Position numbers and translations under genes: made by a program. A stretch of DNA of 64,000 bases from Arthrobacter sp. U41 (GTDB taxonomy: Bacteria > Actinomycetota > Actinomycetes > Actinomycetales > Micrococcaceae), in contig NZ_CP015732.1 in NCBI RefSeq assembly GCF_001750145.1, positions 3,658,001-3,722,000 of the forward strand. The letters run 5' to 3'. Below the pieces are notes generated by a model. The model was given only the letters and a program-made list of their open reading frames with translations, did no database searches and was not told the origin of the DNA. Positions within the stretch are counted from its first letter, which is position 1, and each line of letters starts with the position of its first letter. Below are positions 1 through 64,000 of this stretch, piece after piece.

Positions 1-840
1 TGTCGTGGCGGGGATCTGCAGATCGTGGAGCGCCACGTCGGTCAGATCGGTGTCTTTTACGCGGCCAACCTTGTTGTCCGAACATACCGCGTAGGCGTGC
101 ATGGGCTGCTCGGTTTCGTCCGACCATTCCTTCAGCGACTGGGACATCAGTGCCAGGGACGGCACCATGAACAGGATCCGGGCGTGGCCCAAGTCTTCAG
201 CGAACCGCTCGGCCAGCTTCAGGGACATGAAAGTCTTGCCAGTGCCGCAAGCCATGATCAGCTTGCCGCGATCACTGTCCTCGAAGCCCTTCAACGCCGC
301 CTGGACGGCCTTGTGCTGGTGTGGGCGCAGTACTTTCTTGTCGAACAACTTCGGCGTGGTGGGTGCCGTCAGGTCGTAGGTGGACCAGTCAATGTTTGAG
401 TGCCGAAGGTCGCTCAAACCGATCCGCTGTACTGGCACGTGCCGATCGTCGAGCATCTCCAGCGCGTTGTTCGACCAGTCACCCTCGGTGGTGTCCACGA
501 CGACAGCGTTCGTGAAGGGCTTCTTCGAAGACGCCGACAGGAACGAGTCAATATCGTGCTTCTGGATCCTGTAGCCGGGCGCGTAGAACTTCACTTGGAT
601 GGCGGTCAGTCCGCCGTCGGTACGGGCCGCGACCAGGTCGATGCCGTTGTCCTTGTTGGTGAAGTTCTCCGGACGGTTCGGCCAGTCCCGCCACAGCCAC
701 ACGTCTGTGTACTGAGGTGCGTGAACGCCGTCGTTCTCGAGATACTGCTCGACGAGCTGTTCGAGGTAGCTGCCTTTCATCCGTTCGGAATCCGAAAGGT
801 CTCGGTAGGTGCCAAGCAGCTCGTCAAACGTAGTGGTCAC
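1..840 (-). CDS. Restriction-type Mrr nuclease/SF2 helicase protein, type ISP-like (partial)
   Basis: Only the first 280 residues are in the window; the gene runs off the left edge. Translation from a GTG at 840 gives an Mrr-like nuclease domain at about residues 60-110, with GIDLVA followed about 13 residues later by AIQVKFY, the D...QxK nuclease signature. Then comes an SF2 helicase start with Walker A MACGTGKTF at about 195-205. This order is that of type ISP restriction-modification enzymes, which continue with methylase and target-recognition domains in one chain. Other Mrr-helicase defence proteins without a methylase are possible because the rest is unseen. Likely role: cutting unmodified invading DNA in the cytoplasm. 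It is divergent from the antitoxin gene downstream of it. Confidence 0.75.
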   Translation of the reverse strand, partial: MTTTFDELLGTYRDLSDSERMKGSYLEQLVEQYLENDGVHAPQYTDVWLWRDWPNRPENFTNKDNGIDLVAARTDGGLTAIQVKFYAPGYRIQKHDIDSFLSASSKKPFTNAVVVDTTEGDWSNNALEMLDDRHVPVQRIGLSDLRHSNIDWSTYDLTAPTTPKLFDKKVLRPHQHKAVQAALKGFEDSDRGKLIMACGTGKTFMSLKLAERFAEDLGHARILFMVPSLALMSQSLKEWSDETEQPMHAYAVCSDNKVGRVKDTDLTDVALHDLQIPATT

Positions 841-870
841 GGTTCCCCAAAAATGGTGCGGATTTGAACA

Positions 871-893
871 AGGAAGCCCCGAGGGGGCTTCCT
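871..893. terminator. Strong hairpin in the divergent intergenic region
   Basis: A perfect 10-bp stem with a 3-nt GAG loop lies 30 bp upstream of the restriction gene start. It has no clean T tract on either side. It could be a terminator insulating the divergent genes, or a 5' UTR structure of the restriction gene. Confidence 0.5.
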
Positions 894-1090
894 CTGATTG
901 TATGGGGCATGCACACGAAGTCGGCCCAACAGGCGCACTCCGAGGGTTGCTACGACCGCCTAGATCGTGCCGTCTATATCAGGCATGAAATGGGCCTCGG
1001 CCACCCTGGTCCTGGTCGAACATCGCCGGCCGTTGCGTAGTGGCGCGAAAGGCCAAGTACTAGCATGTCTCGTACAACCAGGAGGCAGTG

Positions 1091-1339
1091 ATGGCCATAA
1101 CCACGAGCGAGGCTCGCCGCGACCTTGTCCGTCTCATCGAGCGGGTCAACCTCGACCGCACCGAGGTGGAGATCACGTCGAAGCGTGGATCCGCGGTCTT
1201 GATGTCGAAGGATGAGTACGACGCATTGGTGGAAACAAGCTACCTGCTGAGCTCACCGGCGAACGCGCACCGCCTCATGTCGGCTCTGCAATCCGTCCGC
1301 GAGGTCGAAACCGTTGAGCACAAGCATCTAAAACCATGA
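1091..1339 (+). CDS. Phd/YefM-type antitoxin
   Basis: 82-residue protein of the usual Phd/YefM length. The N-terminus MAITTSEARRDLVRLIERV is the typical DNA-binding start of the family, and the middle SKRGSAVLMSKDEYDAL is the classic core strand and helix. An in-frame GTG lies one codon upstream, but the ATG at 1091 is five bases behind a GGAGG and is preferred. These antitoxins bind a Txe/YoeB or Doc toxin and repress their own promoter. The stop codon overlaps an ATG (ATGA at 1336-1339), the normal layout for a coupled toxin, but that toxin frame ends after ten residues. It may be an orphan antitoxin. Confidence 0.88.
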   Translation: MAITTSEARRDLVRLIERVNLDRTEVEITSKRGSAVLMSKDEYDALVETSYLLSSPANAHRLMSALQSVREVETVEHKHLKP

Positions 1340-1368
1340 CCGGACACAGCTCAGCTTGGTCTGTCTGA
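1336..1368 (+). pseudogene. Remnant of the toxin start coupled to the Phd antitoxin
   Basis: The frame begins with an ATG overlapping the antitoxin stop by 4 nt and reads MTGHSSAWSV, then a stop. The position is exactly where a Txe/YoeB toxin would start, so this is read as the surviving 5' end of a deleted toxin gene. The identity is inferred from position only; the peptide is too short to classify. Confidence 0.35.
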
Positions 1369-1458
1369 TTGCGAAACTGCCCGCACGGGCAGAGCCATCT
1401 TCGATCACCGGCGGGACTCCGCGGTGATCGTCATGGCGTCAACGACACTCGCCTACTT

Positions 1459-1884
1459 TTACTCCCGGGAAGTGGCCGGCCGGCTGGCTTCTGCTTTGGG
1501 ATCACCACTGTGATAGCTCGGCCTGACGATCGGCGGCAGCTTCATCCCGGCCAGAGCCTTCACCGTCGGGGACGTCTCACGGTTCAACTGCTCGTCGAGG
1601 GTGACTTTCAGCCGTGCAGCGAGGATTTCGCGGCGCAGCGTGGCGAACACCTGGTCCTTGTTCGTCGGGTCATAGGTCGTGCGCTCTGACACGCCACCGA
1701 CGCGTTGGTACGACCTGACGGTCGGCGGCAGATCCATCGCGGCCAGGCGCCTCACCTTCACCGAGGTGGGGCGGCCCAGTTCTTCGTCGAGGATGACCTT
1801 CAGCCGTGCGGCCTGAATCTCGCGGCGCAGCGTATTGAACACATGGCCCTTGCCGTCCTGGCGGTACTTCGTGGACTTAGTCAT
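1459..1884 (-). CDS. Small protein with two copies of a 40-residue repeat (paralogue A)
   Basis: 141 residues, function not recognised. The ATG at 1884 follows a strong GAGGAGG six bases upstream. Residues about 14-57 and 78-121 are two copies of one unit: F.TLRREI.AARLKV.LDE, then R.TS..V..LA.M.LPP. The same two-copy architecture occurs in the minus-strand gene at 3448-3810. The unit is rich in Arg, Leu and Glu and probably helical, ending in a Pro turn. The frame stays open upstream to 2238 and there encodes a hydrophobic stretch, so a longer membrane-anchored form is possible, but the Shine-Dalgarno favours the short form. DNA or RNA binding is a guess from the basic helices. Confidence 0.6.
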   Translation of the reverse strand: MTKSTKYRQDGKGHVFNTLRREIQAARLKVILDEELGRPTSVKVRRLAAMDLPPTVRSYQRVGGVSERTTYDPTNKDQVFATLRREILAARLKVTLDEQLNRETSPTVKALAGMKLPPIVRPSYHSGDPKAEASRPATSRE

Positions 1885-2474
1885 GTGGCTCCTCCTCGCT
1901 GCTCCCATCATGGCCCGTTGCCGCCCGACCGTCGATGCCCCCGTCGCTATGCAAAGTCGACGGCATTTCCGTGGAAGGGCTTCGCTTGATGTCACATTCA
2001 GGACCTTTTGCGAAATGTTCCGGGAGGGCGGTGGAGGGCGCCCGCTGGTGGCGAGGATGCTGCCGATGCTGATGACCGCCTGCACGATTATCACCGTGGG
2101 GTAAGGAGTTCCGATGTAGAGAGCAGCCAGCAGTAGGACCATGGCGAGGATCGTCACGTCCAGGCCTGCCGTGGGACATTGTCGCCCTCCTTGCTGCTTA
2201 CTGGTTCCATGATCGACCGATACTGACGGGTCGTCCACGTCGCCGGACTCTACATCGCGAGCACATCCGTCGCTTCGTCTACAAATGAGGTCACTTTGGG
2301 CCGCACCTGCTGCTTAATATTTCCGAAGGGCCTCAGAGTGGCCCAATACCGGCCAAAACGGCTCATGAACCAGCCAGTCGGGGCCGGTACGCACGGCTTT
2401 CGCCCGTCTGAACGTCTCGGTTCTACGCCGCCACGGCGCCTCGTCTACGACCATGATTCGGTTTACTCTCACCC
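1885..2474. other. Gap with a possible small membrane ORF
   Basis: No gene is convincing here. On the minus strand, in frame with the repeat protein, about 2170-2050 encodes two hydrophobic stretches (VTILAMVLLLAALYIG and VIIVQAVISIGSILA). A good GGAGGG lies before an ATG at about 2179, but that ATG opens a different frame with non-membrane, shadow-like sequence. A frameshifted or decayed two-helix membrane protein would explain both facts. 2240-2474 shows nothing recognisable. Confidence 0.25.
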
Positions 2475-3428
2475 ATGAATGCGTCGGCGTCACGACGCGC
2501 GCCGCGGCCATCCCCAGGGCTATCTTCATGTCATTGGCATCCCGCCGGAGACGGCAACCACCACGGGCATCGGTCACGCCTGCCAACAGAATCAAGCAGA
2601 AAAGATAGGAGCCCCAAGATTAAGTCAGCCGCCAGAATTCCCTATCCGCGTGACGGGGCGGAGAATGTCGCCCCCACTGACATCCGACTTCTGTTGGGCA
2701 CCGGGACAGCCGGAACACCGATCAGCTGGAAGTACCAACCGGGACCAGGAAAGTTATCGGTCCAGGGCCCTGCCGGCTCAGGGAAGACGACGTTACTCAC
2801 CAATTTGGTTTCGCAGGCCGCCGGGCATCTCGATGTTTACGCCTATCTCAGTGGTGCTGCCAACCCACCCTGCGGGCTCAAAGCCTACGCCGCGGACTCG
2901 CGCAGCGCGTGCGAACTCTTATTAGATGTGCGGGAGTCAATGAGGTCAGCGCTCAAACAGATTCAAGACTACGAAGATTCATTTCTCACGGAGGAACAGC
3001 GCCGCAGCCCTCTCAGACTTAACCTCTCCCCCTTGCTGGGAATCGCACCGCCTGTGTGGCCACCCATGTCCGCCATCGTGTTTCTGGACGACTTCGATGC
3101 ACTTTACAGAGGCCGGACCAGGTGCGGTTCATACTTCGACCACCCGGATTGTCCCTACGCCGTTGTCGACGAATTAGCTAGGGACGGAGCCCGAGCCGGA
3201 ATCAGTATCGTGGTCGCTGGCCGTTCCTTGGCTCGGAGCCCTCTAGCCAGATCCCGGGGTGTTGAAAGCCGGCTGCTACTTGGCCCCGCCACACTGGCAG
3301 AGCGGGAGGCCTTCTTGAACACTCACGTTGCCTCTCTTGGAGTCGGGGAAGGACTTGGACTTTTCGAGGAGGCCTACATGGAATCGGCCGAAGTCGTGCG
3401 CCCTATTGGCCGACAGTGGGCATTGTAA
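2475..3428 (+). CDS. FtsK/SpoIIIE-like ATPase, probably truncated
   Basis: 317 residues. A block beginning DIRLLLGTGTAGTPISWKY leads into Walker A VQGPAGSGKTTLLTNL at about residue 98-113. A Walker B-like IVFLDDFDALY follows at about 205. A segment then reads VVDELARDGARAGISIVVAGRS, typical of FtsK-type translocases, where a ring ATPase motif precedes a sensor strand. Full FtsK/TraB/TcpA proteins of actinobacterial conjugative elements are much longer. The first 60 residues look like random sequence, so the true start is uncertain and this may be a surviving C-terminal ATPase domain. It might once have moved DNA in conjugation. It lies between the two paralogous repeat proteins. Confidence 0.6.
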   Translation: MNASASRRAPRPSPGLSSCHWHPAGDGNHHGHRSRLPTESSRKDRSPKIKSAARIPYPRDGAENVAPTDIRLLLGTGTAGTPISWKYQPGPGKLSVQGPAGSGKTTLLTNLVSQAAGHLDVYAYLSGAANPPCGLKAYAADSRSACELLLDVRESMRSALKQIQDYEDSFLTEEQRRSPLRLNLSPLLGIAPPVWPPMSAIVFLDDFDALYRGRTRCGSYFDHPDCPYAVVDELARDGARAGISIVVAGRSLARSPLARSRGVESRLLLGPATLAEREAFLNTHVASLGVGEGLGLFEEAYMESAEVVRPIGRQWAL

Positions 3429-3447
3429 AGTCGTCAACAGTGAGGGC

Positions 3448-3810
3448 CTACATCAATGTCGGGAGCTGACTCTGGGCCAGTCGTTTCACGGCAGCGGGAG
3501 TCGTCCGACCCCGCTGCTCGTCCAGAGCAACCCTCAATTGCCCTGCCCGGATTCCACGGCGCAAAATGCGAGCTGCCTCTCGCCGTGACGCCGGATCGAG
3601 CTGATACTTGCCCCTTGACGACCTCAGAGCCTGCATGGGTGACGGCAGCTGCGGCGGCGTTCTCTGGGCAAGTCGTATCACCGCGGCTGGCGACTGACGT
3701 CCCCGGGCCTCGTCCAAGGCGACCCGCAATTGGGCCGCCCGGATTCCCCTCCGTATCCGTCGAAGGGTTTGTTCCCTGTAGGTGCGGGTTTCCTCATCAC
3801 CAGCGGACAT
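3448..3810 (-). CDS. Small protein with two copies of a 40-residue repeat (paralogue B)
   Basis: 120 residues from an ATG at 3810, seven bases after a GGAGGGG. The frame is open further upstream, but those residues look non-coding. Two internal copies at about residues 16-54 and 80-120 read RRGIRAAQLRVALDE / RRGIRAGQLRVALDE, each followed by GR.(S/T)PAAV.RLAQ. The unit is the same as in the protein at 1459-1884, with a related spacing, so the two genes are paralogues and the duplication inside each predates their split. The function is not known. Its end converges on the ATPase gene 20 bp away. Confidence 0.6.
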   Translation of the reverse strand: MSAGDEETRTYREQTLRRIRRGIRAAQLRVALDEARGRQSPAAVIRLAQRTPPQLPSPMQALRSSRGKYQLDPASRREAARILRRGIRAGQLRVALDEQRGRTTPAAVKRLAQSQLPTLM

Positions 3811-3954
3811 CTGCTCGCCCCTCCCATCACGTTTCGTCCATGATTGCAGAGTGTCCCCTAACCGCCAAGAACCTCGACGATGGCCGGCATCATCCGACGC
3901 CGGCTCACGTTCCGGTCTCGACACTGATGTCCATGCCGTCCCGACATCGCCGCA

Positions 3955-5305
3955 CTAGCGTTCCTTGGGGGTCAGAACTTTGATGTTTGTCTTGAGTTGT
4001 AGGCAGCGTTTTTCACTCCGGGCATCGTCGATGTAGCCGTTGACGTGACGGTCGATGGTTGCCAGGGCCTGGCGTAGTGGTGGCGGTGCCGGGACTTTGT
4101 CGGCGGCCAGGAGGGGGCGCAGGAGCCGGTTGTGGACCTTGGTGTAGAACAGGGCGACACGCTGCCCCTCGGCGGTGAGGGTGTAGGTGTTGCTGTGTGG
4201 CCGGCGTTCGATGAGTCCGTTGCGGCGCAGCCGTGCGAGGTCGTAGCTCATTTGATTGGCGCTGTATCCGATGCCCAGCAGATGGTTCACCCGGGCACGC
4301 AGGCTCCTATGGGTGAATCCGAGGGCGGTAAGGCTGATACATAAGGCGCCGAGCAGGGCCATGACCCGTGGATCGCCGAACCGCAAGGCCGGGGCCCGCC
4401 TGCCATCCTCGGTGAGGGTGGACTGTGCGACCCGCTCAAAGGCTGGGCTCGCAAGGACACAGCCCTGCCCGACACGTTCAGTATCGAGCAGACGGGCGTT
4501 CGTGTCACGGGCTTTGGTTTGTAGTTCGGGTAGGTGTTCCAGGCGGCGTTTGCACCCCAGGTCGTCCGGTGAGTTCACGACGGTTTCGATCCGCAGGGCA
4601 CGGCCGTCTTTGAGGTATTGCTTGATGCGGGAGTGCTTGTAGAAAGCGTTGATGGTGACGTCGGTGTCGCGGGTGACGACCTTGGTCTTGAACACGTCCT
4701 GGGTCCGGCGCAGGCGGCCGCGGCGGATCTGCCGGCCGAAAATCAACTCGAGTGTCTCGGGGCGTCCAAGGTCGAGGTTATCGACGACGAGCGCTTCGAA
4801 GAAGGCCCGGGCGCGGCGGGGTGCGTCAAAAACCAGGGTGCGGGAGATTTCGATTTGTCGCATGGACAGTTCCCACCAGTACCCGGCGTCCGCGTCGTGA
4901 TCGTTGAGCGGCAACGGGAGCACGGCGAGCCAGCGTTGGAAGAAGACTTCGATGGTGCCCGGGCCGAGCCGGTCACAGATCTCCTGCAGTGCCGCCGGGT
5001 TTTGAGAACTGGCGAACCCGTTGGAGAGTGCCGTGAATTCGATCCCGGCCTGCACGGCTTGGCGTTTGGCCCACTCGTGTCCGTTGATCCAGACCTTGAT
5101 CGGATATGGGAAGTACGCGCAGATCTTGATGAACGCCGGACCGAAATCGGTATCCCAGAGATAGAAGTAGAAGCACGTCACCCGCCGGTCTGCCTTATGG
5201 AAGCCAAAGCAGGGGATTCCATTGGTGCCCAGGCGTTGGGTGGAGGCGAAGACATTCTGGTATTCCTGGGCCACGCCGATCGCGGCGACCCCGGACCGGC
5301 CGGTC
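3955..5305 (-). pseudogene. N-terminally truncated protein of an uncharacterised family with C-terminal winged helix
   Basis: About 450 residues are readable from KTGRSGVAAIGVAQEYQNV to KVLTPKER. From memory, this resembles a widespread uncharacterised bacterial family marked by FYFYL.DTDFGPAFIKICAY, INGHEW, NLDLGRPE.LELIF, and HSRIKQY.K.GRALRIET. Full-length members have roughly 90-120 more N-terminal residues. A DLARLRRNGLIERRP segment near residue 380 of the fragment looks like a winged helix. Homology begins exactly where the zinc-ribbon gene on the same strand breaks off (about 5305) and in another frame. No plausible start codon with a ribosome site is visible, so it is called a gene fragment. 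Confidence 0.7.
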
Positions 5306-5306
5306 T

Positions 5307-5804
5307 TCAGGAGCAGCCCCAGCCGATGTCCCCCATGCGCTGGGCGGAGATCTTGTTGCAGGAACGGCAGCGCGTGATCGGGTCGTTGCCGTCGTTGACG
5401 TCTACCGTTGTGGCGACGAGGTCGAAACCGTGCTTGTCGAGGTGAGCGATGATCTCCTCGCGTGAATAGATGCGAGCAGGGGCCGCCTCTCCTGACATCT
5501 GGCAGGCCCATTTCGCCCAGTCGGTCCAGTGGCAGGCCCGGCAGGTCTTCTCCCCGACGGCGTTCTTGTCTAGGGTGTACTCGAACTTGTAGTGTGCCTG
5601 GACACCGCAGTCCAGGCACGTGGCGAGCCGCCATTCCTCTGGCCCGATGAACGGTTCTGCCGCTGTGAGGCCACCTTCGAGCAGGATGTCCGCGATGCAG
5701 TCCAAACACCAAGCCGGCTTGCTAAGTGTCCTATAGGCGGCTGAGTTGACGCAGCCGTCCTTTGAACACTGCTGGCCCGCTGCTGTGACCGCGGTGACCG
5801 TCAC
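5307..5804 (-). pseudogene. Zinc-ribbon protein, truncated after the third cysteine cluster
   Basis: 165 residues from ATG 5804. Cysteine pairs are CSKDGC, CLDC, CLDCG, CRAC, CRSC, and a final GDIGWGCS just before the stop. Related actinobacterial proteins, as I recall them, are several hundred residues long and continue CSC after GWG. Here the reading frame stops at that very point and a different gene fragment takes over. The N-terminal zinc modules could still fold, so a short product is possible. The molecular role is unknown; treble-clef or zinc-ribbon modules usually bind nucleic acid or protein. Confidence 0.65.
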
Positions 5805-5813
5805 TTTCCGCTC

Positions 5814-6182
5814 CTAGGCTTTACAGAACCCGTTTGCCTTGATGACATCGATGATCTGCTGGGCCTCCACATCAGACACTGATGTGACCTGTCCCCCGGT
5901 GAAGCGCGTCTTGGCGCTCGTAATGAGCTTGTCGTCGGGTGACTCGCCCAGGATGCTGCTGCACTGGTTACGGGAGTTGTCAACGGACTTTTCGTTGTCG
6001 AACAGCGGATTGATCTTGGCCAGTTCGCTGCGCAGATTCGTCTCCTGCGCGGCGTCGGGCTTCGGGATTGTGCTAGCGGCAGCGGCAGTACTGGCAGGCG
6101 GCGCCTCAGCCTTCGGGGAGCTGGAGCACCCCGTTGCGAGCAGGATGGTCAGGGCAGCGAGCGAGGCGGTTAGCTTTTTCAT
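5814..6182 (-). CDS. Small secreted lipoprotein, function unknown
   Basis: 122 residues. A lipoprotein signal MKKLTASLAALTILLATGC gives lipobox LATGC with Cys 19 as the predicted acylated residue. An Ala/Pro/Ser linker follows, then an about 80-residue domain ending ...IIDVIKANGFCKA with two more Cys that could form a disulfide. The ATG at 6182 was chosen over an upstream start because GAGGG lies just before it and the signal peptide begins there. The protein would be anchored to the outer face of the membrane. It lies 9 bp upstream of the zinc-ribbon gene on the same strand. Confidence 0.75.
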   Translation of the reverse strand: MKKLTASLAALTILLATGCSSSPKAEAPPASTAAAASTIPKPDAAQETNLRSELAKINPLFDNEKSVDNSRNQCSSILGESPDDKLITSAKTRFTGGQVTSVSDVEAQQIIDVIKANGFCKA

Positions 6183-6350
6183 GAGTCCCTCTGGTTCCGG
6201 TTTTCTGCCTGCCACCAAGCATGCGTAGACAGGCGATATGACCTTATCCGGAGGAATCGATCATGAAAGCCTGCGACACTCTCGTCTGACCCCACCGAGC
6301 AAGAATCGGCCCTAGGATTACCTGCAGGATCAAGCAGCGAGGAGCTACAT

Positions 6351-7094
6351 ATGGCAGGGAACCTTCAACAACGGGATCCCGCCGTCGAACATTTCGGGGA
6401 AATGATGCGGCCCGGAAAGTATGGGCACCGGTTGACGCGCGAGATGTACGCGGTCGTGAACAAGAGGCCATCGGTCCGGATGCCCGAGTACATGCTCACG
6501 GACGAGCTCCGGGCGTACCTGGCGCCGCGCTACGAGGATGAAGACCTGACAATTCTTTCGGACGACTTCTGCCGCCAGCAGCGTGAGGATGCCCTGGAGA
6601 ATTTCGACCTGAACATGGCGTTCTTCTCCCAGATAGCGGAAGCGCCGTTCGAAGACGCCCTGACGGAACTAATGAGGAAGAACAACAGGTTGCGCCCGGT
6701 GACCAACCTGGCCGCCTACGACGGGGATGAAGGCGTCTACGTGATGGTTCTGGACGGATACCGGCAGGCCTACATCGGCCAGACCTCGGACATTCGTCGA
6801 CGCATCAAAGCGCACTGGGCCGGGACCAAGCAGTTCGACAGACTCATCTGGGGCGACGTCGAAGACTCAGTGCTCTCTATCGATTCTTTCCGGGCACTGG
6901 ATACCACACGCCTCTTTGCCGCCCGGACGATCAACCCCGACAGCCTGGAAACCCGGCTCGTGAAGACGTTCCCGCCCGACTACCTGCTGAACCGCATTGA
7001 CGGCGGGGCGGTGATCGGATTACGGGGAATGTTTCTCGCCGCGGAAATGAAGCGGCGGAAGCTGAGGGCCGATGCTGGCGTGCCAGGCTCCTGA
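6351..7094 (+). CDS. GIY-YIG nuclease domain protein
   Basis: 247 residues with a GAGGAG seven bases before the ATG. The C-terminal half holds the GIY-YIG core: GVYVMVL at about residue 129, then AYIGQTSDIRRRIKAHW, with Arg in the expected catalytic position. A Glu that could bind metal lies later, in ETRLVKTFPP. The N-terminal 120 residues are not recognised. Families with this fold cut DNA in repair, restriction or homing. The location in an island suggests an accessory nuclease or defence role, which is inference. Confidence 0.75.
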   Translation: MAGNLQQRDPAVEHFGEMMRPGKYGHRLTREMYAVVNKRPSVRMPEYMLTDELRAYLAPRYEDEDLTILSDDFCRQQREDALENFDLNMAFFSQIAEAPFEDALTELMRKNNRLRPVTNLAAYDGDEGVYVMVLDGYRQAYIGQTSDIRRRIKAHWAGTKQFDRLIWGDVEDSVLSIDSFRALDTTRLFAARTINPDSLETRLVKTFPPDYLLNRIDGGAVIGLRGMFLAAEMKRRKLRADAGVPGS

Positions 7095-7143
7095 CCGCCG
7101 GCGGCCGCACACCGGAGTCCTGGCCACAATCCCCGGGACACGA

Positions 7144-7887
7144 TCAAGACTCTTCCCGCTGAGAACTGAGGCGATCGGTGTTTCCTGCCTCCAACAACGC
7201 GGTCAGGTGCTGCACCTGGGCTGAGAGCTTCTGGAGTTCTCGTTGGACCGGTTCTTCGGCGGCGTTCAGTTCGGCTTGGGTCTCTTCGGCAACAGCCTGC
7301 ACCATCCAGGAGGCGACCGAGGCTGTGACGACGCCCAGAACGGCGACGCCGCCAATCATCAGGCCACCGGCGACGCACCGGCCAAGCAGTGTGACCGGGT
7401 AATGGTCCCCGTAGCCGACGGTCGTAATGGTCGTCATCGCCCACCAGATGGCATCCCCGAAGGTGGTCAGGTCCGATCCCGGCGCGTTCTCCTCGACGTC
7501 GAGGACTGCCAGGGCGCCGGCGTAAATCAGCAGCGCGGCAGCGCCGAGCACATAGGTGAGCACCCGTCCGCGTAAGGCATTGCCGCCGACGCGGTGCATA
7601 ACCCGAAGCAGGGTGACCAGTCTCAGCAGTCGTAAAGGCCGCAGGGCGGGCAGCGCCACAATCGCCAGTTCGTGCAGGTTCCGGACGAACCAGCGTCCCC
7701 GCTGTGGCGCCAAGGCCAGGCTCATCAAATAATCCACGACGAACACCGCCCAGGTACCCCAGATCAGGAGTTCGACAATAAGAGCGTCCGTGTTGGCGAT
7801 GACTTGGGTTGAGTAGGCTCCCAGAAATATCAGCGACGCCACCGTCAACGGCCATTCCGTACGCCTGTGCCACACTTCCTGAGTCAT
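7144..7887 (-). CDS. Voltage-gated-like potassium channel
   Basis: 247 residues. The selectivity filter TTVGYGD is preceded by the pore helix FGDAIWWAMTTIT. Transmembrane segments are visible at about 14-33, 38-60, 75-103 (an Arg-rich PLRLLRLVTLLRVMH that looks like an S3-S4 sensor), 108-130 (S5) and 170-200 (S6). A C-terminal coiled-coil tail rich in Glu and Gln probably aids tetramer assembly. It should be a plasma-membrane K+ channel. No regulatory TrkA domain is present. The neighbours give no clear functional link. Confidence 0.88.
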   Translation of the reverse strand: MTQEVWHRRTEWPLTVASLIFLGAYSTQVIANTDALIVELLIWGTWAVFVVDYLMSLALAPQRGRWFVRNLHELAIVALPALRPLRLLRLVTLLRVMHRVGGNALRGRVLTYVLGAAALLIYAGALAVLDVEENAPGSDLTTFGDAIWWAMTTITTVGYGDHYPVTLLGRCVAGGLMIGGVAVLGVVTASVASWMVQAVAEETQAELNAAEEPVQRELQKLSAQVQHLTALLEAGNTDRLSSQREES

Positions 7888-7976
7888 TGCTGAAGTCTAG
7901 AACTTCCGAAGACCAGCCGAGGACCAGACTCGGCGAAACGGGTCGCCTACCCATTTCCGGACGGAATGTACGCCTC

Positions 7977-8915
7977 TCAGGTGAGCAGGAATTCGCACCA
8001 AAGCGGGTAGTGATCCGAGATCCGCCATGACACCTCGTTCCGGGTCAGGCCGCGGTAGACGTGCGGGATGAAGTCGAAGGTTCCGGCCCGCTGGCCGTAG
8101 GTCAGGCCCTGCAGGAGGGACGTGCCGTCGGGTTCGGAGAACCAGGCCAGTTGGTCGTAGAAGTGCCGGGTCTTGTCATCATCGAAGATGGTCCGCGGCA
8201 CGGCGTTCAGTTCCGTAGGCGGCCAGAGCCCCGTGGAGACGAACGCTTCGTAGAGCGGGTCGCCGATCCGGTCCAGGTTGAAGTCGCCGAGGACGATGAG
8301 GTTGGAGTTCCAGTCGTTGGGCCGGACCGCCCAGTCATGCATCCACCGGGCGAACGCGGTGATTTCCGGCAGGCGCGCCGCGGGGTTCTTGCCCCAGAGG
8401 ATGTGGACAGAGGCGAGGGTGAACTCGACGCCGGAGCGGGAGAAGCTGGCGGTGTACGGGGAGCGGGCGAACTGGCGCTGCGGATCCTCCCCGATCGGAG
8501 GCAGCACGATCTCCCCGACCAGGCCCGAGGGCCGGACCCGGGTGCTGTCGTACAGGAAGGCAAGGCGTTCACCGTTGCCGGCGGCGCCTTCGGTGACGTC
8601 GGAGATGATGACCTGCCAGTGCGGGCCAAGGGTCGCCAGGAGTCCCTTCAGGGCCACCGGGTTCCGGCGGGACTCCTGGACGGCGACGACGTCGAACCGG
8701 GAAATCACGCTGGCCAGGCAGGCGACGGCGTGCCAGTCCCGCTTCGGTGAGTCTTTGGGCCCGGCCAGCCACTTGGCGGTCAGGTCGCCCAGGGCACGGA
8801 TGTTCCAGGTCCCGACCAGAAGGTTCGACTCGGTCCGCGCCGGGATCACGGCGGCCAGTGCGGCCCTCAGCCGGTCCAGGTCTTCGATTACTGCTGCCGG
8901 CGGCTGCTCAGTCAT
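7977..8915 (-). CDS. Endonuclease/exonuclease/phosphatase family protein
   Basis: 312 residues from ATG 8915; the frame is open to 9002, but only a TTG start lies there. Family motifs in order: VGTWNIRALGD (about residue 35), DVVAVQESR with the metal-binding Glu, VHILWGKN, VLGDFNLDRIGD with the catalytic Asp/Asn, and a final SDHYPLW with Asp-His. This is the complete catalytic set of Mg-dependent EEP phosphoesterases. The substrate (DNA, phospholipid or nucleotide) cannot be read from sequence. There is no signal peptide, so it is probably cytoplasmic. Confidence 0.85.
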   Translation of the reverse strand: MTEQPPAAVIEDLDRLRAALAAVIPARTESNLLVGTWNIRALGDLTAKWLAGPKDSPKRDWHAVACLASVISRFDVVAVQESRRNPVALKGLLATLGPHWQVIISDVTEGAAGNGERLAFLYDSTRVRPSGLVGEIVLPPIGEDPQRQFARSPYTASFSRSGVEFTLASVHILWGKNPAARLPEITAFARWMHDWAVRPNDWNSNLIVLGDFNLDRIGDPLYEAFVSTGLWPPTELNAVPRTIFDDDKTRHFYDQLAWFSEPDGTSLLQGLTYGQRAGTFDFIPHVYRGLTRNEVSWRISDHYPLWCEFLLT

Positions 8916-9091
8916 GCCTCCATGCAAGCAGACGCGAGGCGTGACGCCAGCAGGCGCACCGTAGACCGCCCGGCATCCCCGTTCGGAACACGTCGCGGCC
9001 AAGATGCACTGCCGGGATACGGAAACGTTCGGGTTCCCAGGAAATGGCCACCATTGCGTGGTGGTCCAAACGTATAGGGCCGGCGGTCCCG

Positions 9092-9661
9092 TCAGGGGAC
9101 GAACTGGAGTGAGCCGGGAGTTTCGAGCCAGGCGTAGAAGGAATCCTGTGTTCGCAATTCCTCATATCGACGCTGATTTCCGCCCAGGGTCAAGACGTAG
9201 TGCCAGGCCGTGGTTCGTTCAAGTTTCTTGGCCCTGACAAACATCTTGAGTAGATCCCATGTGGTCGTATAGGGGATCCCGTGCTCCACGGCAAAGCCCA
9301 AAGCCCCATTGTCATCGGTGATGAACACGGCATCCAGTCTGCGGTTCATGATGATCGACAGGCTTTCCGCCTCGCCGAGATTTGCCGCCGGACCATCACC
9401 AGGCTTGCGCAGCCTTGCCCGGAAAACCTGGGTGTCCATCTGCTCCACTCGCGTTTCCAGCTTCAACGGTTCACCGAAGATTCCTGGTGCTTCAGAAAGC
9501 TGTTCCAGGCCGCTTACCCTGGAACTCTTTTCACACTCCACCGAAACGGTGTAGCACCACGTAGAACCGCCGGCGGCCACCAGACGCAAGAGGTCCATCC
9601 GGCCAATCTCGGCAAAGTTCACGAGAACAGTATTGTCGGGCAGAAAGAACCGACCGCTCAA
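9092..9661 (-). CDS. PIN-domain-like protein, probable toxin partner
   Basis: 189 residues. The start FFLPDNTVLVNFAEIGRMDLL has the PIN-type first acidic residue after a beta strand. Later acidic residues are in LGEAESLSIIMNR and in DAVFITDDNGAL, the order expected of the PIN nuclease fold. The start codon overlaps the stop of the upstream XRE-ImmA gene (9658-9661, ATGA), so the two are translationally coupled. In such pairs the PIN protein is an RNase toxin and the HTH-protease is the antitoxin or regulator. No exact family name is assigned. Confidence 0.7.
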   Translation of the reverse strand: MSGRFFLPDNTVLVNFAEIGRMDLLRLVAAGGSTWCYTVSVECEKSSRVSGLEQLSEAPGIFGEPLKLETRVEQMDTQVFRARLRKPGDGPAANLGEAESLSIIMNRRLDAVFITDDNGALGFAVEHGIPYTTTWDLLKMFVRAKKLERTTAWHYVLTLGGNQRRYEELRTQDSFYAWLETPGSLQFVP

Positions 9662-10758
9662 GCCCCTTCCGCCAGCCCCAGCTCAGCTGCCAGGTCATCA
9701 AGGTTGAGACCCGTAGGCTGCGGGGGTTGCGCGTCGATTTCGTCCGGAGATACAGCCAGCATCCAGGCCAGGGTCTCCTTGGCCACCTTCCCCACTGCGA
9801 CAGCCTCCATGTGGGCGGCGATGAGAGCCTCCGGGAACCGGCGTTCGGCAGCGCGCTGGGTTCGCACGGCAACTGCCAGGGAAGAAAAGGTCTTTCCCTC
9901 CAGGGGCCGGTTCAGCACATCAAACGTCGAAAGTTCCAGAAGTTGCCAGACTTCAGGACGGGCAGGTAGCGAGAGCTTCCGTAGTCGGTTGGCGAGATAC
10001 TTCGTGGACACCCCGAAGTGCCACAGGAAATTGACGACCTCGAGCCGTTTGGCGTTCTCCCAATCGATCGAGCGCATCGACACTTCCGGGAGCAGAACCT
10101 GCGCCGCAAAGTCGAAAGCCGGCCCTTCCTTCACATCAGATGCGGCCTCGTCGCGGTCATTGAAGTGGCCCAGGTAGATGTGACCGAGTTCGTGTGCGAT
10201 GTCGCTGTTCTGGCGGAACCAGTTGCCGCTTCGGGGGACGACGATACAGTAGCGGCCTCCGGCGCGGAGAGAGTAGGCAGATGTGACATCCTCAACCCGG
10301 ACGACGTCGATGTCCAGGACCGCCTCGACGCGGGAAGCGAAATCGCTTACGAAGTCGTCGCCGAGACGTGAGCGGATCTCATCCGGGCTGCCAACGGGCG
10401 TGGCGGCGTCGTTTCTCCCCGGGTACACCTGGCGGAAGGCGAGCTCGATATTGTCCAGTGTCTCGCCTGTGATCCCACCCTTTTCATCGACGTACCGTCC
10501 GGCATTGAAGTCGTATTGGTGACGGGCAGCGATACGCGCTTCAAACGGGTCGGCCTCGCCTGTGGCCAGCCAGTACATGGATGTGGAGAGCCGCTCGGCA
10601 AGGTGGGCAAGCTCGATGCTGGTGAACGTCCGCTTGCCATTCAAGGACCTGGAAAGGACGTCCGGGGTCATTCCCACGGAAGCCGCGATCTCCTTTTCGG
10701 GCACGCCGAGGTGCAGCTCAGAGATGCGCTGGCGGATGCGAGTTCCTACGGGTTCCAT
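9658..10758 (-). CDS. XRE-family HTH fused to ImmA/IrrE metallopeptidase
   Basis: 366 residues. An XRE helix-turn-helix lies at about 1-65 (EIAASVGMTPDVLSRSLNGK). The ImmA/IrrE peptidase core has the zinc motif HELGH at about 195, within DIAHELGHIYLGHF, and a downstream Glu in FDFAAQVLLPE. Proteins of this type (COG2856 with an HTH) regulate mobile elements or act as antitoxin or stress sensor by cutting a repressor. The gene is first in a two-gene operon with the PIN protein. A perfect 15-bp palindrome 20 bp upstream of its start is a probable self-binding operator. Confidence 0.88.
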   Translation of the reverse strand: MEPVGTRIRQRISELHLGVPEKEIAASVGMTPDVLSRSLNGKRTFTSIELAHLAERLSTSMYWLATGEADPFEARIAARHQYDFNAGRYVDEKGGITGETLDNIELAFRQVYPGRNDAATPVGSPDEIRSRLGDDFVSDFASRVEAVLDIDVVRVEDVTSAYSLRAGGRYCIVVPRSGNWFRQNSDIAHELGHIYLGHFNDRDEAASDVKEGPAFDFAAQVLLPEVSMRSIDWENAKRLEVVNFLWHFGVSTKYLANRLRKLSLPARPEVWQLLELSTFDVLNRPLEGKTFSSLAVAVRTQRAAERRFPEALIAAHMEAVAVGKVAKETLAWMLAVSPDEIDAQPPQPTGLNLDDLAAELGLAEGA

Positions 10759-10777
10759 GCCCTCACACTACCCGAAA

Positions 10778-10792
10778 TTGGGAATATCCCAA
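10778..10792. promoter_or_regulatory. Perfect palindrome, probable XRE operator
   Basis: TTGGGAATATCCCAA is a perfect 15-bp palindrome 20-34 bp upstream of the XRE-ImmA start codon, where the promoter should be. XRE regulators usually repress their own promoter through such sites. Confidence 0.65.
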
Positions 10793-10886
10793 TACTGTAT
10801 CCGGCCTTCACAGCCGTCAGGAGGCGCTTGGCCTGGCCGGGCAACCACTGGTTCAAGCGCAGTCCCTATCCGCTTGCATATTGCCA

Positions 10887-10904
10887 TATCCAGAAATCTG
10901 GATA
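10887..10904. promoter_or_regulatory. Second inverted repeat in the divergent region
   Basis: TATCCAG, a 4-nt spacer, then CTGGATA: a perfect 7-bp inverted repeat. It is 70 bp upstream of the plus-strand gene at 10974 and unlike the first palindrome. It could be an operator for that gene or for another regulator. Confidence 0.4.
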
Positions 10905-10973
10905 CGCGCCCCGCAATCCGCCGTGATGCCCGCTCTCGGACGCCGATCCGGGCTGCGGGGTTAGGCTCGCACC

Positions 10974-11432
10974 ATGAAGCGTCGGGGGTTACTTCTTACT
11001 TTGCTGGGTGTGGTGGCCGTTGTGCTGGTCCTGGTGATGTTCAGCCGGGGACCCGGCAACACCGCCTGCCCGGCGATCGGTTACGCCGGACCCGGCAACA
11101 CCGCCTGCCCGGCGATCGGTTACGCCTACGTCGGGGACGTGGAGCTGATCTTCCCACAGGAGCCTGTCTCGGTCGCGGCCTGTTTCGAGGAGGGCTGCAC
11201 TCCCGCCGCCGTGACTAAAAATCCGGACGGCAAGTGGCTGGTGCCGCAGTCGAAGCCCTATCTGGTCCCGCCTGTCAGCGTTACGTCCGTCTACGTGGAA
11301 ACGGAGGCCTCATCAGGTGCCCGCATCGCCCGCGCGCTGCCGATCGTGACGGAGCCGACCGGGGAATATCCGTATGGGCGCAAATGCGGAGGACCCGTCA
11401 GGTTCAAGCCTGTACAAGTGCCGCTGGGCTGA
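10974..11432 (+). CDS. Membrane-anchored or secreted protein with an exact tandem duplication
   Basis: 152 residues. An N-terminal KRR and a single hydrophobic helix (about 5-24) form a signal anchor. The body outside the membrane has an exact repeat of 13 residues, GPGNTACPAIGYA, at about 26-51, encoded by a 39-bp perfect tandem duplication. One unit is expected in an unduplicated ancestor. Four further Cys residues suggest disulfides. The family is not recognised. It is probably surface exposed. Confidence 0.6.
   Translation: MKRRGLLLTLLGVVAVVLVLVMFSRGPGNTACPAIGYAGPGNTACPAIGYAYVGDVELIFPQEPVSVAACFEEGCTPAAVTKNPDGKWLVPQSKPYLVPPVSVTSVYVETEASSGARIARALPIVTEPTGEYPYGRKCGGPVRFKPVQVPLG
11049..11126. 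repeat. 39-bp perfect tandem duplication
   Basis: Copies at 11049-11087 and 11088-11126 are identical over 39 bases and keep the reading frame (13 codons). The lack of any difference points to a recent slippage or unequal exchange. Confidence 0.95.
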
Positions 11433-11467
11433 GGCAGTCATCTCGCAACTGTCTGATTGCTCATAGA

Positions 11468-11770
11468 ATGACGCCCATGGACATCACCACCCCGGAATAT
11501 GCGCGCCTCCGCGCCGCCATCATCGAGCGCCTGAACGCCCACGACCTGCTCGGCGTGATGGACCACGGTGCGCCGGAGGACGAGTGCGACCCGGAGATGG
11601 AAGACTTCGCCGCGCTGATAGCCGCTGGCACACCAATCACACCGGAGGTCGTTGCGACGGTCTGGAACAAGTGGTTCGGGGACAGTATGGGCGAGACTGC
11701 GGGCGAACCGGAGCCGCCTACGTCCGGGATGGTGGCCCTGGCCGCTGACCTGCAGTCAATTGGGAAGTAG
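11468..11770 (+). CDS. Small acidic hypothetical protein (DUF1871-like)
   Basis: 100 residues from ATG 11468; ATG 11477 is an alternative. The core reads LNAHDLLGVMDHGAPEDECD, then EVVATVWNKWFGDS. From memory this resembles DUF1871-type or immunity-like small proteins of the pattern L..HDP..L...GAP.DEYD, but I could not search. The C-terminal 25 residues are rich in Pro and Glu. There is no strong ribosome site. The HTH gene follows 5 bp later on the same strand. Confidence 0.5.
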   Translation: MTPMDITTPEYARLRAAIIERLNAHDLLGVMDHGAPEDECDPEMEDFAALIAAGTPITPEVVATVWNKWFGDSMGETAGEPEPPTSGMVALAADLQSIGK

Positions 11771-11775
11771 CCGGC

Positions 11776-12060
11776 ATGTCATCAGGTTCCATGGGACGCT
11801 CCGGCGTCATGGCCAGTTCGATGTCGGCGGTCATCCGCGATGACATGGGAAGGCATCGCTTGTCCGGCAATCGGCTGGCCGCAATGGCCGGTGTGTCCCA
11901 GAACTACATGGCGAAGCGACTGCGAGACGATGCCCCGCTCACCCTGGATGACGTCGAGGTAATCTCGGCGGCCCTGGACGTCCCGGTGCTGGCGCTTTTT
12001 AACGAGTCGGCCCAGCTGGCCGAAAAGCGCCGTGTTGTTATTATCCGGGATACTAACTGA
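11776..12060 (+). CDS. Small XRE-like HTH protein
   Basis: 94 residues. The central part has a helix-turn-helix of the XRE/Cro kind: LSGNRLAAMAGVSQNYMAKRLRDD at about 29-52, followed by LTLDDVEVISAALDVPVLALF, which matches the usual closing helices. It is likely a DNA-binding regulator. It follows the DUF1871-like gene by 5 bp, so the pair may be co-transcribed. The start is uncertain because several Met codons lie in the first 25 residues. Confidence 0.65.
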   Translation: MSSGSMGRSGVMASSMSAVIRDDMGRHRLSGNRLAAMAGVSQNYMAKRLRDDAPLTLDDVEVISAALDVPVLALFNESAQLAEKRRVVIIRDTN

Positions 12061-12266
12061 ATTCCTTTAGAACCGACTAGCCGGGGAACTACGACCAGCC
12101 GGGCCAGGCCGGCTCTCCGCGGCCTTCACATCCGGACTCAGCGGAGTGCGCCGCACTCGCCATTCAGGTCATCCTGGTCCCCGCCGTAGAGCATTGGTGC
12201 AAACGCCGCTTGAAGATCCTCGCACGCTAGCAAGTGCGCTCTGCCCTCGTCGGCGCCGGCTCCCCT

Positions 12267-12634
12267 TCAGGCCCCTGGCTTGGACAGGGATTCAGGGAGC
12301 AGGCCGAGCTGTCCCAGGAACTCCATCTGGTCAAAGTAGAACTTGTGCTGCGTAATCAGGCCGTCCTCGACGTGTGCGATGTCGCAACTCCTCACCCTGA
12401 TGCTTTTGCCCGTGGGAGGCAGGCTCTCCCCGGACGGCAAGGCCAGCGGTCCGGTGTTCGTGCCGGTGACAAAGCCATCATCAATCGCCACATTTCCAGC
12501 CTCATACTTCTGCACATACTCATAGCCAACGTCAGGGAATGATTCCCCAAATTGCGACAAGTAGTTGCTAATGGCTTCCGGCCCGACAATCTCACCCTGA
12601 TCGGGAGTAACAGCCACCGCATCAGCGGCATAAC
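12267..12634 (-). pseudogene. SnoaL-like protein, 3' part (split by insertion sequence)
   Basis: Encodes the C-terminal part of a SnoaL-like/ester-cyclase-fold protein: AVTPDQGEIVGPEAI, GESFPDVGYEY, DGFVTGTNTG, IRVRSCDIAHVEDGLITQH. The first about 25 residues are missing here and lie on the other side of the IS at 14234-14309. Joining the two pieces after removing one TAAC copy gives an open frame of 148 codons (444 nt). Family members are small cone-shaped proteins with varied ligands; the substrate is not predictable. The gene is inactive as it stands, unless a 3' fragment is made from an internal Met. Confidence 0.85.
12631..12634. repeat. Target-site duplication, left copy (TAAC)
   Basis: TAAC flanks the left end of the IS and recurs at 14230-14233. 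Removing the IS plus one copy restores the SnoaL-like frame exactly. Confidence 0.8.
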
Positions 12635-12707
12635 CCTATCGGCCAGACTCGTTAGAGACCGCTTCTTGAACGAGAATAGAGGCTGGAGGCAGGAGGGAAA
12701 CTTCACC

Positions 12708-13211
12708 ATGAATACATCCACACCAGCAGGGACTGGACAGCCCGTACCGGAAGAAATAGCCAGCCAGGACCAAGGATCAGCGGAGCAGGGCCCGCGTTCC
12801 AACCGGTCGGCACGCAGGACCTTTACCGCCGAGTTCAAACGCGCGATCGTCCAGGAATACGATGCGGCACCGAACGGTTCCAAGGGCGCAGTGCTACGCC
12901 GCGAACGGCTCTACGATTCCCATATCCAGGAATGGCGGGCCGCGTTCGATGCGGGCAGGCTCGCGAAGCCGGCGGCACGCCGGGGCCGGCCGAAGAACAC
13001 GGACGAGCAGGCCCAGATCGCCCAGCTGACCAAGGACCTGGTCGCGGAGCGGGCCGCACACGAGCGGACCCGCGGGAAGTTGGCTTCCTCGGATGCCGCC
13101 CTGGATACCTTGGGAAAAGGAGTCGCGTTCTTGGAAGCTCTCTCATCGAAGAACGCGCAATCACCAGCACCGCACACCAGTCGTGGCAATCAGCAACCGC
13201 AACGGAACTGA
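12708..13211 (+). CDS. IS3-family transposase OrfA
   Basis: 167 residues from ATG 12708, nine bases after AGGAGGG. The HTH part RRTFTAEFKRAIVQEYDAA at about 35-53 is the standard IS3 OrfA DNA-binding start. A leucine-rich coiled coil follows (QIAQLTKDLVAERAAHERT). The tail after about residue 135 is the part read only when no frameshift occurs. OrfA binds the IS ends and regulates transposition. Confidence 0.85.
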   Translation: MNTSTPAGTGQPVPEEIASQDQGSAEQGPRSNRSARRTFTAEFKRAIVQEYDAAPNGSKGAVLRRERLYDSHIQEWRAAFDAGRLAKPAARRGRPKNTDEQAQIAQLTKDLVAERAAHERTRGKLASSDAALDTLGKGVAFLEALSSKNAQSPAPHTSRGNQQPQRN

Positions 13212-14215
13212 CCGGGCACCTCGGGGTGGTGAGGGCCTGCAGGCTGGTGGGCCGCTCCCGGGCCACCCATCACCGGCAGGCCGCGCCCAAGCCCCGGATG
13301 CACGGGCCCTGGCCCAAGGCCCAGCACCCGGCGGAGCTCTCGCCGGCCGAGCGTGCCGAGATCCTGTCGGTGCTCAACCGCCAAGACTACGCGAACCTTT
13401 CACCGACCCAGGTCTATGTCCGTGAGCTGGACGAGGGGCGGTACTGGTGTTCGCAGCGCACCATGTATCGCGTGCTGGCGGACGCGAAGATGGGCGGGGA
13501 ACGCCGACGGCAAGCCACTCATCCGACCAAGGTGATTCCGGAGCTCATGGCCACAAAACCGTGCGAAGTGTGGTCCTGGGATATAACGAAGATGCGTGGC
13601 CCGGCGAAGGGAATCTGGTATCACGCCTACGTGGTGCTGGATATTTTTTCCCGTTACGTGGTGGGCTGGCGCATCGAGCGTATCGAGGACGGCCAGCTGG
13701 CCGCGGACCTCGTGCAGGAGATTGTCGCCGAGACCGGTGGTAACCCTCCGGGGTACCTGCACGCCGATGGTGGGGCGGCGATGACGTCCAAAGCCCTTGC
13801 CTCGATGCTGGTGGACATGGATATCACCAGGTCGCATTCCCGAGCCCATACATCGAATGACAATCCGTTCAGCGAGGCCCAATTCAAGACCATGAAATAC
13901 ACCTCTGACTACCCGGAACGGTTCGACTCCGTGAACGAGGCCAGGACCTGGATGGAAGGATTCACCGCCTACTACAACCACGAGCACAGGCATTCCGGGA
14001 TCGGCTATCACACCCCGGCCAGCGTGCACTACGGCACAGCCGAGGACGTGCGTGAACAACGCCAGCACACCCTGGACCGGGCGTACGGCGCGCATCCCGA
14101 GCGGTTTGTCCGCCGTCCTGCCGCACCTCCGCTGCCGCTGAAGGCGGCGATCAACGACCCGGCAAAAAGAGCCGCGCCCTCGGTGCATTTACAACAACCA
14201 CTACGTCTCATTTGA
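13115..14215 (+). CDS. IS3-family transposase OrfB (made as OrfAB by -1 frameshift)
   Basis: The frame is open from 12932, but the useful part begins at the slip site near 13115, in the -1 frame relative to orfA. The rve integrase core shows all catalytic residues: Asp in VWSWDITKM, Asp in YLHADGGAAM and Glu in NPFSEAQFKTMKY, with the usual YYNHEHRHSGIGYHTP tail. The length (about 365 residues) is normal for an OrfB. It catalyses cutting and joining at the IS ends. It has no strong independent start. Confidence 0.88.
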   Translation, partial: KRSRVLGSSLIEERAITSTAHQSWQSATATELTGHLGVVRACRLVGRSRATHHRQAAPKPRMHGPWPKAQHPAELSPAERAEILSVLNRQDYANLSPTQVYVRELDEGRYWCSQRTMYRVLADAKMGGERRRQATHPTKVIPELMATKPCEVWSWDITKMRGPAKGIWYHAYVVLDIFSRYVVGWRIERIEDGQLAADLVQEIVAETGGNPPGYLHADGGAAMTSKALASMLVDMDITRSHSRAHTSNDNPFSEAQFKTMKYTSDYPERFDSVNEARTWMEGFTAYYNHEHRHSGIGYHTPASVHYGTAEDVREQRQHTLDRAYGAHPERFVRRPAAPPLPLKAAINDPAKRAAPSVHLQQPLRLI

Positions 14216-14229
14216 TTTGACAAATTCCG

Positions 14230-14233
14230 TAAC
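14230..14233. repeat. Target-site duplication, right copy (TAAC)
   Basis: Matches the TAAC at 12631-12634 on the other side of the IS. Confidence 0.8.
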
Positions 14234-14309
14234 ACGCCGCCTGCGTCTCTTGATCCTTCGCCGTCATGGCCATGGTTAAGCGGTCCATTACCTCGCGTGC
14301 CTGTCCCAT
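14234..14309 (-). pseudogene. SnoaL-like protein, 5' part
   Basis: ATG 14309 follows a GGAGG seven bases upstream and reads MGQAREVMDRLTMAMTAKD..., ending QAACY at the IS junction. This is the usual first helix of SnoaL-like proteins (role: dimerising alpha+beta barrel with a ligand pocket). The frame continues 11 codons into the IS end before a stop, so only a non-functional peptide is made. Confidence 0.8.
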
Positions 14310-14479
14310 TTTTCGACCTCCGTCTACGGGCGGCCTCACGGAAGGGCGGGCCGCTCCATGGCTGGGCTCCTGTTCAAACAGAAACCGATTCAAGTACACG
14401 CCCGGGCAGGAACGAGTGTCAATGGTGCCGGAGTGAGCAAGATGCAGTCCACTTCGACGGGTCCGCCTCACTGAGTCGG

Positions 14480-14660
14480 GAGGTGACATTGCCGGGCGTC
14501 GAGGCTCGCCAACGCGCCGGTACAAGTCGCCCGGGACATGCCGAGGTCGCGGGCCGCCTGGGTGGCCGGCGTTGATCTGGCGGCAGGCGCTCTCGATCTG
14601 GCTGTCGGGGACTGCCCCCCGGCGCCAGCCGATACCGGTGTGCTCTAGGCAAAAGGGGCG
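14480..14660 (-). pseudogene. Remnant of a serine resolvase/invertase C-terminus
   Basis: Two adjacent frames together spell a degraded resolvase tail. One gives RRGAVPDSQIESACRQINAG, and after a shift near 14,570 the next gives ATQAARDLGMSRATC, matching the Hin-type HTH consensus (A..A..LG+SR.T.YR). The catalytic domain is absent. The remaining 300 bp up to the cupin gene and down to the SnoaL start show nothing else. Confidence 0.6.
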
Positions 14661-14825
14661 ATGGGGTCTATATATCATCACGTCAGCTCAGTGCGCTGCC
14701 GGCCCTTCTGCACCGGTGCCGACAGGTAAATTCGCCCGTATCCGAGCGTTTCGACTCCGCCTGACAGCCCGCGGTTGCCGGAGCGTACCCACGACAACAA
14801 GCAGTACCAACCATAGGAGGTCAAG

Positions 14826-15188
14826 ATGCCAGGTTTAGTTCGCAAAAACCTCGATTCGCCCGAGGAGACACGTCCCTTCGAAGGTGGCACGGGCCAACTT
14901 CAACTCGTCAACATGGAACAGGGCGGCGTGGGCCGCGCCACCTTCCTGCCCGGATGGCGCTGGTCCGAGCACGTAAAACCGATCGCCAAAACGGAGAGCT
15001 GTCAGGCCGCTCACATGGGATATTTCATCTCCGGTCGAATGAAGGTCGTTATGAACGACGGCGAAGAAATGGAATATGGGCCGGGAGACTTCGCCATCAT
15101 GGCCCCCGGGCACGACGCCTGGGTATTGGGAGACGAACCCTGTGTCGTAATCGACTGGCAGGGATTCGCCGACTACGCCAAACCCTGA
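14826..15188 (+). CDS. Cupin-domain protein
   Basis: 120 residues with AGGAGGT five bases before the ATG. Cupin signs: W..SEHVKPI at about 44-51, then MGYFISGRMKVVM, YGPGDFAIMAPGHDAWV with Gly-Asp and His of motif 2, and a closing VVIDWQG. It forms a single small beta barrel, and the His and acidic residues could bind a metal. The substrate is not predictable. It stands alone, closed by a very strong terminator at 15231. Confidence 0.8.
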   Translation: MPGLVRKNLDSPEETRPFEGGTGQLQLVNMEQGGVGRATFLPGWRWSEHVKPIAKTESCQAAHMGYFISGRMKVVMNDGEEMEYGPGDFAIMAPGHDAWVLGDEPCVVIDWQGFADYAKP

Positions 15189-15230
15189 CTCCAGGCACCC
15201 CGCACGCCAGGATTGCAGGGACCTGGCCAG

Positions 15231-15279
15231 CACCAGCCATCCCTGCCGCTGCGCCACAGCGGCAGGGATGGCTGGTGCG
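15231..15279. terminator. Bidirectional terminator with 22-bp perfect stem
   Basis: Arms 15231-15252 and 15258-15279 are perfectly complementary over 22 bp with a 5-nt loop. It lies 42 bp after the cupin stop. It can fold in either transcript, so it would also end a gene arriving from the minus strand. Confidence 0.75.
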
Positions 15280-15299
15280 CGTGATGATGATCCCTCCAG

Positions 15300-15661
15300 C
15301 CTCGCCACGGTGACTTCACGGAACACTGAATCGGAGCATGGCGCTCCGCCGCCGCCGCACGCATCCACTGCCACGCCGTGGTGGCCCACGTCGATACCAG
15401 GGCCGCACACAGCTGACCCTGGCCGCCTTCAATCAAGCCCTGCCAGCCTGGCTCCGCCTCAGCGCTCCCGACGCCGGCCGGCGCCGTCCTGGTCACGACG
15501 AACAGAACGCCGGAGACCTCCGCTGCCGAGGCCTCCATGGCCGAAGTCAAGACCATGAACACGTCAGTCGCCTCGGCGATAGAAGACGCGGCTTCGCTCC
15601 CCGAACTCACGGCAGCAAAATCAAATAATTGACCTGCACGATGGCGAGAAAACTCCACCAT
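15300..15661 (-). other. Gap with a doubtful minus-strand ORF
   Basis: The stretch 15,280-15,812 holds no confident gene. A minus-strand frame from ATG 15661 encodes LFDFAAVSSGSEAASSIAEA followed by an Ala/Ser-rich helix-like run and a late W.WM. The amino-acid mix and length (about 110 residues before it runs into the terminator) recall small ESX/WXG-like secreted proteins, but the motif is not clear and the frame has no stop before the hairpin. It could be a decayed gene. Confidence 0.25.
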
Positions 15662-15812
15662 TCAGCGGGACGAAACCGGGACAGACTCGAGTTCCCCATC
15701 AGATCCAGGCGACCTCCCACGCCGGCTTGGGATTGACGCCACTTGATGCTGCAGCGTCAACTTAGGGACGAAACAGCCATTTCCGTTGGGTCACTTCGTA
15801 ACTGGAGGCACC

Positions 15813-16694
15813 ATGACTGCTGATTTGCACGCGAGCGAGGGCTATGTCGAGGTCCGCGGCGGCCGGGTCTGGTATCAGGTGGTTGGCGATGGATTGAAAA
15901 TTCCGCTGGTTACCGTCCACGGCGGCCCAGGAGCCACCCACGACTATCTGGAACCGCTGACGGCTTTGGCCGACGAGCGGCCGGTCGTGTTTTATGACCA
16001 GCTGGGTGCCGGGAAATCGGACGTCCCGGACGATGTGAGTCTTTGGACCAATGCCCGACTGGTCGAGGAGCTTGGGGCGGTCCTCGACGCAGTGGGATCA
16101 CCGAAGGTCCACTTGCTCGGCCAATCGTGGGGGACAACCGTCGCCGCCGAATATGCGCTGCGTTCCCCGGAGCGGCTGGCGAGCTTGGTCCTCGCCGATC
16201 CCTGCCTGAGCATTCCTCGCTACGCCGCCGGCGCTGCAGCACTCCGCGCAGCCCTCCCGGCCGACGTGCAGGTGGTCCTTGACCGCCACGAGGCCGCCGG
16301 CACCACTGACTCCGAGGAGTACCAGGACGCAACGATGGAGTTCTATCGGCGACATGTTTGCCGATTGGATCCGTGGCCGGATTCGGTGATGCGTACATTC
16401 GGTCAGCTGAACCGCACGATTTATGAGCGAATGCAGGGTCCAAACGAATTTGTTATCACCGGCACCCACAAGGACTACGACATCACTGATCGGCTCGGAG
16501 GACTGACTGTCGCTACTTTGTTTGTTTGTGGGCGCTATGACGAGACACGGCCGGAGGACACGGAGTTCTACCAAAGCCTCGTACCCGGATCCGAACTGGT
16601 GATCTTCGAGGAGAGCAGCCACCTACCTCATCTTGAGGAGCCCGAGCGCTACGCCCAGGTGCTTCGGGGATTCCTGCACAGGTGTGAGACGTGA
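15813..16694 (+). CDS. Proline iminopeptidase-like alpha/beta hydrolase (S33)
   Basis: 293 residues from ATG 15813, which has GGAGGC six bases before it. Motifs: oxyanion HGGPGATHDYL at about 35-45, YDQLGAGKSD, nucleophile GQSWGT with Ser at about 104, Asp in VCGRYDETRPED, and His in ESSHLPHLEEPE. The HGGPG, GQSWG and DQ.G.G.S set is characteristic of peptidase family S33 prolyl iminopeptidases and related esterases. It would act in the cytoplasm on N-terminal Pro peptides, or on small esters or amides. Peptidase versus other S33 activity cannot be settled here. Confidence 0.85.
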   Translation: MTADLHASEGYVEVRGGRVWYQVVGDGLKIPLVTVHGGPGATHDYLEPLTALADERPVVFYDQLGAGKSDVPDDVSLWTNARLVEELGAVLDAVGSPKVHLLGQSWGTTVAAEYALRSPERLASLVLADPCLSIPRYAAGAAALRAALPADVQVVLDRHEAAGTTDSEEYQDATMEFYRRHVCRLDPWPDSVMRTFGQLNRTIYERMQGPNEFVITGTHKDYDITDRLGGLTVATLFVCGRYDETRPEDTEFYQSLVPGSELVIFEESSHLPHLEEPERYAQVLRGFLHRCET

Positions 16695-16733
16695 CCCAGA
16701 CCCAGCCCCGCACGGATGTCGTTCATGGCCCTG

Positions 16734-18150
16734 GTAGTTCTCGGACACGTAGGCGTATGCCCGGTCAAAAAGCTCGCCGGACGCGGGCAGCCCGTACCGG
16801 ACCAGGACTTTGCGGATGGCAATACGGACGGCTTTATCGCCTTCCTTGGTGTTGTTCCAGCCGTCCCAGCGGACTTCCTTGACGATGGCGTCGATGTCGG
16901 CAACGACCTTGCCGACAATCACAGGCGCGTCCTCCGGCTTGTACTCCTCGAAGATCTGCGTCAGAGCGCCGACGTTCGGGTCAGGCAGCAGGTCCAGACC
17001 GAAGGCTCCGGACTCATCCTCGGCTTTCTCCGCCGTCGCAAGATCCCGGGCCAAATCCAGGAGGTCCCGGAGGAAATCCACGGAGTCGTGCGCCTTCGCC
17101 AGCTGGCGTTCCCGCAACCGTTCCAGACGCTCCGAGAGCATTTTGTATGCCGGGTGAACGCCGTTGTCGCCTTCGAGGCGTTTGCGCAGCCGGGTGGCGA
17201 TGTTGTCGATCACTTCCCCGGCGGGGGTCACCGTGGTGTCACCGGTACCCTCGTCAGGGTCGATAACCCCGGCTTCGATGAGGCGCTTGATGGTGCCTTC
17301 GTCAGCAATGACGACGTCGACGCCGGTGTCGCTGACGGTCACCTCGCCGATGTGGCCGTGGACGAGCTCAAGGGTTTTGGCACCCAGGCGGTGCCAGAGA
17401 AGATCCCGGGTGTCATCGGCCGGTGCGACGGAGGCGTACACCTTGGACAGCCATTTGTAGTCGGCCCGGAGCGCTTCCAGGCGGAGGTCCGGGTAAGCAA
17501 CCTCCCAGATGCCCTGCAGCATCCCGTACTGGGCAGCGAACCGCGCCATCGCCTGATCGTCCGGTATCCGGTCGTGGGCGGCCTGCAGGGTCGCAAAGCC
17601 GCTGGAGGTGCGGTCGATGCCGGCGAAGCGGTCCAGGACGTTGGCGATCTCTACTTCGAACTGCTCCAGGAGCGCGGCCGTCTCGATTTCCTTGCGGGCG
17701 TGCTCCGGGTTGGCCGGGGACATTGCCCGGGCGAAGCCGTCACCGAGCCCGATGTAGTCCACTATCAGTCCGTAGCGCTTCTCCTGGCCGGTAGCCGGGT
17801 TCTTTCCAGTTCCTGTTGGTCCGGGTGATCGTCTGGTAGAGCGTGTGGAGCTTCATCGGCTTGTCCAGATACATGACGCCCTCAATGGGTGCGTCAAAGC
17901 CGGTACCCAGCTTGGAGGTGACGACAATGAATTTCAGCGGGTCGCCGAGCTGGCGGAACCGGTTGAGGATGGCCTCTTCCTTGTCATCGGTCAGACGGAA
18001 CGACTGCCAGTCGGCAGCGTCCTTGGGTATCCATTTCCGGCGTCAAGCTCAGCCTGAACATCAGTGCCTACGACGTAGAAGCCATTACTGCGGGCCATTG
18101 ATTCCCGTGAGGTGACAGGCCGCTGGCCCGTCCGCACCGAAGTTACCACC
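16734..18150 (-). pseudogene. hsdR: hsdR (type I restriction endonuclease subunit) C-terminal remnant
   Basis: The final third of HsdR is readable but broken. The first segment on the minus strand is RPVTSRESMARSNGFYVVGTD (about 18,130-18,040). A one-base loss near 18,035 shifts to IPKDAADWQSFRLTDDKEE...TSKLGTGFDAP with helicase motif VI-like TLYQTITRTNR. A one-base gain near 17,805 shifts again to DYIGLGDGFARAM... and the HsdR C-terminal domain, ending FDRAYAYVSENY at 16,734. The normal stop is lost, and the frame runs on into the hydrolase gene. The nuclease and most of the helicase are missing. No hsdM or hsdS is seen. Confidence 0.85.
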
Positions 18151-18224
18151 CAAGCCTCCTAACGGAGCTCGCCGGGCCGACTGACCAAAAACTGGCCTAA
18201 TATGGCCGGCATCACACACGCGGG

Positions 18225-18256
18225 CCACTTACACCCCATGAGTGGGCTGTAAGTGG
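18225..18256. repeat. Long hairpin, possible element cis site
   Basis: CCACTTACA and TGTAAGTGG form a perfect 9-bp outer stem, and CCCA/TGGG an inner stem with a 4-nt loop, separated by one unpaired base per side. There is no T tract, so a terminator is less likely than an origin or oriT-type cruciform. The rest of the 18,151-19,588 gap has no gene. Confidence 0.45.
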
Positions 18257-18565
18257 GTCAATAACGGCCCCGTGCCGACCACGAGAAGCGCAGCTGACCG
18301 ACAGCGGGACAAGTCTGGAGGATTGGACCGGACAGACACCAGGAACAGCCCGCTTCGGGACCACGGTGGCCGCTTTCTGGGTCACAAATGACTAACAAAA
18401 TGCAGCCTGTCGGCCGCATCTTGCTGTCTCTGGATCACCGAGGAGTGGCTGCCATGTTCAGTGGTTCCCCCAATGGCCGGGATTTTCGTCGCTTTGCGGT
18501 CATTTTTCGCATTCAGTGACGGTGACGTTGGTGAATCTAGTTACGCTCGCGAATCCAGTTACGTC

Positions 18566-18606
18566 GTTTCGTTTCGTTCGTTTCGTTTCGTTTCGTTTCG
18601 TTTCGT
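18566..18606. repeat. Pentanucleotide microsatellite (TTTCG)n
   Basis: About eight tandem copies of GTTTC/TTTCG with one shortened unit in the middle, in otherwise non-coding DNA. Simple repeats like this can vary in copy number by slippage. No gene overlaps it convincingly. Confidence 0.9.
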
Positions 18607-19071
18607 TAGCGGCCTGATTATGCTGGCGACGTGAGGACCGACTGACATTTGCACAACGCCGCTCTTGTGCACATCGCCACCAGCACCAGCGCCGACAAGG
18701 ACGCCACGGAGACGAAAAGCGCCCGCCGAGCCGCCCTCCGCAACCCCGTACCCCTACGGTCGAGCCAGGGGCGGCAACGAAACGGGGAAGGCCCATAGGG
18801 TTATCTCCGCCCAGCAATGAGCGGACGTTTTGCGCAGTGTTTGCCCAGCTCAGTTGGATTCTCGCCCCGGCACTCGCGGAAGGGCTCAAAATTCTCTCTC
18901 GACGCAGGACACCCGGGCAAGCGCGGATCGGCTCCAGAAGAACAAAGAGCGCGCACTTCGGCTTCAAGCTGCCTTGGCGTCCTGAACAATCAAGAATGTG
19001 ACTAGCCGGTCTTCAGTCGGATGAAGGTTGTTCAGGTGGGAAGGCCGTCAGGAAAAAGCAGGGCCAAGCTC

Positions 19072-19343
19072 GTAGCACTTACGTAGACCTTTTTCCGAAG
19101 CGTGCTACATAAGTGCTACTCCTTGAACATTGGTTTACCAGTACTTTTCGTTGAATGTAGCACTGTAGTACTTGTAGCACTTGATTTCTCACATATATAT
19201 ACACGCACGCATGTAAGAGCAATCTATTTCTGGATCCGCAAGTACTACAGTGCTACGCGAGAGCCGATTCGCCTTGTAAACGAGTAAATAATGCGAAGCA
19301 CTTTGCGCCAGAATGCACTACATAAGGCGCTACAAGGTGCTAC
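19072..19343. repeat. GTAGCAC/GTGCTAC repeat cluster, candidate replication origin
   Basis: At least seven exact copies of the heptamer occur in about 270 bp in both orientations: 19072, 19102, 19113, 19157, 19174, 19250 and 19337. Near-copies GTAGTAC, GTACTAC and GCGCTAC also occur. The stretch is AT-rich compared with its surroundings, including a run of TATATATA at about 19,194. This is how iteron origins look. It lies in the same element as an SF3 helicase gene. The function is inferred. Confidence 0.55.
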
Positions 19344-19588
19344 AAGGTGCAGCCCACCATCTTCCGACCTGAGCTTTTCTTCCAGAAGCGCGAACACCGC
19401 ATCGCCTTTCCTAGCAACCGAGCCCATCAGGTTCCGGCCTGAAGCACCGCCTTTCAAGATAGCTCGGACTCCGGCCGGTGCTGATCCGGCTGGCCTGTTG
19501 TTGAGCCGGGATTGGGTTCAACTACGCAGAATGCCTGAATGGTATGTCATAGCTTTCCGGCATTTCTTCTGTGTGCCATGTTTTGGGC

Positions 19589-20932
19589 CTAAATTTCGGG
19601 ACTGTACTCATGACCTGGATTAGCTACTGGGTTGACCTCAGCCATGGATTCCTCACGAGCCGCTTTCCTGACCGCTCTCTGATAGGGGGTCAACGGCGCA
19701 GAAACCTTGGGCAGCTCTGGGGGTTTCAACGGGGCTTGGACAAGCTCGGGGGCGACTACCGGCCCGGAATTGGCAACAGGCTCTGCGGGCTTTGCAGACT
19801 TGCTCTGGAGCAAAGCGAGCTTGTCCGCAAAGCTTGGTTTCGCTACCGGTGGCAGTGCTGTGAAGGTTTCTACGGGCCTAATGGATTCCGGGAGGGCATT
19901 GGGCGCTTCCACGGGCTTTGAGGCCGTTACAGCTGCAATCTGGGCCATCAGGGCATCCTGGTGGCGCTCGGTCTCCAACCATGACTCAGTTTGGTCTATG
20001 CCAAGTATCACTGGCACCGGCAGTGGCACCCGCACAGCTGTAGCCGGCTGACGCCTGCGAAGTTCAATGGCTTCGTCGAGTGCGTTCATCGTGAAGCTAG
20101 TCCCCAGCGTAGAGGCGCGACGCTTGCGTCCACGCACAGGTACTCCGTCATCATCCAATGGTGCATAGCTCAGGCCACGGCCCTTCTCACCGCGTTGCCG
20201 GGCATCGACCTGGAACTGCTCACGCATCACCACGATGAAATCATCCAGTGAATCAACCTCTGAACTGTCGATCCCGTGACTAATCCGTCGCTTGAGATCG
20301 GCCTCCCAAGACACCGGCTCAGCATCTGTGAAGTCTGTACCGGCGGCAACGGCTTGCTCCTTGTTCGCCTCCCACAGAAGACGGTCCGCAGCAATCTTTC
20401 GCTCGGCGGCAGTGATGTTGTTCTCGGCATGATTCTTGAGCACAACCGTCTGATCAAAGCCTTCGACGGCAAGCACCCTGTCATGTTCGCGGGCCAGCTT
20501 TGAGTGCATCACGATCGAGGAATCCAGAGACCGGCCAGTTCGTGTGTCGAGTGAATTGATCACGATGTGATTGTGCAGGCAGCCGGTCTTACCGTCGATC
20601 TGCGTGACCACGAGAAACATACGCCCTGGAAATCTGTCGTGCGCAAGAGCAATTCCGAGCGCATGAGCGCGTTCCTGGTCGCCGGGATCCTTCGGATCCA
20701 GTTCATTCAATCCGAAGCTCTCGATGACGTGGTACGCCTGGACAAAACCAGTCTCTTTGTTGAACCTTTTGCGTGTGTCCGTGAATTGCTGTCTAGCCCG
20801 CTTCGGGATACAACCGCCCAAGCCAGACGCTGCCACATAACGCGTTCCCGGCGACTGGCCGACCTTCTCGTTCAACACGTAATTGATGAGCGCTCCAGCA
20901 GTGCGTGAGGGACTGCTGACGACGATGGCCAT
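19589..20932 (-). CDS. MOB-family relaxase (MobA/VirD2-like)
   Basis: 447 residues. The N-terminal half has relaxase signs: the MAIVVSSPSRTAGALINYVL start, motif II AYHVIESF, and motif III with histidines CLHNHIVINS at about 143-152. The Pro/Ala-rich C-terminal half (after about 290) is probably a flexible linker with a KLALLQSKSAKPAEP-type coil. The enzyme should nick oriT and pilot DNA during mobilisation by a helper transfer system; no full type IV system is in view. It starts 3 bp after the mobC-like gene. The exact MOB class is not assigned, but MOBP is likely. Confidence 0.85.
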   Translation of the reverse strand: MAIVVSSPSRTAGALINYVLNEKVGQSPGTRYVAASGLGGCIPKRARQQFTDTRKRFNKETGFVQAYHVIESFGLNELDPKDPGDQERAHALGIALAHDRFPGRMFLVVTQIDGKTGCLHNHIVINSLDTRTGRSLDSSIVMHSKLAREHDRVLAVEGFDQTVVLKNHAENNITAAERKIAADRLLWEANKEQAVAAGTDFTDAEPVSWEADLKRRISHGIDSSEVDSLDDFIVVMREQFQVDARQRGEKGRGLSYAPLDDDGVPVRGRKRRASTLGTSFTMNALDEAIELRRRQPATAVRVPLPVPVILGIDQTESWLETERHQDALMAQIAAVTASKPVEAPNALPESIRPVETFTALPPVAKPSFADKLALLQSKSAKPAEPVANSGPVVAPELVQAPLKPPELPKVSAPLTPYQRAVRKAAREESMAEVNPVANPGHEYSPEI

Positions 20933-20935
20933 GGA

Positions 20936-21433
20936 TCACCACCTCGTCGATGTTGCAGTGGCCACTGTCCGTCCAATGCTGTCCAACTTTTCATTGAGTA
21001 GCGTGAGCTGGGCCTGAGCTATCTTGATGTCGCCAGCAGCACCGCCGGAGTTAACCCGAGCAGCGATCTGGTTCACGTTCCGGCCCACTGCGCGGAGCTC
21101 CTTCTGAACGTCATTCATGCCGGTGGAAACATCTTCCAACGCACTCACAACTTCGTCAGTGAACGAGACGACGTTCTGCCTATTGGACATCTCCGTCAGC
21201 TTCTTCCCGCCGTTGCGTACCATCGTCCGAACCGCAGTAGAGAGCGTCACCTGCTTCGCGTTCGGTGCCGCTGCCTGGAGCGTGGATTGCACCCGTGCAA
21301 CCACCGCCAGCTCTTCCGGTGAAAAGCGCACCGTAAGAGCACGGGTGTACAACGAGAGGCGCTTCCTTCGACCTACGGAATCCACACCGGACTGCGTCCT
21401 TGATGTGTCTTCCGTAGTCTCACTCTGGCTCAT
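20936..21433 (-). CDS. MobC-like relaxosome protein
   Basis: 165 residues with GAGAGGGAG just before the ATG. The N-terminal half holds a ribbon-helix-helix-like segment LTVRFSPEELAVVARVQ (about 34-50). The C-terminal half has the MobC signature LRAVGRNVNQIAARVNSGG at about 117-135, followed by a helix. Such proteins open the DNA at oriT and help the relaxase bind. The position next to the relaxase fits this role. Confidence 0.8.
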   Translation of the reverse strand: MSQSETTEDTSRTQSGVDSVGRRKRLSLYTRALTVRFSPEELAVVARVQSTLQAAAPNAKQVTLSTAVRTMVRNGGKKLTEMSNRQNVVSFTDEVVSALEDVSTGMNDVQKELRAVGRNVNQIAARVNSGGAAGDIKIAQAQLTLLNEKLDSIGRTVATATSTRW

Positions 21434-21548
21434 AGCTCCCTCTCGTACTGTTACCTTCCACCCTAGTTGCCTGTGCGGTGGACAACAATGCGGCGAGCAG
21501 TTTATTTGTCATACATTCGCTGCGCTCATTCCTTCCAAATAACTGTCG

Positions 21549-21576
21549 CCAAGGGGAGGCTACGCCATCCCCCTGG
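21549..21576. other. Candidate oriT
   Basis: CCAAGGGG and CCCCCTGG make an almost perfect 8-bp inverted repeat around AGGCTACGCCAT, about 115 bp upstream of the mobC-like gene. An oriT with an inverted repeat next to the nick is expected just upstream of mobC-relaxase operons. The nick position cannot be read. The surrounding gap (21,434-22,058) has no clear gene; a plus-strand frame at about 21,640-21,750 (RQKDVNEGETAVARELA) may be a transposase scrap. Confidence 0.4.
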
Positions 21577-21990
21577 ACCCCCTCCCGGCACCTCGGTCAC
21601 CGTGGCCGGCGCACGGCAAAGCATCCAGACTGCACGCACGTTCCGTGGCCTTTGAGGAACGCCAAAAAGATGTCAATGAAGGTGAGACCGCCGTTGCCCG
21701 CGAACTCGCCGCCTGTTGCTGGTCCTTGGCCGCGTCTGAAGGTACGCCGTTCCATGGCCTCGAAGTGATCCCCCAGACGTGCCCGGCGCGCGCAGCCGGA
21801 ACAGGGGCCCGTCTCGAGCCGACACGAGACAAGGCTATGGGTGGGTCCGAATCGGACGCCCGAATTGGACCACGATGCGCTCCAGCAAATTCATTGCCAC
21901 ACCGTACCCAACCTGCAGTTCTCAGTCTGACCGCGTCATCGGCCATGACCGGCCTCACCAGGCCCGACGCCACCGCCGGTGCATGAGAAG

Positions 21991-22024
21991 AGCGGCTCCC
22001 GGAAACTAGCTATCCGGAAGCCGC
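21991..22024 (-). terminator. Terminator after the SF3 helicase operon
   Basis: A 12-bp stem with one mismatch (GCGGCTCCCGGA / TCCGGAAGCCGC) starts about 35 bp after the helicase stop on the minus strand. No long T tract follows, as is usual in high-GC actinobacteria. Confidence 0.5.
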
Positions 22025-22058
22025 CCAGCTAAGGCGAGTGAATGTTCTTACATGTCAG

Positions 22059-23906
22059 TTACAGCGCGATCGCATCGGTACCGTCCTCGTCGTCGTCGCC
22101 GGCCGCTACCGCGACCGGCTGGCAACGCAAGAGTCCGGCGTAGTTGGCCTTCAGGGGATACGGCACTGCTCGATGATTTACCGCGGTTCCTGTGTACGAC
22201 GTGTTTGTCCAGTCTCTGAGGTCGTACTCCACTATCAGCGGCTCCGGGCTGGACATATGGCGAGCAGGACGCATGGATTTAGTGCCCATGTGGTCCCATT
22301 TTGCAGACTTCGCGAGATGGGTCTTCAGGAAACTCGTAAGAGAGGTCTGGGAACCCGGTCGACCATCCGGATTGGTCTTAAGCGTCCACGCCTTCCACAG
22401 ATCGTAGATGAAACCGAACGGCAACAAGTCCCAGACAAATTGATCCTCGAATTCCCTCCAAAACAAGATCCTCGGATCATTCACCTCCCGGAACTCATCG
22501 AGTTTGGCCTTACACAGCGCAGGCATGCTCAGCTCAGTGTGCCTCATCTGCAGCGCACGCTTGAGCACGTAGCGCAGCACATCGTCCCGTTGCAGGTAGT
22601 CGCCTTTGATGTACGTACGCTCCACTCCGGTGAAACATTTATCGAAGGGTATGAGCAGGAGACGGCGGAGGAAGGACTCAGATTTGTCCTTGATCCTGGG
22701 GAACTCATTCAAACACTGCACCATGAAGCCCCAGTAGCGGTAGGGGATGGGTTTCTTGTGCTTGCGGTTGATGGAGAAAACGTCGTTGGTAATGACAGCC
22801 TTGATGCTGGCTGCTTCGTCGATGAAGGTGCCCACGTCGTTCTCGTCGACGATGATTGCGCTGGTCGTTATGAGTGGTTCCAGCAGGAAGTCCTTGCCGA
22901 AGTCCTTGATTGACAATGACGCCGTCGAGCTCTCGCCCACCAAGTTGGCCATGAGCTGGCTGAGTGTGCCCTTCCCGTTGTTACCCATCTCGGCATAGAA
23001 CCAAGCTGACTTATTCCAGCGCACGTTCGGCCGGACGATGGCACTTTGCAGCTCCCAGAGGAGCTCCACGATCTCGGGGTCGTCGGAGAGTTCAGTCATC
23101 CAGGACTCCACGTCCCACATCTTGCCGTCTGGCATCTCGATTAAAACGTTCTGCGCGGTCTCGTCGTATGCAATGCATGACGCCCTTGCCAGGAAGACAT
23201 ACTCAGGCGAGAACGGCTCCAGCATCTGGCTCTCATGGTTCCAGATGCCATTGGCTACGACGCTCAAGTGCGCCACGGGATTACCGTTTGAGACGGACGT
23301 TACCGGGGCCTCCCGGAGGAGCCTTTGCATAATCTCGTTGATTCCGGCCAGGTTCATGTTCGGGCTGTACCGCGCAATCACGCTTTGCAGACCCATCTCG
23401 GAGGTGTCGTAAAGCCCCTCGTAGGGGCCGTCCGTATGGTAGATCGCGAGCATAGCTTGATCACGCTCCTTCCCAGCCGCCAGCACCGCTTTAACACAGT
23501 GCAACCGCTCGACGATCTTGGCCACCTGGACATTCGCGAGGCACTGGGGAAGCGTAAGCATGATGCCCTTCGATACCTCACGGTTGGCCTTCATCGGCAC
23601 GCGGAACATGTTCTCGTATTTGAACGCCGCGTGCGTACGGCTGACCAGATCGACCTCGATCTCGCCGGGAGACGGAGGACTCGACGGGTCCAGTGCGTCC
23701 AGGTACTTCGTAGTGACCTCGATGTAGATCTGCGTTTCGGTCCGCTGCATGCCCTGACTCCGGTGTTTGTCAGGAGCGGCCTCGGGCGGTGCAACAATCG
23801 TGGAATCAGGGGAAATGTCGTCTGCTGTAGACTTAACAGGAGCGCCGCCAAACGCTTTTTCTTGGGCCGCCTCGTCTCCGACGGGGCGGCTTTTTGTTTC
23901 GGTCAT
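22059..23906 (-). CDS. SF3 helicase / D5-type replication protein
   Basis: 615 residues from the ATG at 23906 that overlaps the upstream stop (ATGA); a start two codons earlier is possible. The D5_N-like region lies before Walker A, read here as AEMGNNGKGTLSQLMANLVG at about residue 315. Walker B-like AIIVDENDVGTF and the SF3 sensor FMVQCLNEFPRIKDKSESFLRRLLLIPF follow. This is the plasmid/phage primase-helicase type (P4/D5 family). It would melt and unwind an element origin. It has no clear primase catalytic motif in its N-terminal 200 residues. It is the last gene of the integrase-side operon. Confidence 0.85.
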   Translation of the reverse strand: MTETKSRPVGDEAAQEKAFGGAPVKSTADDISPDSTIVAPPEAAPDKHRSQGMQRTETQIYIEVTTKYLDALDPSSPPSPGEIEVDLVSRTHAAFKYENMFRVPMKANREVSKGIMLTLPQCLANVQVAKIVERLHCVKAVLAAGKERDQAMLAIYHTDGPYEGLYDTSEMGLQSVIARYSPNMNLAGINEIMQRLLREAPVTSVSNGNPVAHLSVVANGIWNHESQMLEPFSPEYVFLARASCIAYDETAQNVLIEMPDGKMWDVESWMTELSDDPEIVELLWELQSAIVRPNVRWNKSAWFYAEMGNNGKGTLSQLMANLVGESSTASLSIKDFGKDFLLEPLITTSAIIVDENDVGTFIDEAASIKAVITNDVFSINRKHKKPIPYRYWGFMVQCLNEFPRIKDKSESFLRRLLLIPFDKCFTGVERTYIKGDYLQRDDVLRYVLKRALQMRHTELSMPALCKAKLDEFREVNDPRILFWREFEDQFVWDLLPFGFIYDLWKAWTLKTNPDGRPGSQTSLTSFLKTHLAKSAKWDHMGTKSMRPARHMSSPEPLIVEYDLRDWTNTSYTGTAVNHRAVPYPLKANYAGLLRCQPVAVAAGDDDEDGTDAIAL

Positions 23907-24523
23907 CCCCATGCACCGCCCAGGAGGGAAGCTAAGCGGCCTCGCTGCTGGCGCGTCAGGCCAGCCGAAGCAGCATCCAGCTGGACGAGAGCCCCAGCAA
24001 CGCTGTCATCAGCGTCGCCCGGGTCCTTCCCGGCCGCTGCCCCAGCCTCTGCCAAGCGAAGCCAATGCCTACCCCGGAACTTGTGTGCGGGCAGACGCCC
24101 CTCCCTGATGTGCTCACCAAGGGAATTCGGGCTGCCATAACCCAACTCGCTGAGCCTGGGCAGCGTGAACAGGCCCAAGAGAGCCACAAAATACGCTTCA
24201 TCCTGGGTAGTGAGCGGCTGCGCAGTTGCGGCATCACACTCTCCTGTGGCCTTCAGACCGTCAGGAGCAGTTGCTGCCCGGTCATCGAGGCTATCAGCGG
24301 CAGATTCAGCTGTAGCTTCGAGGCCTTCCTTCACTGGCTTAGGTGTCGTCGCGGTCAGGGGCTGGGCACCTCCCAGCATGGAGGCGAGGCGAGGGCGCTG
24401 TTCGGCGGATAACGGAGGAGCCTCGGGGGCCACGCTCTTAGCAGCAGCAGCGCTCTTTGCCGCGGCCGGTATACGAGCAGCTTCGACGTCTGCCGGCTTT
24501 GACTCAGGTGTCGTTCCCGTCAT
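23903..24523 (-). CDS. Element protein with MerR-like segment and repeated LGGA motif
   Basis: 206 residues. The first 70 are Ala/Pro-rich. The centre, LPRLSELGYGSPNSLGEHIREGRLPAHKFRGRHWLR at about 120-157, looks like an excisionase/MerR winged HTH (helix, GRLPAHK, wing). A short motif occurs twice: LSAEQRPRLASMLGGA at about 38-53 and LTRQQRGRLASLLGGA near the C-terminus. A variant ends the upstream neighbour. Both ends overlap their neighbours by ATGA, so all are translated together. It is likely an excision or replication accessory factor, which is inferred from context. Confidence 0.6.
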   Translation of the reverse strand: MTGTTPESKPADVEAARIPAAAKSAAAAKSVAPEAPPLSAEQRPRLASMLGGAQPLTATTPKPVKEGLEATAESAADSLDDRAATAPDGLKATGECDAATAQPLTTQDEAYFVALLGLFTLPRLSELGYGSPNSLGEHIREGRLPAHKFRGRHWLRLAEAGAAAGKDPGDADDSVAGALVQLDAASAGLTRQQRGRLASLLGGAWG

Positions 24524-24834
24524 CGTGAAGCACCTCCGAGGGCAGATGCGAACGTCGATACAATCAAGTCACGCTGCTCGGGCCTCAGCGGCGGTGCAGC
24601 CGCTGCCATGCGCTCAGCCCAGGCTTTCAAGTCCTCTGTTTTCGGGACGATCACATGGGGTGCGATGGAGGCATCAAGATTCGCCTCGGTGACGAAGACC
24701 TTGCCACCGATCTTGACGGCGGGCAAGCGCCCGTCACGGATATAGCGACGAAGGGTGATGACACTGAAGCCGCTACGCTCAGCAGCAGCTTGAATGGCGA
24801 TGTAAGGGGTTGTGATAGATGCGACGGCACTCAT
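24520..24834 (-). CDS. Excisionase-family HTH protein
   Basis: 104 residues. Its ATG overlaps the upstream stop as TAATG (24834). The winged HTH IQAAAERSGFSVITLRRYIRDGRLPAVKIGGKVFVT occupies about 13-48, the standard excisionase/MerR-like pattern (helix, turn, GRLPAVKIGGK wing). The C-terminus LRPEQRDLIVSTFASALGGASR carries a looser version of the LGGA motif of the next gene. Likely role: bending DNA to switch the serine integrase to excision, or a repressor. Confidence 0.75.
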   Translation of the reverse strand: MSAVASITTPYIAIQAAAERSGFSVITLRRYIRDGRLPAVKIGGKVFVTEANLDASIAPHVIVPKTEDLKAWAERMAAAAPPLRPEQRDLIVSTFASALGGASR

Positions 24835-25049
24835 TAGAGCACCTCTTCCGCGGTGCTCTGGTGTTCCTGAGCAAGCAGCCAGGTATCGACTGCCTCGGTC
24901 CGGTACCGGGTGGTCTTGCCCAGTCGGATATACGCGGGGCCACAACCCCGCATGCGCCACTCACTGAGAGTGCGCTCGTTCACGTCGAGGCGCTCAGCGA
25001 GCCTGGCGGGAGTAAGCAGATTGCTGGAAATGGAGATGGACGTAGACAT
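24834..25049 (-). CDS. AlpA/excisionase-like HTH protein
   Basis: 71 residues. The HTH LLTPARLAERLDVNERTLSEWRMRGCGPAYIRLGKTTRYR (about 11-49) is the classic AlpA/MerR-like excisionase fold: 'tpaelAe.l.Vs..Tl..Wr..G.GP.yirlGk..RYr'. It begins the operon that continues with two coupled small genes and the SF3 helicase. A perfect palindrome 75 bp upstream may be its operator. Confidence 0.85.
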   Translation of the reverse strand: MSTSISISSNLLTPARLAERLDVNERTLSEWRMRGCGPAYIRLGKTTRYRTEAVDTWLLAQEHQSTAEEVL

Positions 25050-25123
25050 AGCTGAATCCCTTGCTGCTTTTCAGCGGCAAGAGGACCAGCTGACGAGTCG
25101 TCTCAGGCTTCTATGTCAGCTGT

Positions 25124-25137
25124 GCACCATACGGTGC
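25124..25137. promoter_or_regulatory. Inverted repeat in front of the excisionase operon
   Basis: GCACC, four bases, GGTGC: a perfect 5-bp inverted repeat 75 bp upstream of the AlpA-like start. A minus-strand TACAAT (25,210-25,215 on the plus strand as ATTGTA) could be a -10 box farther upstream. The remainder of the 25,050-25,356 gap shows nothing else. Confidence 0.35.
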
Positions 25138-25356
25138 GCATCCACTTGGCGGGAGATCATTCTCCCTTCCCCTTGTGATCGTTTTCGGGGCGTCTTACAT
25201 CTCACCACGATTGTACACAGATAACCGGGCAATCACGCGTTCAAGGCGATATGCCAACTTGACCGGAATCATCCCTGCCTGCGGCGCCAGAGTGTTGATG
25301 GGCTGCACAATTTGCCGGACTGCGGCGAAGATCCACTTCTGGGTATGGGAGAGAGT

Positions 25357-26910
25357 TCAACGCCAAATAGGGTCAACCCGATCTCTGTTGATACCCCTTT
25401 GGCCCTTCGAGTCCGGGCCCACGCGGTTGATCCTCGGCGTCACCACGGCGCGGATGACCCTGCGTTTGTCCGCCAACTCAAGTGCGTCCCACCCCCTGAG
25501 AATGGCACCGCCCTGCACTAGTCGAAGCACCAACGGGTCCATCTCAGAAAGCTGTTCCAGCCGCTTTTGGGCTGCTTTGATCTTTGGCTGAATCCTGGCC
25601 TCTTGGTCAAGTAGGAGATCAAACCGTAGCTTCTCGGCTGCTTCCATGCGAACGTCGTCCAGATATTTCTGGTAGCCGGCGATCTTCGCCAAGACGGCCT
25701 GACGCTCGGCGTCAGTGTCTTTGCCGGGCTCCCCACCCCCGGTGAGGAAGTCTGGGCGGGCTAACCGCGCCAGCAACAACCCAGTGACCACCTCGTCCAG
25801 GTGCTCTTGCCGCATCGCCACGTGGAAGCCGGTCTTACCGGGTACACCAACGCAAACGTAGGAGTTATAGTGCGGATATGGCAGTTCATTGCCGTGTTCG
25901 TCAACGGGCTTGGGCAGGGGTTCTCCTGTCACCTTGTCTTTGCGCCGTCCGGCGTTCTGCTTCCCGATGCGCGCCGGCGCACCGCAAACGCCGCACACTG
26001 CGATGCCCGTCAGCAAGTACCTTGCTGGCCAGTCGTTCGTCCTCTTGCGCTCCGGAGGGCTCATGATCACCTGCAACTTCAACCAGGTATCAAAATCAAT
26101 CAGTGCAGGCCACATCGCTTCTACATGACCGAGGATCTCACCCCGGTGCTGACGCTTCCCTGCGTAGGCTGGCATGGTCAGCATTTGCTTGACCGCTGGT
26201 GCTGTCCAGCCTAGATTCGATCGGTGTTGCTTTCTGGTCGGACGCCTCCGCTCTACACCGCGCTCGTTGAAGTCCTTTGCCACTGCATAAAACGACTGGC
26301 CCTCCAGGATGCGCCGAGCCGCCTCTTGCACGATTGGCCCCTGTTCAGGATGGGGTTCTATGCGCTCCAGCTCGCCGGTCTTTTGGTCATAGACACGGTG
26401 GTAGCCGTAGATGTTCTTCCCATGTGGGCGGCCCCCTTCAGCAGCAGCTCGAACGTCGCGCTGGATGCGTTCTGATGACTTGTCGCTCTCGTACTCGGCA
26501 TCAACGGCATCTTCCAGCAGGCTACGCCGATCCCGGGCGTTAGACGGGTCATACAACCTGCCATGTGTCGTTACCCAGATGCACACGGTTCGCTCTTTGC
26601 ACAGTTCAACTAGGTCCACCCACTCACCGACCCGACGGGAGCCACGACTGGACTCCCAGATTGCGAGCACGTCAGCGTCGAAAGTGTCTTCTTCAAGGTC
26701 CGTGATCAAGCGCTTGAAGTCCTCACGGCCTCTGCGTGCAAAGCGGCTAGCACTGCGGTCCGTGTCGCGGTACGGCGGGTCTGGGTGCAATAACCAGCCC
26801 TGTCGATCGAACGCATTGACGTTCTCATCGTGCTGCTGATCGGGGCTTTTGCCCGTTCCTTTGCTGTCCTTGGAGACCCGCAAGTACTCACGTACGATCA
26901 AACTTTTCAT
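25357..26910 (-). CDS. Large serine integrase
   Basis: 517 residues from ATG 26910, which has GGGGGTGGGT before it. Resolvase domain at about 1-145: REYLRVS gives catalytic Ser 13, and DVLAIWESSRGSRR carries the partner arginines. Recombinase domain at about 165-270 (GKNIYGYHRVYD... TAPAVKQMLTMPAYAGKRQH). Zinc ribbon CGVCGAPARIG ... YVCVG at about 305-355. A coiled coil at about 410-450 controls direction, and a C-terminal tail follows. It should catalyse integration of the island between attP and the attB in comEC. The gene begins just inside the right attachment site, the normal place for such integrases. Confidence 0.93.
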   Translation of the reverse strand: MKSLIVREYLRVSKDSKGTGKSPDQQHDENVNAFDRQGWLLHPDPPYRDTDRSASRFARRGREDFKRLITDLEEDTFDADVLAIWESSRGSRRVGEWVDLVELCKERTVCIWVTTHGRLYDPSNARDRRSLLEDAVDAEYESDKSSERIQRDVRAAAEGGRPHGKNIYGYHRVYDQKTGELERIEPHPEQGPIVQEAARRILEGQSFYAVAKDFNERGVERRRPTRKQHRSNLGWTAPAVKQMLTMPAYAGKRQHRGEILGHVEAMWPALIDFDTWLKLQVIMSPPERKRTNDWPARYLLTGIAVCGVCGAPARIGKQNAGRRKDKVTGEPLPKPVDEHGNELPYPHYNSYVCVGVPGKTGFHVAMRQEHLDEVVTGLLLARLARPDFLTGGGEPGKDTDAERQAVLAKIAGYQKYLDDVRMEAAEKLRFDLLLDQEARIQPKIKAAQKRLEQLSEMDPLVLRLVQGGAILRGWDALELADKRRVIRAVVTPRINRVGPDSKGQRGINRDRVDPIWR

Positions 26911-27919
26911 ACCCACCCCCTTTGCAAACAGTAACACCGCTGACGGCAGTCAGGTGGGTCATGCCGACGGACTTCATGGCGGCGTCCAGCCCGGCATCCA
27001 GGGTGCTGGTGTCGCCGGTGACCATTCCCGGCAGGAGACCCCGGGCGTCGCCGTCGAATCGCCCGGCGGCGGCGCTGAAACGGTCGCGGAGCTCGCCCGG
27101 GCCCCGCAACCAGGGCCCGGGGACACTGAGCCTATGCGGGGCGGAGCTGGCCGAAAGGACGGCCGCTTCCGGCTGGCCCGGCTCGGGCGGCTTCAGCTTG
27201 CCGGTCGCACGGATCCGCTGGCCCGGGGCTGCATGCTCCCAGTCCGCGCCACCCAGGACCAGCAGCCTGGCCTGCGCCTGGACGCGGCGCGAATCGAAGG
27301 TCATTTCGACCAAGGTGGCCGGCACCGCCCACCGGTCCGCGAGTCCGGAACGGCCGGGGGCCTTGAGCCGCCGGGGTGCCCCCGTTATGTCCACTTCCAC
27401 AGCGACGGCTGTGTGCGCGGCGGCTGCGGCGGCCACAGCACCGTCGTGCCGCCGGGAGGAGTCGGCGGCACCGTGACCGCCCGCTGCAGCGGCGAGAAGC
27501 AGGGCCACGGCCATCGTCGCGTGGAAACTTCGCCGTGCCGGTTTGCCGGTCCGGCGTGCTCCGGCCGGGAATACCACCCTGAGCAGCTGTACTCCGCCGG
27601 CCGCCACAAGGGCCAGGCACAGCGCGGCCAGCGCCGCGGGGTGCAGCTGGTGTCCCGCGGCGGCCATTGCCCACACCAGCACTGCGGCGGGGACCAGGCG
27701 TATGTCGGTCCGGCGCGGCGTTTCCTCCCGGGCCGGGGCGGGGCGCTCCGGACGGGCGAACGGCGGAAGCCGGTCACGGAGCCGCGTCCCCGGGCGTTGC
27801 TGCCAGCCAGCTGGCGGATGGTCCGGTGCGGCCTGCGCGGGCGCCGGAGAGCCAGCAGATCCGGGCAGTCGGACCACCGCGGCGTCAACATACTGCTGCC
27901 AGCGGCTCCGCTTTCCCAT
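26888..27919 (-). pseudogene. comEC: comEC, N-terminal part (interrupted by the island)
   Basis: 343 residues, of which about 328 are ComEC and the last 15 are read from the island. Two or three membrane helices lie at about 75-160, then an OB-like domain (VTGAPRRLKAP ... RIRATGKL), then the start of the competence domain GLLPGMVTGDTSTL ... MTHLTAVSG. The channel-forming segment and the metallo-beta-lactamase-like domain are missing. ComEC is the DNA import channel of natural competence, so uptake should be abolished while the island is integrated. It starts 12 bp after comEA. Confidence 0.88.
26930..26938. other. Right attachment-site junction in comEC
   Basis: comEC homology reads HLTAVSG and then leaves the family, where ComEC proteins normally continue with Ala or Leu-Asn/His. 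The change falls at the Gly codon (26,936-26,938). The 2-bp crossover core cannot be fixed without the other junction or an uninterrupted comEC. Confidence 0.65.
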
Positions 27920-27931
27920 GCTCCCCCGTCC

Positions 27932-28813
27932 TCACACCCGGACCAGGGGCAGCAGCACCTCAAGCAGCTTGGGCCCGAACCCGTCCACGGCGTCCAGCTC
28001 CTCTATCCGCTGGAAGTGGCCGTGCTGCGTGCGCCACTCCACGATCCGTTGCGCCAGCACCGGACCGACGCGCGGGAGGGTTGCCAGTTCCTCGAGGCCG
28101 GCCGTGTTCAGGTTGGTCTTTCCGGTCGCAGGAGGGGTGCCGCCGGCACCCGTCGGGCTTCCCCGGGCCCCGTCGCCCGTCGGAGGAATCCCGGGCTGGA
28201 CCGTTTCACCCTGCCGCGGCACCAGCACTTTTTCCCCGTCGGCGAGGACGGCCGCGAGATTGAGCTGGTCGGGGTCCGCGTCCGGAGCGCCTCCCCCCGC
28301 CGCCGCAATGGCTTCGTGCAGTCGGCTCCCCTGCGGCAATTCCACAATTCCGGAACGGACCACCGCCCCGGCCACATGCACGATGATTCGTCCGGGGGCA
28401 ACGCCCCCGTTTCCGCCGTGGGAAAACTCCGCAGCGGGAGTCGGTCCGGTGTCAGGTTCGGGGGCCGGCGTTTCGTCGGCTTCGGCCGCTTCTGCAGCCT
28501 CTCCGGCGTCGTTGACAGAGCTGAGCGGGCTGACGGCCTCTGTGACGTTCGCAGCCTGCCACCAGAACCAGCCCAGGAGCGCCATGGAGGCCAGGCACAG
28601 CAGCGCGGCGGCCTGCCGTCCGGTGCGCCACCGGATGCGGGGTCCGCGGCGACCCGGCGGATCGTCCGCGGTCCCCTGTTCCTCGGCCGGTGAAACCAGC
28701 GGCGGCTCCCGGAGCAGGCCCGTTCCGTCACCCGAACGAACGGCGGAGTACAGCCTGCGGCCGGCCGGCCCCGGTTCGTCGCTGGGTGGGTTGTCGGGAA
28801 CGTGGCGCGGCAT
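27932..28813 (-). CDS. comEA: ComEA-family DNA-binding protein
   Basis: 293 residues. A single membrane helix AALLCLASMALLGWFWW lies at about 69-85, preceded by a basic, Pro-rich cytoplasmic tail. An SLBB-like domain at about 140-190 (IIVHVAGAVVRSGIVELPQG) and a C-terminal double helix-hairpin-helix (TNLNTAGLEELATLPRVGP, ... FGPKLLEVLL) complete the standard actinobacterial ComEA layout. It sits on the outer face of the membrane and binds DNA for hand-over to ComEC. It is intact, but its partner is interrupted. Confidence 0.93.
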   Translation of the reverse strand: MPRHVPDNPPSDEPGPAGRRLYSAVRSGDGTGLLREPPLVSPAEEQGTADDPPGRRGPRIRWRTGRQAAALLCLASMALLGWFWWQAANVTEAVSPLSSVNDAGEAAEAAEADETPAPEPDTGPTPAAEFSHGGNGGVAPGRIIVHVAGAVVRSGIVELPQGSRLHEAIAAAGGGAPDADPDQLNLAAVLADGEKVLVPRQGETVQPGIPPTGDGARGSPTGAGGTPPATGKTNLNTAGLEELATLPRVGPVLAQRIVEWRTQHGHFQRIEELDAVDGFGPKLLEVLLPLVRV

Positions 28814-29059
28814 GCCTCAATCGTACGAAGCTTCGGGGTCGCCGCTCAGGGCGTTCGGTTCCTATGTGGATACTGGAGGAAGCGGGGCAGAGGTGATCCG
28901 GCGCCTTAAGGCCGGCAAGTCTCCTAATGCTTGAGCCATCTCGACTGAGCCACTTCGTGAAGGACCATTCGACGATGTTTCATTGCCTGTCTGCTTCGGT
29001 ATCCGGCCCTTTGATCGGCAACCACAGTAGCCAAGGGGCGGACGGTTCGCTCCCGTCGA

Positions 29060-30424
29060 TCAGAGAGATTTGACGAGGAAGTACTCCAGGACGGATTCAG
29101 CCGGGCGATCCAGCCAATCCAAGTCGTCGGCGCGGACGTCCGGGAATGGTGCCCCGGCCGTGAATGGGTACCAGTCCGGGAAGGGATCCTTGGGCCATTC
29201 CGGTTCCGGATCCGCGTCGGGATCCGCGGGCCATGACGGTTCCGGTCCAGGATCCGGAGGTGGTTCCGGGTCCGCGTCCGCGTCGATGGCTGCGTCCATG
29301 TCCGCGGTCAGGAGTAACAACGGCCAGCCGTCCGGCCAGTGGGGTGGTTCCCAGTCCTGCTGTTCGCTGGGGTAGTGCCGTCCGGTCGGGGAGGTCCAGC
29401 CCGGCGGGGCGGTTTTGCTGGCCCCGGCCGGTGTCCAGGCTGAGTTGTGTTTGAGCTTGTGGTGTTTGCGGCAGGGCTGTCCGAGGTTGGTGATCCCGGT
29501 GGTGCCTCCGTCGGCCCAGGCCAGGAGGTGGTCCGCTTCGTTGTCCAGGGAGTGGTTGTTGCACCCCGGGAACGGGCATCTCCCGTCGCGGAGCATCAGC
29601 CAGTGCCGCTGGGCTTTGGTGAGGCGGTAGCTGGTCCGGCCGATTTCCAGCGGCGCCCCGTCCCGCGGATCCACCAGGACCCGGTGGAAGGACCCGGCGC
29701 CGTCGGTGACCAGGCGGCGGGCCATCGAGGGCGGGATCGGCCCGTACCCGTCCAGCATCGCCGGTTCCTCCCCGGCGCCGAGCAGGGACAGGACCGGGAC
29801 GGTGATCAGGACCTGCGCCCGCGGCGAGGGCACACCCCCGCACACCGCACCCTCCCCACCAGCGCCTGTGGTGCCATTGTTGCCGGTAGTGCCGGTAGTG
29901 CCTGTGGTGAGCAGCCAGGTGGCGGCGATGTCGGCGCGGAGCTGGGTCAGGGTGCGTTCCTCGTCCGGGCCCTGCAGGGCGCGGGCGGCCGCGGTGGTGG
30001 TCCGTTCCCAGATCCCAGCGGCGGTATCGGCCGGAAGGTACGCGGAGAACCAGGCCATCCCGTCACTGTCCGGGCGGAACTCGACCCGCCGGTCCGCCGC
30101 GCACCTGGCATGGCGCTGTTCGATGCTCTCCCGGTGGTGGCGTTCGCGCCACAGCCGCACCTTCAACGCAGCCGCCCGCGCCTCCCACCGCGCCATGACG
30201 GCCAGGCCATCCAGGCAACCATCCGCCAAATCCCGCAACGGATCCTCCCACAGCGGATCAGCGTCGGACGGAGCAGTGCCAGCACCCGCCGGATCAGTCT
30301 GAACAGCACCGGACGGAGCCGTGCCGCCAGCGCCAGCCGGGGGGACGGAATCCAGCGCCGCCGTCCACGCCGCAACAGCCGCCAGCGCCGCCCTGCCCTC
30401 CGCACACCAGTCCGTGCTTTCCAT
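29060..30424 (-). CDS. DUF222/HNH endonuclease-domain protein
   Basis: 454 residues. The N-terminal DUF222 region includes EQRHARCAADRRVEF and WLL.TG-type segments. The HNH domain lies at about 290-345: CPFPGCNN, EADHLLAWADGGTT and CRKHHKLKHN supply the His/Asn/His residues and zinc cysteines. The C-terminal 70 residues are a tail rich in Pro, Asp and Trp. Many copies of this family occur in actinobacterial genomes, often near mobile DNA. The substrate and role are not known. Its ATG has only a weak ribosome site. Confidence 0.85.
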   Translation of the reverse strand: MESTDWCAEGRAALAAVAAWTAALDSVPPAGAGGTAPSGAVQTDPAGAGTAPSDADPLWEDPLRDLADGCLDGLAVMARWEARAAALKVRLWRERHHRESIEQRHARCAADRRVEFRPDSDGMAWFSAYLPADTAAGIWERTTTAAARALQGPDEERTLTQLRADIAATWLLTTGTTGTTGNNGTTGAGGEGAVCGGVPSPRAQVLITVPVLSLLGAGEEPAMLDGYGPIPPSMARRLVTDGAGSFHRVLVDPRDGAPLEIGRTSYRLTKAQRHWLMLRDGRCPFPGCNNHSLDNEADHLLAWADGGTTGITNLGQPCRKHHKLKHNSAWTPAGASKTAPPGWTSPTGRHYPSEQQDWEPPHWPDGWPLLLLTADMDAAIDADADPEPPPDPGPEPSWPADPDADPEPEWPKDPFPDWYPFTAGAPFPDVRADDLDWLDRPAESVLEYFLVKSL

Positions 30425-30651
30425 AAACCCAGTACATCAGGGGGCTATGACACTTTGAGGAACCCCGCCAGAGCGGCCGCTGGGCCGCGGACGCCCGCCC
30501 GGACGACGCCGGGACAGGTGTTGTCCTCACGAGCACGGTTTGTCCTCAGGCGAGGAGGGTCAGGACCCTGAGTTTCTCCAACAGAGCGGCTCGTTCTACC
30601 AAGGCGCTTCGGTAAATAACGCCCGCAGCCATGCCAGCCAATCGTGGCGGC

Positions 30652-31638
30652 CTAGGACGAGGAGGGAGCCTTCGGGGCCGCGGGGGCGCCGCTCTCCCCC
30701 ACGATCACCGCCAGCACACCCAGTCCGGCATGGGCAGCCAGCACGGCCGGCAGCGCACTGATCTGAACGGGCGGAGAGCCGGGCACCGATTCCGTCAGTT
30801 CCGCGGCGAGCTGTTCGGCCTCCGCCGGGTTGCCGAAATGGTGGACGGCGAGCCGGGCCTGGCCCGCGGGCCGGCTGGCGGCGTCGGCCACAGCGATCTC
30901 CTTGAGCCGCGCGATGGCCTTCGCAGCCGACCGGACCTTTTCCAGCGGAACCACCCGCCCGTCCTCTACCGCGAGGATGGGTTTGATCGAAAACATGGTC
31001 CCCCAGACCGAGGCCGCGGCGCCGATCCGTCCGCCGCGGCGCAGCTGTTCGAGGCTCGGCACGTAGAAGTACACCTTGGTGCGGGCCAGCTGTTCTTCCG
31101 TGGATTCGCTCACTTCCGCCGCGGTCCTGCCGTCCGCCGCGGCGACAACGGCGCTCTGGACACCCATCCCCTGCGCCATGCCGACGGTGCGGGAGTCCAG
31201 GACCTCCACGGGAATGCCCACGCGCGCGGCGGCGAGCCGGGCCGAGTCCGCAGTCCCGGACAGTTCGCCCGAAATGTGGACGGACACAACGGCCTCGAAA
31301 CCACGCCTCTGCGCCGCCAGATAAGCCTGCTCGAACTGCCCGGGCGAAGGACGCGACGTCTTGACCGGTGTGCCGCTCGCAAGGGCCACGGCGATCGTAT
31401 CGGCGATGTCATCCTCGCCTTCGCCGTAGATTTCCGCACCCACCATCACGGGCATCGGTACCACGGTCAGCCGCCCGTCGGCTGAGAAGGCACGGACCCA
31501 ATCGGCCGGCAATGCAGCGGCCGAATCCGTGACGATGGCCGTGCGAACAGCGGGGACAGCTTCGGGCCGGCGGGCCTGACGGAGCGGGATGAGGCGCTCC
31601 TTCAGCCACAGCCACCCCGCGGGGTCGCGGTGGGGCAC
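30652..31638 (-). CDS. DegV-family fatty-acid binding protein
   Basis: 328 residues; a GTG start at 31638 with AGGAGG seven bases upstream. DegV signs: TAIVTDSAAALP at about 32-43, the TSRPSPGQFEQAY loop at about 99-111, HISGELSGTADSARLAA, and a C-terminal VIVGESGAPAAP tail. Members bind a fatty acid and in some bacteria serve as the FakB subunit that presents it for phosphorylation by FakA. Ligand binding is inferred from the family. The protein should be cytoplasmic. It lies 87 bp upstream of nothing but the leuS end on the same strand. Confidence 0.88.
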   Translation of the reverse strand: MPHRDPAGWLWLKERLIPLRQARRPEAVPAVRTAIVTDSAAALPADWVRAFSADGRLTVVPMPVMVGAEIYGEGEDDIADTIAVALASGTPVKTSRPSPGQFEQAYLAAQRRGFEAVVSVHISGELSGTADSARLAAARVGIPVEVLDSRTVGMAQGMGVQSAVVAAADGRTAAEVSESTEEQLARTKVYFYVPSLEQLRRGGRIGAAASVWGTMFSIKPILAVEDGRVVPLEKVRSAAKAIARLKEIAVADAASRPAGQARLAVHHFGNPAEAEQLAAELTESVPGSPPVQISALPAVLAAHAGLGVLAVIVGESGAPAAPKAPSSS

Positions 31639-31724
31639 GCAGCACCTCCTGGTCGTTGCTCTCGTTCTCGGGACACTTCCTGATGGCCGGCCACCGGTTC
31701 ACACCGGCGGCCAGCCGCGGCCGG

Positions 31725-34256
31725 TCAGGCCGGGACGATGTTGACCAGTTTAGGCGCCCGGACGATCACCGTACGGATCCCGCGGCCGTCGAGGGCACGC
31801 TGGACGTTTTCCGAGGCCAGGGCCAGTTCCCGCAGTTCGTCCTCGCCGATCTCTGGCGAGACTTCCAGGCGGTCCCGGACCTTGCCCTGGACCTGGACGA
31901 CGGCGGTCACGGTGTCCTGCACGAGAAGGGCCGGGTCGTGCTTCGGCCAGCCGGCGTTGGCCACCGAGGCGGGATGTCCCAGCACGTTCCAGAGGTCTTC
32001 TGCCGTGTACGGCGCGAAGAGGCTCAGGATGACGGCGACGGTCTCTACGGCTTCACGGACGGCCGGATCGGCGCCGCCCGCTCCGCTGACTGCGTCAATA
32101 GTCTTGCGGGTCGCGTTGACCAGTTCCATGAGCTTGGCCACGACCACATTGAACTTGTTGTGGTCCAGCAGCGCTTCCGCGTCGGCGATGGTGCGGTGAG
32201 TGACGGTGCGAAGGGCCCGGTCCCCGGCGGCGTAGTCGACGCCGGGAGCGCTTGTGACGTCCTGGCCCAGGCGCCAGGCGCGGGCCAGGAACTTCGCGGA
32301 GCCCGACGGTGAAACGTCCGCCCAGTCGACGTCGTCCTCCGGCGGGGACGCGAAGATCATCGTGAGCCTGACGGCGTCGACGCCGTACTTGTCCAGCTGT
32401 TCGCTGAGGTCCACGCCGTTGCCCAGCGACTTGCTCATGGCTTTGCCGCCGTTGAGCACCTGCCCCTGGTTCAGCAGCGCGCTGAACGGCTCGTCGGCGT
32501 CGATCATGCCCAGATCGTGGATGACCTTGGTGAAGAACCGTGCGTAGAGCAGGTGCAGGATGGCGTGCTCCACGCCTCCCACATACTGGCCCACCGGCAT
32601 CCAGTCGTTGATCTTCTGCGGATCGAACGGGCCCTCGGTGTACTGCGGGGAGACGAAGCGCAGGAAGTACCACGAGGAATCCACGAAGGTGTCCATGGTG
32701 TCCGTGTCCCGCTTGGCCGGGCCGCTGCAGTTCGGGCACGCGACGTTGACCCAGCTTTCGACGGCGGCCAGCGGCGACGTGCCCTTCGGGGACAGGTCTT
32801 CGCCGCGCAGGTCGGCCGGCAGCGTGACGGGGAGCTGGTCGTCCGGGACCGGGACTTCCCCGCAGGCGGGGCAGTGGATGATCGGGATCGGGGTGCCCCA
32901 GAATCGCTGCCGGCTGAGCAGCCAGTCCCGCAGGCGGAAGTTCACGAACTTCTCGCCCGTGCCCTGCTGCTGCAGAATTTCGATGGCGGCCGGGATGGCT
33001 TCTGCCTTGGGCAGTGCGTCCAGGGCGCCGGAGTTGATCAGGGTTCCCTCGCCGGAGGTCGCGGTGCCGCTGACTGCGGGATCTTCCTCGCCCGTGTCCA
33101 GCACGGCCCGGACCGGCAGGTCGAAGGTGCGGGCGAAGTCGAGGTCGCGCTGGTCGTGGGCCGGGACGGCCATGATGGCGCCGGTGCCGTAGTCCGCCAG
33201 CACGTAGTCGGCGGCCCAGACGGGCAGCTTCTCGCCGTTGAGCGGGTTGATGGCGTAGCGGCCGGTGAAAACGCCGGTTTTCTCGCGCTCGGTGGACTGG
33301 CGTTCGATTTCGCTGAGCGCCTTGACCTGTTCGCGGTACGCGTCCAGGGCCGCAGCGTGCTCCTCCGTGACCAGCTCGACGGCGATCGGCGCGTCCGCGG
33401 CGACGACGAAGAACGTCGCGCCGTACAGGGTGTCCGGGCGGGTGGTGAACACCGTGACGTCCTTGGCGGGCTTGCCGCCGTCGGCCTCGATCACGAAGTT
33501 GACGTGCGCGCCCTCGGACCGGCCGATCCAGTTCTTCTGCATGGCCAGGACGCGTTCTGGCCAGTGGCCACGCAGTTCGTCCATGTCATCGAGCAGCCGG
33601 TCGGCATAGTCGGTGATCTTGAAATACCACTGGTTCAGGGACTTTTTGGTGACCGGGGTGCCGCAGCGCTCACAGGCACCGTTGACGACCTGTTCATTGG
33701 CCAGCACTGTCTGGTCCGTGGGGCACCAGTTGACTGGGGAATTCTTGCGGTAGGCCAGCCCGCGCTCATGGAAACGCTTAAAGAGCCACTGGGTCCAGCG
33801 ATAGTATTCCGGGTCGGAGGTGTGGATCCGGCGGGACCAGTCGGCGGAGATGGCGTAGCGCTTGAAGGACGCCGCCTGGGTCTCGATGTTGGCGTAGGTC
33901 CACTCGCTGGGGTGGGCGTTGCGCTTGATGGCGGCGTTCTCCGCCGGCAGGCCGAAGGAATCCCAGCCGATCGGGTGCAACACGTCGTAGCCCTGCTGGC
34001 GCAGGTAGCGGGCGACGACGTCGCCCATGGCGAACGCTTCGGCGTGCCCCATGTGCAGGTCACCGGACGGGTACGGGAACATGTCCAGAACGTAGCGGCG
34101 TTCCCTGGAACCGTCATCGACAGGTGCGAAGACCTTCAGGTCCTCCCAGACCTGCGGCCACCGGGCTTCCATTGCCGCAAAGCTGTAGGCACCTTCCTCA
34201 GGGCCGTCCGTCCCGACTCCTGCTGTTCCGGTTTCTGTCTCCGGCTGAACGCTCAC
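31725..34256 (-). CDS. leuS: Leucyl-tRNA synthetase
   Basis: 843 residues with GTG start 34256, preceded by AGAGG; the open frame reaches 34454 but that part is leader. The class I signatures are both seen: [14 protein letters not shown] (HIGH) at about residue 63 and [11 protein letters not shown] (KMSKS) at about 615. Zinc-type cysteine pairs lie around CPTDQTVL...CERCG and CPACGE. The CP1 editing domain ([12 protein letters not shown]..., T-rich [11 protein letters not shown]) corrects mischarged norvaline or isoleucine. The C-terminal anticodon domain ends ...[12 protein letters not shown]. It charges tRNA-Leu. It is expressed behind a Leu-codon leader peptide and terminator. Confidence 0.95.
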
Positions 34257-34371
34257 TGCTGGCCTCTTCTGTTCTTCAAGCCTGATTACCGTCAAGTCTG
34301 TACTAGCGGGGCCCTTGGCGCTCGGCCCCTGCCCCCTGCCGCCGGCCCCGAAAGGGCCCAGACGCACAAAA

Positions 34372-34391
34372 GCCCCTCGACACGGAGGGGC
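34372..34391 (-). terminator. Intrinsic terminator in the leuS leader (attenuator)
   Basis: On the minus strand GCCCCTC, a 6-nt loop, GAGGGGC, then TTTTGTG: a 7-bp GC stem followed by a T tract. It lies between the leader peptide and the leuS start, so it should end leuS transcription unless the leader ribosome stalls. A neighbouring GGGCC.../...GGCC pair could build an alternative fold. Confidence 0.75.
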
Positions 34392-34431
34392 GGCCGCTCG
34401 ACAGTCCGAACTTTCCTCGGAATGCCGGCGG

Positions 34432-34458
34432 CTAGCTAAGCAGAAGGATCGCACGCAT
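34432..34458 (-). CDS. leuS leader peptide MRAILLLS
   Basis: Nine codons including the stop: ATG CGT GCG ATC CTT CTG CTT AGC TAG, with three Leu codons in a row. It lies about 40 bp before the terminator hairpin of the leuS leader. A TAAAGT box ends 6 nt before the ATG, so the peptide is probably translated from a leaderless transcript. Such leaders sense charged tRNA-Leu: stalling at the Leu codons changes RNA folding and prevents termination. I recall comparable Leu leaders for actinobacterial leuA; here the controlled gene is leuS. It is too short for ordinary gene finders. Confidence 0.75.
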
Positions 34459-34464
34459 ACAACT

Positions 34465-34470
34465 ACTTTA
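34465..34470 (-). promoter_or_regulatory. leuS: -10 box of the leuS leader promoter
   Basis: TAAAGT on the minus strand, then six bases, then the leader ATG. This places the transcription start at or next to the A of ATG. No clear -35 is visible, which is common in this phylum. Confidence 0.6.
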
Positions 34471-34911
34471 GCGCCTTCGGCCGCCCGGCGGGTGGAGCCT
34501 GGCCCCTCCCTCGTTTCCCGCTGTGGCCAGAGCGACGCTGAGACGGCCCGGGTCGCAGGCGGAGAAACTGGCGGACCCGGCCTGCGCCCAGATTGTTATA
34601 AACCGGAACTTGAAAAACAGCGGTACTTACTTTTAAAACCATTTACCCCAACGGCGAGTGGCGGAAGATTATGCGCGAGTAGTTCGCACAAATCACTAGG
34701 TAGTATTTTCGGCCGTCCAAGAGGTTGATATGGGGCCCTCCACGTAGTCCCTGGACATTCGTTGAATGTGCAGTGCTTTGATCTTCCAACCCCTCCAAAT
34801 GCCCGTCGTTACGGGTAATCCGGCGGTCTTGCCAAAGGCGCCGGACAGGCACACTATTCTCCCAAGATCCCTGGGGGATTTGTCAAATTGTCTCGGGTTG
34901 AGGAGCCTGCC
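34471..34911. other. Gap between leuS and the RND operon
   Basis: About 440 bp without a gene. The half near leuS is GC-rich; from about 34,590 it becomes AT-richer (TTTTAAAACC, GTATTTTC), as expected of the promoter area for the plus-strand RND operon. I see no clean palindrome for a metal regulator. Confidence 0.4.
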
Positions 34912-35001
34912 ATGTATCCCTTCCGCGTTTCAGTGCTGCACAAATTAATTCTCCCGGCGGAGCGCATCGGCGCTGCCGGCAGCCACCAGAAAATGGCCTA
35001 G
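34912..35001 (+). CDS. Upstream ORF coupled to the first RND gene
   Basis: 29 residues, MYPFRVSVLHKLILPAERIG and nine more. A GAGGAG lies six bases before its ATG, whereas the RND gene has no own ribosome site and starts 2 nt after this stop. Translation of the RND gene by re-initiation is therefore likely. The peptide itself resembles nothing known. It might be a regulator leader or simply a ribosome loader. Confidence 0.5.
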   Translation: MYPFRVSVLHKLILPAERIGAAGSHQKMA

Positions 35002-35003
35002 CC

Positions 35004-38000
35004 ATGTTCGGCTGGATAACCCGCTTCAGTTTGCACTTCCGTATCCTTGTTCTGGCCCTCGCCGGCGGACTGGTTGCCTTCGGCGTCGTGAACGTTCCCC
35101 GCATCGCTGTGGATACCCTGCCGGAGTTCGCACCGGCGCATGTTGAGATCCAGACCGAAGCCCTGGGCCTGTCCGCTGTTGAGGTGGAACAGCTCATCAC
35201 TTCCCCGATGGAGGCCGACCTCCTCAACGGGGTGGCCTGGCTGGACGAGATCCGGTCCAAATCCGTACCGGGGCTCTCGTCGATTGAACTGGTCTTTGAG
35301 CCGGGCACCGACCTGCTCCGTGCACGGCAGTTGGTGGCGGAACGGATGACCCAGGCCCACGCCCTGCCGAACGTTTCGTCCCCGCCGCTGATCATGCAGC
35401 CGATGTCCTCCACCAGCCGCGTGCTGATGGTCCGGTTGAATTCCAGGCAACTCTCCGGCATTGAGATGTCCGTCCTGGCCCGCTGGAAGATCAAACCGCG
35501 TCTGGTCGGCATTCCCGGGGTAGCGAACGTGTCCATTTGGGGCCAGCGTGAACAGCAGCTTCAGGTCGAGGTCACTCCCACCCAGCTGCGCGACCGGGGC
35601 ATCACCCTGGAACAAATCATCAAGACCGCAGGCAATGCGGTCTGGGTCTCCCCCTTGAGCTTCCTTGAGGCGTCCACTCCGGGCACCGGCGGTTTCGTGG
35701 AGTCCCCCAGCCAGCGATTGGGCATCCAGCACGTCCTTCCCATCCGCACCCCGGCGGATCTGGCCAAGGTCAGTGTGGAGGACGCGCCCCAGCCGATGTT
35801 GCTGGGCGATATAGCAAACGTCAAGGAAGACCATCAGCCGCTGATCGGCGACGCAGTCGTTGGCCAGGATGCAGGCCTGATGCTGGTGGTTGAAAAATTC
35901 CCGGGAACCAGCACGGTGGATGTGACCCGCGATGTCGAGGCAGCCCTGCAGGACATGGGTCCCGGGCTCACCGGCATCACCGTCGACACCAACGTGTTCC
36001 GTCCCGCCACTGCCGTTCAGGACACCGTGGACGGTCTCGGTGTGGCGCTGCTGCTCAGCCTTCTGATTGCGGTTGCGCTTTTCTGGCTGCTTTTCCGCTC
36101 CTGGCGCGTCGCTGTGATCGCACTGATAGCCCTCACAGTGACGGTCATGACGGCGGCCGTGGTGCTGTACTCCCAAAACGCGACGCTGAACATCACGGTG
36201 CTCGTCGGCATTCTGCTCGGCGTTTCCGTGATCGTCGGTGACGTTGTGGAGGATGTCCAGGCACAGCGCCGCCGGCCCCTGACCACGGTGGCAACTGCAA
36301 CGGAGGCAACCCTGAGGCCCCGCATCACGGACTCGGCCCGGGGCATCCGCACTCCGCTCTTCCACGCCTCACTCATCATGGTCGTCGCCCTCATCCCGAC
36401 GCTGTTTGTACCCGGTGTCGGCGGCTCCTTTTTCCATCCGCTCTTCTGGTCGCTGGCGCTTGCCCTCGCAGCGGGGCTCCTGGTCGGCCTCTCCGTGACG
36501 CCGGTGCTGGCACAGATGCTGCTGCCCCGCGAATCGGTGCGCCGGGCCGAGTCCGCGGCCGCCGGCCGTGCCCGGGCCCGCTACAACCAGGTCCTGGATG
36601 GTGCCCGTTCACGCCGCACCCTCAGCCTGGTGGCCGTTGCCGTCATCGGCACCCTGGGCCTCGCCGCCGGATCCCAGCTGGTGGCCAACCGGCCCGTCGT
36701 CCCGACGCTTCCGGACCGGACGCTGCTGGTGCAATGGGACACCATGGCCGGTACGTCCACCGACGAAGTCCGCCGGGTCGCTTCGAAGGCCTCGGAGGAG
36801 CTGCGGGCACTGCCGGGCGTGAGCGGGGTGGGTGGCCACATCGGCCGCGCCATCACCTCGGACCAGGTAGTCGGAAACAATTCCGCCGAGCTCTGGGTGT
36901 CCATGGCTGCAGACGCCGATTTCAGCGAAACTGAGCAAGCGGTACGGGACGTAGTCCAGGGTTACCCGGGTATCTCCAATAACGTCACGAACTACTCACA
37001 GCAGGAAGTCGGCGACATGCGCAACAGCCTGGAGCCGCGTTTCGCGGTGCGCGTCTATGGCACCGATATGCCGGTCCTGCGCGAAAAAGCCGAAGACGTC
37101 CGGAAGGCGCTGCAAAAGATCGATGGCGTGCAGAACCCGACGATCAACGCAGCGGCGATGAACCCGATCGTGGAAGTCGAAGTCAATCTCGAGGCAGCCC
37201 AGCGCGTCGGCATTAAGCCCGGTGACGCCCGGCGGGCCGCCGCGACCCTGATGCAGGGTGTCATCGTCGGCAACATGTTCGAACAACAGAAGGTGTTCGA
37301 AGTCGTGGTCCGTGGTGCGGTGAACGTCCGGGATGACCTCACCAGCATCCGGGAACTGCTCCTGGACACCCCCGACGGCGGACACGTCCAGCTCGGCGAG
37401 ATCGCCGCGGTCCGGATGGTTCCCAACGAAGTGGTCATCCAGCACGACGCCACCTCCCGGCGGATCGACATCGTGGCCGACATCACCGAACGGCCCCTGG
37501 CCGACGTCCAGCGCGATATCGAAGCAGCAATAAAGCAGGTTCAGTTCCCGCTTGAGTACCACGCCGAAATCCCCGCCAAATACAGCGAGCTGCGCGCAGC
37601 TGACACTCTGGTGCTGTGGCTTGGAGCAGCAGCCCTGGTGGGAATTTTGCTTTTGCTCCAGACCGCGGTGCGGAGCTGGAAGCTTGCGCTCGCTGTCTTC
37701 GTTGCCCTGCCGGCGGCGCTGTCAGGTTCGTTCCTCGCCGCGTGGTTGGGTGCGGCCTCGATCTCCTGGCTTTCACTCACTGCCGTTGCTGCGGTGCTGG
37801 CCGTCACAGCCCGCAACGCGGTGCTGCTCTCAGCCCGGGCAGACGAGCTGTGGCGGGCAGCGCCGCAAACGCCCCGCACCGAAGCGGTGCTGTCCGCGGC
37901 CCGTGAGCGGGTGGCGCCAGTCCTCAACGCGGCCCTGATCACCGTCACGGTCCTGATACCGCCGGCTCTGCTTGGCGGCAGCGTCGGCCAGGCCCTGGTC

Positions 38001-38180
38001 GCCCCGATGCTGCTGATCGTGGTTGGCGGCCTCATCACCGCGACGCTGGTGGCGCTGCTGGTGTTCCCCCTCCTGGCCCTCTGGTTCGGTCCCCGGACCG
38101 CCCCGGAAGAGTGGTCGGAAGTTTACGAAGCGGAAGTCCCCGTTCAGCCCGTCATGCAGGAAAAGGTGGAAACAAAATGA
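35004..38180 (+). CDS. RND efflux transporter, HME (CusA/CzcA) type, first copy
   Basis: 1058 residues, full RND length. One TM helix at the N-terminus (ILVLALAGGLVAFGVV), a porter domain, TM2-6 at about 340-510, a second porter domain and TM8-12 near the C-terminus. The heavy-metal type is suggested by the DTLPEFAPAHVEIQTEALGLSAVEVE start. The proton-relay helix reads GVSVIVGDVVEDVQAQ, so one of the two adjacent Asp residues of the usual VDDA..DVEN is Gly and the Glu-Asn is Gln-Ala. It may need its partner RND protein, as MdtB and MdtC do. Its stop overlaps the next start (ATGA). Confidence 0.85.
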   Translation: MFGWITRFSLHFRILVLALAGGLVAFGVVNVPRIAVDTLPEFAPAHVEIQTEALGLSAVEVEQLITSPMEADLLNGVAWLDEIRSKSVPGLSSIELVFEPGTDLLRARQLVAERMTQAHALPNVSSPPLIMQPMSSTSRVLMVRLNSRQLSGIEMSVLARWKIKPRLVGIPGVANVSIWGQREQQLQVEVTPTQLRDRGITLEQIIKTAGNAVWVSPLSFLEASTPGTGGFVESPSQRLGIQHVLPIRTPADLAKVSVEDAPQPMLLGDIANVKEDHQPLIGDAVVGQDAGLMLVVEKFPGTSTVDVTRDVEAALQDMGPGLTGITVDTNVFRPATAVQDTVDGLGVALLLSLLIAVALFWLLFRSWRVAVIALIALTVTVMTAAVVLYSQNATLNITVLVGILLGVSVIVGDVVEDVQAQRRRPLTTVATATEATLRPRITDSARGIRTPLFHASLIMVVALIPTLFVPGVGGSFFHPLFWSLALALAAGLLVGLSVTPVLAQMLLPRESVRRAESAAAGRARARYNQVLDGARSRRTLSLVAVAVIGTLGLAAGSQLVANRPVVPTLPDRTLLVQWDTMAGTSTDEVRRVASKASEELRALPGVSGVGGHIGRAITSDQVVGNNSAELWVSMAADADFSETEQAVRDVVQGYPGISNNVTNYSQQEVGDMRNSLEPRFAVRVYGTDMPVLREKAEDVRKALQKIDGVQNPTINAAAMNPIVEVEVNLEAAQRVGIKPGDARRAAATLMQGVIVGNMFEQQKVFEVVVRGAVNVRDDLTSIRELLLDTPDGGHVQLGEIAAVRMVPNEVVIQHDATSRRIDIVADITERPLADVQRDIEAAIKQVQFPLEYHAEIPAKYSELRAADTLVLWLGAAALVGILLLLQTAVRSWKLALAVFVALPAALSGSFLAAWLGAASISWLSLTAVAAVLAVTARNAVLLSARADELWRAAPQTPRTEAVLSAARERVAPVLNAALITVTVLIPPALLGGSVGQALVAPMLLIVVGGLITATLVALLVFPLLALWFGPRTAPEEWSEVYEAEVPVQPVMQEKVETK

Positions 38181-38629
38181 CCAGCCGAAAATCCCCACGG
38201 CGCATATCTTTGGCAACCGCAGTCTGTGCAGCCCTCGTGCTCTCCCTGCCGGGCTGCGCTACGCCCGCCGCCGCCCCGCCGGCCGCCAGTGAAGCGCCTG
38301 CGAAGGTGGAAAAGAACGCGGACACCGGCATCGCTAAGCTGACGCTGACCCAGCGGGGCATTGATCGGCTGGAACTGAAGACCGAGCCGGTTACGGCTGG
38401 CTCGGGAACCGAGATCAAGCTGCCCTACGGGGCGCTGATGTACGACGCCAACGGTAAGACCTGGGTTTACACCAACCCGGCACCGAGGGTCTACGAGCGC
38501 CAGGAGCTTGCCGTGAGCAGGGTGGAGGCCGGCGTGGTCACCGCCACCGCCGGACCTCCGGCGGGAACCCAGGTGGTCACGGTAGGCGCGGCTGAGCTGT
38601 TCGGCGCCGAGTTCAACACCGGCAAATGA
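38177..38629 (+). CDS. Small lipoprotein, probable membrane-fusion (adaptor) fragment-type protein
   Basis: 150 residues. A signal with basic start TSRKSPRR, a hydrophobic core and lipobox LPGC gives Cys at about 24. After an Ala/Pro linker the domain IAKLTLTQRGIDRLELKTEPV ... IKLPYGALMYDANGKTWVYTNP ... GTQVVTVGAAELFGAEF resembles the C-terminal barrel-like part of CusB/MacA adaptors (Y.A..G..WVY..P, V..GP..G..VVT.GA.EL). It is far shorter than full adaptors, which fits a monoderm cell without an outer-membrane channel. It lies 1 bp before the second RND gene and overlaps the first by 4 nt. Confidence 0.75.
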   Translation: MTSRKSPRRISLATAVCAALVLSLPGCATPAAAPPAASEAPAKVEKNADTGIAKLTLTQRGIDRLELKTEPVTAGSGTEIKLPYGALMYDANGKTWVYTNPAPRVYERQELAVSRVEAGVVTATAGPPAGTQVVTVGAAELFGAEFNTGK

Positions 38630-38630
38630 C

Positions 38631-41600
38631 ATGCGCCGGATAGTCGCAGCCAGCCTCCGGTTCAGATCGATCATCATTGCCCTCGCCGCGGCGATGATGG
38701 TTGTCGGCGGCGGGCAACTCAGCAGTGCCTCGGTGGACGTTTTCCCCGAGTTCGCCCCGCCTAAAGTCGAGGTGCAGACTGCCTGCCTGGGACTCACCGC
38801 AGCAGAGGTCGAGGAACTGGTTTCTGTTCCGCTGGAGGAGGCCTTCAACGGCATCGACGGCCTCGACCATATGAGGTCAAAGTCGGTCCCGCAGCTGTCC
38901 TCAATCGTGATGGAATTCAAGAACGGCACGGATCTGCTGACCGCCAGGCAACTGGTGTCAGAGCGGATGGCAACCGTTATACCGACCCTCCCCACCTGGG
39001 CCGCGCCGCCGCTGATGCTGCAACCACTGTCCTCGACCAGCCGGGTCATGAAGATCGGCCTGTCCTCGGACACACGGTCCCTGATCGAAATGTCCATGGT
39101 CTCCTACTGGAACGTCAGGGCCCATCTGCTCCGCGTTCCCGGAGTGGCCAACGTGGCGATCTGGGGCGAACGCCTCCAGATGCTTCAGGTCCAGGTTGAT
39201 CCCAACAAGCTGGCGGCCCACAACGTTTCGCTGGAAACGGTGATGACCTCCACCGGTGACGCACTCGACGCGGGGCTGCTGCAGTACTCCCCCGGCGCGC
39301 TCATCGGCACCGGCGGAGCTCTCGATACCCCCAGCCAGGCCTTGGGCATCCGGCACGTCCAGCCCATCACGTCCCCTGAGGAACTGGCGAAGGTCGCGGT
39401 CGAGGACCGGGAGGGCCAGACGCCGCTCCGGCTCTCTGACGTTGCCAATGTCGTGGAAGACCACCAGCAGCTCATCGGCGACGCGGTCATCAACGGCGGT
39501 CCGGGCCTGATGCTGATCGTCGAGAAGCTTCCATGGGGCAACACGCTGGAAGTCACACGCGGCGTCGAGGAAGCGATGAAGCAACTCGAACCCGGCCTCA
39601 CCGGGATCACCGTGGACACCGCGATCTTCCGGCCTGCGACCTTCATTGAGGAATCCCTGGGCAACCTCGGCGTTGCGCTCTTGTTTGGAACCCTCCTGGT
39701 GATCCTGGTCCTGAGCGTGTTCCTCTTCCAGTGGCGGACCGCACTGGTCAGTGTGACAGCGATCCCGCTGTCCCTGATGGCCGCGGCCCTGGTGTTGTAC
39801 TGGACCGGGGGCACGATAAATACCATGGTGCTGGCGGGCTTGGTGATTGCCGTCGGGGTGGTGGTGGACGACGCCATCATCGACGTCGAAAACATCGTCC
39901 GGCGGCTCCGCCAGCACCGGGCCGGCGGCGGTACCGAAAGCACCGCCAGGGTGGTGGTCAACGCCTCGCTCGAGGTCCGGGGACCGATCGTTTACGCCAC
40001 CTTGATTATCGTGGCCGCCACGGTGCCGATCTTCTTCCTGGACGGGCTGACGGGGGCGTTCTTCAGGCCGCTGGCCACCTCGTACACTCTGGCGGTCATG
40101 GCCTCCATGCTGGTGGCTCTGACCGTCACACCGGCAATGGCGTACATCTTCCTTCGCAACGCCAAACTGGAGGATCGCGACCCGCCGGTCGTCAGGGTGC
40201 TCAAGCGCTGGTACGCCAAGGCGCTTCGGCCCCTCGTCCTGCGGCCCGTTCCGGGCTACCTTGCCCTGGGCGCGCTGGGGGTCATTGGCATCGTGGCGGC
40301 CCCGCTGTTGGGCCAGTCGCTGCTACCCTCCTTCAAGGAACGCGATTTTCTGATGCACTGGCTTACCCAGCCCGGCACCTCCAACTCGGAGGAAGTCCGG
40401 GTCAGCCAGCTGGCCTGCAAGGAACTCATGACCATCCCGGGGGTGAACAACTGCGGGGCGCACACGGGACAGGCCTTTAACGCCGACGAAGTGGTGGGCG
40501 TCTACTTTGGTGAGAACTGGATCAGCGTCGACCCCGCCGTCCCGTATGACGAAACCCTCGCGGCAGTCCAGGAAGTTGTTGACGGCTACCCCGGCATCGT
40601 CCGGGACGTTCAGACGTACCTCAAGGAGCGCATCCGCGAGGTCCTGACCGGCACCGGTTACGCCGTCGTCATCCGGGTGTACGGTGACGATCTCGATACG
40701 CTGCGCAAGGAGGCTGACAAACTCAAGACCATCCTGGGCGGCATCGAGGGCGCGGTGGGTGCGAAGGTCGCTCTCCAGGCCAAAATTCCGCAGATCAACG
40801 TGGAAGTGAACCTGGAGGCGGCGAACCGCTACGGGCTTAAGCCCGGAGACGTGCGCCGGGCCGCGGCCACCCTGGTGGCAGGCGAAGAAGTCGGCGACAT
40901 CTACCGGGACGGCAAGGCCTATGACGTCCAGGTGTGGAGCGCGCCGGAGACCCGGACCAGCGTCACCAGTATTGAGAACCTTCCGCTCGATACGCCGGGC
41001 GGCCAGAAGATCCGGTTGGCCGATGTGGCCACGATCTCGGTCAAGCCCACTCCGAACGTGATCGAGCGTTCGGAGGGATCCCGGCGGATCGACGTCAGCG
41101 CCAACGTCAAGGAAGGCGACCTGGCCAGGGTGGTCCAGAAGCTCGAGTCGGAGATGAAGTCAGTTGAGTTCCCGGTCGGTTACGAAGCCGTTGTCCTCGG
41201 TGAATATGCAGAGCGCCAGGCCGCCTCGCAGCGCCTACTGCTCTACGCGGTCGGCGCTGTGATCGTTGTCTTCCTGCTGCTCCAGGCCGCATTCCGCAGC
41301 TGGCGGCTGGCGATCCTGACGATCCTGACGCTGCCGGTGGCACTTGTGGGCGGCATCATTGCGGCTCATCTGAGCGGCGGTATTCTCTCGCTGGGGTCGC
41401 TGGTTGGCTTCCTGACCCTGATGGGGATCGCAGCCCGCAACGGAATTCTGCTCATCAACCACTGCCAGCACCTGGAAAAGTACGAGGGGATGCCCTTCGG
41501 GCGGGTCCTGGTGCTGCGCGGAGCTGCCGAGCGGTTGTCCCCGATCCTGATGACAACCCTAGCCACCGCCCTGGCGCTCGTGCCGCTGGTGGTCATGGGG

Positions 41601-41774
41601 AACATTCCGGGTCATGAGATTGAACATCCGATGGCGGTGGTGATCCTGGGCGGGCTCGTCACCTCCACGCTGGTCAACCTGTTCATTGTCCCCTCGCTGT
41701 ACCTGCGCTTTGCCAAGAAGGGACCGGCCCGCCAGCGCGGGCCGCGCCAGCCTGAACCGGTCGCGGCGGTCTAG
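38631..41774 (+). CDS. RND efflux transporter, HME (CusA/CzcA) type, second copy
   Basis: 1047 residues. The start DVFPEFAPPKVEVQTACLGLTAAEVEE is near-identical in pattern to the first copy, so the two arose by gene duplication. Its relay helix GVVVDDAIIDVENIVRRL is complete, with both Asp residues. TM helices lie at about 335-515 and 850-1000. Residues between porter domains carry the HME-type STSRVMKIG segment. It exports a cation or toxic compound using the proton gradient; the substrate is unknown. It ends at a strong terminator shared with glpK. Confidence 0.88.
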   Translation: MRRIVAASLRFRSIIIALAAAMMVVGGGQLSSASVDVFPEFAPPKVEVQTACLGLTAAEVEELVSVPLEEAFNGIDGLDHMRSKSVPQLSSIVMEFKNGTDLLTARQLVSERMATVIPTLPTWAAPPLMLQPLSSTSRVMKIGLSSDTRSLIEMSMVSYWNVRAHLLRVPGVANVAIWGERLQMLQVQVDPNKLAAHNVSLETVMTSTGDALDAGLLQYSPGALIGTGGALDTPSQALGIRHVQPITSPEELAKVAVEDREGQTPLRLSDVANVVEDHQQLIGDAVINGGPGLMLIVEKLPWGNTLEVTRGVEEAMKQLEPGLTGITVDTAIFRPATFIEESLGNLGVALLFGTLLVILVLSVFLFQWRTALVSVTAIPLSLMAAALVLYWTGGTINTMVLAGLVIAVGVVVDDAIIDVENIVRRLRQHRAGGGTESTARVVVNASLEVRGPIVYATLIIVAATVPIFFLDGLTGAFFRPLATSYTLAVMASMLVALTVTPAMAYIFLRNAKLEDRDPPVVRVLKRWYAKALRPLVLRPVPGYLALGALGVIGIVAAPLLGQSLLPSFKERDFLMHWLTQPGTSNSEEVRVSQLACKELMTIPGVNNCGAHTGQAFNADEVVGVYFGENWISVDPAVPYDETLAAVQEVVDGYPGIVRDVQTYLKERIREVLTGTGYAVVIRVYGDDLDTLRKEADKLKTILGGIEGAVGAKVALQAKIPQINVEVNLEAANRYGLKPGDVRRAAATLVAGEEVGDIYRDGKAYDVQVWSAPETRTSVTSIENLPLDTPGGQKIRLADVATISVKPTPNVIERSEGSRRIDVSANVKEGDLARVVQKLESEMKSVEFPVGYEAVVLGEYAERQAASQRLLLYAVGAVIVVFLLLQAAFRSWRLAILTILTLPVALVGGIIAAHLSGGILSLGSLVGFLTLMGIAARNGILLINHCQHLEKYEGMPFGRVLVLRGAAERLSPILMTTLATALALVPLVVMGNIPGHEIEHPMAVVILGGLVTSTLVNLFIVPSLYLRFAKKGPARQRGPRQPEPVAAV

Positions 41775-41828
41775 CACAAAAAAGGAGACCTCCGGCCAGC
41801 ATCTGCTGACCGGAGCTCTCCTTTGTGC
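41774..41828. terminator. Bidirectional terminator between the RND operon and glpK
   Basis: A long imperfect inverted repeat (GCACAAA...AAGGAGA...CTCCGG...CAGCA / TGCTG...CCGGAG...TCTCCTT...TTTGTGC) surrounded by A and T runs on each side, lying between two converging genes. Confidence 0.75.
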
Positions 41829-41836
41829 CCGAAGGC

Positions 41837-43351
41837 CTACTTCACGTCCTCGTCGACCCAGTCCATGGACTTGGTGACGGCCTTCTTCCAGAGGCGCATC
41901 TGGCGCTCACGCTCGGCCTGGTCCATCTTCGGCTCCCAGCGCTTGTCCTCGGACCAGTTGGCGGAACATTCGCCGAGGTCCTTCCAGAAGCCGACGGCCA
42001 GTCCGGCGGCGTAGGCGGCACCCAGCGAGGTGGTCTCCACGACCTTGGGCCGGATGACCGGAACGCCGAGGATGTCCGCCTGGAACTGCATCAGCGCATC
42101 GTTGGCGACCATGCCGCCGTCGACCTTCAGTTCCGTCAGCGGCACCCCCGAGTCCGCGTTGACGGCGTCGAGCACCTCGCGGGTCTGGAAGGCGGTGGCC
42201 TCCAGCGCCGCGCGGGCGATGTGGTTCTTGTTCACGAAGCGGGTCAGGCCGACAATCGCGCCGCGGGCGTCGGAACGCCAGTACGGCGCGAACAGCCCGG
42301 AGAACGCCGGAACGATATACACGCCGCCGTTGTCCTCGACCGAGGCCGCCAGCGTCTCCACTTCCGCGGCGCTGCTGATCATGCCGAGGTTGTCCCGCAG
42401 CCACTGCACCAGCGAACCGGTGACGGCGATGGAGCCTTCCAGGGCGTAGTGCGGGGCGGCGTCGCCAAGCTTGTAGCCGACCGTGGTCAGCAGGCCGTTC
42501 TTGGAGTGAACAATTTCCTCACCGGTATTGAAGATGAGGAAGCAGCCCGTGCCGTAGGTGTTCTTGGCTTCGCCGGCGTCGAACGCGGCCTGGCCGAACG
42601 TCGCCGCCTGCTGGTCGCCGAGGATGCCGGCGACAGGGACTTCACGCAGCAGCTGGGAGGTGTGGACCGTGCCGTAGACCTCGGAGGAGGACTTGATGGC
42701 CGGCATCATGGAGGCCGGAACGCCGAAGGCGTCCAGGATCTCCTGGTCCCAGGAGAGCGTCTCGAGGTCCATGAACATGGTCCTTGAGGCGTTGGTGACA
42801 TCCGTGACGTGGACACCGCCGTCGGTCCCGCCGGTCAGGTTCCAGAGCACCCAGCAGTCGGTGTTGCCGAAGACCAGGTCCCCGGCTTCAGCCTTGGCGC
42901 GGGCGCCCTCGACGTTGTCCAGGATCCATTTGATCTTGGTGCCCGAGAAGTACGTGGCCAGCGGCAGGCCGACCTTCTGTTTGAACCGCTCCGGTCCCCC
43001 GTCCTTGGCCAGTTCGTCCACGATCGGCTGGGTGCGGGTGTCCTGCCAGACGATCGCGTTGTAGATGGCCTTGCCGGTGGTCCTGTCCCAGACGACAGCG
43101 GTCTCGCGCTGGTTAGTGATGCCGACGGCGGCGATGTCGTGGCGGGTCAGGTTCGCCTTGGACAACGCGGAGGCGATGACCTCACGGGTGTTGTTCCAGA
43201 TCTCGGCGGGGTCGTGCTCCACCCAGCCGGCCTGCGGGAAGATCTGCTCGTGCTCCATCTGGCCCGAGGAAACGATATTGCCGCTGTGGTCGAAGACGAT
43301 GGCGCGGGTGCTGGTGGTGCCCTGGTCGATGGCGATTACGTACTGGTTCAT
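41837..43351 (-). CDS. glpK: Glycerol kinase
   Basis: 504 residues, the usual length. FGGY-kinase signs: [17 protein letters not shown] at about 7-23, [10 protein letters not shown], the substrate segment [15 protein letters not shown], and the C-terminal [20 protein letters not shown]. The start is ATG 43351 with AAGGAC before it. It phosphorylates glycerol with ATP to glycerol 3-phosphate in the cytoplasm. It is the last gene of a glpF-glpK pair, in the order glpD, glpF, glpK on the minus strand. Confidence 0.97.
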
Positions 43352-43404
43352 GTTGACGTCCTTGTCTTGGGGCTGGCAGGTGAATGAGTGCGTAGTGAGC
43401 TGGG

Positions 43405-44154
43405 TTAGGCGGCTGCGGTGGCGATGATCGGCACGATTGCCGCCACGAGACCGGCGAGGCCTCCGCCGACCAGCGGTCCGACAACGGGAATCCAGGAGTA
43501 GCTCCAGTCCGAGGATCCCTTGCCCTTCATCGGCAGCAGGGCATGGGCGATGCGGGGGCCAAGGTCACGGGCCGGGTTGATGGCGTAGCCGGTGGGGCCA
43601 CCGAGGGAGACACCGATGCCGACAACGAGGAGCGCCACGGCGAGCGGGCCAAGACCCGAAGGTGTCCCGCCGAAGGTCAGGATGACGAAGACCAGGACAA
43701 AGGTGCCGATGATCTCCGTAATCAGGTTCCACGGTGTGGAACGGATGGCCGGGCCGGTGGAGAAGACTGCCAGCTGGCTGGCGGGCTCCGGCTCGGCATC
43801 GAAGTGCTGCTTGTACGCCAGCCACATCACCACGGCGCCGAGGAAGGCACCGAGCAGTTCACCGCCGAAGTAGGTGAGCGTGGAGACGAAATCGACGGCG
43901 ACGCCGGGTGCGTACTCCTTCTTGCCGTTGACCAGCAGGCCGAAGGTCACGGCGGGGTTCAAGTGTGCCCCGGACTGGGCGGCGACGTAGACGCCGGAGA
44001 AAACGGCGATGCCCCATCCCCAGGTGACCATCAGGAACCCGCCGTTGTTGCCCTTGGTGCCTTTGAGTGCAACGTTTGCCACAACGCCGCAACCCAGCAG
44101 GGTCAGCATCGCGGTACCGAATACTTCGGACAGGAAAACTATTCCAAGAGACAT
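43405..44154 (-). CDS. glpF: Glycerol facilitator (MIP channel)
   Basis: 249 residues with six membrane helices. Both NPA half-helices are present: [12 protein letters not shown] at about 62-73 and [13 protein letters not shown] at about 200-212; the Arg after the second NPA and the Asp at DLGPR are typical of glycerol-conducting members. GAGGGAG precedes the ATG. It lets glycerol diffuse through the membrane for GlpK. It lies 53 bp before glpK. Confidence 0.93.
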
Positions 44155-44311
44155 CTTTGACTCCCTCTATTTTCTGTTGTCAGCCCGTCGCGAGTTTGAA
44201 GGGCTGTTGGGCCGGCACCGCGTTGGCGCTGCCGGCCGGCCACTGCGCCGGTCCCCGGGGGAACCACGCAGTCCTTGCGCCCGGACGTCCCCGTCAGGCC
44301 GCGAAGTTCTA

Positions 44312-46114
44312 TCAGGAGACCAGGCTGTGGACCTGGACGCCGTGGAATCGCTTGAGCACCTCCTGAGCGTGGCTGATCTCGGAGGACCTCGTTGCCGCGT
44401 CCCAGCCCAGCGGGCCGGAGAGGATGTCGGCAACCTCGTTCAGCAGCTCACCGGTCACCAGTCCCCGGAAGGCGAGGGAAGTGCGGCGGATCAGGACGTC
44501 GACCAGATGCCCGATCTGCTCGTTCCGGGCCATGAACTCCAGTTCACGGACGCTTAGTTCGCGGGTCGAATGCAGCGGCCGGTCCGGGGCGGAGCCCGGG
44601 GCGCCGTCGAGGAAGCTGATGACTTCCTCGGCTCGGGTGCCGTAGCGGGTCAGCAGCCCGGCGGTGCGGTCCGCGTCGCGCCCGGCCGCCATGTGCGCCT
44701 TGATCCAGCGCTGCACGCCGTCCTCGCTGTCGGGGAACCCGGCGCCGCCGCCGATGGCGAGTTTCGCCGTGGAGACCTTCCGTTCCATCCCGAGTTCGGC
44801 GAGCACATCGTTGCTCAGGTGTTCGGCGAGGGCCCGGAAGGTGGTCCACTTACCGCCGACGAGGCTGAGCACGACGGCGCCGCCGTCCTTCGCGGCGGCA
44901 CCGGCACCGGCACGGCGTTCGATCCGGTAGTCGCGGCTGACGAAGCCGGGATGGGTGGCCTCGTGCCTGGGCAGCGGGCGGACTCCGGAGAAGGTGTAGA
45001 CAATCTGCTCCCGGTCCACGGTGATGTCCGGGAAGACGTGCCCGATCAGGTCGAAGAAATAGTCAATCTCGGCCTCCGTGCACACGGCGTCCGCCGCCAT
45101 ATCGGCGTCGACGTCGGTGGTGCCCACCAGGACCCGGTCGCCCATCGGATAGATCAGCACGATCCGGCCGTCGGTGTGTTCGAAGAAGATTTCGCGGCCG
45201 TTGCAGGCGGCCAGCAAATCAGGGTGGTCCAGCACGATGTGCGACCCCTTGGTGCCGCCCATGAACGACGACGGCGCACCCATCGCCTGGTTGGTCAGGT
45301 CGACCCAGGCGCCGGTGGTGTTGACGATGATGTCCGCGGAGAAGTCGAACTGTTCACCGGTGAGCTCGTCACGCAGTTCCACGGTGCTGCCGGCGCGCCC
45401 GGCTCCAGCACCGTCCTTCACCGCAACGAGCGAGAGATAGTTGCTGGCACGGGCGTCACTGGCAGCCGCAAGACCGGCCTTCTCGCCGTCCTGCAGCACG
45501 TCAAGGGTGAGCCGCTCCGGGTTGTGGACGGAGGCGTCGAAATAGGTGGCGGCGTACTTGATGCCCGGGTGCAGGCGCGGCAGTTCCGCCAGCGCACGCT
45601 TGCGGCCGCGGAACTGGTGCCGGGGCACGGTACCGCCGTCGCGGGAGAAGAAATCGTACAGGCTCAGCCCGAGTTTGATCAGGAAGGCCCCGCGTTCTGT
45701 GGGCGCGCCCTGCTGCTTATGGGTGAGGAAACGCAGCGGGGCGGCGAGGACACCGGAGAAGGTGCTGAAAATGGGGATGGTGGTCTGCAGCGGCTTGACG
45801 TAGTGCGGCGCGATGCGCAACAGCCGGTTGCGTTCCACCACCGACTCCCGGACCAGCCGGAACTCGCCGTTTTCGAGGTAGCGGATGCCGCCGTGGATCA
45901 TGTGTGAGGAGGCGCCGCTGGCCCCCTGGCAGTAGTCCCCGCGCTCCACGAGGGCGACATCCACCCCCTGCAGGGCCAGGTCCCGGAAGGTGCCCACTCC
46001 GTTGATCCCACCGCCGATGATCAGCACCTGTGCGTGGGGCCGCGACCGCAGCTTCTGCACCGATGCTCGCTCGCCGGCCGACGCCTGGTTGCGGGCTGAA
46101 TACTTCTGTCCCAA
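44312..46114 (-). CDS. glpD: Glycerol-3-phosphate dehydrogenase, FAD-dependent
   Basis: 600 residues. FAD Rossmann motif VLIIGGGINGVGTFRDLALQ lies near the N-terminus, followed by IHGGIRYLENGEFRLV and GFVSRDYRIE. A C-terminal GlpO-type domain closes the protein. The start is the TTG at 46114, six bases after AAAGGAG; a GTG at 46153 gives 13 more residues and cannot be excluded. The enzyme oxidises glycerol 3-phosphate to dihydroxyacetone phosphate and passes electrons to quinone at the membrane. It is transcribed toward glpF and divergent from the SorC-type regulator. Confidence 0.93.
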   Translation of the reverse strand: MGQKYSARNQASAGERASVQKLRSRPHAQVLIIGGGINGVGTFRDLALQGVDVALVERGDYCQGASGASSHMIHGGIRYLENGEFRLVRESVVERNRLLRIAPHYVKPLQTTIPIFSTFSGVLAAPLRFLTHKQQGAPTERGAFLIKLGLSLYDFFSRDGGTVPRHQFRGRKRALAELPRLHPGIKYAATYFDASVHNPERLTLDVLQDGEKAGLAAASDARASNYLSLVAVKDGAGAGRAGSTVELRDELTGEQFDFSADIIVNTTGAWVDLTNQAMGAPSSFMGGTKGSHIVLDHPDLLAACNGREIFFEHTDGRIVLIYPMGDRVLVGTTDVDADMAADAVCTEAEIDYFFDLIGHVFPDITVDREQIVYTFSGVRPLPRHEATHPGFVSRDYRIERRAGAGAAAKDGGAVVLSLVGGKWTTFRALAEHLSNDVLAELGMERKVSTAKLAIGGGAGFPDSEDGVQRWIKAHMAAGRDADRTAGLLTRYGTRAEEVISFLDGAPGSAPDRPLHSTRELSVRELEFMARNEQIGHLVDVLIRRTSLAFRGLVTGELLNEVADILSGPLGWDAATRSSEISHAQEVLKRFHGVQVHSLVS

Positions 46115-46212
46115 GAACTGCTCCTTTGGGTTGGGGCCTGTGCGGCGCGCCACGGGGCGCGGCGCCGTTCAACACTATTCTTTGGACTAATGGAAAATGG
46201 AGTCAAGCACTA

Positions 46213-46226
46213 TGCACAAACGTGCA
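46213..46226. promoter_or_regulatory. Inverted repeat between glpD and the SorC-type regulator
   Basis: TGCAC, 4 nt, GTGCA lies 14 bp before the regulator start and 100 bp before the glpD start. It is the only clean palindrome in the divergent region and is a candidate operator. Confidence 0.45.
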
Positions 46227-46239
46227 GAACGGAAATGGG

Positions 46240-47202
46240 ATGACGCCCTCACGCAGTTCCGACGCCCTTCGCGCGGCCCAGTTGTATTACCTGCAGGACC
46301 TGACCATGGACGCGATCGCCCGCGAGCTCCGCACGTCGCGGTCCACCGTGTCCCGCCTGCTTTCCTCGGCCCGGGAATCCGGGCTGGTGCAGATCCAGAT
46401 CCGCAGTCCGTTGGACACGGGCCCCGAACTGGCAAGCATGATCCGCGCCGAATACAAGGTCGATGTCCACGTCGTTCCGGTCGTGGACACGCTGAATGAG
46501 GCGGAAACACTGGACCGCGTGGCCATGCAGGCCGCACGGACCATCGGCCCCCTGGTGGACTCCAATGCCATCATCGGCGTCGCCTGGGGCTCGACCCTGA
46601 GCGCCGTCAGCCGGCACCTGACCCGGAAGATCACCCACGACAGCGTGATCGTCCAGCTCAACGGTGCAGGCAACATGCAAACCACTGGCATCACCTATGC
46701 CTCGGACATCATGCGGCGCTTTGGCAGCGCCTACGGGGCGCGGGTGGAGCAGTTCCCCGTGCCCGCGTTCTTCGACCACGCCGCAACCAAAAAGGCGATG
46801 TGGAATGAGCGCAGTGTGCAACGGATCCTCGAACTGCAGGCCCGCATGAGCATCGCGATTTTCGGCGTGGGATCGGTCGACGCCGACTACCCCAGCCACG
46901 TCTACGCGGGCGGTTACCTTGATGAGGACGACCTGAACGTCCTGGCCACCTCCGACGTCGTGGGCGACGTCGCCACCGTGTTCTTCCGCGCCGATGGCTC
47001 CGCGGACGGCATCACCCTCAATGAACGTTCCACCGGCCCGGACCTGGCGCAACTGCGCCAGGTGCGCCGCCGGATCTGCGTGGTGTCCGGCGCCTCCAAG
47101 ATCAACGGACTCCGCGGCGCCCTCGCCGCCGGCCTGGCCACCGACCTGATCCTCGACGAGGCCAGCGCCCGGCGCCTGGTCAGCTTCGAGGGCCTGGCCT
47201 GA
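46240..47202 (+). CDS. SorC-family sugar/polyol-responsive transcriptional regulator
   Basis: 320 residues from ATG 46240; the frame is open upstream but coding character begins here. A short N-terminal HTH at about 10-50, LYYLQDLTMDAIARELRTSR, STVSRLLSSARE, then the SorC ligand domain: GVAWGSTLSAVSRHL, ITHDSVIVQLNGAGNMQ, IFGVGSVD and VSGASKINGLRGALAAGLATDLILDE. Family members respond to phosphorylated sugars or polyols. Sitting divergent from the glp genes, it probably senses glycerol 3-phosphate or a related metabolite and controls glpD-glpF-glpK. Confidence 0.88.
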   Translation: MTPSRSSDALRAAQLYYLQDLTMDAIARELRTSRSTVSRLLSSARESGLVQIQIRSPLDTGPELASMIRAEYKVDVHVVPVVDTLNEAETLDRVAMQAARTIGPLVDSNAIIGVAWGSTLSAVSRHLTRKITHDSVIVQLNGAGNMQTTGITYASDIMRRFGSAYGARVEQFPVPAFFDHAATKKAMWNERSVQRILELQARMSIAIFGVGSVDADYPSHVYAGGYLDEDDLNVLATSDVVGDVATVFFRADGSADGITLNERSTGPDLAQLRQVRRRICVVSGASKINGLRGALAAGLATDLILDEASARRLVSFEGLA

Positions 47203-47290
47203 GCCTGACCTGCCCGATTTCGGGCTGGCCTCGGCTGGGTCCAACTGGCCTGCGACGGCCTGCCGTGGGGAGTACCGGCGGCGGAGTCGG

Positions 47291-47296
47291 TAAAGT
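47291..47296 (+). promoter_or_regulatory. -10 box of the aldo/keto reductase gene
   Basis: TAAAGT ends 7 nt before the ATG at 47304. With no ribosome site present, the gene is probably read from a leaderless transcript. Confidence 0.5.
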
Positions 47297-47303
47297 CGAT
47301 GCT

Positions 47304-48182
47304 ATGAAACCCTCGCCCCGGCTCAGCCTCAACAACGGTGTCCTGATCGACCAGTTGGGGTTCGGACTCTACAAGGTGCCTCCCGCCGATGCCGCCGGAC
47401 TCGTGACCATGGCGCTCGAGGCCGGCTACCGGCACTTCGACACCGCCGCCATGTACGGAAACGAGACAGGTGTTGGCCGGGGCATTGGCTCGCTGTCGAG
47501 TTTTGTGAGTCCCGACGACGCCCGGGGCGGATCCGGCGAGGCGTCACCGTCGCTCTCACGCGAGGACCTGTTCGTCACCACCAAGCTCTGGAACGACGAC
47601 CAGGGCTACGAAGCCACGCTGCGCGCGTTTGACACCTCCATGGCCAATCTCGGCCTGGAATACCTGGATTTGTACCTGATCCACTGGCCCTGTCCGCAGC
47701 GCGGGCTGTACCCCGAGAGCTACCGGGCCATGGAGACGCTGTACCGGGAAGGCAGGGCGCGCGCCATCGGGGTCTCGAATTTCCAGCCGGCCCATCTGGA
47801 CCGTCTATTGCAGACCGCCGAGGTCGTCCCGGCCGTCAACCAGATCGAACTGCACCCCTGGCTTCAGCAGGAGGAGCTGCGGACCCTGCACGGAGAGCTC
47901 GGAATCACCACCGAGGCATGGAGCCCGCTGGGCCGCGGCCAGGTCCTGCAGGATCCGGTGGTGCTGGACCTCGCCGCTGCGCACGGCCGGACTTCGGCCC
48001 AGATCATCCTCCGCTGGCATGTCCAGCTCGGCAATGTCACCATTCCCAAGGCGAGCTCCTACGCCCGGATCAGGGAAAACCTGAACGTCTTCGGCTTCAG
48101 CCTCGACGATGCAGCCATGGACGCCCTGGCCGGTCTGGAACGTGGCTTCCGCACCGGCTCCGACCCGGACACCGTCAATTAG
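47304..48182 (+). CDS. Aldo/keto reductase
   Basis: 292 residues from ATG 47304. Family signs: GYRHFDTAAMYGNE at about 40-53 with catalytic Asp and Tyr, TTKLWNDDQGY with Lys, YLIHWPCP with His, a following IGVSNFQP, and a C-terminal GRTSAQIILRWHVQLGNVTIPKAS. It reduces an aldehyde or keto group with NADPH; the substrate is open. An about 25-residue insertion (SLSSFVSPDDARGGSGEASPS) follows the Tyr loop and is longer than in most members. Confidence 0.9.
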   Translation: MKPSPRLSLNNGVLIDQLGFGLYKVPPADAAGLVTMALEAGYRHFDTAAMYGNETGVGRGIGSLSSFVSPDDARGGSGEASPSLSREDLFVTTKLWNDDQGYEATLRAFDTSMANLGLEYLDLYLIHWPCPQRGLYPESYRAMETLYREGRARAIGVSNFQPAHLDRLLQTAEVVPAVNQIELHPWLQQEELRTLHGELGITTEAWSPLGRGQVLQDPVVLDLAAAHGRTSAQIILRWHVQLGNVTIPKASSYARIRENLNVFGFSLDDAAMDALAGLERGFRTGSDPDTVN

Positions 48183-48192
48183 GACTCCTCGA

Positions 48193-49122
48193 ATGGAACA
48201 CGTGGCCACCGGGCCTTCCCCCACCACTCCCCTGTTCAGCGCCGGGCTTCAGGCCCGCACCCATGCCGCCGAGGTCGAGCTTGACGGCACGAAGGTGGCG
48301 TACTGGAGCTACGAACCGGTCCGCGTAACCCCGGAGACCCGGACCATCCTGGTCATCCACGGCTTCCGCGGCGACCACCACGGGCTGCTCCGGGTGGCCG
48401 ACCAGCTCCCCGAAATGCGACTGATCATGCCGGACCTCCCCGGCTTCGGCAGCTCTGCCGCTTTCGCGGGTGCCGAACACAGTGTTGAACGCTACGGCCG
48501 GTTTATCGCTGACTTTATGGGGGCCCTGGGTCTGGGCCCCGACACGGTCCTGCTGGGCCACTCCTTTGGCTCCATTGTCGCGAGCCACTATGTGGCGGCC
48601 CACCCCGGCACGGTCTCGGAGCTGATCCTGATCAACCCGATCGCCGCCCCTGCCCTCGAGGGCCCCAAGGGGCTCATGACCAAGATGGCCGTCCTGTATT
48701 ACGAAGCCGCCGCGCGTCTGCCCCGCCGGCTCGGACAGGGCCTGCTGCGCAGCCAACTGATCGTCCGGGTCATGAGCGAAACGATGGCGAAGACCCGGGA
48801 CAAACAGCTCCGCCGTTTTGTGCACGCCCAGCACAGCGCCTATTTCTCCGCATTCGCGGACCGGGCGAGCCTGCTCGAGGCGTTTAAGGCCTCGGTCGGC
48901 AGCAACGTGGCGGAAGTGGCCCGCAGCCTGGCCCTTCCCGTGCTGCTGATTGCCGGGGAGAAGGACGAGATCGCCATGCTGCCGGACCAGCACACCCTGC
49001 TGGCCCTGCTGCCGGATGCGCATCTTGACGTTATCCCCGGCGTCGGCCATCTGATCCACTACGAAACCCCGGAACCCGCCGCCGGCTTCATCCGCCGATT
49101 CCTGAAGGACCATTCCGCGTGA
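48193..49122 (+). CDS. Alpha/beta hydrolase
   Basis: 309 residues from ATG 48193, ten bases after the reductase stop. Oxyanion motif VIHGFRGDHHGL at about 54, nucleophile LGHSFGSIVA with Ser at about 122, Asp in LIAGEKDEIAML and His in GVGHLIHYETPE. A cap domain lies between 160 and 240. It is likely an esterase, lipase or epoxide hydrolase type; the substrate is unknown. Its stop overlaps the next start as GTGA, so it is coupled to the glycosyltransferase. Confidence 0.88.
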   Translation: MEHVATGPSPTTPLFSAGLQARTHAAEVELDGTKVAYWSYEPVRVTPETRTILVIHGFRGDHHGLLRVADQLPEMRLIMPDLPGFGSSAAFAGAEHSVERYGRFIADFMGALGLGPDTVLLGHSFGSIVASHYVAAHPGTVSELILINPIAAPALEGPKGLMTKMAVLYYEAAARLPRRLGQGLLRSQLIVRVMSETMAKTRDKQLRRFVHAQHSAYFSAFADRASLLEAFKASVGSNVAEVARSLALPVLLIAGEKDEIAMLPDQHTLLALLPDAHLDVIPGVGHLIHYETPEPAAGFIRRFLKDHSA

Positions 49123-50228
49123 AAATTCTCATCGATGCCCGCTACACCCGGCTGGACCACCATGACGGCATCAGCCGGTACGGTGCCAGCCTGATTGCGG
49201 CCACGGCCAAAATCGCCGACGTCTCCATGCTGATCAGCGACGTCCGCCAGCTGGCCCTGCTGCCGGATGTGCCGTACACCCTGATCAACAGCCCGCTGTC
49301 CCCTGCCGAGCTGTTCGTCGCCAGCAAGGTCAACAGGCTCGGCGCCGACGTGGTGGTATGTCCGATGCAGACCATGGGCAGCTGGGGCCGAAAGTACGCC
49401 CTGGTGCTGACCCTGCACGACTTGATCTATTACGAACACCCGGCACCTCCTGGCTTCCTGCCGGCCCCCGTCCGGGTCCTCTGGCGGCTGTACCACAAGG
49501 CGTTCTGGCCGCAGCGGCTGCTGCTGAACCGGGCCGACGTCGTCGCCACCATCAGCTCCACGACCGCGGCGCTGATCTCGAAGTACCGTCTGACCAAGCG
49601 TCCCGTCCGGATCGTGGGCAACGCCCCTCAGCACGGCCACACGCCGCGGGACCCCGGGGCGGGAGCGGACAAAACGCTGCTGTACATGGGTTCCTTCATG
49701 CCCTATAAGAACGTGGAGACGATGATCCGGGGCATGGCGGAACTCCCGGACATGAGCCTGCACCTGCTCAGCCGGATCACCCCTGAACGCCGGGCGGAAC
49801 TCGAGGCCCTGGCACCGGCGGGCGCGGACATCGTCTTCCACAACGGTGTGACTGACGCCGAGTACGAGGCCATGCTGGGACGCACCACGGCCCTGATCAG
49901 CCTCTCCAAGGCGGAGGGCTATGGACTGCCCCTGGTCGAAGCCATGTCCCACGGCACCCCCGTGATCGCCAGCAACATTCCAATCTTCCGCGAAGTGGGC
50001 GGCGACGCCGTCAGTTACGTCCATCCCGATTCGCCGGCGGAGTTGGCCGCGGCGGTCCGGAAGCTTGCGGAGCCGGACCTGTGGAAGGCCCGTTCAATGC
50101 GCTCGGTGGAGCGCGCCGCGGAGTTCAGCTGGGCCGAGTCCGCCCGCAGGCTGTTGGACGTCGCCGAAGAGGCCGTAGCACTGCGCGCACGCCGCACGGG
50201 GCACCCGAAAAACCCGTCCCGGAAGTAG
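49119..50228 (+). CDS. Glycosyltransferase, family 4 type
   Basis: 369 residues, a GTG start overlapping the hydrolase stop. GT-B fold: KILIDARYTRLDHHDGISRYG at the N-terminus, LTLHDLIYYEHP in the middle, then TLLYMGSFMPYKNVETMIRGMAELPDM and the C-terminal SKAEGYGLPLVEAMSHGTPVIAS with the EX7E motif that binds the donor sugar. It transfers a sugar to a lipid or surface carbohydrate; the acceptor is unknown. Coupling to the hydrolase suggests a joint pathway, possibly polymer or lipid modification. Confidence 0.88.
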   Translation: MKILIDARYTRLDHHDGISRYGASLIAATAKIADVSMLISDVRQLALLPDVPYTLINSPLSPAELFVASKVNRLGADVVVCPMQTMGSWGRKYALVLTLHDLIYYEHPAPPGFLPAPVRVLWRLYHKAFWPQRLLLNRADVVATISSTTAALISKYRLTKRPVRIVGNAPQHGHTPRDPGAGADKTLLYMGSFMPYKNVETMIRGMAELPDMSLHLLSRITPERRAELEALAPAGADIVFHNGVTDAEYEAMLGRTTALISLSKAEGYGLPLVEAMSHGTPVIASNIPIFREVGGDAVSYVHPDSPAELAAAVRKLAEPDLWKARSMRSVERAAEFSWAESARRLLDVAEEAVALRARRTGHPKNPSRK

Positions 50229-50254
50229 CCTGCGCGAAGAATCCACGCCGGACT

Positions 50255-50304
50255 CGCCGGTACGCTGCGGGGTCGCCGGTTGGCAACCCCGCAGCGTACC
50301 GGCG
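50255..50304. terminator. Bidirectional terminator with 19-bp perfect stem
   Basis: Perfect arms 50255-50273 and 50286-50304 with a 12-nt loop, lying between converging glycosyltransferase and priA. Confidence 0.8.
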
Positions 50305-50322
50305 AATTCGGGATTATCCTGT

Positions 50323-52479
50323 TCAGAGCACGTCCACGCCGTCGAGCCGCAGCTGAACCGGGTCGTCCGTGCGTTTGGCGGCGGCGGCGACCTTGACCGC
50401 CCGCAGCACCCGTGTGACTTGCGTGGCCTGGCTGTACGGGATGAACAGTAACGTCCTCACGTCCTCGACGCCGGATCCCGCGGCTCCACCCTGGCCGGGG
50501 GCGCCGGTCATCACGAGGGGCGCCGGGCCGGCCGTCCGCAGCACGATTCCCTGCGGTCCAAGCTGCTGTTCGACGGCCTCGCTGAAGTGTCCGACGGCGG
50601 TCCGGCCGCCGGTGATGGAAGCGACCCGGACAGCCGGGGGGAGCTGCAGTTCCTGGCGCAGGGAAAGTTCCCGCTGGGCATAGCCGGCGGGATCCCAGCG
50701 AAGCAGGGCACCGACGCCGGCCGCGTCGTCCGCGGTGATGACCACCAAACCGCCGGCGCCCGCAGGGCGGACCAGGGCGGCGGCGTTGAACCAGCGCCGG
50801 ACGGCGTCCTCCCCGGCCCGCAGGTTTTCGCGCCGCAGCAGCGAATCGCCGTCGAGCAGCAGGGCCGCCGCATAGCCGCCGTCCGCGACCGGCTCCGCGC
50901 CCACTGTGGCCACGACCAGGGCTTTCGAGTCAGGGACCGTGGCCAGCACCCGGTCCCCGGACGAGGTGACCACCGGTTTGCCCGGGAAGGCGCGGCCCAG
51001 TTCTTCGGCCGTGCGGAGGGCGCCGGTGGCTCCCCGGCGGAGCCGGACACCGTTGCACGTTCCGCAGCGCCAGTCCGGCGCCGGAGTCGAACACCAGCGG
51101 CACTGTGGAATGGCTGAGCTCCCGCTGGCCCCGGCGATGGCAAGCGGCCCGCTGCAGGCAGTACAGCGCGCCGGTTCACGGCAGTTGTCGCAGGCGAGCG
51201 ATGGTGCGTAGCCGGCCCTCGCCACCTGGACCAGCACCGGGCCGCGTTCGAGTCCGTCCTTGGCGGCGCGCCAGGCGGCCCCGGGCAGCCGGGCGATCCT
51301 GGCCAGCGGATCATGCTCGAGTTCGAAGCTGTCCGCGGTGTTCAGCACCCGTGGAACGGTCCGGCGGACGACGGCGCGGTCCGCCTCCACCGGCCACGCC
51401 CAGCCGGCCTCGACGAGGCGCTGGGTTTCGGTGCTCCGGGTGTGCCCGGCGAGCAGGCAGGCGGCGCCCTCCTGTTCGGCGCGCAGCAGCAGGACTTCGC
51501 GGCTGTGGGCGTAGGGGGAACGCTGCTCGATGTGCAGATCGTCGCCGTCGTCCCAGCAGACCACGAGGCCGGGATTGCGGACGGGGGCGTAAGCGGCGGA
51601 CCGGGTTCCGACGGCGACCCCGGCGGCACCGCTGAGGATCCGGAGGAAGCTGCGGTACCGCGGGGTCTGGCCATCGTCGGCGGTGAGGCGGGCGACGTCC
51701 CCGGCCGGCAGGACCCGCAGGAGCGCGGCTTCGACCCGGTCCAGGTCCCGGTAGTCGGGCACGACGACGATGGCGCCGCGGCCGGAGAGCCGGACGGCTG
51801 CGACGGCCTCGGCGATCATCCGGGGCCAGCCTCCGGGGCCGTAGCCCTGGAGCGCGCTCAGCACGGCGCGGGGCGACTCCCCCGTCCCGAGGTGCTGGAG
51901 GAAGGCCGGGCCGTTGCGGTAGGAGGACCAGCTGGAGGCCTCGAGACCTGCAGGAATTGCCGCTCCTGTCCCGTCCTCGGCCGCCCCGTCCGCGAAAAGG
52001 GACGGATCCAGGACTCCCTCCGGGGCGAGGTCCTTCTCGAGTTTCGCCATCCGCGGCGGCACGGCCACGCGCAGGACGTCGCTGACGCTGCCGGCATAAC
52101 GCGCCGCGACGCGTCCGGCGAGTTCCGCGACCGGGGCGGTCAGCACCGGAACCGGAGAGATCACCTTGTGCAGCGGGACGAGGGGGTGGCCGGCGTCGGA
52201 TTCCGCCACCCGGTCCATCAGGTAACCGGGGAGTTCCTGGCCGTTGAACTTTACCTTCACCCGGACACCGGGCTGTGCCGCGGCGTCGAGGCCGGCCGGC
52301 ACGCTGTAGTCGAAGGGCCGGTCCAGGTGCGGAAGGGAGGACTCCAGCCGCACCCGTGCCACCGGGAGCCGGGCCGCGAGGGCCGGGCCGGGCGCTGCAG
52401 CCGCGGAGGCGGGGAAGCCCTGGAGCAGCGACAGCTGGAGCGGTTCGTCCGGCGCTGCGGCGCCATGGATCGGGCTCAT
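50323..52479 (-). CDS. priA: PriA-like replication restart protein without helicase motifs
   Basis: 718 residues from ATG 52479, which has GGAGG seven bases before it. It aligns with PriA in the DNA-binding N-terminus (ARVRLESSLPHLDRPFDYSVP) and in the zinc-binding region (CDNCREPARCTACSGPL ... CRWCSTPAPDWRCGTCNG). The place of Walker A reads SGRGAIVVVPDYRDLD, without GxGKT, and no DEAH box is visible. Actinobacterial PriA proteins are known to have lost helicase activity while keeping DNA binding and primosome scaffolding. Function by family: restart of stalled forks. Confidence 0.88.
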   Translation of the reverse strand: MSPIHGAAAPDEPLQLSLLQGFPASAAAAPGPALAARLPVARVRLESSLPHLDRPFDYSVPAGLDAAAQPGVRVKVKFNGQELPGYLMDRVAESDAGHPLVPLHKVISPVPVLTAPVAELAGRVAARYAGSVSDVLRVAVPPRMAKLEKDLAPEGVLDPSLFADGAAEDGTGAAIPAGLEASSWSSYRNGPAFLQHLGTGESPRAVLSALQGYGPGGWPRMIAEAVAAVRLSGRGAIVVVPDYRDLDRVEAALLRVLPAGDVARLTADDGQTPRYRSFLRILSGAAGVAVGTRSAAYAPVRNPGLVVCWDDGDDLHIEQRSPYAHSREVLLLRAEQEGAACLLAGHTRSTETQRLVEAGWAWPVEADRAVVRRTVPRVLNTADSFELEHDPLARIARLPGAAWRAAKDGLERGPVLVQVARAGYAPSLACDNCREPARCTACSGPLAIAGASGSSAIPQCRWCSTPAPDWRCGTCNGVRLRRGATGALRTAEELGRAFPGKPVVTSSGDRVLATVPDSKALVVATVGAEPVADGGYAAALLLDGDSLLRRENLRAGEDAVRRWFNAAALVRPAGAGGLVVITADDAAGVGALLRWDPAGYAQRELSLRQELQLPPAVRVASITGGRTAVGHFSEAVEQQLGPQGIVLRTAGPAPLVMTGAPGQGGAAGSGVEDVRTLLFIPYSQATQVTRVLRAVKVAAAAKRTDDPVQLRLDGVDVL

Positions 52480-52554
52480 CGTTCGTCCTCCCTTCAGCAA
52501 GCCAGTACCGGCCAGGTCCAGTGCCGGCCCGATAAGCGCCGGCTCAAAAAGAAC

Positions 52555-52584
52555 AGCCAGGCCGCCGGGATCGGCGGCCTGGCT
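52555..52584 (-). terminator. Terminator after metK
   Basis: A 13-bp perfect stem with a 4-nt loop; on the minus strand it is followed by GTTCTTTTTGAG. It lies between metK and priA, so priA probably has its own promoter. Confidence 0.8.
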
Positions 52585-52632
52585 ACAGCACATCACAGGG
52601 CAGTGACATTCACTGCACCGGGATGGACGTTC

Positions 52633-53868
52633 TCAGGCGTTGAAGAAAGCCTTCAGCGCGTCGACCCGGTCCAGTCGCTCCCAGGTGAAGTCGGGATCAT
52701 CGCGGCCGAAATGGCCGTGGGCCGCGGTCTTGGCGTAGATCGGGCGTTTGAGGTCGAGCGCGTCGATGATGGCCCGGGGGCGCAGGTCGAAGATTTCGGC
52801 GATCGCGGCACTGATCCTGATGGGGTCCACGGTCTCGGTCCCGAAGGTCTCGACGTAGGTTCCCACCGGGCGGGCCTGGCCGATCGCGTAGGCGATCTGG
52901 ATTTCGGCGCGCTTCGCGAGACCGGCAGCGACCACGTTCTTGGCCACCCAGCGCATCGCGTACGCTGCCGAGCGGTCCACCTTGGACGGGTCCTTGCCGG
53001 AGAAGGCGCCGCCGCCGTGGCGGGCCATGCCGCCGTAGGTGTCGACGATGATCTTGCGGCCGGTGAGGCCGGCGTCGCCGACCGGGCCGCCAATGACAAA
53101 AGCACCGGCCGGGTTCAGGATGTTCCGGGCCCGGGAGATGTCCAGGTTGGACAGCGCCATGACCGGGTCAACCACGTGGGCGGCGAGATCGGCGCGGAGC
53201 CGGTCCAGGCTGGCGCCTTCGGCGTGCTGGCTGGAGATGACAACCGTTTCGACCGACACGGGCCGGTCGCCGTCGTAGCCGACGGTGACCTGGGTCTTGC
53301 CGTCGGGACGAAGGTAGGAGAGTTCGCCGTTCTTGCGGACCTCGGTCAGCCGCTCGGAGAGGCGGTGCGCGAGCCAGATCGGAACCGGCATGTAGGAGGG
53401 GGTCTCATCGCTGGCGTAGCCGAACATCAGGCCCTGGTCCCCGGCGCCCTGGAGGTCGTAGTCGTCCTCCTGGCGTCCCTCGCGGGCTTCGAGCGAGTTG
53501 AAGACGCCCCCGGCGATGTCGTTGGACTGCTGGCCAATGGAGACCGACACGCCGCAGCGGGCACCGTCGAATCCGTTGGCCGAGGAGTCGTAGCCGATGC
53601 CCAGGATGGTTTCCCGGACGATCTGCGGGATTTCGACGTAGGCGTCGGTGGTGACTTCTCCGGCGACGTGGACCAGCCCGGTGGTGGCCAGCGTCTCCAC
53701 GGCCACCCGGGACTCGGGATCCTTGGCCAGCAGGGCATCGAGGATCGCATCGCTGATCTGGTCACAGATCTTATCGGGGTGTCCTTCGGTCACCGACTCG
53801 GACGTGAAGAGCCGGAGCGAGGCGGGCGTGGACCCGTGGAAAGCAGGGATGTGCAGCGGTAAAGTCAC
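52633..53868 (-). CDS. metK: S-adenosylmethionine synthetase
   Basis: 411 residues, GTG start. ATP-binding motif [34 protein letters not shown] and [19 protein letters not shown] are all present. It makes S-adenosylmethionine from methionine and ATP as a tetramer. A TAAGGT box ends six bases before the GTG (53875-53880), so a leaderless transcript is likely. Confidence 0.97.
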
Positions 53869-53874
53869 TCAACT

Positions 53875-53880
53875 ACCTTA
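53875..53880 (-). promoter_or_regulatory. metK: -10 box of metK
   Basis: TAAGGT on the minus strand, then six bases, then GTG. The pattern matches leaderless actinobacterial promoters and is repeated at leuS leader and the aldo/keto reductase. Confidence 0.5.
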
Positions 53881-53946
53881 CTGGTTGGAATACGGACGTC
53901 CGGCGGCGCGTGTCACTGTGCTAAGGAGACGTTGCTTACGCCGGGT

Positions 53947-55227
53947 TCAGGCGGGCGGGACGACCCGGCTCAGCTCGGCGCTGATGCGGTCGATCACGGC
54001 AGCCGCAACGTCGGATTTTGAACCCGACGCCTCTTGGCGTTCGGAGCCGGACCGGGAAAGGATGACTACGGAGTTGGTGTCCTCGCCGAAGACCTTGTCC
54101 TCCCCCACGTGGTTGACCACGAGCAGGTCGCAGGCCTTGCGGCGCAACTTGTCCGCGGCGTAGTCCAGGACGTCGCCGTCGGCGTCGCCGGTTTCGGCCG
54201 CGAAGCCGACGATCAGCTGGCGGCGGGAGGCGGCATCCCGGATTTCGACGAGCTCGCGCAGGATGTCCGGGTTCCGGACCAGCGTGATGACGGGATCGGC
54301 GACGTCGTCGCGCTTCTTGATCTTCGTCCCGGCGACATCCGCCGGACGGAAGTCCGCGACGGCGGCGGCCATGATGATGACGTCGGAATCGGCGGCGGCG
54401 TGCAGGGCGGCCTTGCGGAGCTCCAGGGCGGTCCCCACCTTGACGACGTCCACGCCGGCCGGCGGCATGACGTCCATGTGGGCGGCCAGCAGCCGGACCC
54501 TGGCGCCGGCTTCGCGGGCGGCGGCAGCCAGCGCCACCCCCTGCTTGCCGGAGGACCGGTTTCCGAGGAACCGGACGGGGTCCAGAGGTTCGCGGGTGCC
54601 GCCGGCGCTGATCGTGACCGTGAGGCCGGCCAGCGGTCCCCTCGGCGCAGCGAGCGTGGCATCGGATGGCGGCAGCGGGACAGTCGCGGGCACCGCCGGC
54701 GCACCGGCAAGGGCCAGGGCCGCGTCGAAGATGGCATCGGGCTCGGGCAGCCGGCCCGGCCCGGAATCCGAGCCGGTCAGCCTGCCGGAAGCGGGCTCCA
54801 CCACCGTGACGCCCCGGCTGCGGAGTGTCTCGACGTTGGCCTGGGTCGCCGGATGCTGCCACATCTCGGTGTGCATGGCGGGGGCCATCAACACCGGGCA
54901 GCTCCCGGCCATGAGCAGGGTGTTGCTCAGGAGGTCGTTGGCCTGGCCGGTGGCGGCGCGGGCCAGCAGGTCCGCGGTGGCGGGGGCCACCACGATCAGC
55001 TCGGCCTCGTGGCCAAGGCGGACGTGGTTGACGGTGTGCACCTCGTCGAAGACGCTGTTGCTGACCGGGTGCCCGGACAGCGCCTCCCACGTGGCGACGC
55101 CGACGAAGCGGGTCGCGGCCTCCGTGGGGATGACTGTGACGTCGTGGCCGGCTTCAGTAAAAAGCCGGAGGAGCGACGCCACCTTGTAGGCGGCTATCCC
55201 TCCCCCGACTCCGAGGACTATGCGCAC
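53947..55227 (-). CDS. coaBC: Bifunctional phosphopantothenoylcysteine decarboxylase/synthetase
   Basis: 426 residues. CoaC part (1-180): ILGVGGGIAAYK-type flavin strand (RIVLGVGGGIAAYKVAS), HTVNHVRLGHEAE with the active-site His, and APAMHTEMW. CoaB part (195-426): TISAGGTREPLDPVRFLGNRSSGKQG, AAAVADFRP, TKIKK and a final acidic segment. It carries out two steps of coenzyme A synthesis in the cytoplasm. Order gmk-rpoZ-coaBC-metK is conserved in the phylum. Confidence 0.96.
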   Translation of the reverse strand: MRIVLGVGGGIAAYKVASLLRLFTEAGHDVTVIPTEAATRFVGVATWEALSGHPVSNSVFDEVHTVNHVRLGHEAELIVVAPATADLLARAATGQANDLLSNTLLMAGSCPVLMAPAMHTEMWQHPATQANVETLRSRGVTVVEPASGRLTGSDSGPGRLPEPDAIFDAALALAGAPAVPATVPLPPSDATLAAPRGPLAGLTVTISAGGTREPLDPVRFLGNRSSGKQGVALAAAAREAGARVRLLAAHMDVMPPAGVDVVKVGTALELRKAALHAAADSDVIIMAAAVADFRPADVAGTKIKKRDDVADPVITLVRNPDILRELVEIRDAASRRQLIVGFAAETGDADGDVLDYAADKLRRKACDLLVVNHVGEDKVFGEDTNSVVILSRSGSERQEASGSKSDVAAAVIDRISAELSRVVPPA

Positions 55228-55253
55228 GTGAGACTCCGTCTGCGTCTGCGGAA

Positions 55254-55514
55254 CTACTCTGCAGGTTCGATCGGAGTGGAAACGAGCTTGCCTTCGTTGA
55301 TTTCGCGCAGCGCGATGGAGAGCGACTTCTCGTTCAGCTTGGTGTCGACCAGCGGGCCGACGTACTCGAACAGGCCCTCGTGCAGCTGGGCGTAGTAAGC
55401 GTTGATCTGGCGGGCGCGCTTGGCGCCGAAAATCACCAGTCCGTACTTCGAATCGGCAGCCTTCAGCAGCTCGTCGATCGGCGGGTTGATGATGCCTTCA
55501 AGGTTCGTGGACAC
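55254..55514 (-). CDS. rpoZ: RNA polymerase omega subunit
   Basis: 86 residues, GTG start with GGAGA before it. The core [33 protein letters not shown] and [15 protein letters not shown] matches omega, which helps assemble beta prime. It sits 39 bp after gmk and 26 bp before coaBC. Confidence 0.95.
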
Positions 55515-55553
55515 GAATTCTCCAAATTCTAACGGGCCGATACGTCCCGGCGC

Positions 55554-56126
55554 CTAGCGCGGGTTCGGGGTCAGCCCCATGAGTGAAACAAGCTCGTCCG
55601 CTGCCCGTCGAACGTCATCATTGATGACGGTGTGGTCAAACTCCGGTTCAGCGGCAAGTTCTAGTTTAGCGGTTTCCAGCCTCCGCTGCTGTTCTTCGGC
55701 TGTTTCCGTGCCGCGGCCCACGAGGCGGCGGACCATTTCGTCCCAGCTCGGGGGCGCGAGGAAGACAAACTGCGCCTCCGGCACCGCCTGCTTGACCTGC
55801 CGGGCGCCCTGCAGGTCAATCTCCAGCAGCACGGAACGGCCGTCGGCAATCGCAGCGTCCACGCTGCTGCGCAGCGTGCCGTAGCGGTTGCGTCCGTGGA
55901 CCACGGCCCACTCCAGCAGTTCCCCGTTTTCGACCAGGGAATCAAATTCCTCGGCTGACTTGAAGAAGTAGTGGACGCCGTCGATCTCGCCGGGCCGCGG
56001 AGGGCGCGTGGTCGCCGAGACGGAAAGCCAGACGCCGGGATAGTTGTCCCGGATGTAGGTGGACACTGTGCCTTTACCAACAGCCGTCGGGCCGGCGAGG
56101 ACTGTCAGTCCCGGTTTGTTGCTCAC
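55554..56126 (-). CDS. gmk: Guanylate kinase
   Basis: 190 residues, GTG start. P-loop [15 protein letters not shown] at about 8-22 (the usual GPSGVGK varies slightly), the GMP-binding [21 protein letters not shown], and the lid residues [17 protein letters not shown]. It converts GMP or dGMP to the diphosphate with ATP. Confidence 0.96.
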
Positions 56127-56150
56127 ATATTCCTTCGGGCGGGGTTGGAG

Positions 56151-56486
56151 TCAGCCCGGTGGACCGGGCTGTTTGTCGTCTATAAAATCTACCAGCGCCC
56201 GGCGCTGGTGAATTCCCAGGCCGCGGACCCGCCGCGAGGCCGCGATCCCGAGTTGTTCCATGATCGCCGCGGCGCGCACCCGCCCGATGCCGGGCAGCGC
56301 CTCGAGCAGTTCCACGATCCGCATCCGGGCGATCGCATCGTCGGTCTGCCCGGCACTGAGCAATTCCGCGATTGTCAGGGTGCCTGACTTTAGGCGGTCC
56401 TTGGCTGCGGCCCGGGTGGTCCTGGCGGCGGCGGCCTTCGCGAGGGCGTCGGCACGCTCCTGCGGAGTGAGGGGTCGCAAACTCAC
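56151..56486 (-). CDS. mihF: Actinobacterial integration host factor
   Basis: 111 residues from GTG 56486, six bases after GGGAGG. Long N-terminal basic helix (RADALAKAAAARTTRAAAKDR), then the helix-two-turn-helix part LEALPGIGRVRAAAIMEQLGI and a final basic RRVRGLGIHQRRAL. A small DNA-bending protein of the chromosome, needed in mycobacteria and for phage integration. It lies 24 bp before gmk. Confidence 0.95.
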   Translation of the reverse strand: MSLRPLTPQERADALAKAAAARTTRAAAKDRLKSGTLTIAELLSAGQTDDAIARMRIVELLEALPGIGRVRAAAIMEQLGIAASRRVRGLGIHQRRALVDFIDDKQPGPPG

Positions 56487-56680
56487 TGAATGCCTCCCTG
56501 CGTTGTCGGACGGACCGCACACGGCCCGTCCGGACGGGCCGAACAGTGCCCCGGCCGGTACCGCGGACTTGTCCTGAACCTACCGTCTCGGCCTGGCAGA
56601 AATCAATGGACAAGTTCCGCTGCGCAGCCCCGTTGACGCGCGGCCCCGGCCCTGGGCGCAGCCGGATGTGCCGGCGGCGT

Positions 56681-56806
56681 TCACTGCGGCTTGAGTTCGC
56701 CGTAGAAGTACGATGCTGTGACGCCGCCGTCCATGAGGAAGTCGCTGCCGGTGATGAACGCGCCGTCCCTGCCTATGAGGAGCGCGCCGCAGTCCCTGCC
56801 ACCCGG
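56681..56806 (-). pseudogene. 3' remnant of a short-chain dehydrogenase
   Basis: About 40 codons in one frame read ALLIGRDGAFITGSDFLMDG, then GVTASYFYGELKPQ and a stop. This is the C-terminal end of an SDR enzyme (the ITGS...MDGG strand-loop), with the NAD-binding part missing. It begins within 10 bp of the pyrF stop. It is a decayed or deletion-truncated gene between two conserved ones. Confidence 0.65.
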
Positions 56807-56815
56807 GGGTCTGTC

Positions 56816-57674
56816 CTAGGCCGCGCGCAGCTCCTCAAGGGTCCGCCGGGCGGCGTCACGCAGGTCCTGGATCCGCGGTCCGGCACCGAGGATGTCCCGG
56901 CTTGAGGTGCCCAGCACCTGGCCGTAGGCGCTGCCGAAGGTGCGGCGCAAGTCCGCTGCCGTGGCGCCCTGCGCACCGAGTCCCGGGGCGAGGATCGGGC
57001 CGCGCACCGCGGCGAGGTCCAGGTCAAGGTCCGTGAGCGCGGAGCCGACGGTCGCGCCGACGACGAGTCCGGTTGAACCCATCTCCCCCGGGTAGCGCCG
57101 GTTCTCCGCGGCTGCCGCCCGGACGATCCGGCGGGCCACGGAATCCGCGCCGCCAACGTGCTGGACGGAGGCGCCCTCAGGGTTCGAGGTCAGCGCCAGG
57201 ACAAAGACGCCGCGGCCGGTCTGTGCCGCGAGGTCCAGGGCCGGCCGGAGCGATTCGAAGCCCAGGTACGGGCTCAGTGTGACCGAGTCAGCGGCCAGGG
57301 CCGAACCGTCGCGCAGCCAGGCATCGGCGTAAGCGGCCATGGTGGAGCCGATGTCGCCGCGCTTGGCGTCGGCAATGGTCAGGACCGAGGCCTCCGCCGC
57401 TGCGGCGAGGACGCGTTCCAGGACGGCTATTCCGGCCGAACCGTGCCGCTCATACAGCGCTACCTGCGGCTTGACCGCGGCAGCGAGCGGAGCCACCGCC
57501 TCCAGGACGCAGAGCGAGAAGCGCTCCAGCCCGGCGAGGTCGTCGTTCAGTCCCCAGCTCTGGAGCAGGGCCGGGTGCGGATCGATCCCGACGCACAACG
57601 GACCGCGGTCCGCCATGGCCCGGCCCAGCCGGGAGCCGAAGGACTCCCGGCCGGTGGGGTCAGTGGTGACAGTC

Positions 57675-57682
<8 letters not shown>
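56816..57682 (-). CDS. pyrF: Orotidine 5'-phosphate decarboxylase
   Basis: 288 residues from ATG 57682, overlapping carB by 8 nt. Active-site motif [20 protein letters not shown] with Asp-Lys-Asp at about 95-102; the length and [10 protein letters not shown] / [11 protein letters not shown] segments fit the longer actinobacterial form. It makes UMP from orotidylate. Confidence 0.96.
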
Positions 57683-61030
<3,348 letters not shown>

Positions 61031-61031
<1 letters not shown>

Positions 61032-62281
61032 TACTTCTTGTCCTCAGTCTTGGATTCGGTGGAAGTTTTGGAGGCTGCCTTCTTGGTGTCCGCCATCAGG
61101 TCGATGAAGCGGTCGAAAAGGTAGGCGGCGTCGTGCGGGCCGGCGGCGGCCTCGGGGTGGTACTGCACCGAGAAGGCCGGGATGTCCAGGCAGGACAGGC
61201 CTTCGACGACGTCGTCGTTGAGGCTCACATGGCTGACCTCGACGCGGCCGAAGCGCTCCTCGGGGGCCTGGGTGGCGCCGTCGAGCGGGGCGTCGACGGC
61301 GAAGCCGTGGTTCTGCGAGGTGATCTCGACCTTGCCGGTGCGGCGGTCCATCACGGGCTGGTTGATCCCGCGGTGGCCGTAGCGCAGCTTGTAGGTGCCG
61401 AAGCCCAGGGCACGGCCCAGGATCTGGTTGCCGAAACAGATGCCGAAGTAGGGAATCTTCTCGTCCAGGACCGAGCGGAGCAGCTTGACCTGGTTGTCGG
61501 CGGTCGCGGGGTCCCCCGGGCCGTTGGACATAAAGAAGCCGTCGGGGTTGACGGCCTGGACATCGGCCAGGGTCGCGGTGGCCGGCAGCACGTGCACCCG
61601 GACGCCGCGCTCGGCGAAGCGGATGGGGGTCATCCGCTTGATGCCGAGGTCGATGGCGGCAATGCTGAAGCGCGGTTCGCCGTCCCAGCCCCAGTCCTTC
61701 GGTTCCACGGTGTAGGCCTTGTCGACGCTGACTTCCTCGGCCAGGCGTGAGCCTTCCATCGGGGCGCTCGCCAGGACGGTGTCGACGAGTTCCTTGTCGG
61801 TGGCCCGGACGGCGTCGCCGGAGAAGATGCCGGCGCGCATGGTCTTGTGCTCGCGGAGGTGGCGGGTGATGGCGCGGGTGTCCACGCCCTGGATGCCGAC
61901 GATGCCCTGTTCGACCAGTTCGTCGTCGAGGCTGCGTTCGGAGCGCCAGTTGGAGGGGCGGCGGGCGGCGTCGCGGACGATGTAGCCGGCCACCCAGATC
62001 CGCCGGGACTCGGCGTCGTCCTTGTTCACACCGGTGTTGCCGATGTGCGGGGCGGTCTGGACCACGAGCTGGCGGGCGTAGGAGGGGTCCGTGATGGTTT
62101 CCTGGTAGCCGGTCATGCCGGTTGCGAACACGGCCTCGCCGAGCGCGGTTCCGGTGGCGCCGTAGCTGGTGCCGCGGAAGATCCGGCCGTCCTCGAGCAC
62201 GAGGGCTGCGGGCGTGGATGCTGCTGCGTTTGATGTCATCTGGTTCGGGTCCGTCACGTTGTTACTTTCCACTATCGGCAT
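61031..62281 (-). CDS. carA: Carbamoyl-phosphate synthase small subunit
   Basis: 416 residues. N-terminal CPSase domain ([17 protein letters not shown]), class I glutamine amidotransferase in the second half: [25 protein letters not shown] with the nucleophile Cys, and [13 protein letters not shown] with His and Glu. Starts: ATG 62281 overlaps the upstream gene; GTG 62257 or ATG 62239 would be shorter and none has a clear ribosome site. It makes ammonia from glutamine. Confidence 0.96.
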
Positions 62282-62780
62282 TGGCCTGAGGGGCCGCGGG
62301 GATCAAATCTTGCAGGGCGTTGAGGAGGGTGGTTTTGTCTTCGGCGTGCCGGGTGCGGAATCCGGAATCCAGTTCGCGGGTGCCGAGCATCCAGCTGAGC
62401 ACCAGCAGCCCGTCCTTTTCGACGAACTTTCCGGCCATGCCGCTTTCCTGCCGCACCCCGGTGAGCCTGGCCGCGGGGATGAAGACCGGGCCGGCGCCGG
62501 AGCGGTCGAAGAGCACGCCTTCCGGGTGGACGCTCAGTTCGGCGTTGGTGCGGATGCCCAGATTGTGGACGGCGATCCGGTCCAGCCAGTCACCGGCTGT
62601 GGTGGAGGCGACGTACTGCCCGTCGGCTGCTGCCAGCGGCGCGCCCAGTTCCGCGGGGATCTCCGGCAGCGGGTCGACGTCGGCCTGGCGGCGCAGGCGG
62701 TTCCGCCAGCCGACCGCCAGCATGGCGAAAATGCCAACGGCGAGGGCCAGCATCAGCAGGAAGAAGGGAAGTTTGTCCAT
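62262..62780 (-). CDS. Membrane-anchored protein of the pyr operon (PH-like, unknown)
   Basis: 172 residues from an ATG at 62780 that overlaps the pyrC stop. One membrane helix [20 protein letters not shown] at about 4-23, then a basic RNRLRRQAD and a cytoplasmic domain with strands [14 protein letters not shown] and [16 protein letters not shown], which look like a PH-type fold. It is a conserved neighbour of pyrC and carA in these genera. The function is not known. Confidence 0.8.
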
Positions 62781-64000
62781 CAGTTGCTGCCCGCCGCCGC
62801 GGTGCCGGAAAACTCTGTGTTCTCCGGGAGCCACCGGTACGGGGTGTTGAGCTTGCCGTCGAGGACGGTGGGGTGGCCCTTGAAGAATGTCGCCACCACC
62901 TTGCCGGGAAGTTCCCGGCCGGCAAACGGAGAGTTACGGCCCATGGTTGCCATCTTAGAAGGGTCCACGGTCCAGCGCGCAGCCGGGTCCACCAGTGTGA
63001 CGTTGGCGGGCTCGCCGGCGTCGAGCGGGCGGCCCTGGTCGGCCAGCCGGCCGATCGCGGCCGGAGCGGCGGAGGTGACGCGGGCGAAGTCCGCCCAGCC
63101 CATCAGCCCGGTTTCGATCATGGTGTGCTGCACCACCGACAGCGCGGTTTCCAGCCCGGTCATGCCCATGGCCGCCTGGGCCCACTCGCATTCCTTGTGC
63201 TCGCTCGGGTGCGGGGCGTGGTCGGTGCCCACGACGTCGATCGTGCCGTCGGCCAGTGCGGCGCGCAGGGCCTGGACATCGGCGTCGGTGCGCAGCGGCG
63301 GGTTGACCTTGTAGACCGGGTCGTAGCTGCGGGCAAGTTCGTCCGTGAGCCAGAGGTGGTGCGGGGTGACCTCGGCCGTGACGTTCACGCCGCGGGACTT
63401 GGCCCAGCGGATGATCTCCACGGACCCGGCGGTGGAGACGTGGCAGACGTGCAGCCGGGAGCCGACGTGCTGGGCGAGCAGCACGTCCCGGGCAATGATG
63501 CTTTCCTCGGCGACGGCGGGCCAGCCGGTGAGTCCGAGGACGGCGGAGACCTCGCCCTCGTTCATCTGCGCGCCGGCGGTGAGCCGGGGTTCCTGCGCGT
63601 GCTGGGCCACGACGCCGTCGAACGCCTTGACGTATTCCAGTGCGCGGCGCATCAGCACGGGGTCGTGGACGCAGATGCCGTCGTCGGAGAAGACCCGGAC
63701 CCGGGCGCGGGAGTCTGCCATGGCGCCGAGTTCGGCGAGCTGCTCCCCCGCGAGGCCGACGGTGACCGCGCCCACCGGGCGGACGTCCACCCAGCCGGCG
63801 GTGCGGCCCAGGGTGAGGACCTGTTCGACGACGCCGGCGGTGTCCGCCACCGGCGTGCTGTTCGCCATCGCGTGCACGGCGGTGTAGCCGCCCAGGGCCG
63901 CGGCGCGGGTGCCGGTCTCGACCGTTTCGGCGTCTTCGCGGCCGGGTTCGCGCAGGTGGGTGTGGATGTCCACCATGCCGGGCAGGGCCACGAGTCCGGC
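62780..64000 (-). CDS. pyrC: Dihydroorotase (partial at right edge)
   Basis: At least 407 residues; the extreme N-terminus lies beyond the window. Metal-binding [20 protein letters not shown] near the start, [12 protein letters not shown]-type [17 protein letters not shown], and [16 protein letters not shown] with the catalytic Asp. Type I long dihydroorotase; ring closure of carbamoyl aspartate. It leads the operon segment pyrC-PH-carA-carB-pyrF. Confidence 0.95.

Follow-up and report, generated by a model that had tools for sequence, protein, structure and literature searches.

A probably mobilizable 98.9-kb island divides the competence gene comEC of Arthrobacter sp. U41 at a codon that is also cut in other genomes of the genus

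The comEC gene of Arthrobacter sp. U41 is divided by a 98.9-kb island, probably mobilizable, which was very probably inserted by its own large serine integrase into an attB site inside the gene, with crossover at a GG dinucleotide in the Gly codon of the HLTAVSG motif. The window analysed was a stretch of 64,000 nucleotides whose position 1 corresponds to position 3658001 of the 4.79-Mb genome (G000); coordinates refer to the window unless given as genome positions. The N-terminal portion of comEC lies at 26939..27919 on the minus strand and was recognized by a Pfam match to DUF4131, by its frame and junction, and by its rejoining with the other half. An intact comEA with SLBB and HHH_3 domains (Pfam) is directly upstream (27932..28813, minus strand). 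The open reading frame at 26888-27919(-) encodes ComEC up to ...HLTAVS and then runs through island DNA to a stop at 26888. The frame departs at 26937-26938(-), inside the AVSG codons (...MTHLTAVSG), bearing out the original prediction that comEC is cut precisely in this motif.

The prediction placed the second half of comEC to the left on the minus strand and was to be abandoned if that half was absent from the genome. A PF03772 profile search located it on the same contig and strand, outside the window (genome 3585351-3586067(-); profile 27-268, E 1.1e-26), 98,880 bp from the N-half; open reading frames past it resemble holA and rpsT. Inside the window, PF03772 matched over profile positions 1-32 only (genome 3684930-3685025), below the family cut-off. 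When the flanks were joined at one common GG, a single gap-free ComEC frame of 648 aa resulted. Alignment across 26,930-26,938 with uninterrupted relatives, as had been proposed, revealed an in-frame empty site: the joined AVSGANCSL junction aligned without gaps to 12/12 intact relatives, taken from 30 comEC loci. The frames of comEA, the integrase and each comEC half are open.

The crossover dinucleotide (GG; CC on the plus strand) occupies 26937..26938 of the minus strand, is common to both junctions and forms the symmetry centre of the attP arms. Its position was the same in the junctions of relatives, except in G008 and G220. The N-side junction reads CTGACTGCCGTCAGC-GG-TGTTACTGTTTGCAAAGGGGGTGGGT, with the integrase ATG immediately after, and the C-side junction reads ACCCACCTCCTTTCGTAACAGTCTCT-GG-CGCCAACTGCAGC; the crossover points are at genome positions 3684938 and 3586058. 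The island ends together form a symmetric attP of 26 bp + GG + 26 bp, the arms of which match as inverted repeats centred on GG at 19/26 positions. The integrase-proximal arm (26911..26936, minus strand) ends in GGTGGGT 19 bp from GG. The motif ACCCACC stands 19 bp from GG in the attP arms and 14 bp from it in intact comEC genes, in which it is written by the Thr-His-Leu codons of THLTAVSG. Placing the crossover instead at the GT within GTC (ACTGCC[GT]C on the N side, ACA[GT]C on the C side) was considered and dropped, since the two attP arms would then differ in length by 12 bp, and with GG they are equally long. Integration in a tRNA gene was rejected because the window contains no tRNA; no RNA feature reached Rfam gathering scores in window positions 1-31000.

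The motif spacing recurred in relatives. At least 6/7 positions of ACCCACC were found at -26 from GG in 20/24 C-side junctions, compared with 4/24 at the next-best of 30 offsets, and the motif was found at -21 in 14/17 intact comEC loci of the genus and in 0/17 at the other 23 offsets; these sequences are related, not independent, and the attB motif doubles as codons of a conserved protein motif. Twenty-eight C-side junctions had been processed; of these, G008, G220 and G189 were left out because their integrases are of a different lineage, and G127 because its register had slipped, although its sequence has the motif. The off-motif junctions were G225 and L012 (5/7), G335 (3/7) and G284 (2/7). 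N-side arms fitted less well, with 7/11 reaching at least 5/7 at +19, and no clear motif was seen by eye in the downstream half-site of attB. For the Listeria integrase, the distance of the zinc-ribbon (ZD) motif from the centre is described as 5 bp shorter in attB than in attP (PMC3783163). The U41 sites have the same design in one attB half-site, with a dinucleotide-symmetric attP of about 50 bp and a ZD motif 5 bp farther from its centre than that of attB. This match, in which the motif of comEC is made up of the Thr-His-Leu codons of THLTAVSG, accounts both for the choice of this point and for the large number of species that qualify.

The integrase itself has 517 aa from the ATG at 26910 (25357..26910, minus strand) within an open reading frame at 25357-26937(-). 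A Resolvase catalytic domain (PF00239, E 3.1e-17) is followed by a Recombinase domain (PF07508, E 7.9e-14), both over cut-off. A large serine integrase starting at the junction had been predicted, and its start codon indeed lies 26 bp from the crossover. The PF13408 zinc ribbon had no match in this protein at E 1e-3 and was matched in the G008 and G189 integrases. A phage origin of the integrase was set aside, as a search of viral contigs returned no relative and all 655 matching phage records were below 60% identity (best 8 of 655 at 33-34%).

The island spans genome positions 3586058-3684937 (98,880 bp). Its integrase-proximal 27 kb make up window positions 1..26936, and the remainder lies left of the window (genome 3586058-3658000). 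GC content is 62.9%, against 66.8% in the left flank (8 kb) and 67.4% in the right flank (35 kb). Behind the integrase, all on the minus strand, are a small HTH_17 protein that is a candidate excision factor (24834..25049; PF12728, E 4.1e-8), another HTH_17 protein (24520..24960; PF12728, E 2.4e-8), a P4-type primase/helicase (22059..23912; TIGR01613, 144.6 bits with a cut-off of 108.7; DUF5906), a MobC-like mobilisation protein (20936..21433; PF05713, E 7e-5, 23.6 bits and barely above the cut-off of 23.2) and a MobA/VirD2-type relaxase (19589..20932; PF03432, E 1.7e-16). The relaxase matched 419 plasmid records, all below 60% identity. Deeper cargo includes a type ISP/IIG restriction-modification protein, an IrrE-type peptidase gene, two heavy-metal P-type ATPases, a multicopper oxidase, a phosphoketolase and others. 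A Pfam scan of 24 island proteins, about one third of the 71 genes roughly predicted (gene counts are approximate, because prediction worked poorly in some stretches of the island), detected no conjugation-channel domain and no phage structural domain (capsid, portal, terminase, tail). These domain matches point to a probable integrative mobilizable island, with the excision factor and mobility as putative assignments. The island also carries a CoiA-like nuclease, of a competence-linked family (genome 3648187-3649200; L008:4187-5200), and a transposase-like open reading frame, IS630-like by eye, about 0.6 kb inside its left end.

Among 206 genomes of the genus searched, one per species, 202 had a PF03772 match, and comEC was split at this codon in 15/202, making chance or an assembly error very unlikely. 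No cut at this codon was found in the other 187/202. Among the matches listed in this search, first-match rows begin at profile position 1; a repeat search of the weaker-scoring genomes covered 55, of which 51 had a match, and a further genome, G032, was uncut. The split genomes were G000, G003, G008, G012, G068, G108, G109, G122, G127, G154, G189, G199, G207, G220 and G225, and their main PF03772 match began at profile positions 23-30, or at 54 in G127. Junction sequence was read on the C side for every one of the 15 and on the N side for 11 of them (12 sequences); the N sides all retained HLTAVSG and then diverged. Where the halves shared a contig, they were separated by 8.4 kb (G189), 31 kb (G012), 118 kb (G207), 194 kb (G154) and 227 kb (G108). 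Breaks elsewhere in comEC were seen in G130 and G144. G093 was rejected as a possible split; its HLTAVSGANC is intact and its N and C parts are in different frames. A sample of the family comprised 149 genomes, 8 from this genus; in it, G284, G335 and G339 of other genera had a C-half beginning at the same GG, as read on the C side; G339 has the ACCCACC motif, and G284 and G335 do not.

A serine integrase stood at the junction in 5/15 split genomes (G000, G068, G008, G220 and G189), three of these integrases (G008, G220, G189) belonging to the other lineage. A large serine recombinase lies within the span in G108 and G154, and probably in G225, G199 and G127; its presence between the halves could not be judged in G003 and G109. 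No PF07508 recombinase was present between the halves in G012 and G207, or anywhere in the genome of G122. The original prediction had named the same truncation in relatives without the integrase as a finding that would count against it, and G012, G207 and G122 are such relatives. Their C-side junctions nevertheless retain the attP motif (6 or 7 of 7), and because it persists we read them as islands that may have lost their integrase or been integrated in trans. In G207, a degenerate serine recombinase was seen 1.7 kb outside the halves (L084, about 674-2035, minus strand), just upstream of the comEC N-half and near the expected place of comEA. By eye, the 8.4-kb element in comEC of G189 (L069, 477-8186) encodes, besides an integrase, a capsid-like and a long tape-measure-like protein, and it may be a phage satellite or the remnant of a phage.

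The search for relatives of the window integrase gave 18 loci, 10/18 of which adjoin a comEC half. The integrase match is 12-30 bp from the comEC C-half at five (L010-L013, L023) and 2.6-5.1 kb from it at five more (L018-L022), distances measured between matched segments. Nine of these ten records are from Microbacteriaceae, and L013 is an unplaced MAG. The other 8 loci had no comEC half in the locus DNA examined. Among them, L016 and L024 sit in the DNA that separates the two comEC pieces in G108 and G154, L017 is on the contig bearing the comEC N-half of G199, and L025 is inside the split region of G127, provided that this chromosome is circular. L014 and L015 have a different junction. At L026 and L027, a non-comEC half-site, ACCCACC (or ACCCACT)-N14-GG, is joined to an attP arm around 9944-10144; the integrase fragment there marks a likely secondary attB. 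DNA beside the L017 and L025 integrases resembles the island terminal sequence on the comEC N side of G207, a likeness that suggests head-to-tail accretion of islands.

An integrase 73% identical to that of U41 occupies the corresponding position in G068. The integrase lies on the N-half side in G000 and G068 and on the C-half side in L010-L013 and L023, and in all seven the C-half meets an ACCCACC-N19-GG-type arm (5 to 7 of 7). A core inverted relative to the integrase gene would explain these opposite sides. The G008, G220 and G189 integrases, 31-34% identical to the window integrase, formed a separate lineage, supported at 100/100, in a tree built from 20 integrases (L025-L027 left out). 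This second lineage cuts the same stretch of comEC in three genomes; the C side of G008 and G220 keeps THLTAVSG, and the crossover must therefore lie about 20 bp or more upstream.

The U41 genome has three PF07508 recombinases in all; for the two besides the window integrase, the distance from the start (start codons assumed) to a break in comM/yifB is about 25 and 15 bp. This gene, next to dprA, is in three pieces at genome 3959726-3988698 (L088, L089, L094, L095), corresponding to relatives' residues ~482-511 (3959726-3959815), 36-485 (3970227-3971582; named YifB by TIGR00368) and 1-41 (3988576-3988698). The gaps between the pieces, 10.4 and 17.0 kb, are each a serine-integrase element. All three large serine integrases found in U41 thus adjoin cut competence-linked genes; we know of no role of comM in the transformation of Actinobacteria. 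In 60 genus genomes, 45 of them a non-random choice, comM was cut or its frame short in 4/15 comEC-split and 7/45 other genomes, which gives no clear link between the two cuts. The comM frame is about 513 aa in most of the 60 and 231-342 aa in G004, G060, G069, G076, G083, G107, G127, G129, G154 and G225; in G004 it departs at the Walker A GPPG.

From sequence, we propose that the integrase, with predicted catalysis, would recombine the island attP with attB inside comEC. The Thr-His-Leu codons are predicted to supply its ZD binding motif ACCCACC 14 bp from GG, the attP arms holding it at 19 bp. While the island is present, ComEC and natural transformation would be off. The integrase, together with an excision factor, could remove the island exactly and restore comEC, and mobilisation may proceed via a helper's conjugation channel. 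Inactivation of ComEC by the island is the most likely outcome, and natural transformation is probably abolished by the cut: with almost the whole Competence domain missing from the N-half, DNA uptake is expected to be lost. Micrococcus luteus belongs to the same family as Arthrobacter. Its transformation is reported to be abolished by comEC deletion (PMC4322843), making likely, by analogy, the predicted loss of DNA uptake while the island is present. Excision restoring comEC is possible in principle; no excised circle or same-strain empty site was seen in the sequences examined.

Blocking transformation may benefit the island. On another account, which we regard as possible but on the doubtful side, comEC is struck only as conserved HLTAVSGANC DNA available in nearly every host, and lost transformation is a by-product with no benefit to the island. 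The attB motif does consist of codons of a conserved protein motif, L026 and L027 lie outside comEC with a left half-site of the same design, L014 and L015 have their different junction, and comM and comEC cuts show no clear link (4/15 against 7/45 in a non-random draw). However, this stretch is also cut by a distant integrase lineage (G008, G220, G189), and comM by two further integrases of U41.

It is unlikely that this lineage could already do without comEC and that the island is a fixed relic. The cut comM of the same genome and the transposase-like frame near the island's left end would fit a dead locus, but both comEC halves, comEA and the integrase remain open, 187/202 genus genomes have no cut at this codon, and the dprA domain match is nearly full length (3-210 of 212). 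Still less probable is a reversible switch resembling the comK prophage of Listeria, in which the island exits under set conditions, restores ComEC and reintegrates. The empty site is exactly in frame, and the integrase of G000 and G068 follows immediately on the N-half in the orientation of comEC, where transcription from comEC could extend into it. Against this, the integrase of L010-L013 and L023 is on the other side and divergent from the C-half, several split relatives have no integrase nearby, and the halves are 118-227 kb apart in G207, G154 and G108.

SCC-type cassettes are islands of varied cargo at one codon, some without their own recombinase. Several different islands likewise occupy one comEC codon, some without a recombinase of their own, but target and recombinase family differ: the CcrA model gave only a weak match in the island (21.5 bits, cut-off 700). 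In Listeria, comK is the target of A118-family integrases. The attP/attB architecture with a zinc-ribbon motif shifted by 5 bp is like that of the A118 family (PMC3783163), whereas target gene and host are different and the 24 scanned island proteins have no phage structural domain. The original prediction knew of no such insertion in comEC, and here it was wrong. Streptococcal Phi1207.3 (formerly Tn1207.3) carries serine recombinases and has its integration site, a GA dinucleotide, in comEC/celB, where it impairs transformation; Phim46.1 and Phi10394.4 likewise lie in comEC/celB, and the same site is used in S. pyogenes and S. pneumoniae (PMC4260502, PMC4288039, PMC10383233). Excision of Phi1207.3 restores transformation at a low level (PMC10383233). 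Both systems are elements with serine recombinase at one dinucleotide within comEC, but Phi1207.3 is a prophage of streptococci with a GA target and three recombinases, whereas U41 is an actinobacterium with a mobilizable-type island, a GG core and one integrase known. In Piscirickettsia, comEC is reported to be cut by transposable elements (PMC12955456).

Recurrent insertions at orthologous sites, even by divergent integrases, are described for comYC, comFA, comK and comM and interpreted as a block to chromosomal curing (Croucher et al. 2016, PMC4774983). U41-type islands similarly recur at an orthologous site in a competence gene with divergent integrases. In the consulted portion of that article, comEC appears only as the pneumococcal mefA-cassette case, with no actinobacterial case among those it gives (PMC4774983); among the matches listed in the open-licence literature, no actinobacterial comEC integration was found. 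A broader reading, quite conceivable though a little short of an even chance, is that distant serine-integrase elements of Micrococcales converged on competence genes and disarm transformation, with comEC a sink for islands of up to 100-200 kb or more. It takes in the two lineages on one comEC stretch, the others on comM, the three elements in U41, and the supposition that transformation could delete the elements.

The finding extends competence-gene integration from streptococci, Listeria/Bacillus and Gram-negative species (PMC4774983) to Actinobacteria, among which Micrococcus luteus provides a transformable model. It pins an attB carrying a measurable motif to a single codon, in a stretch struck by two integrase lineages, and offers integrases with a broadly conserved target gene. 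The hypothesis that such elements block chromosomal curing would be testable with natural pairs of split and empty comEC.
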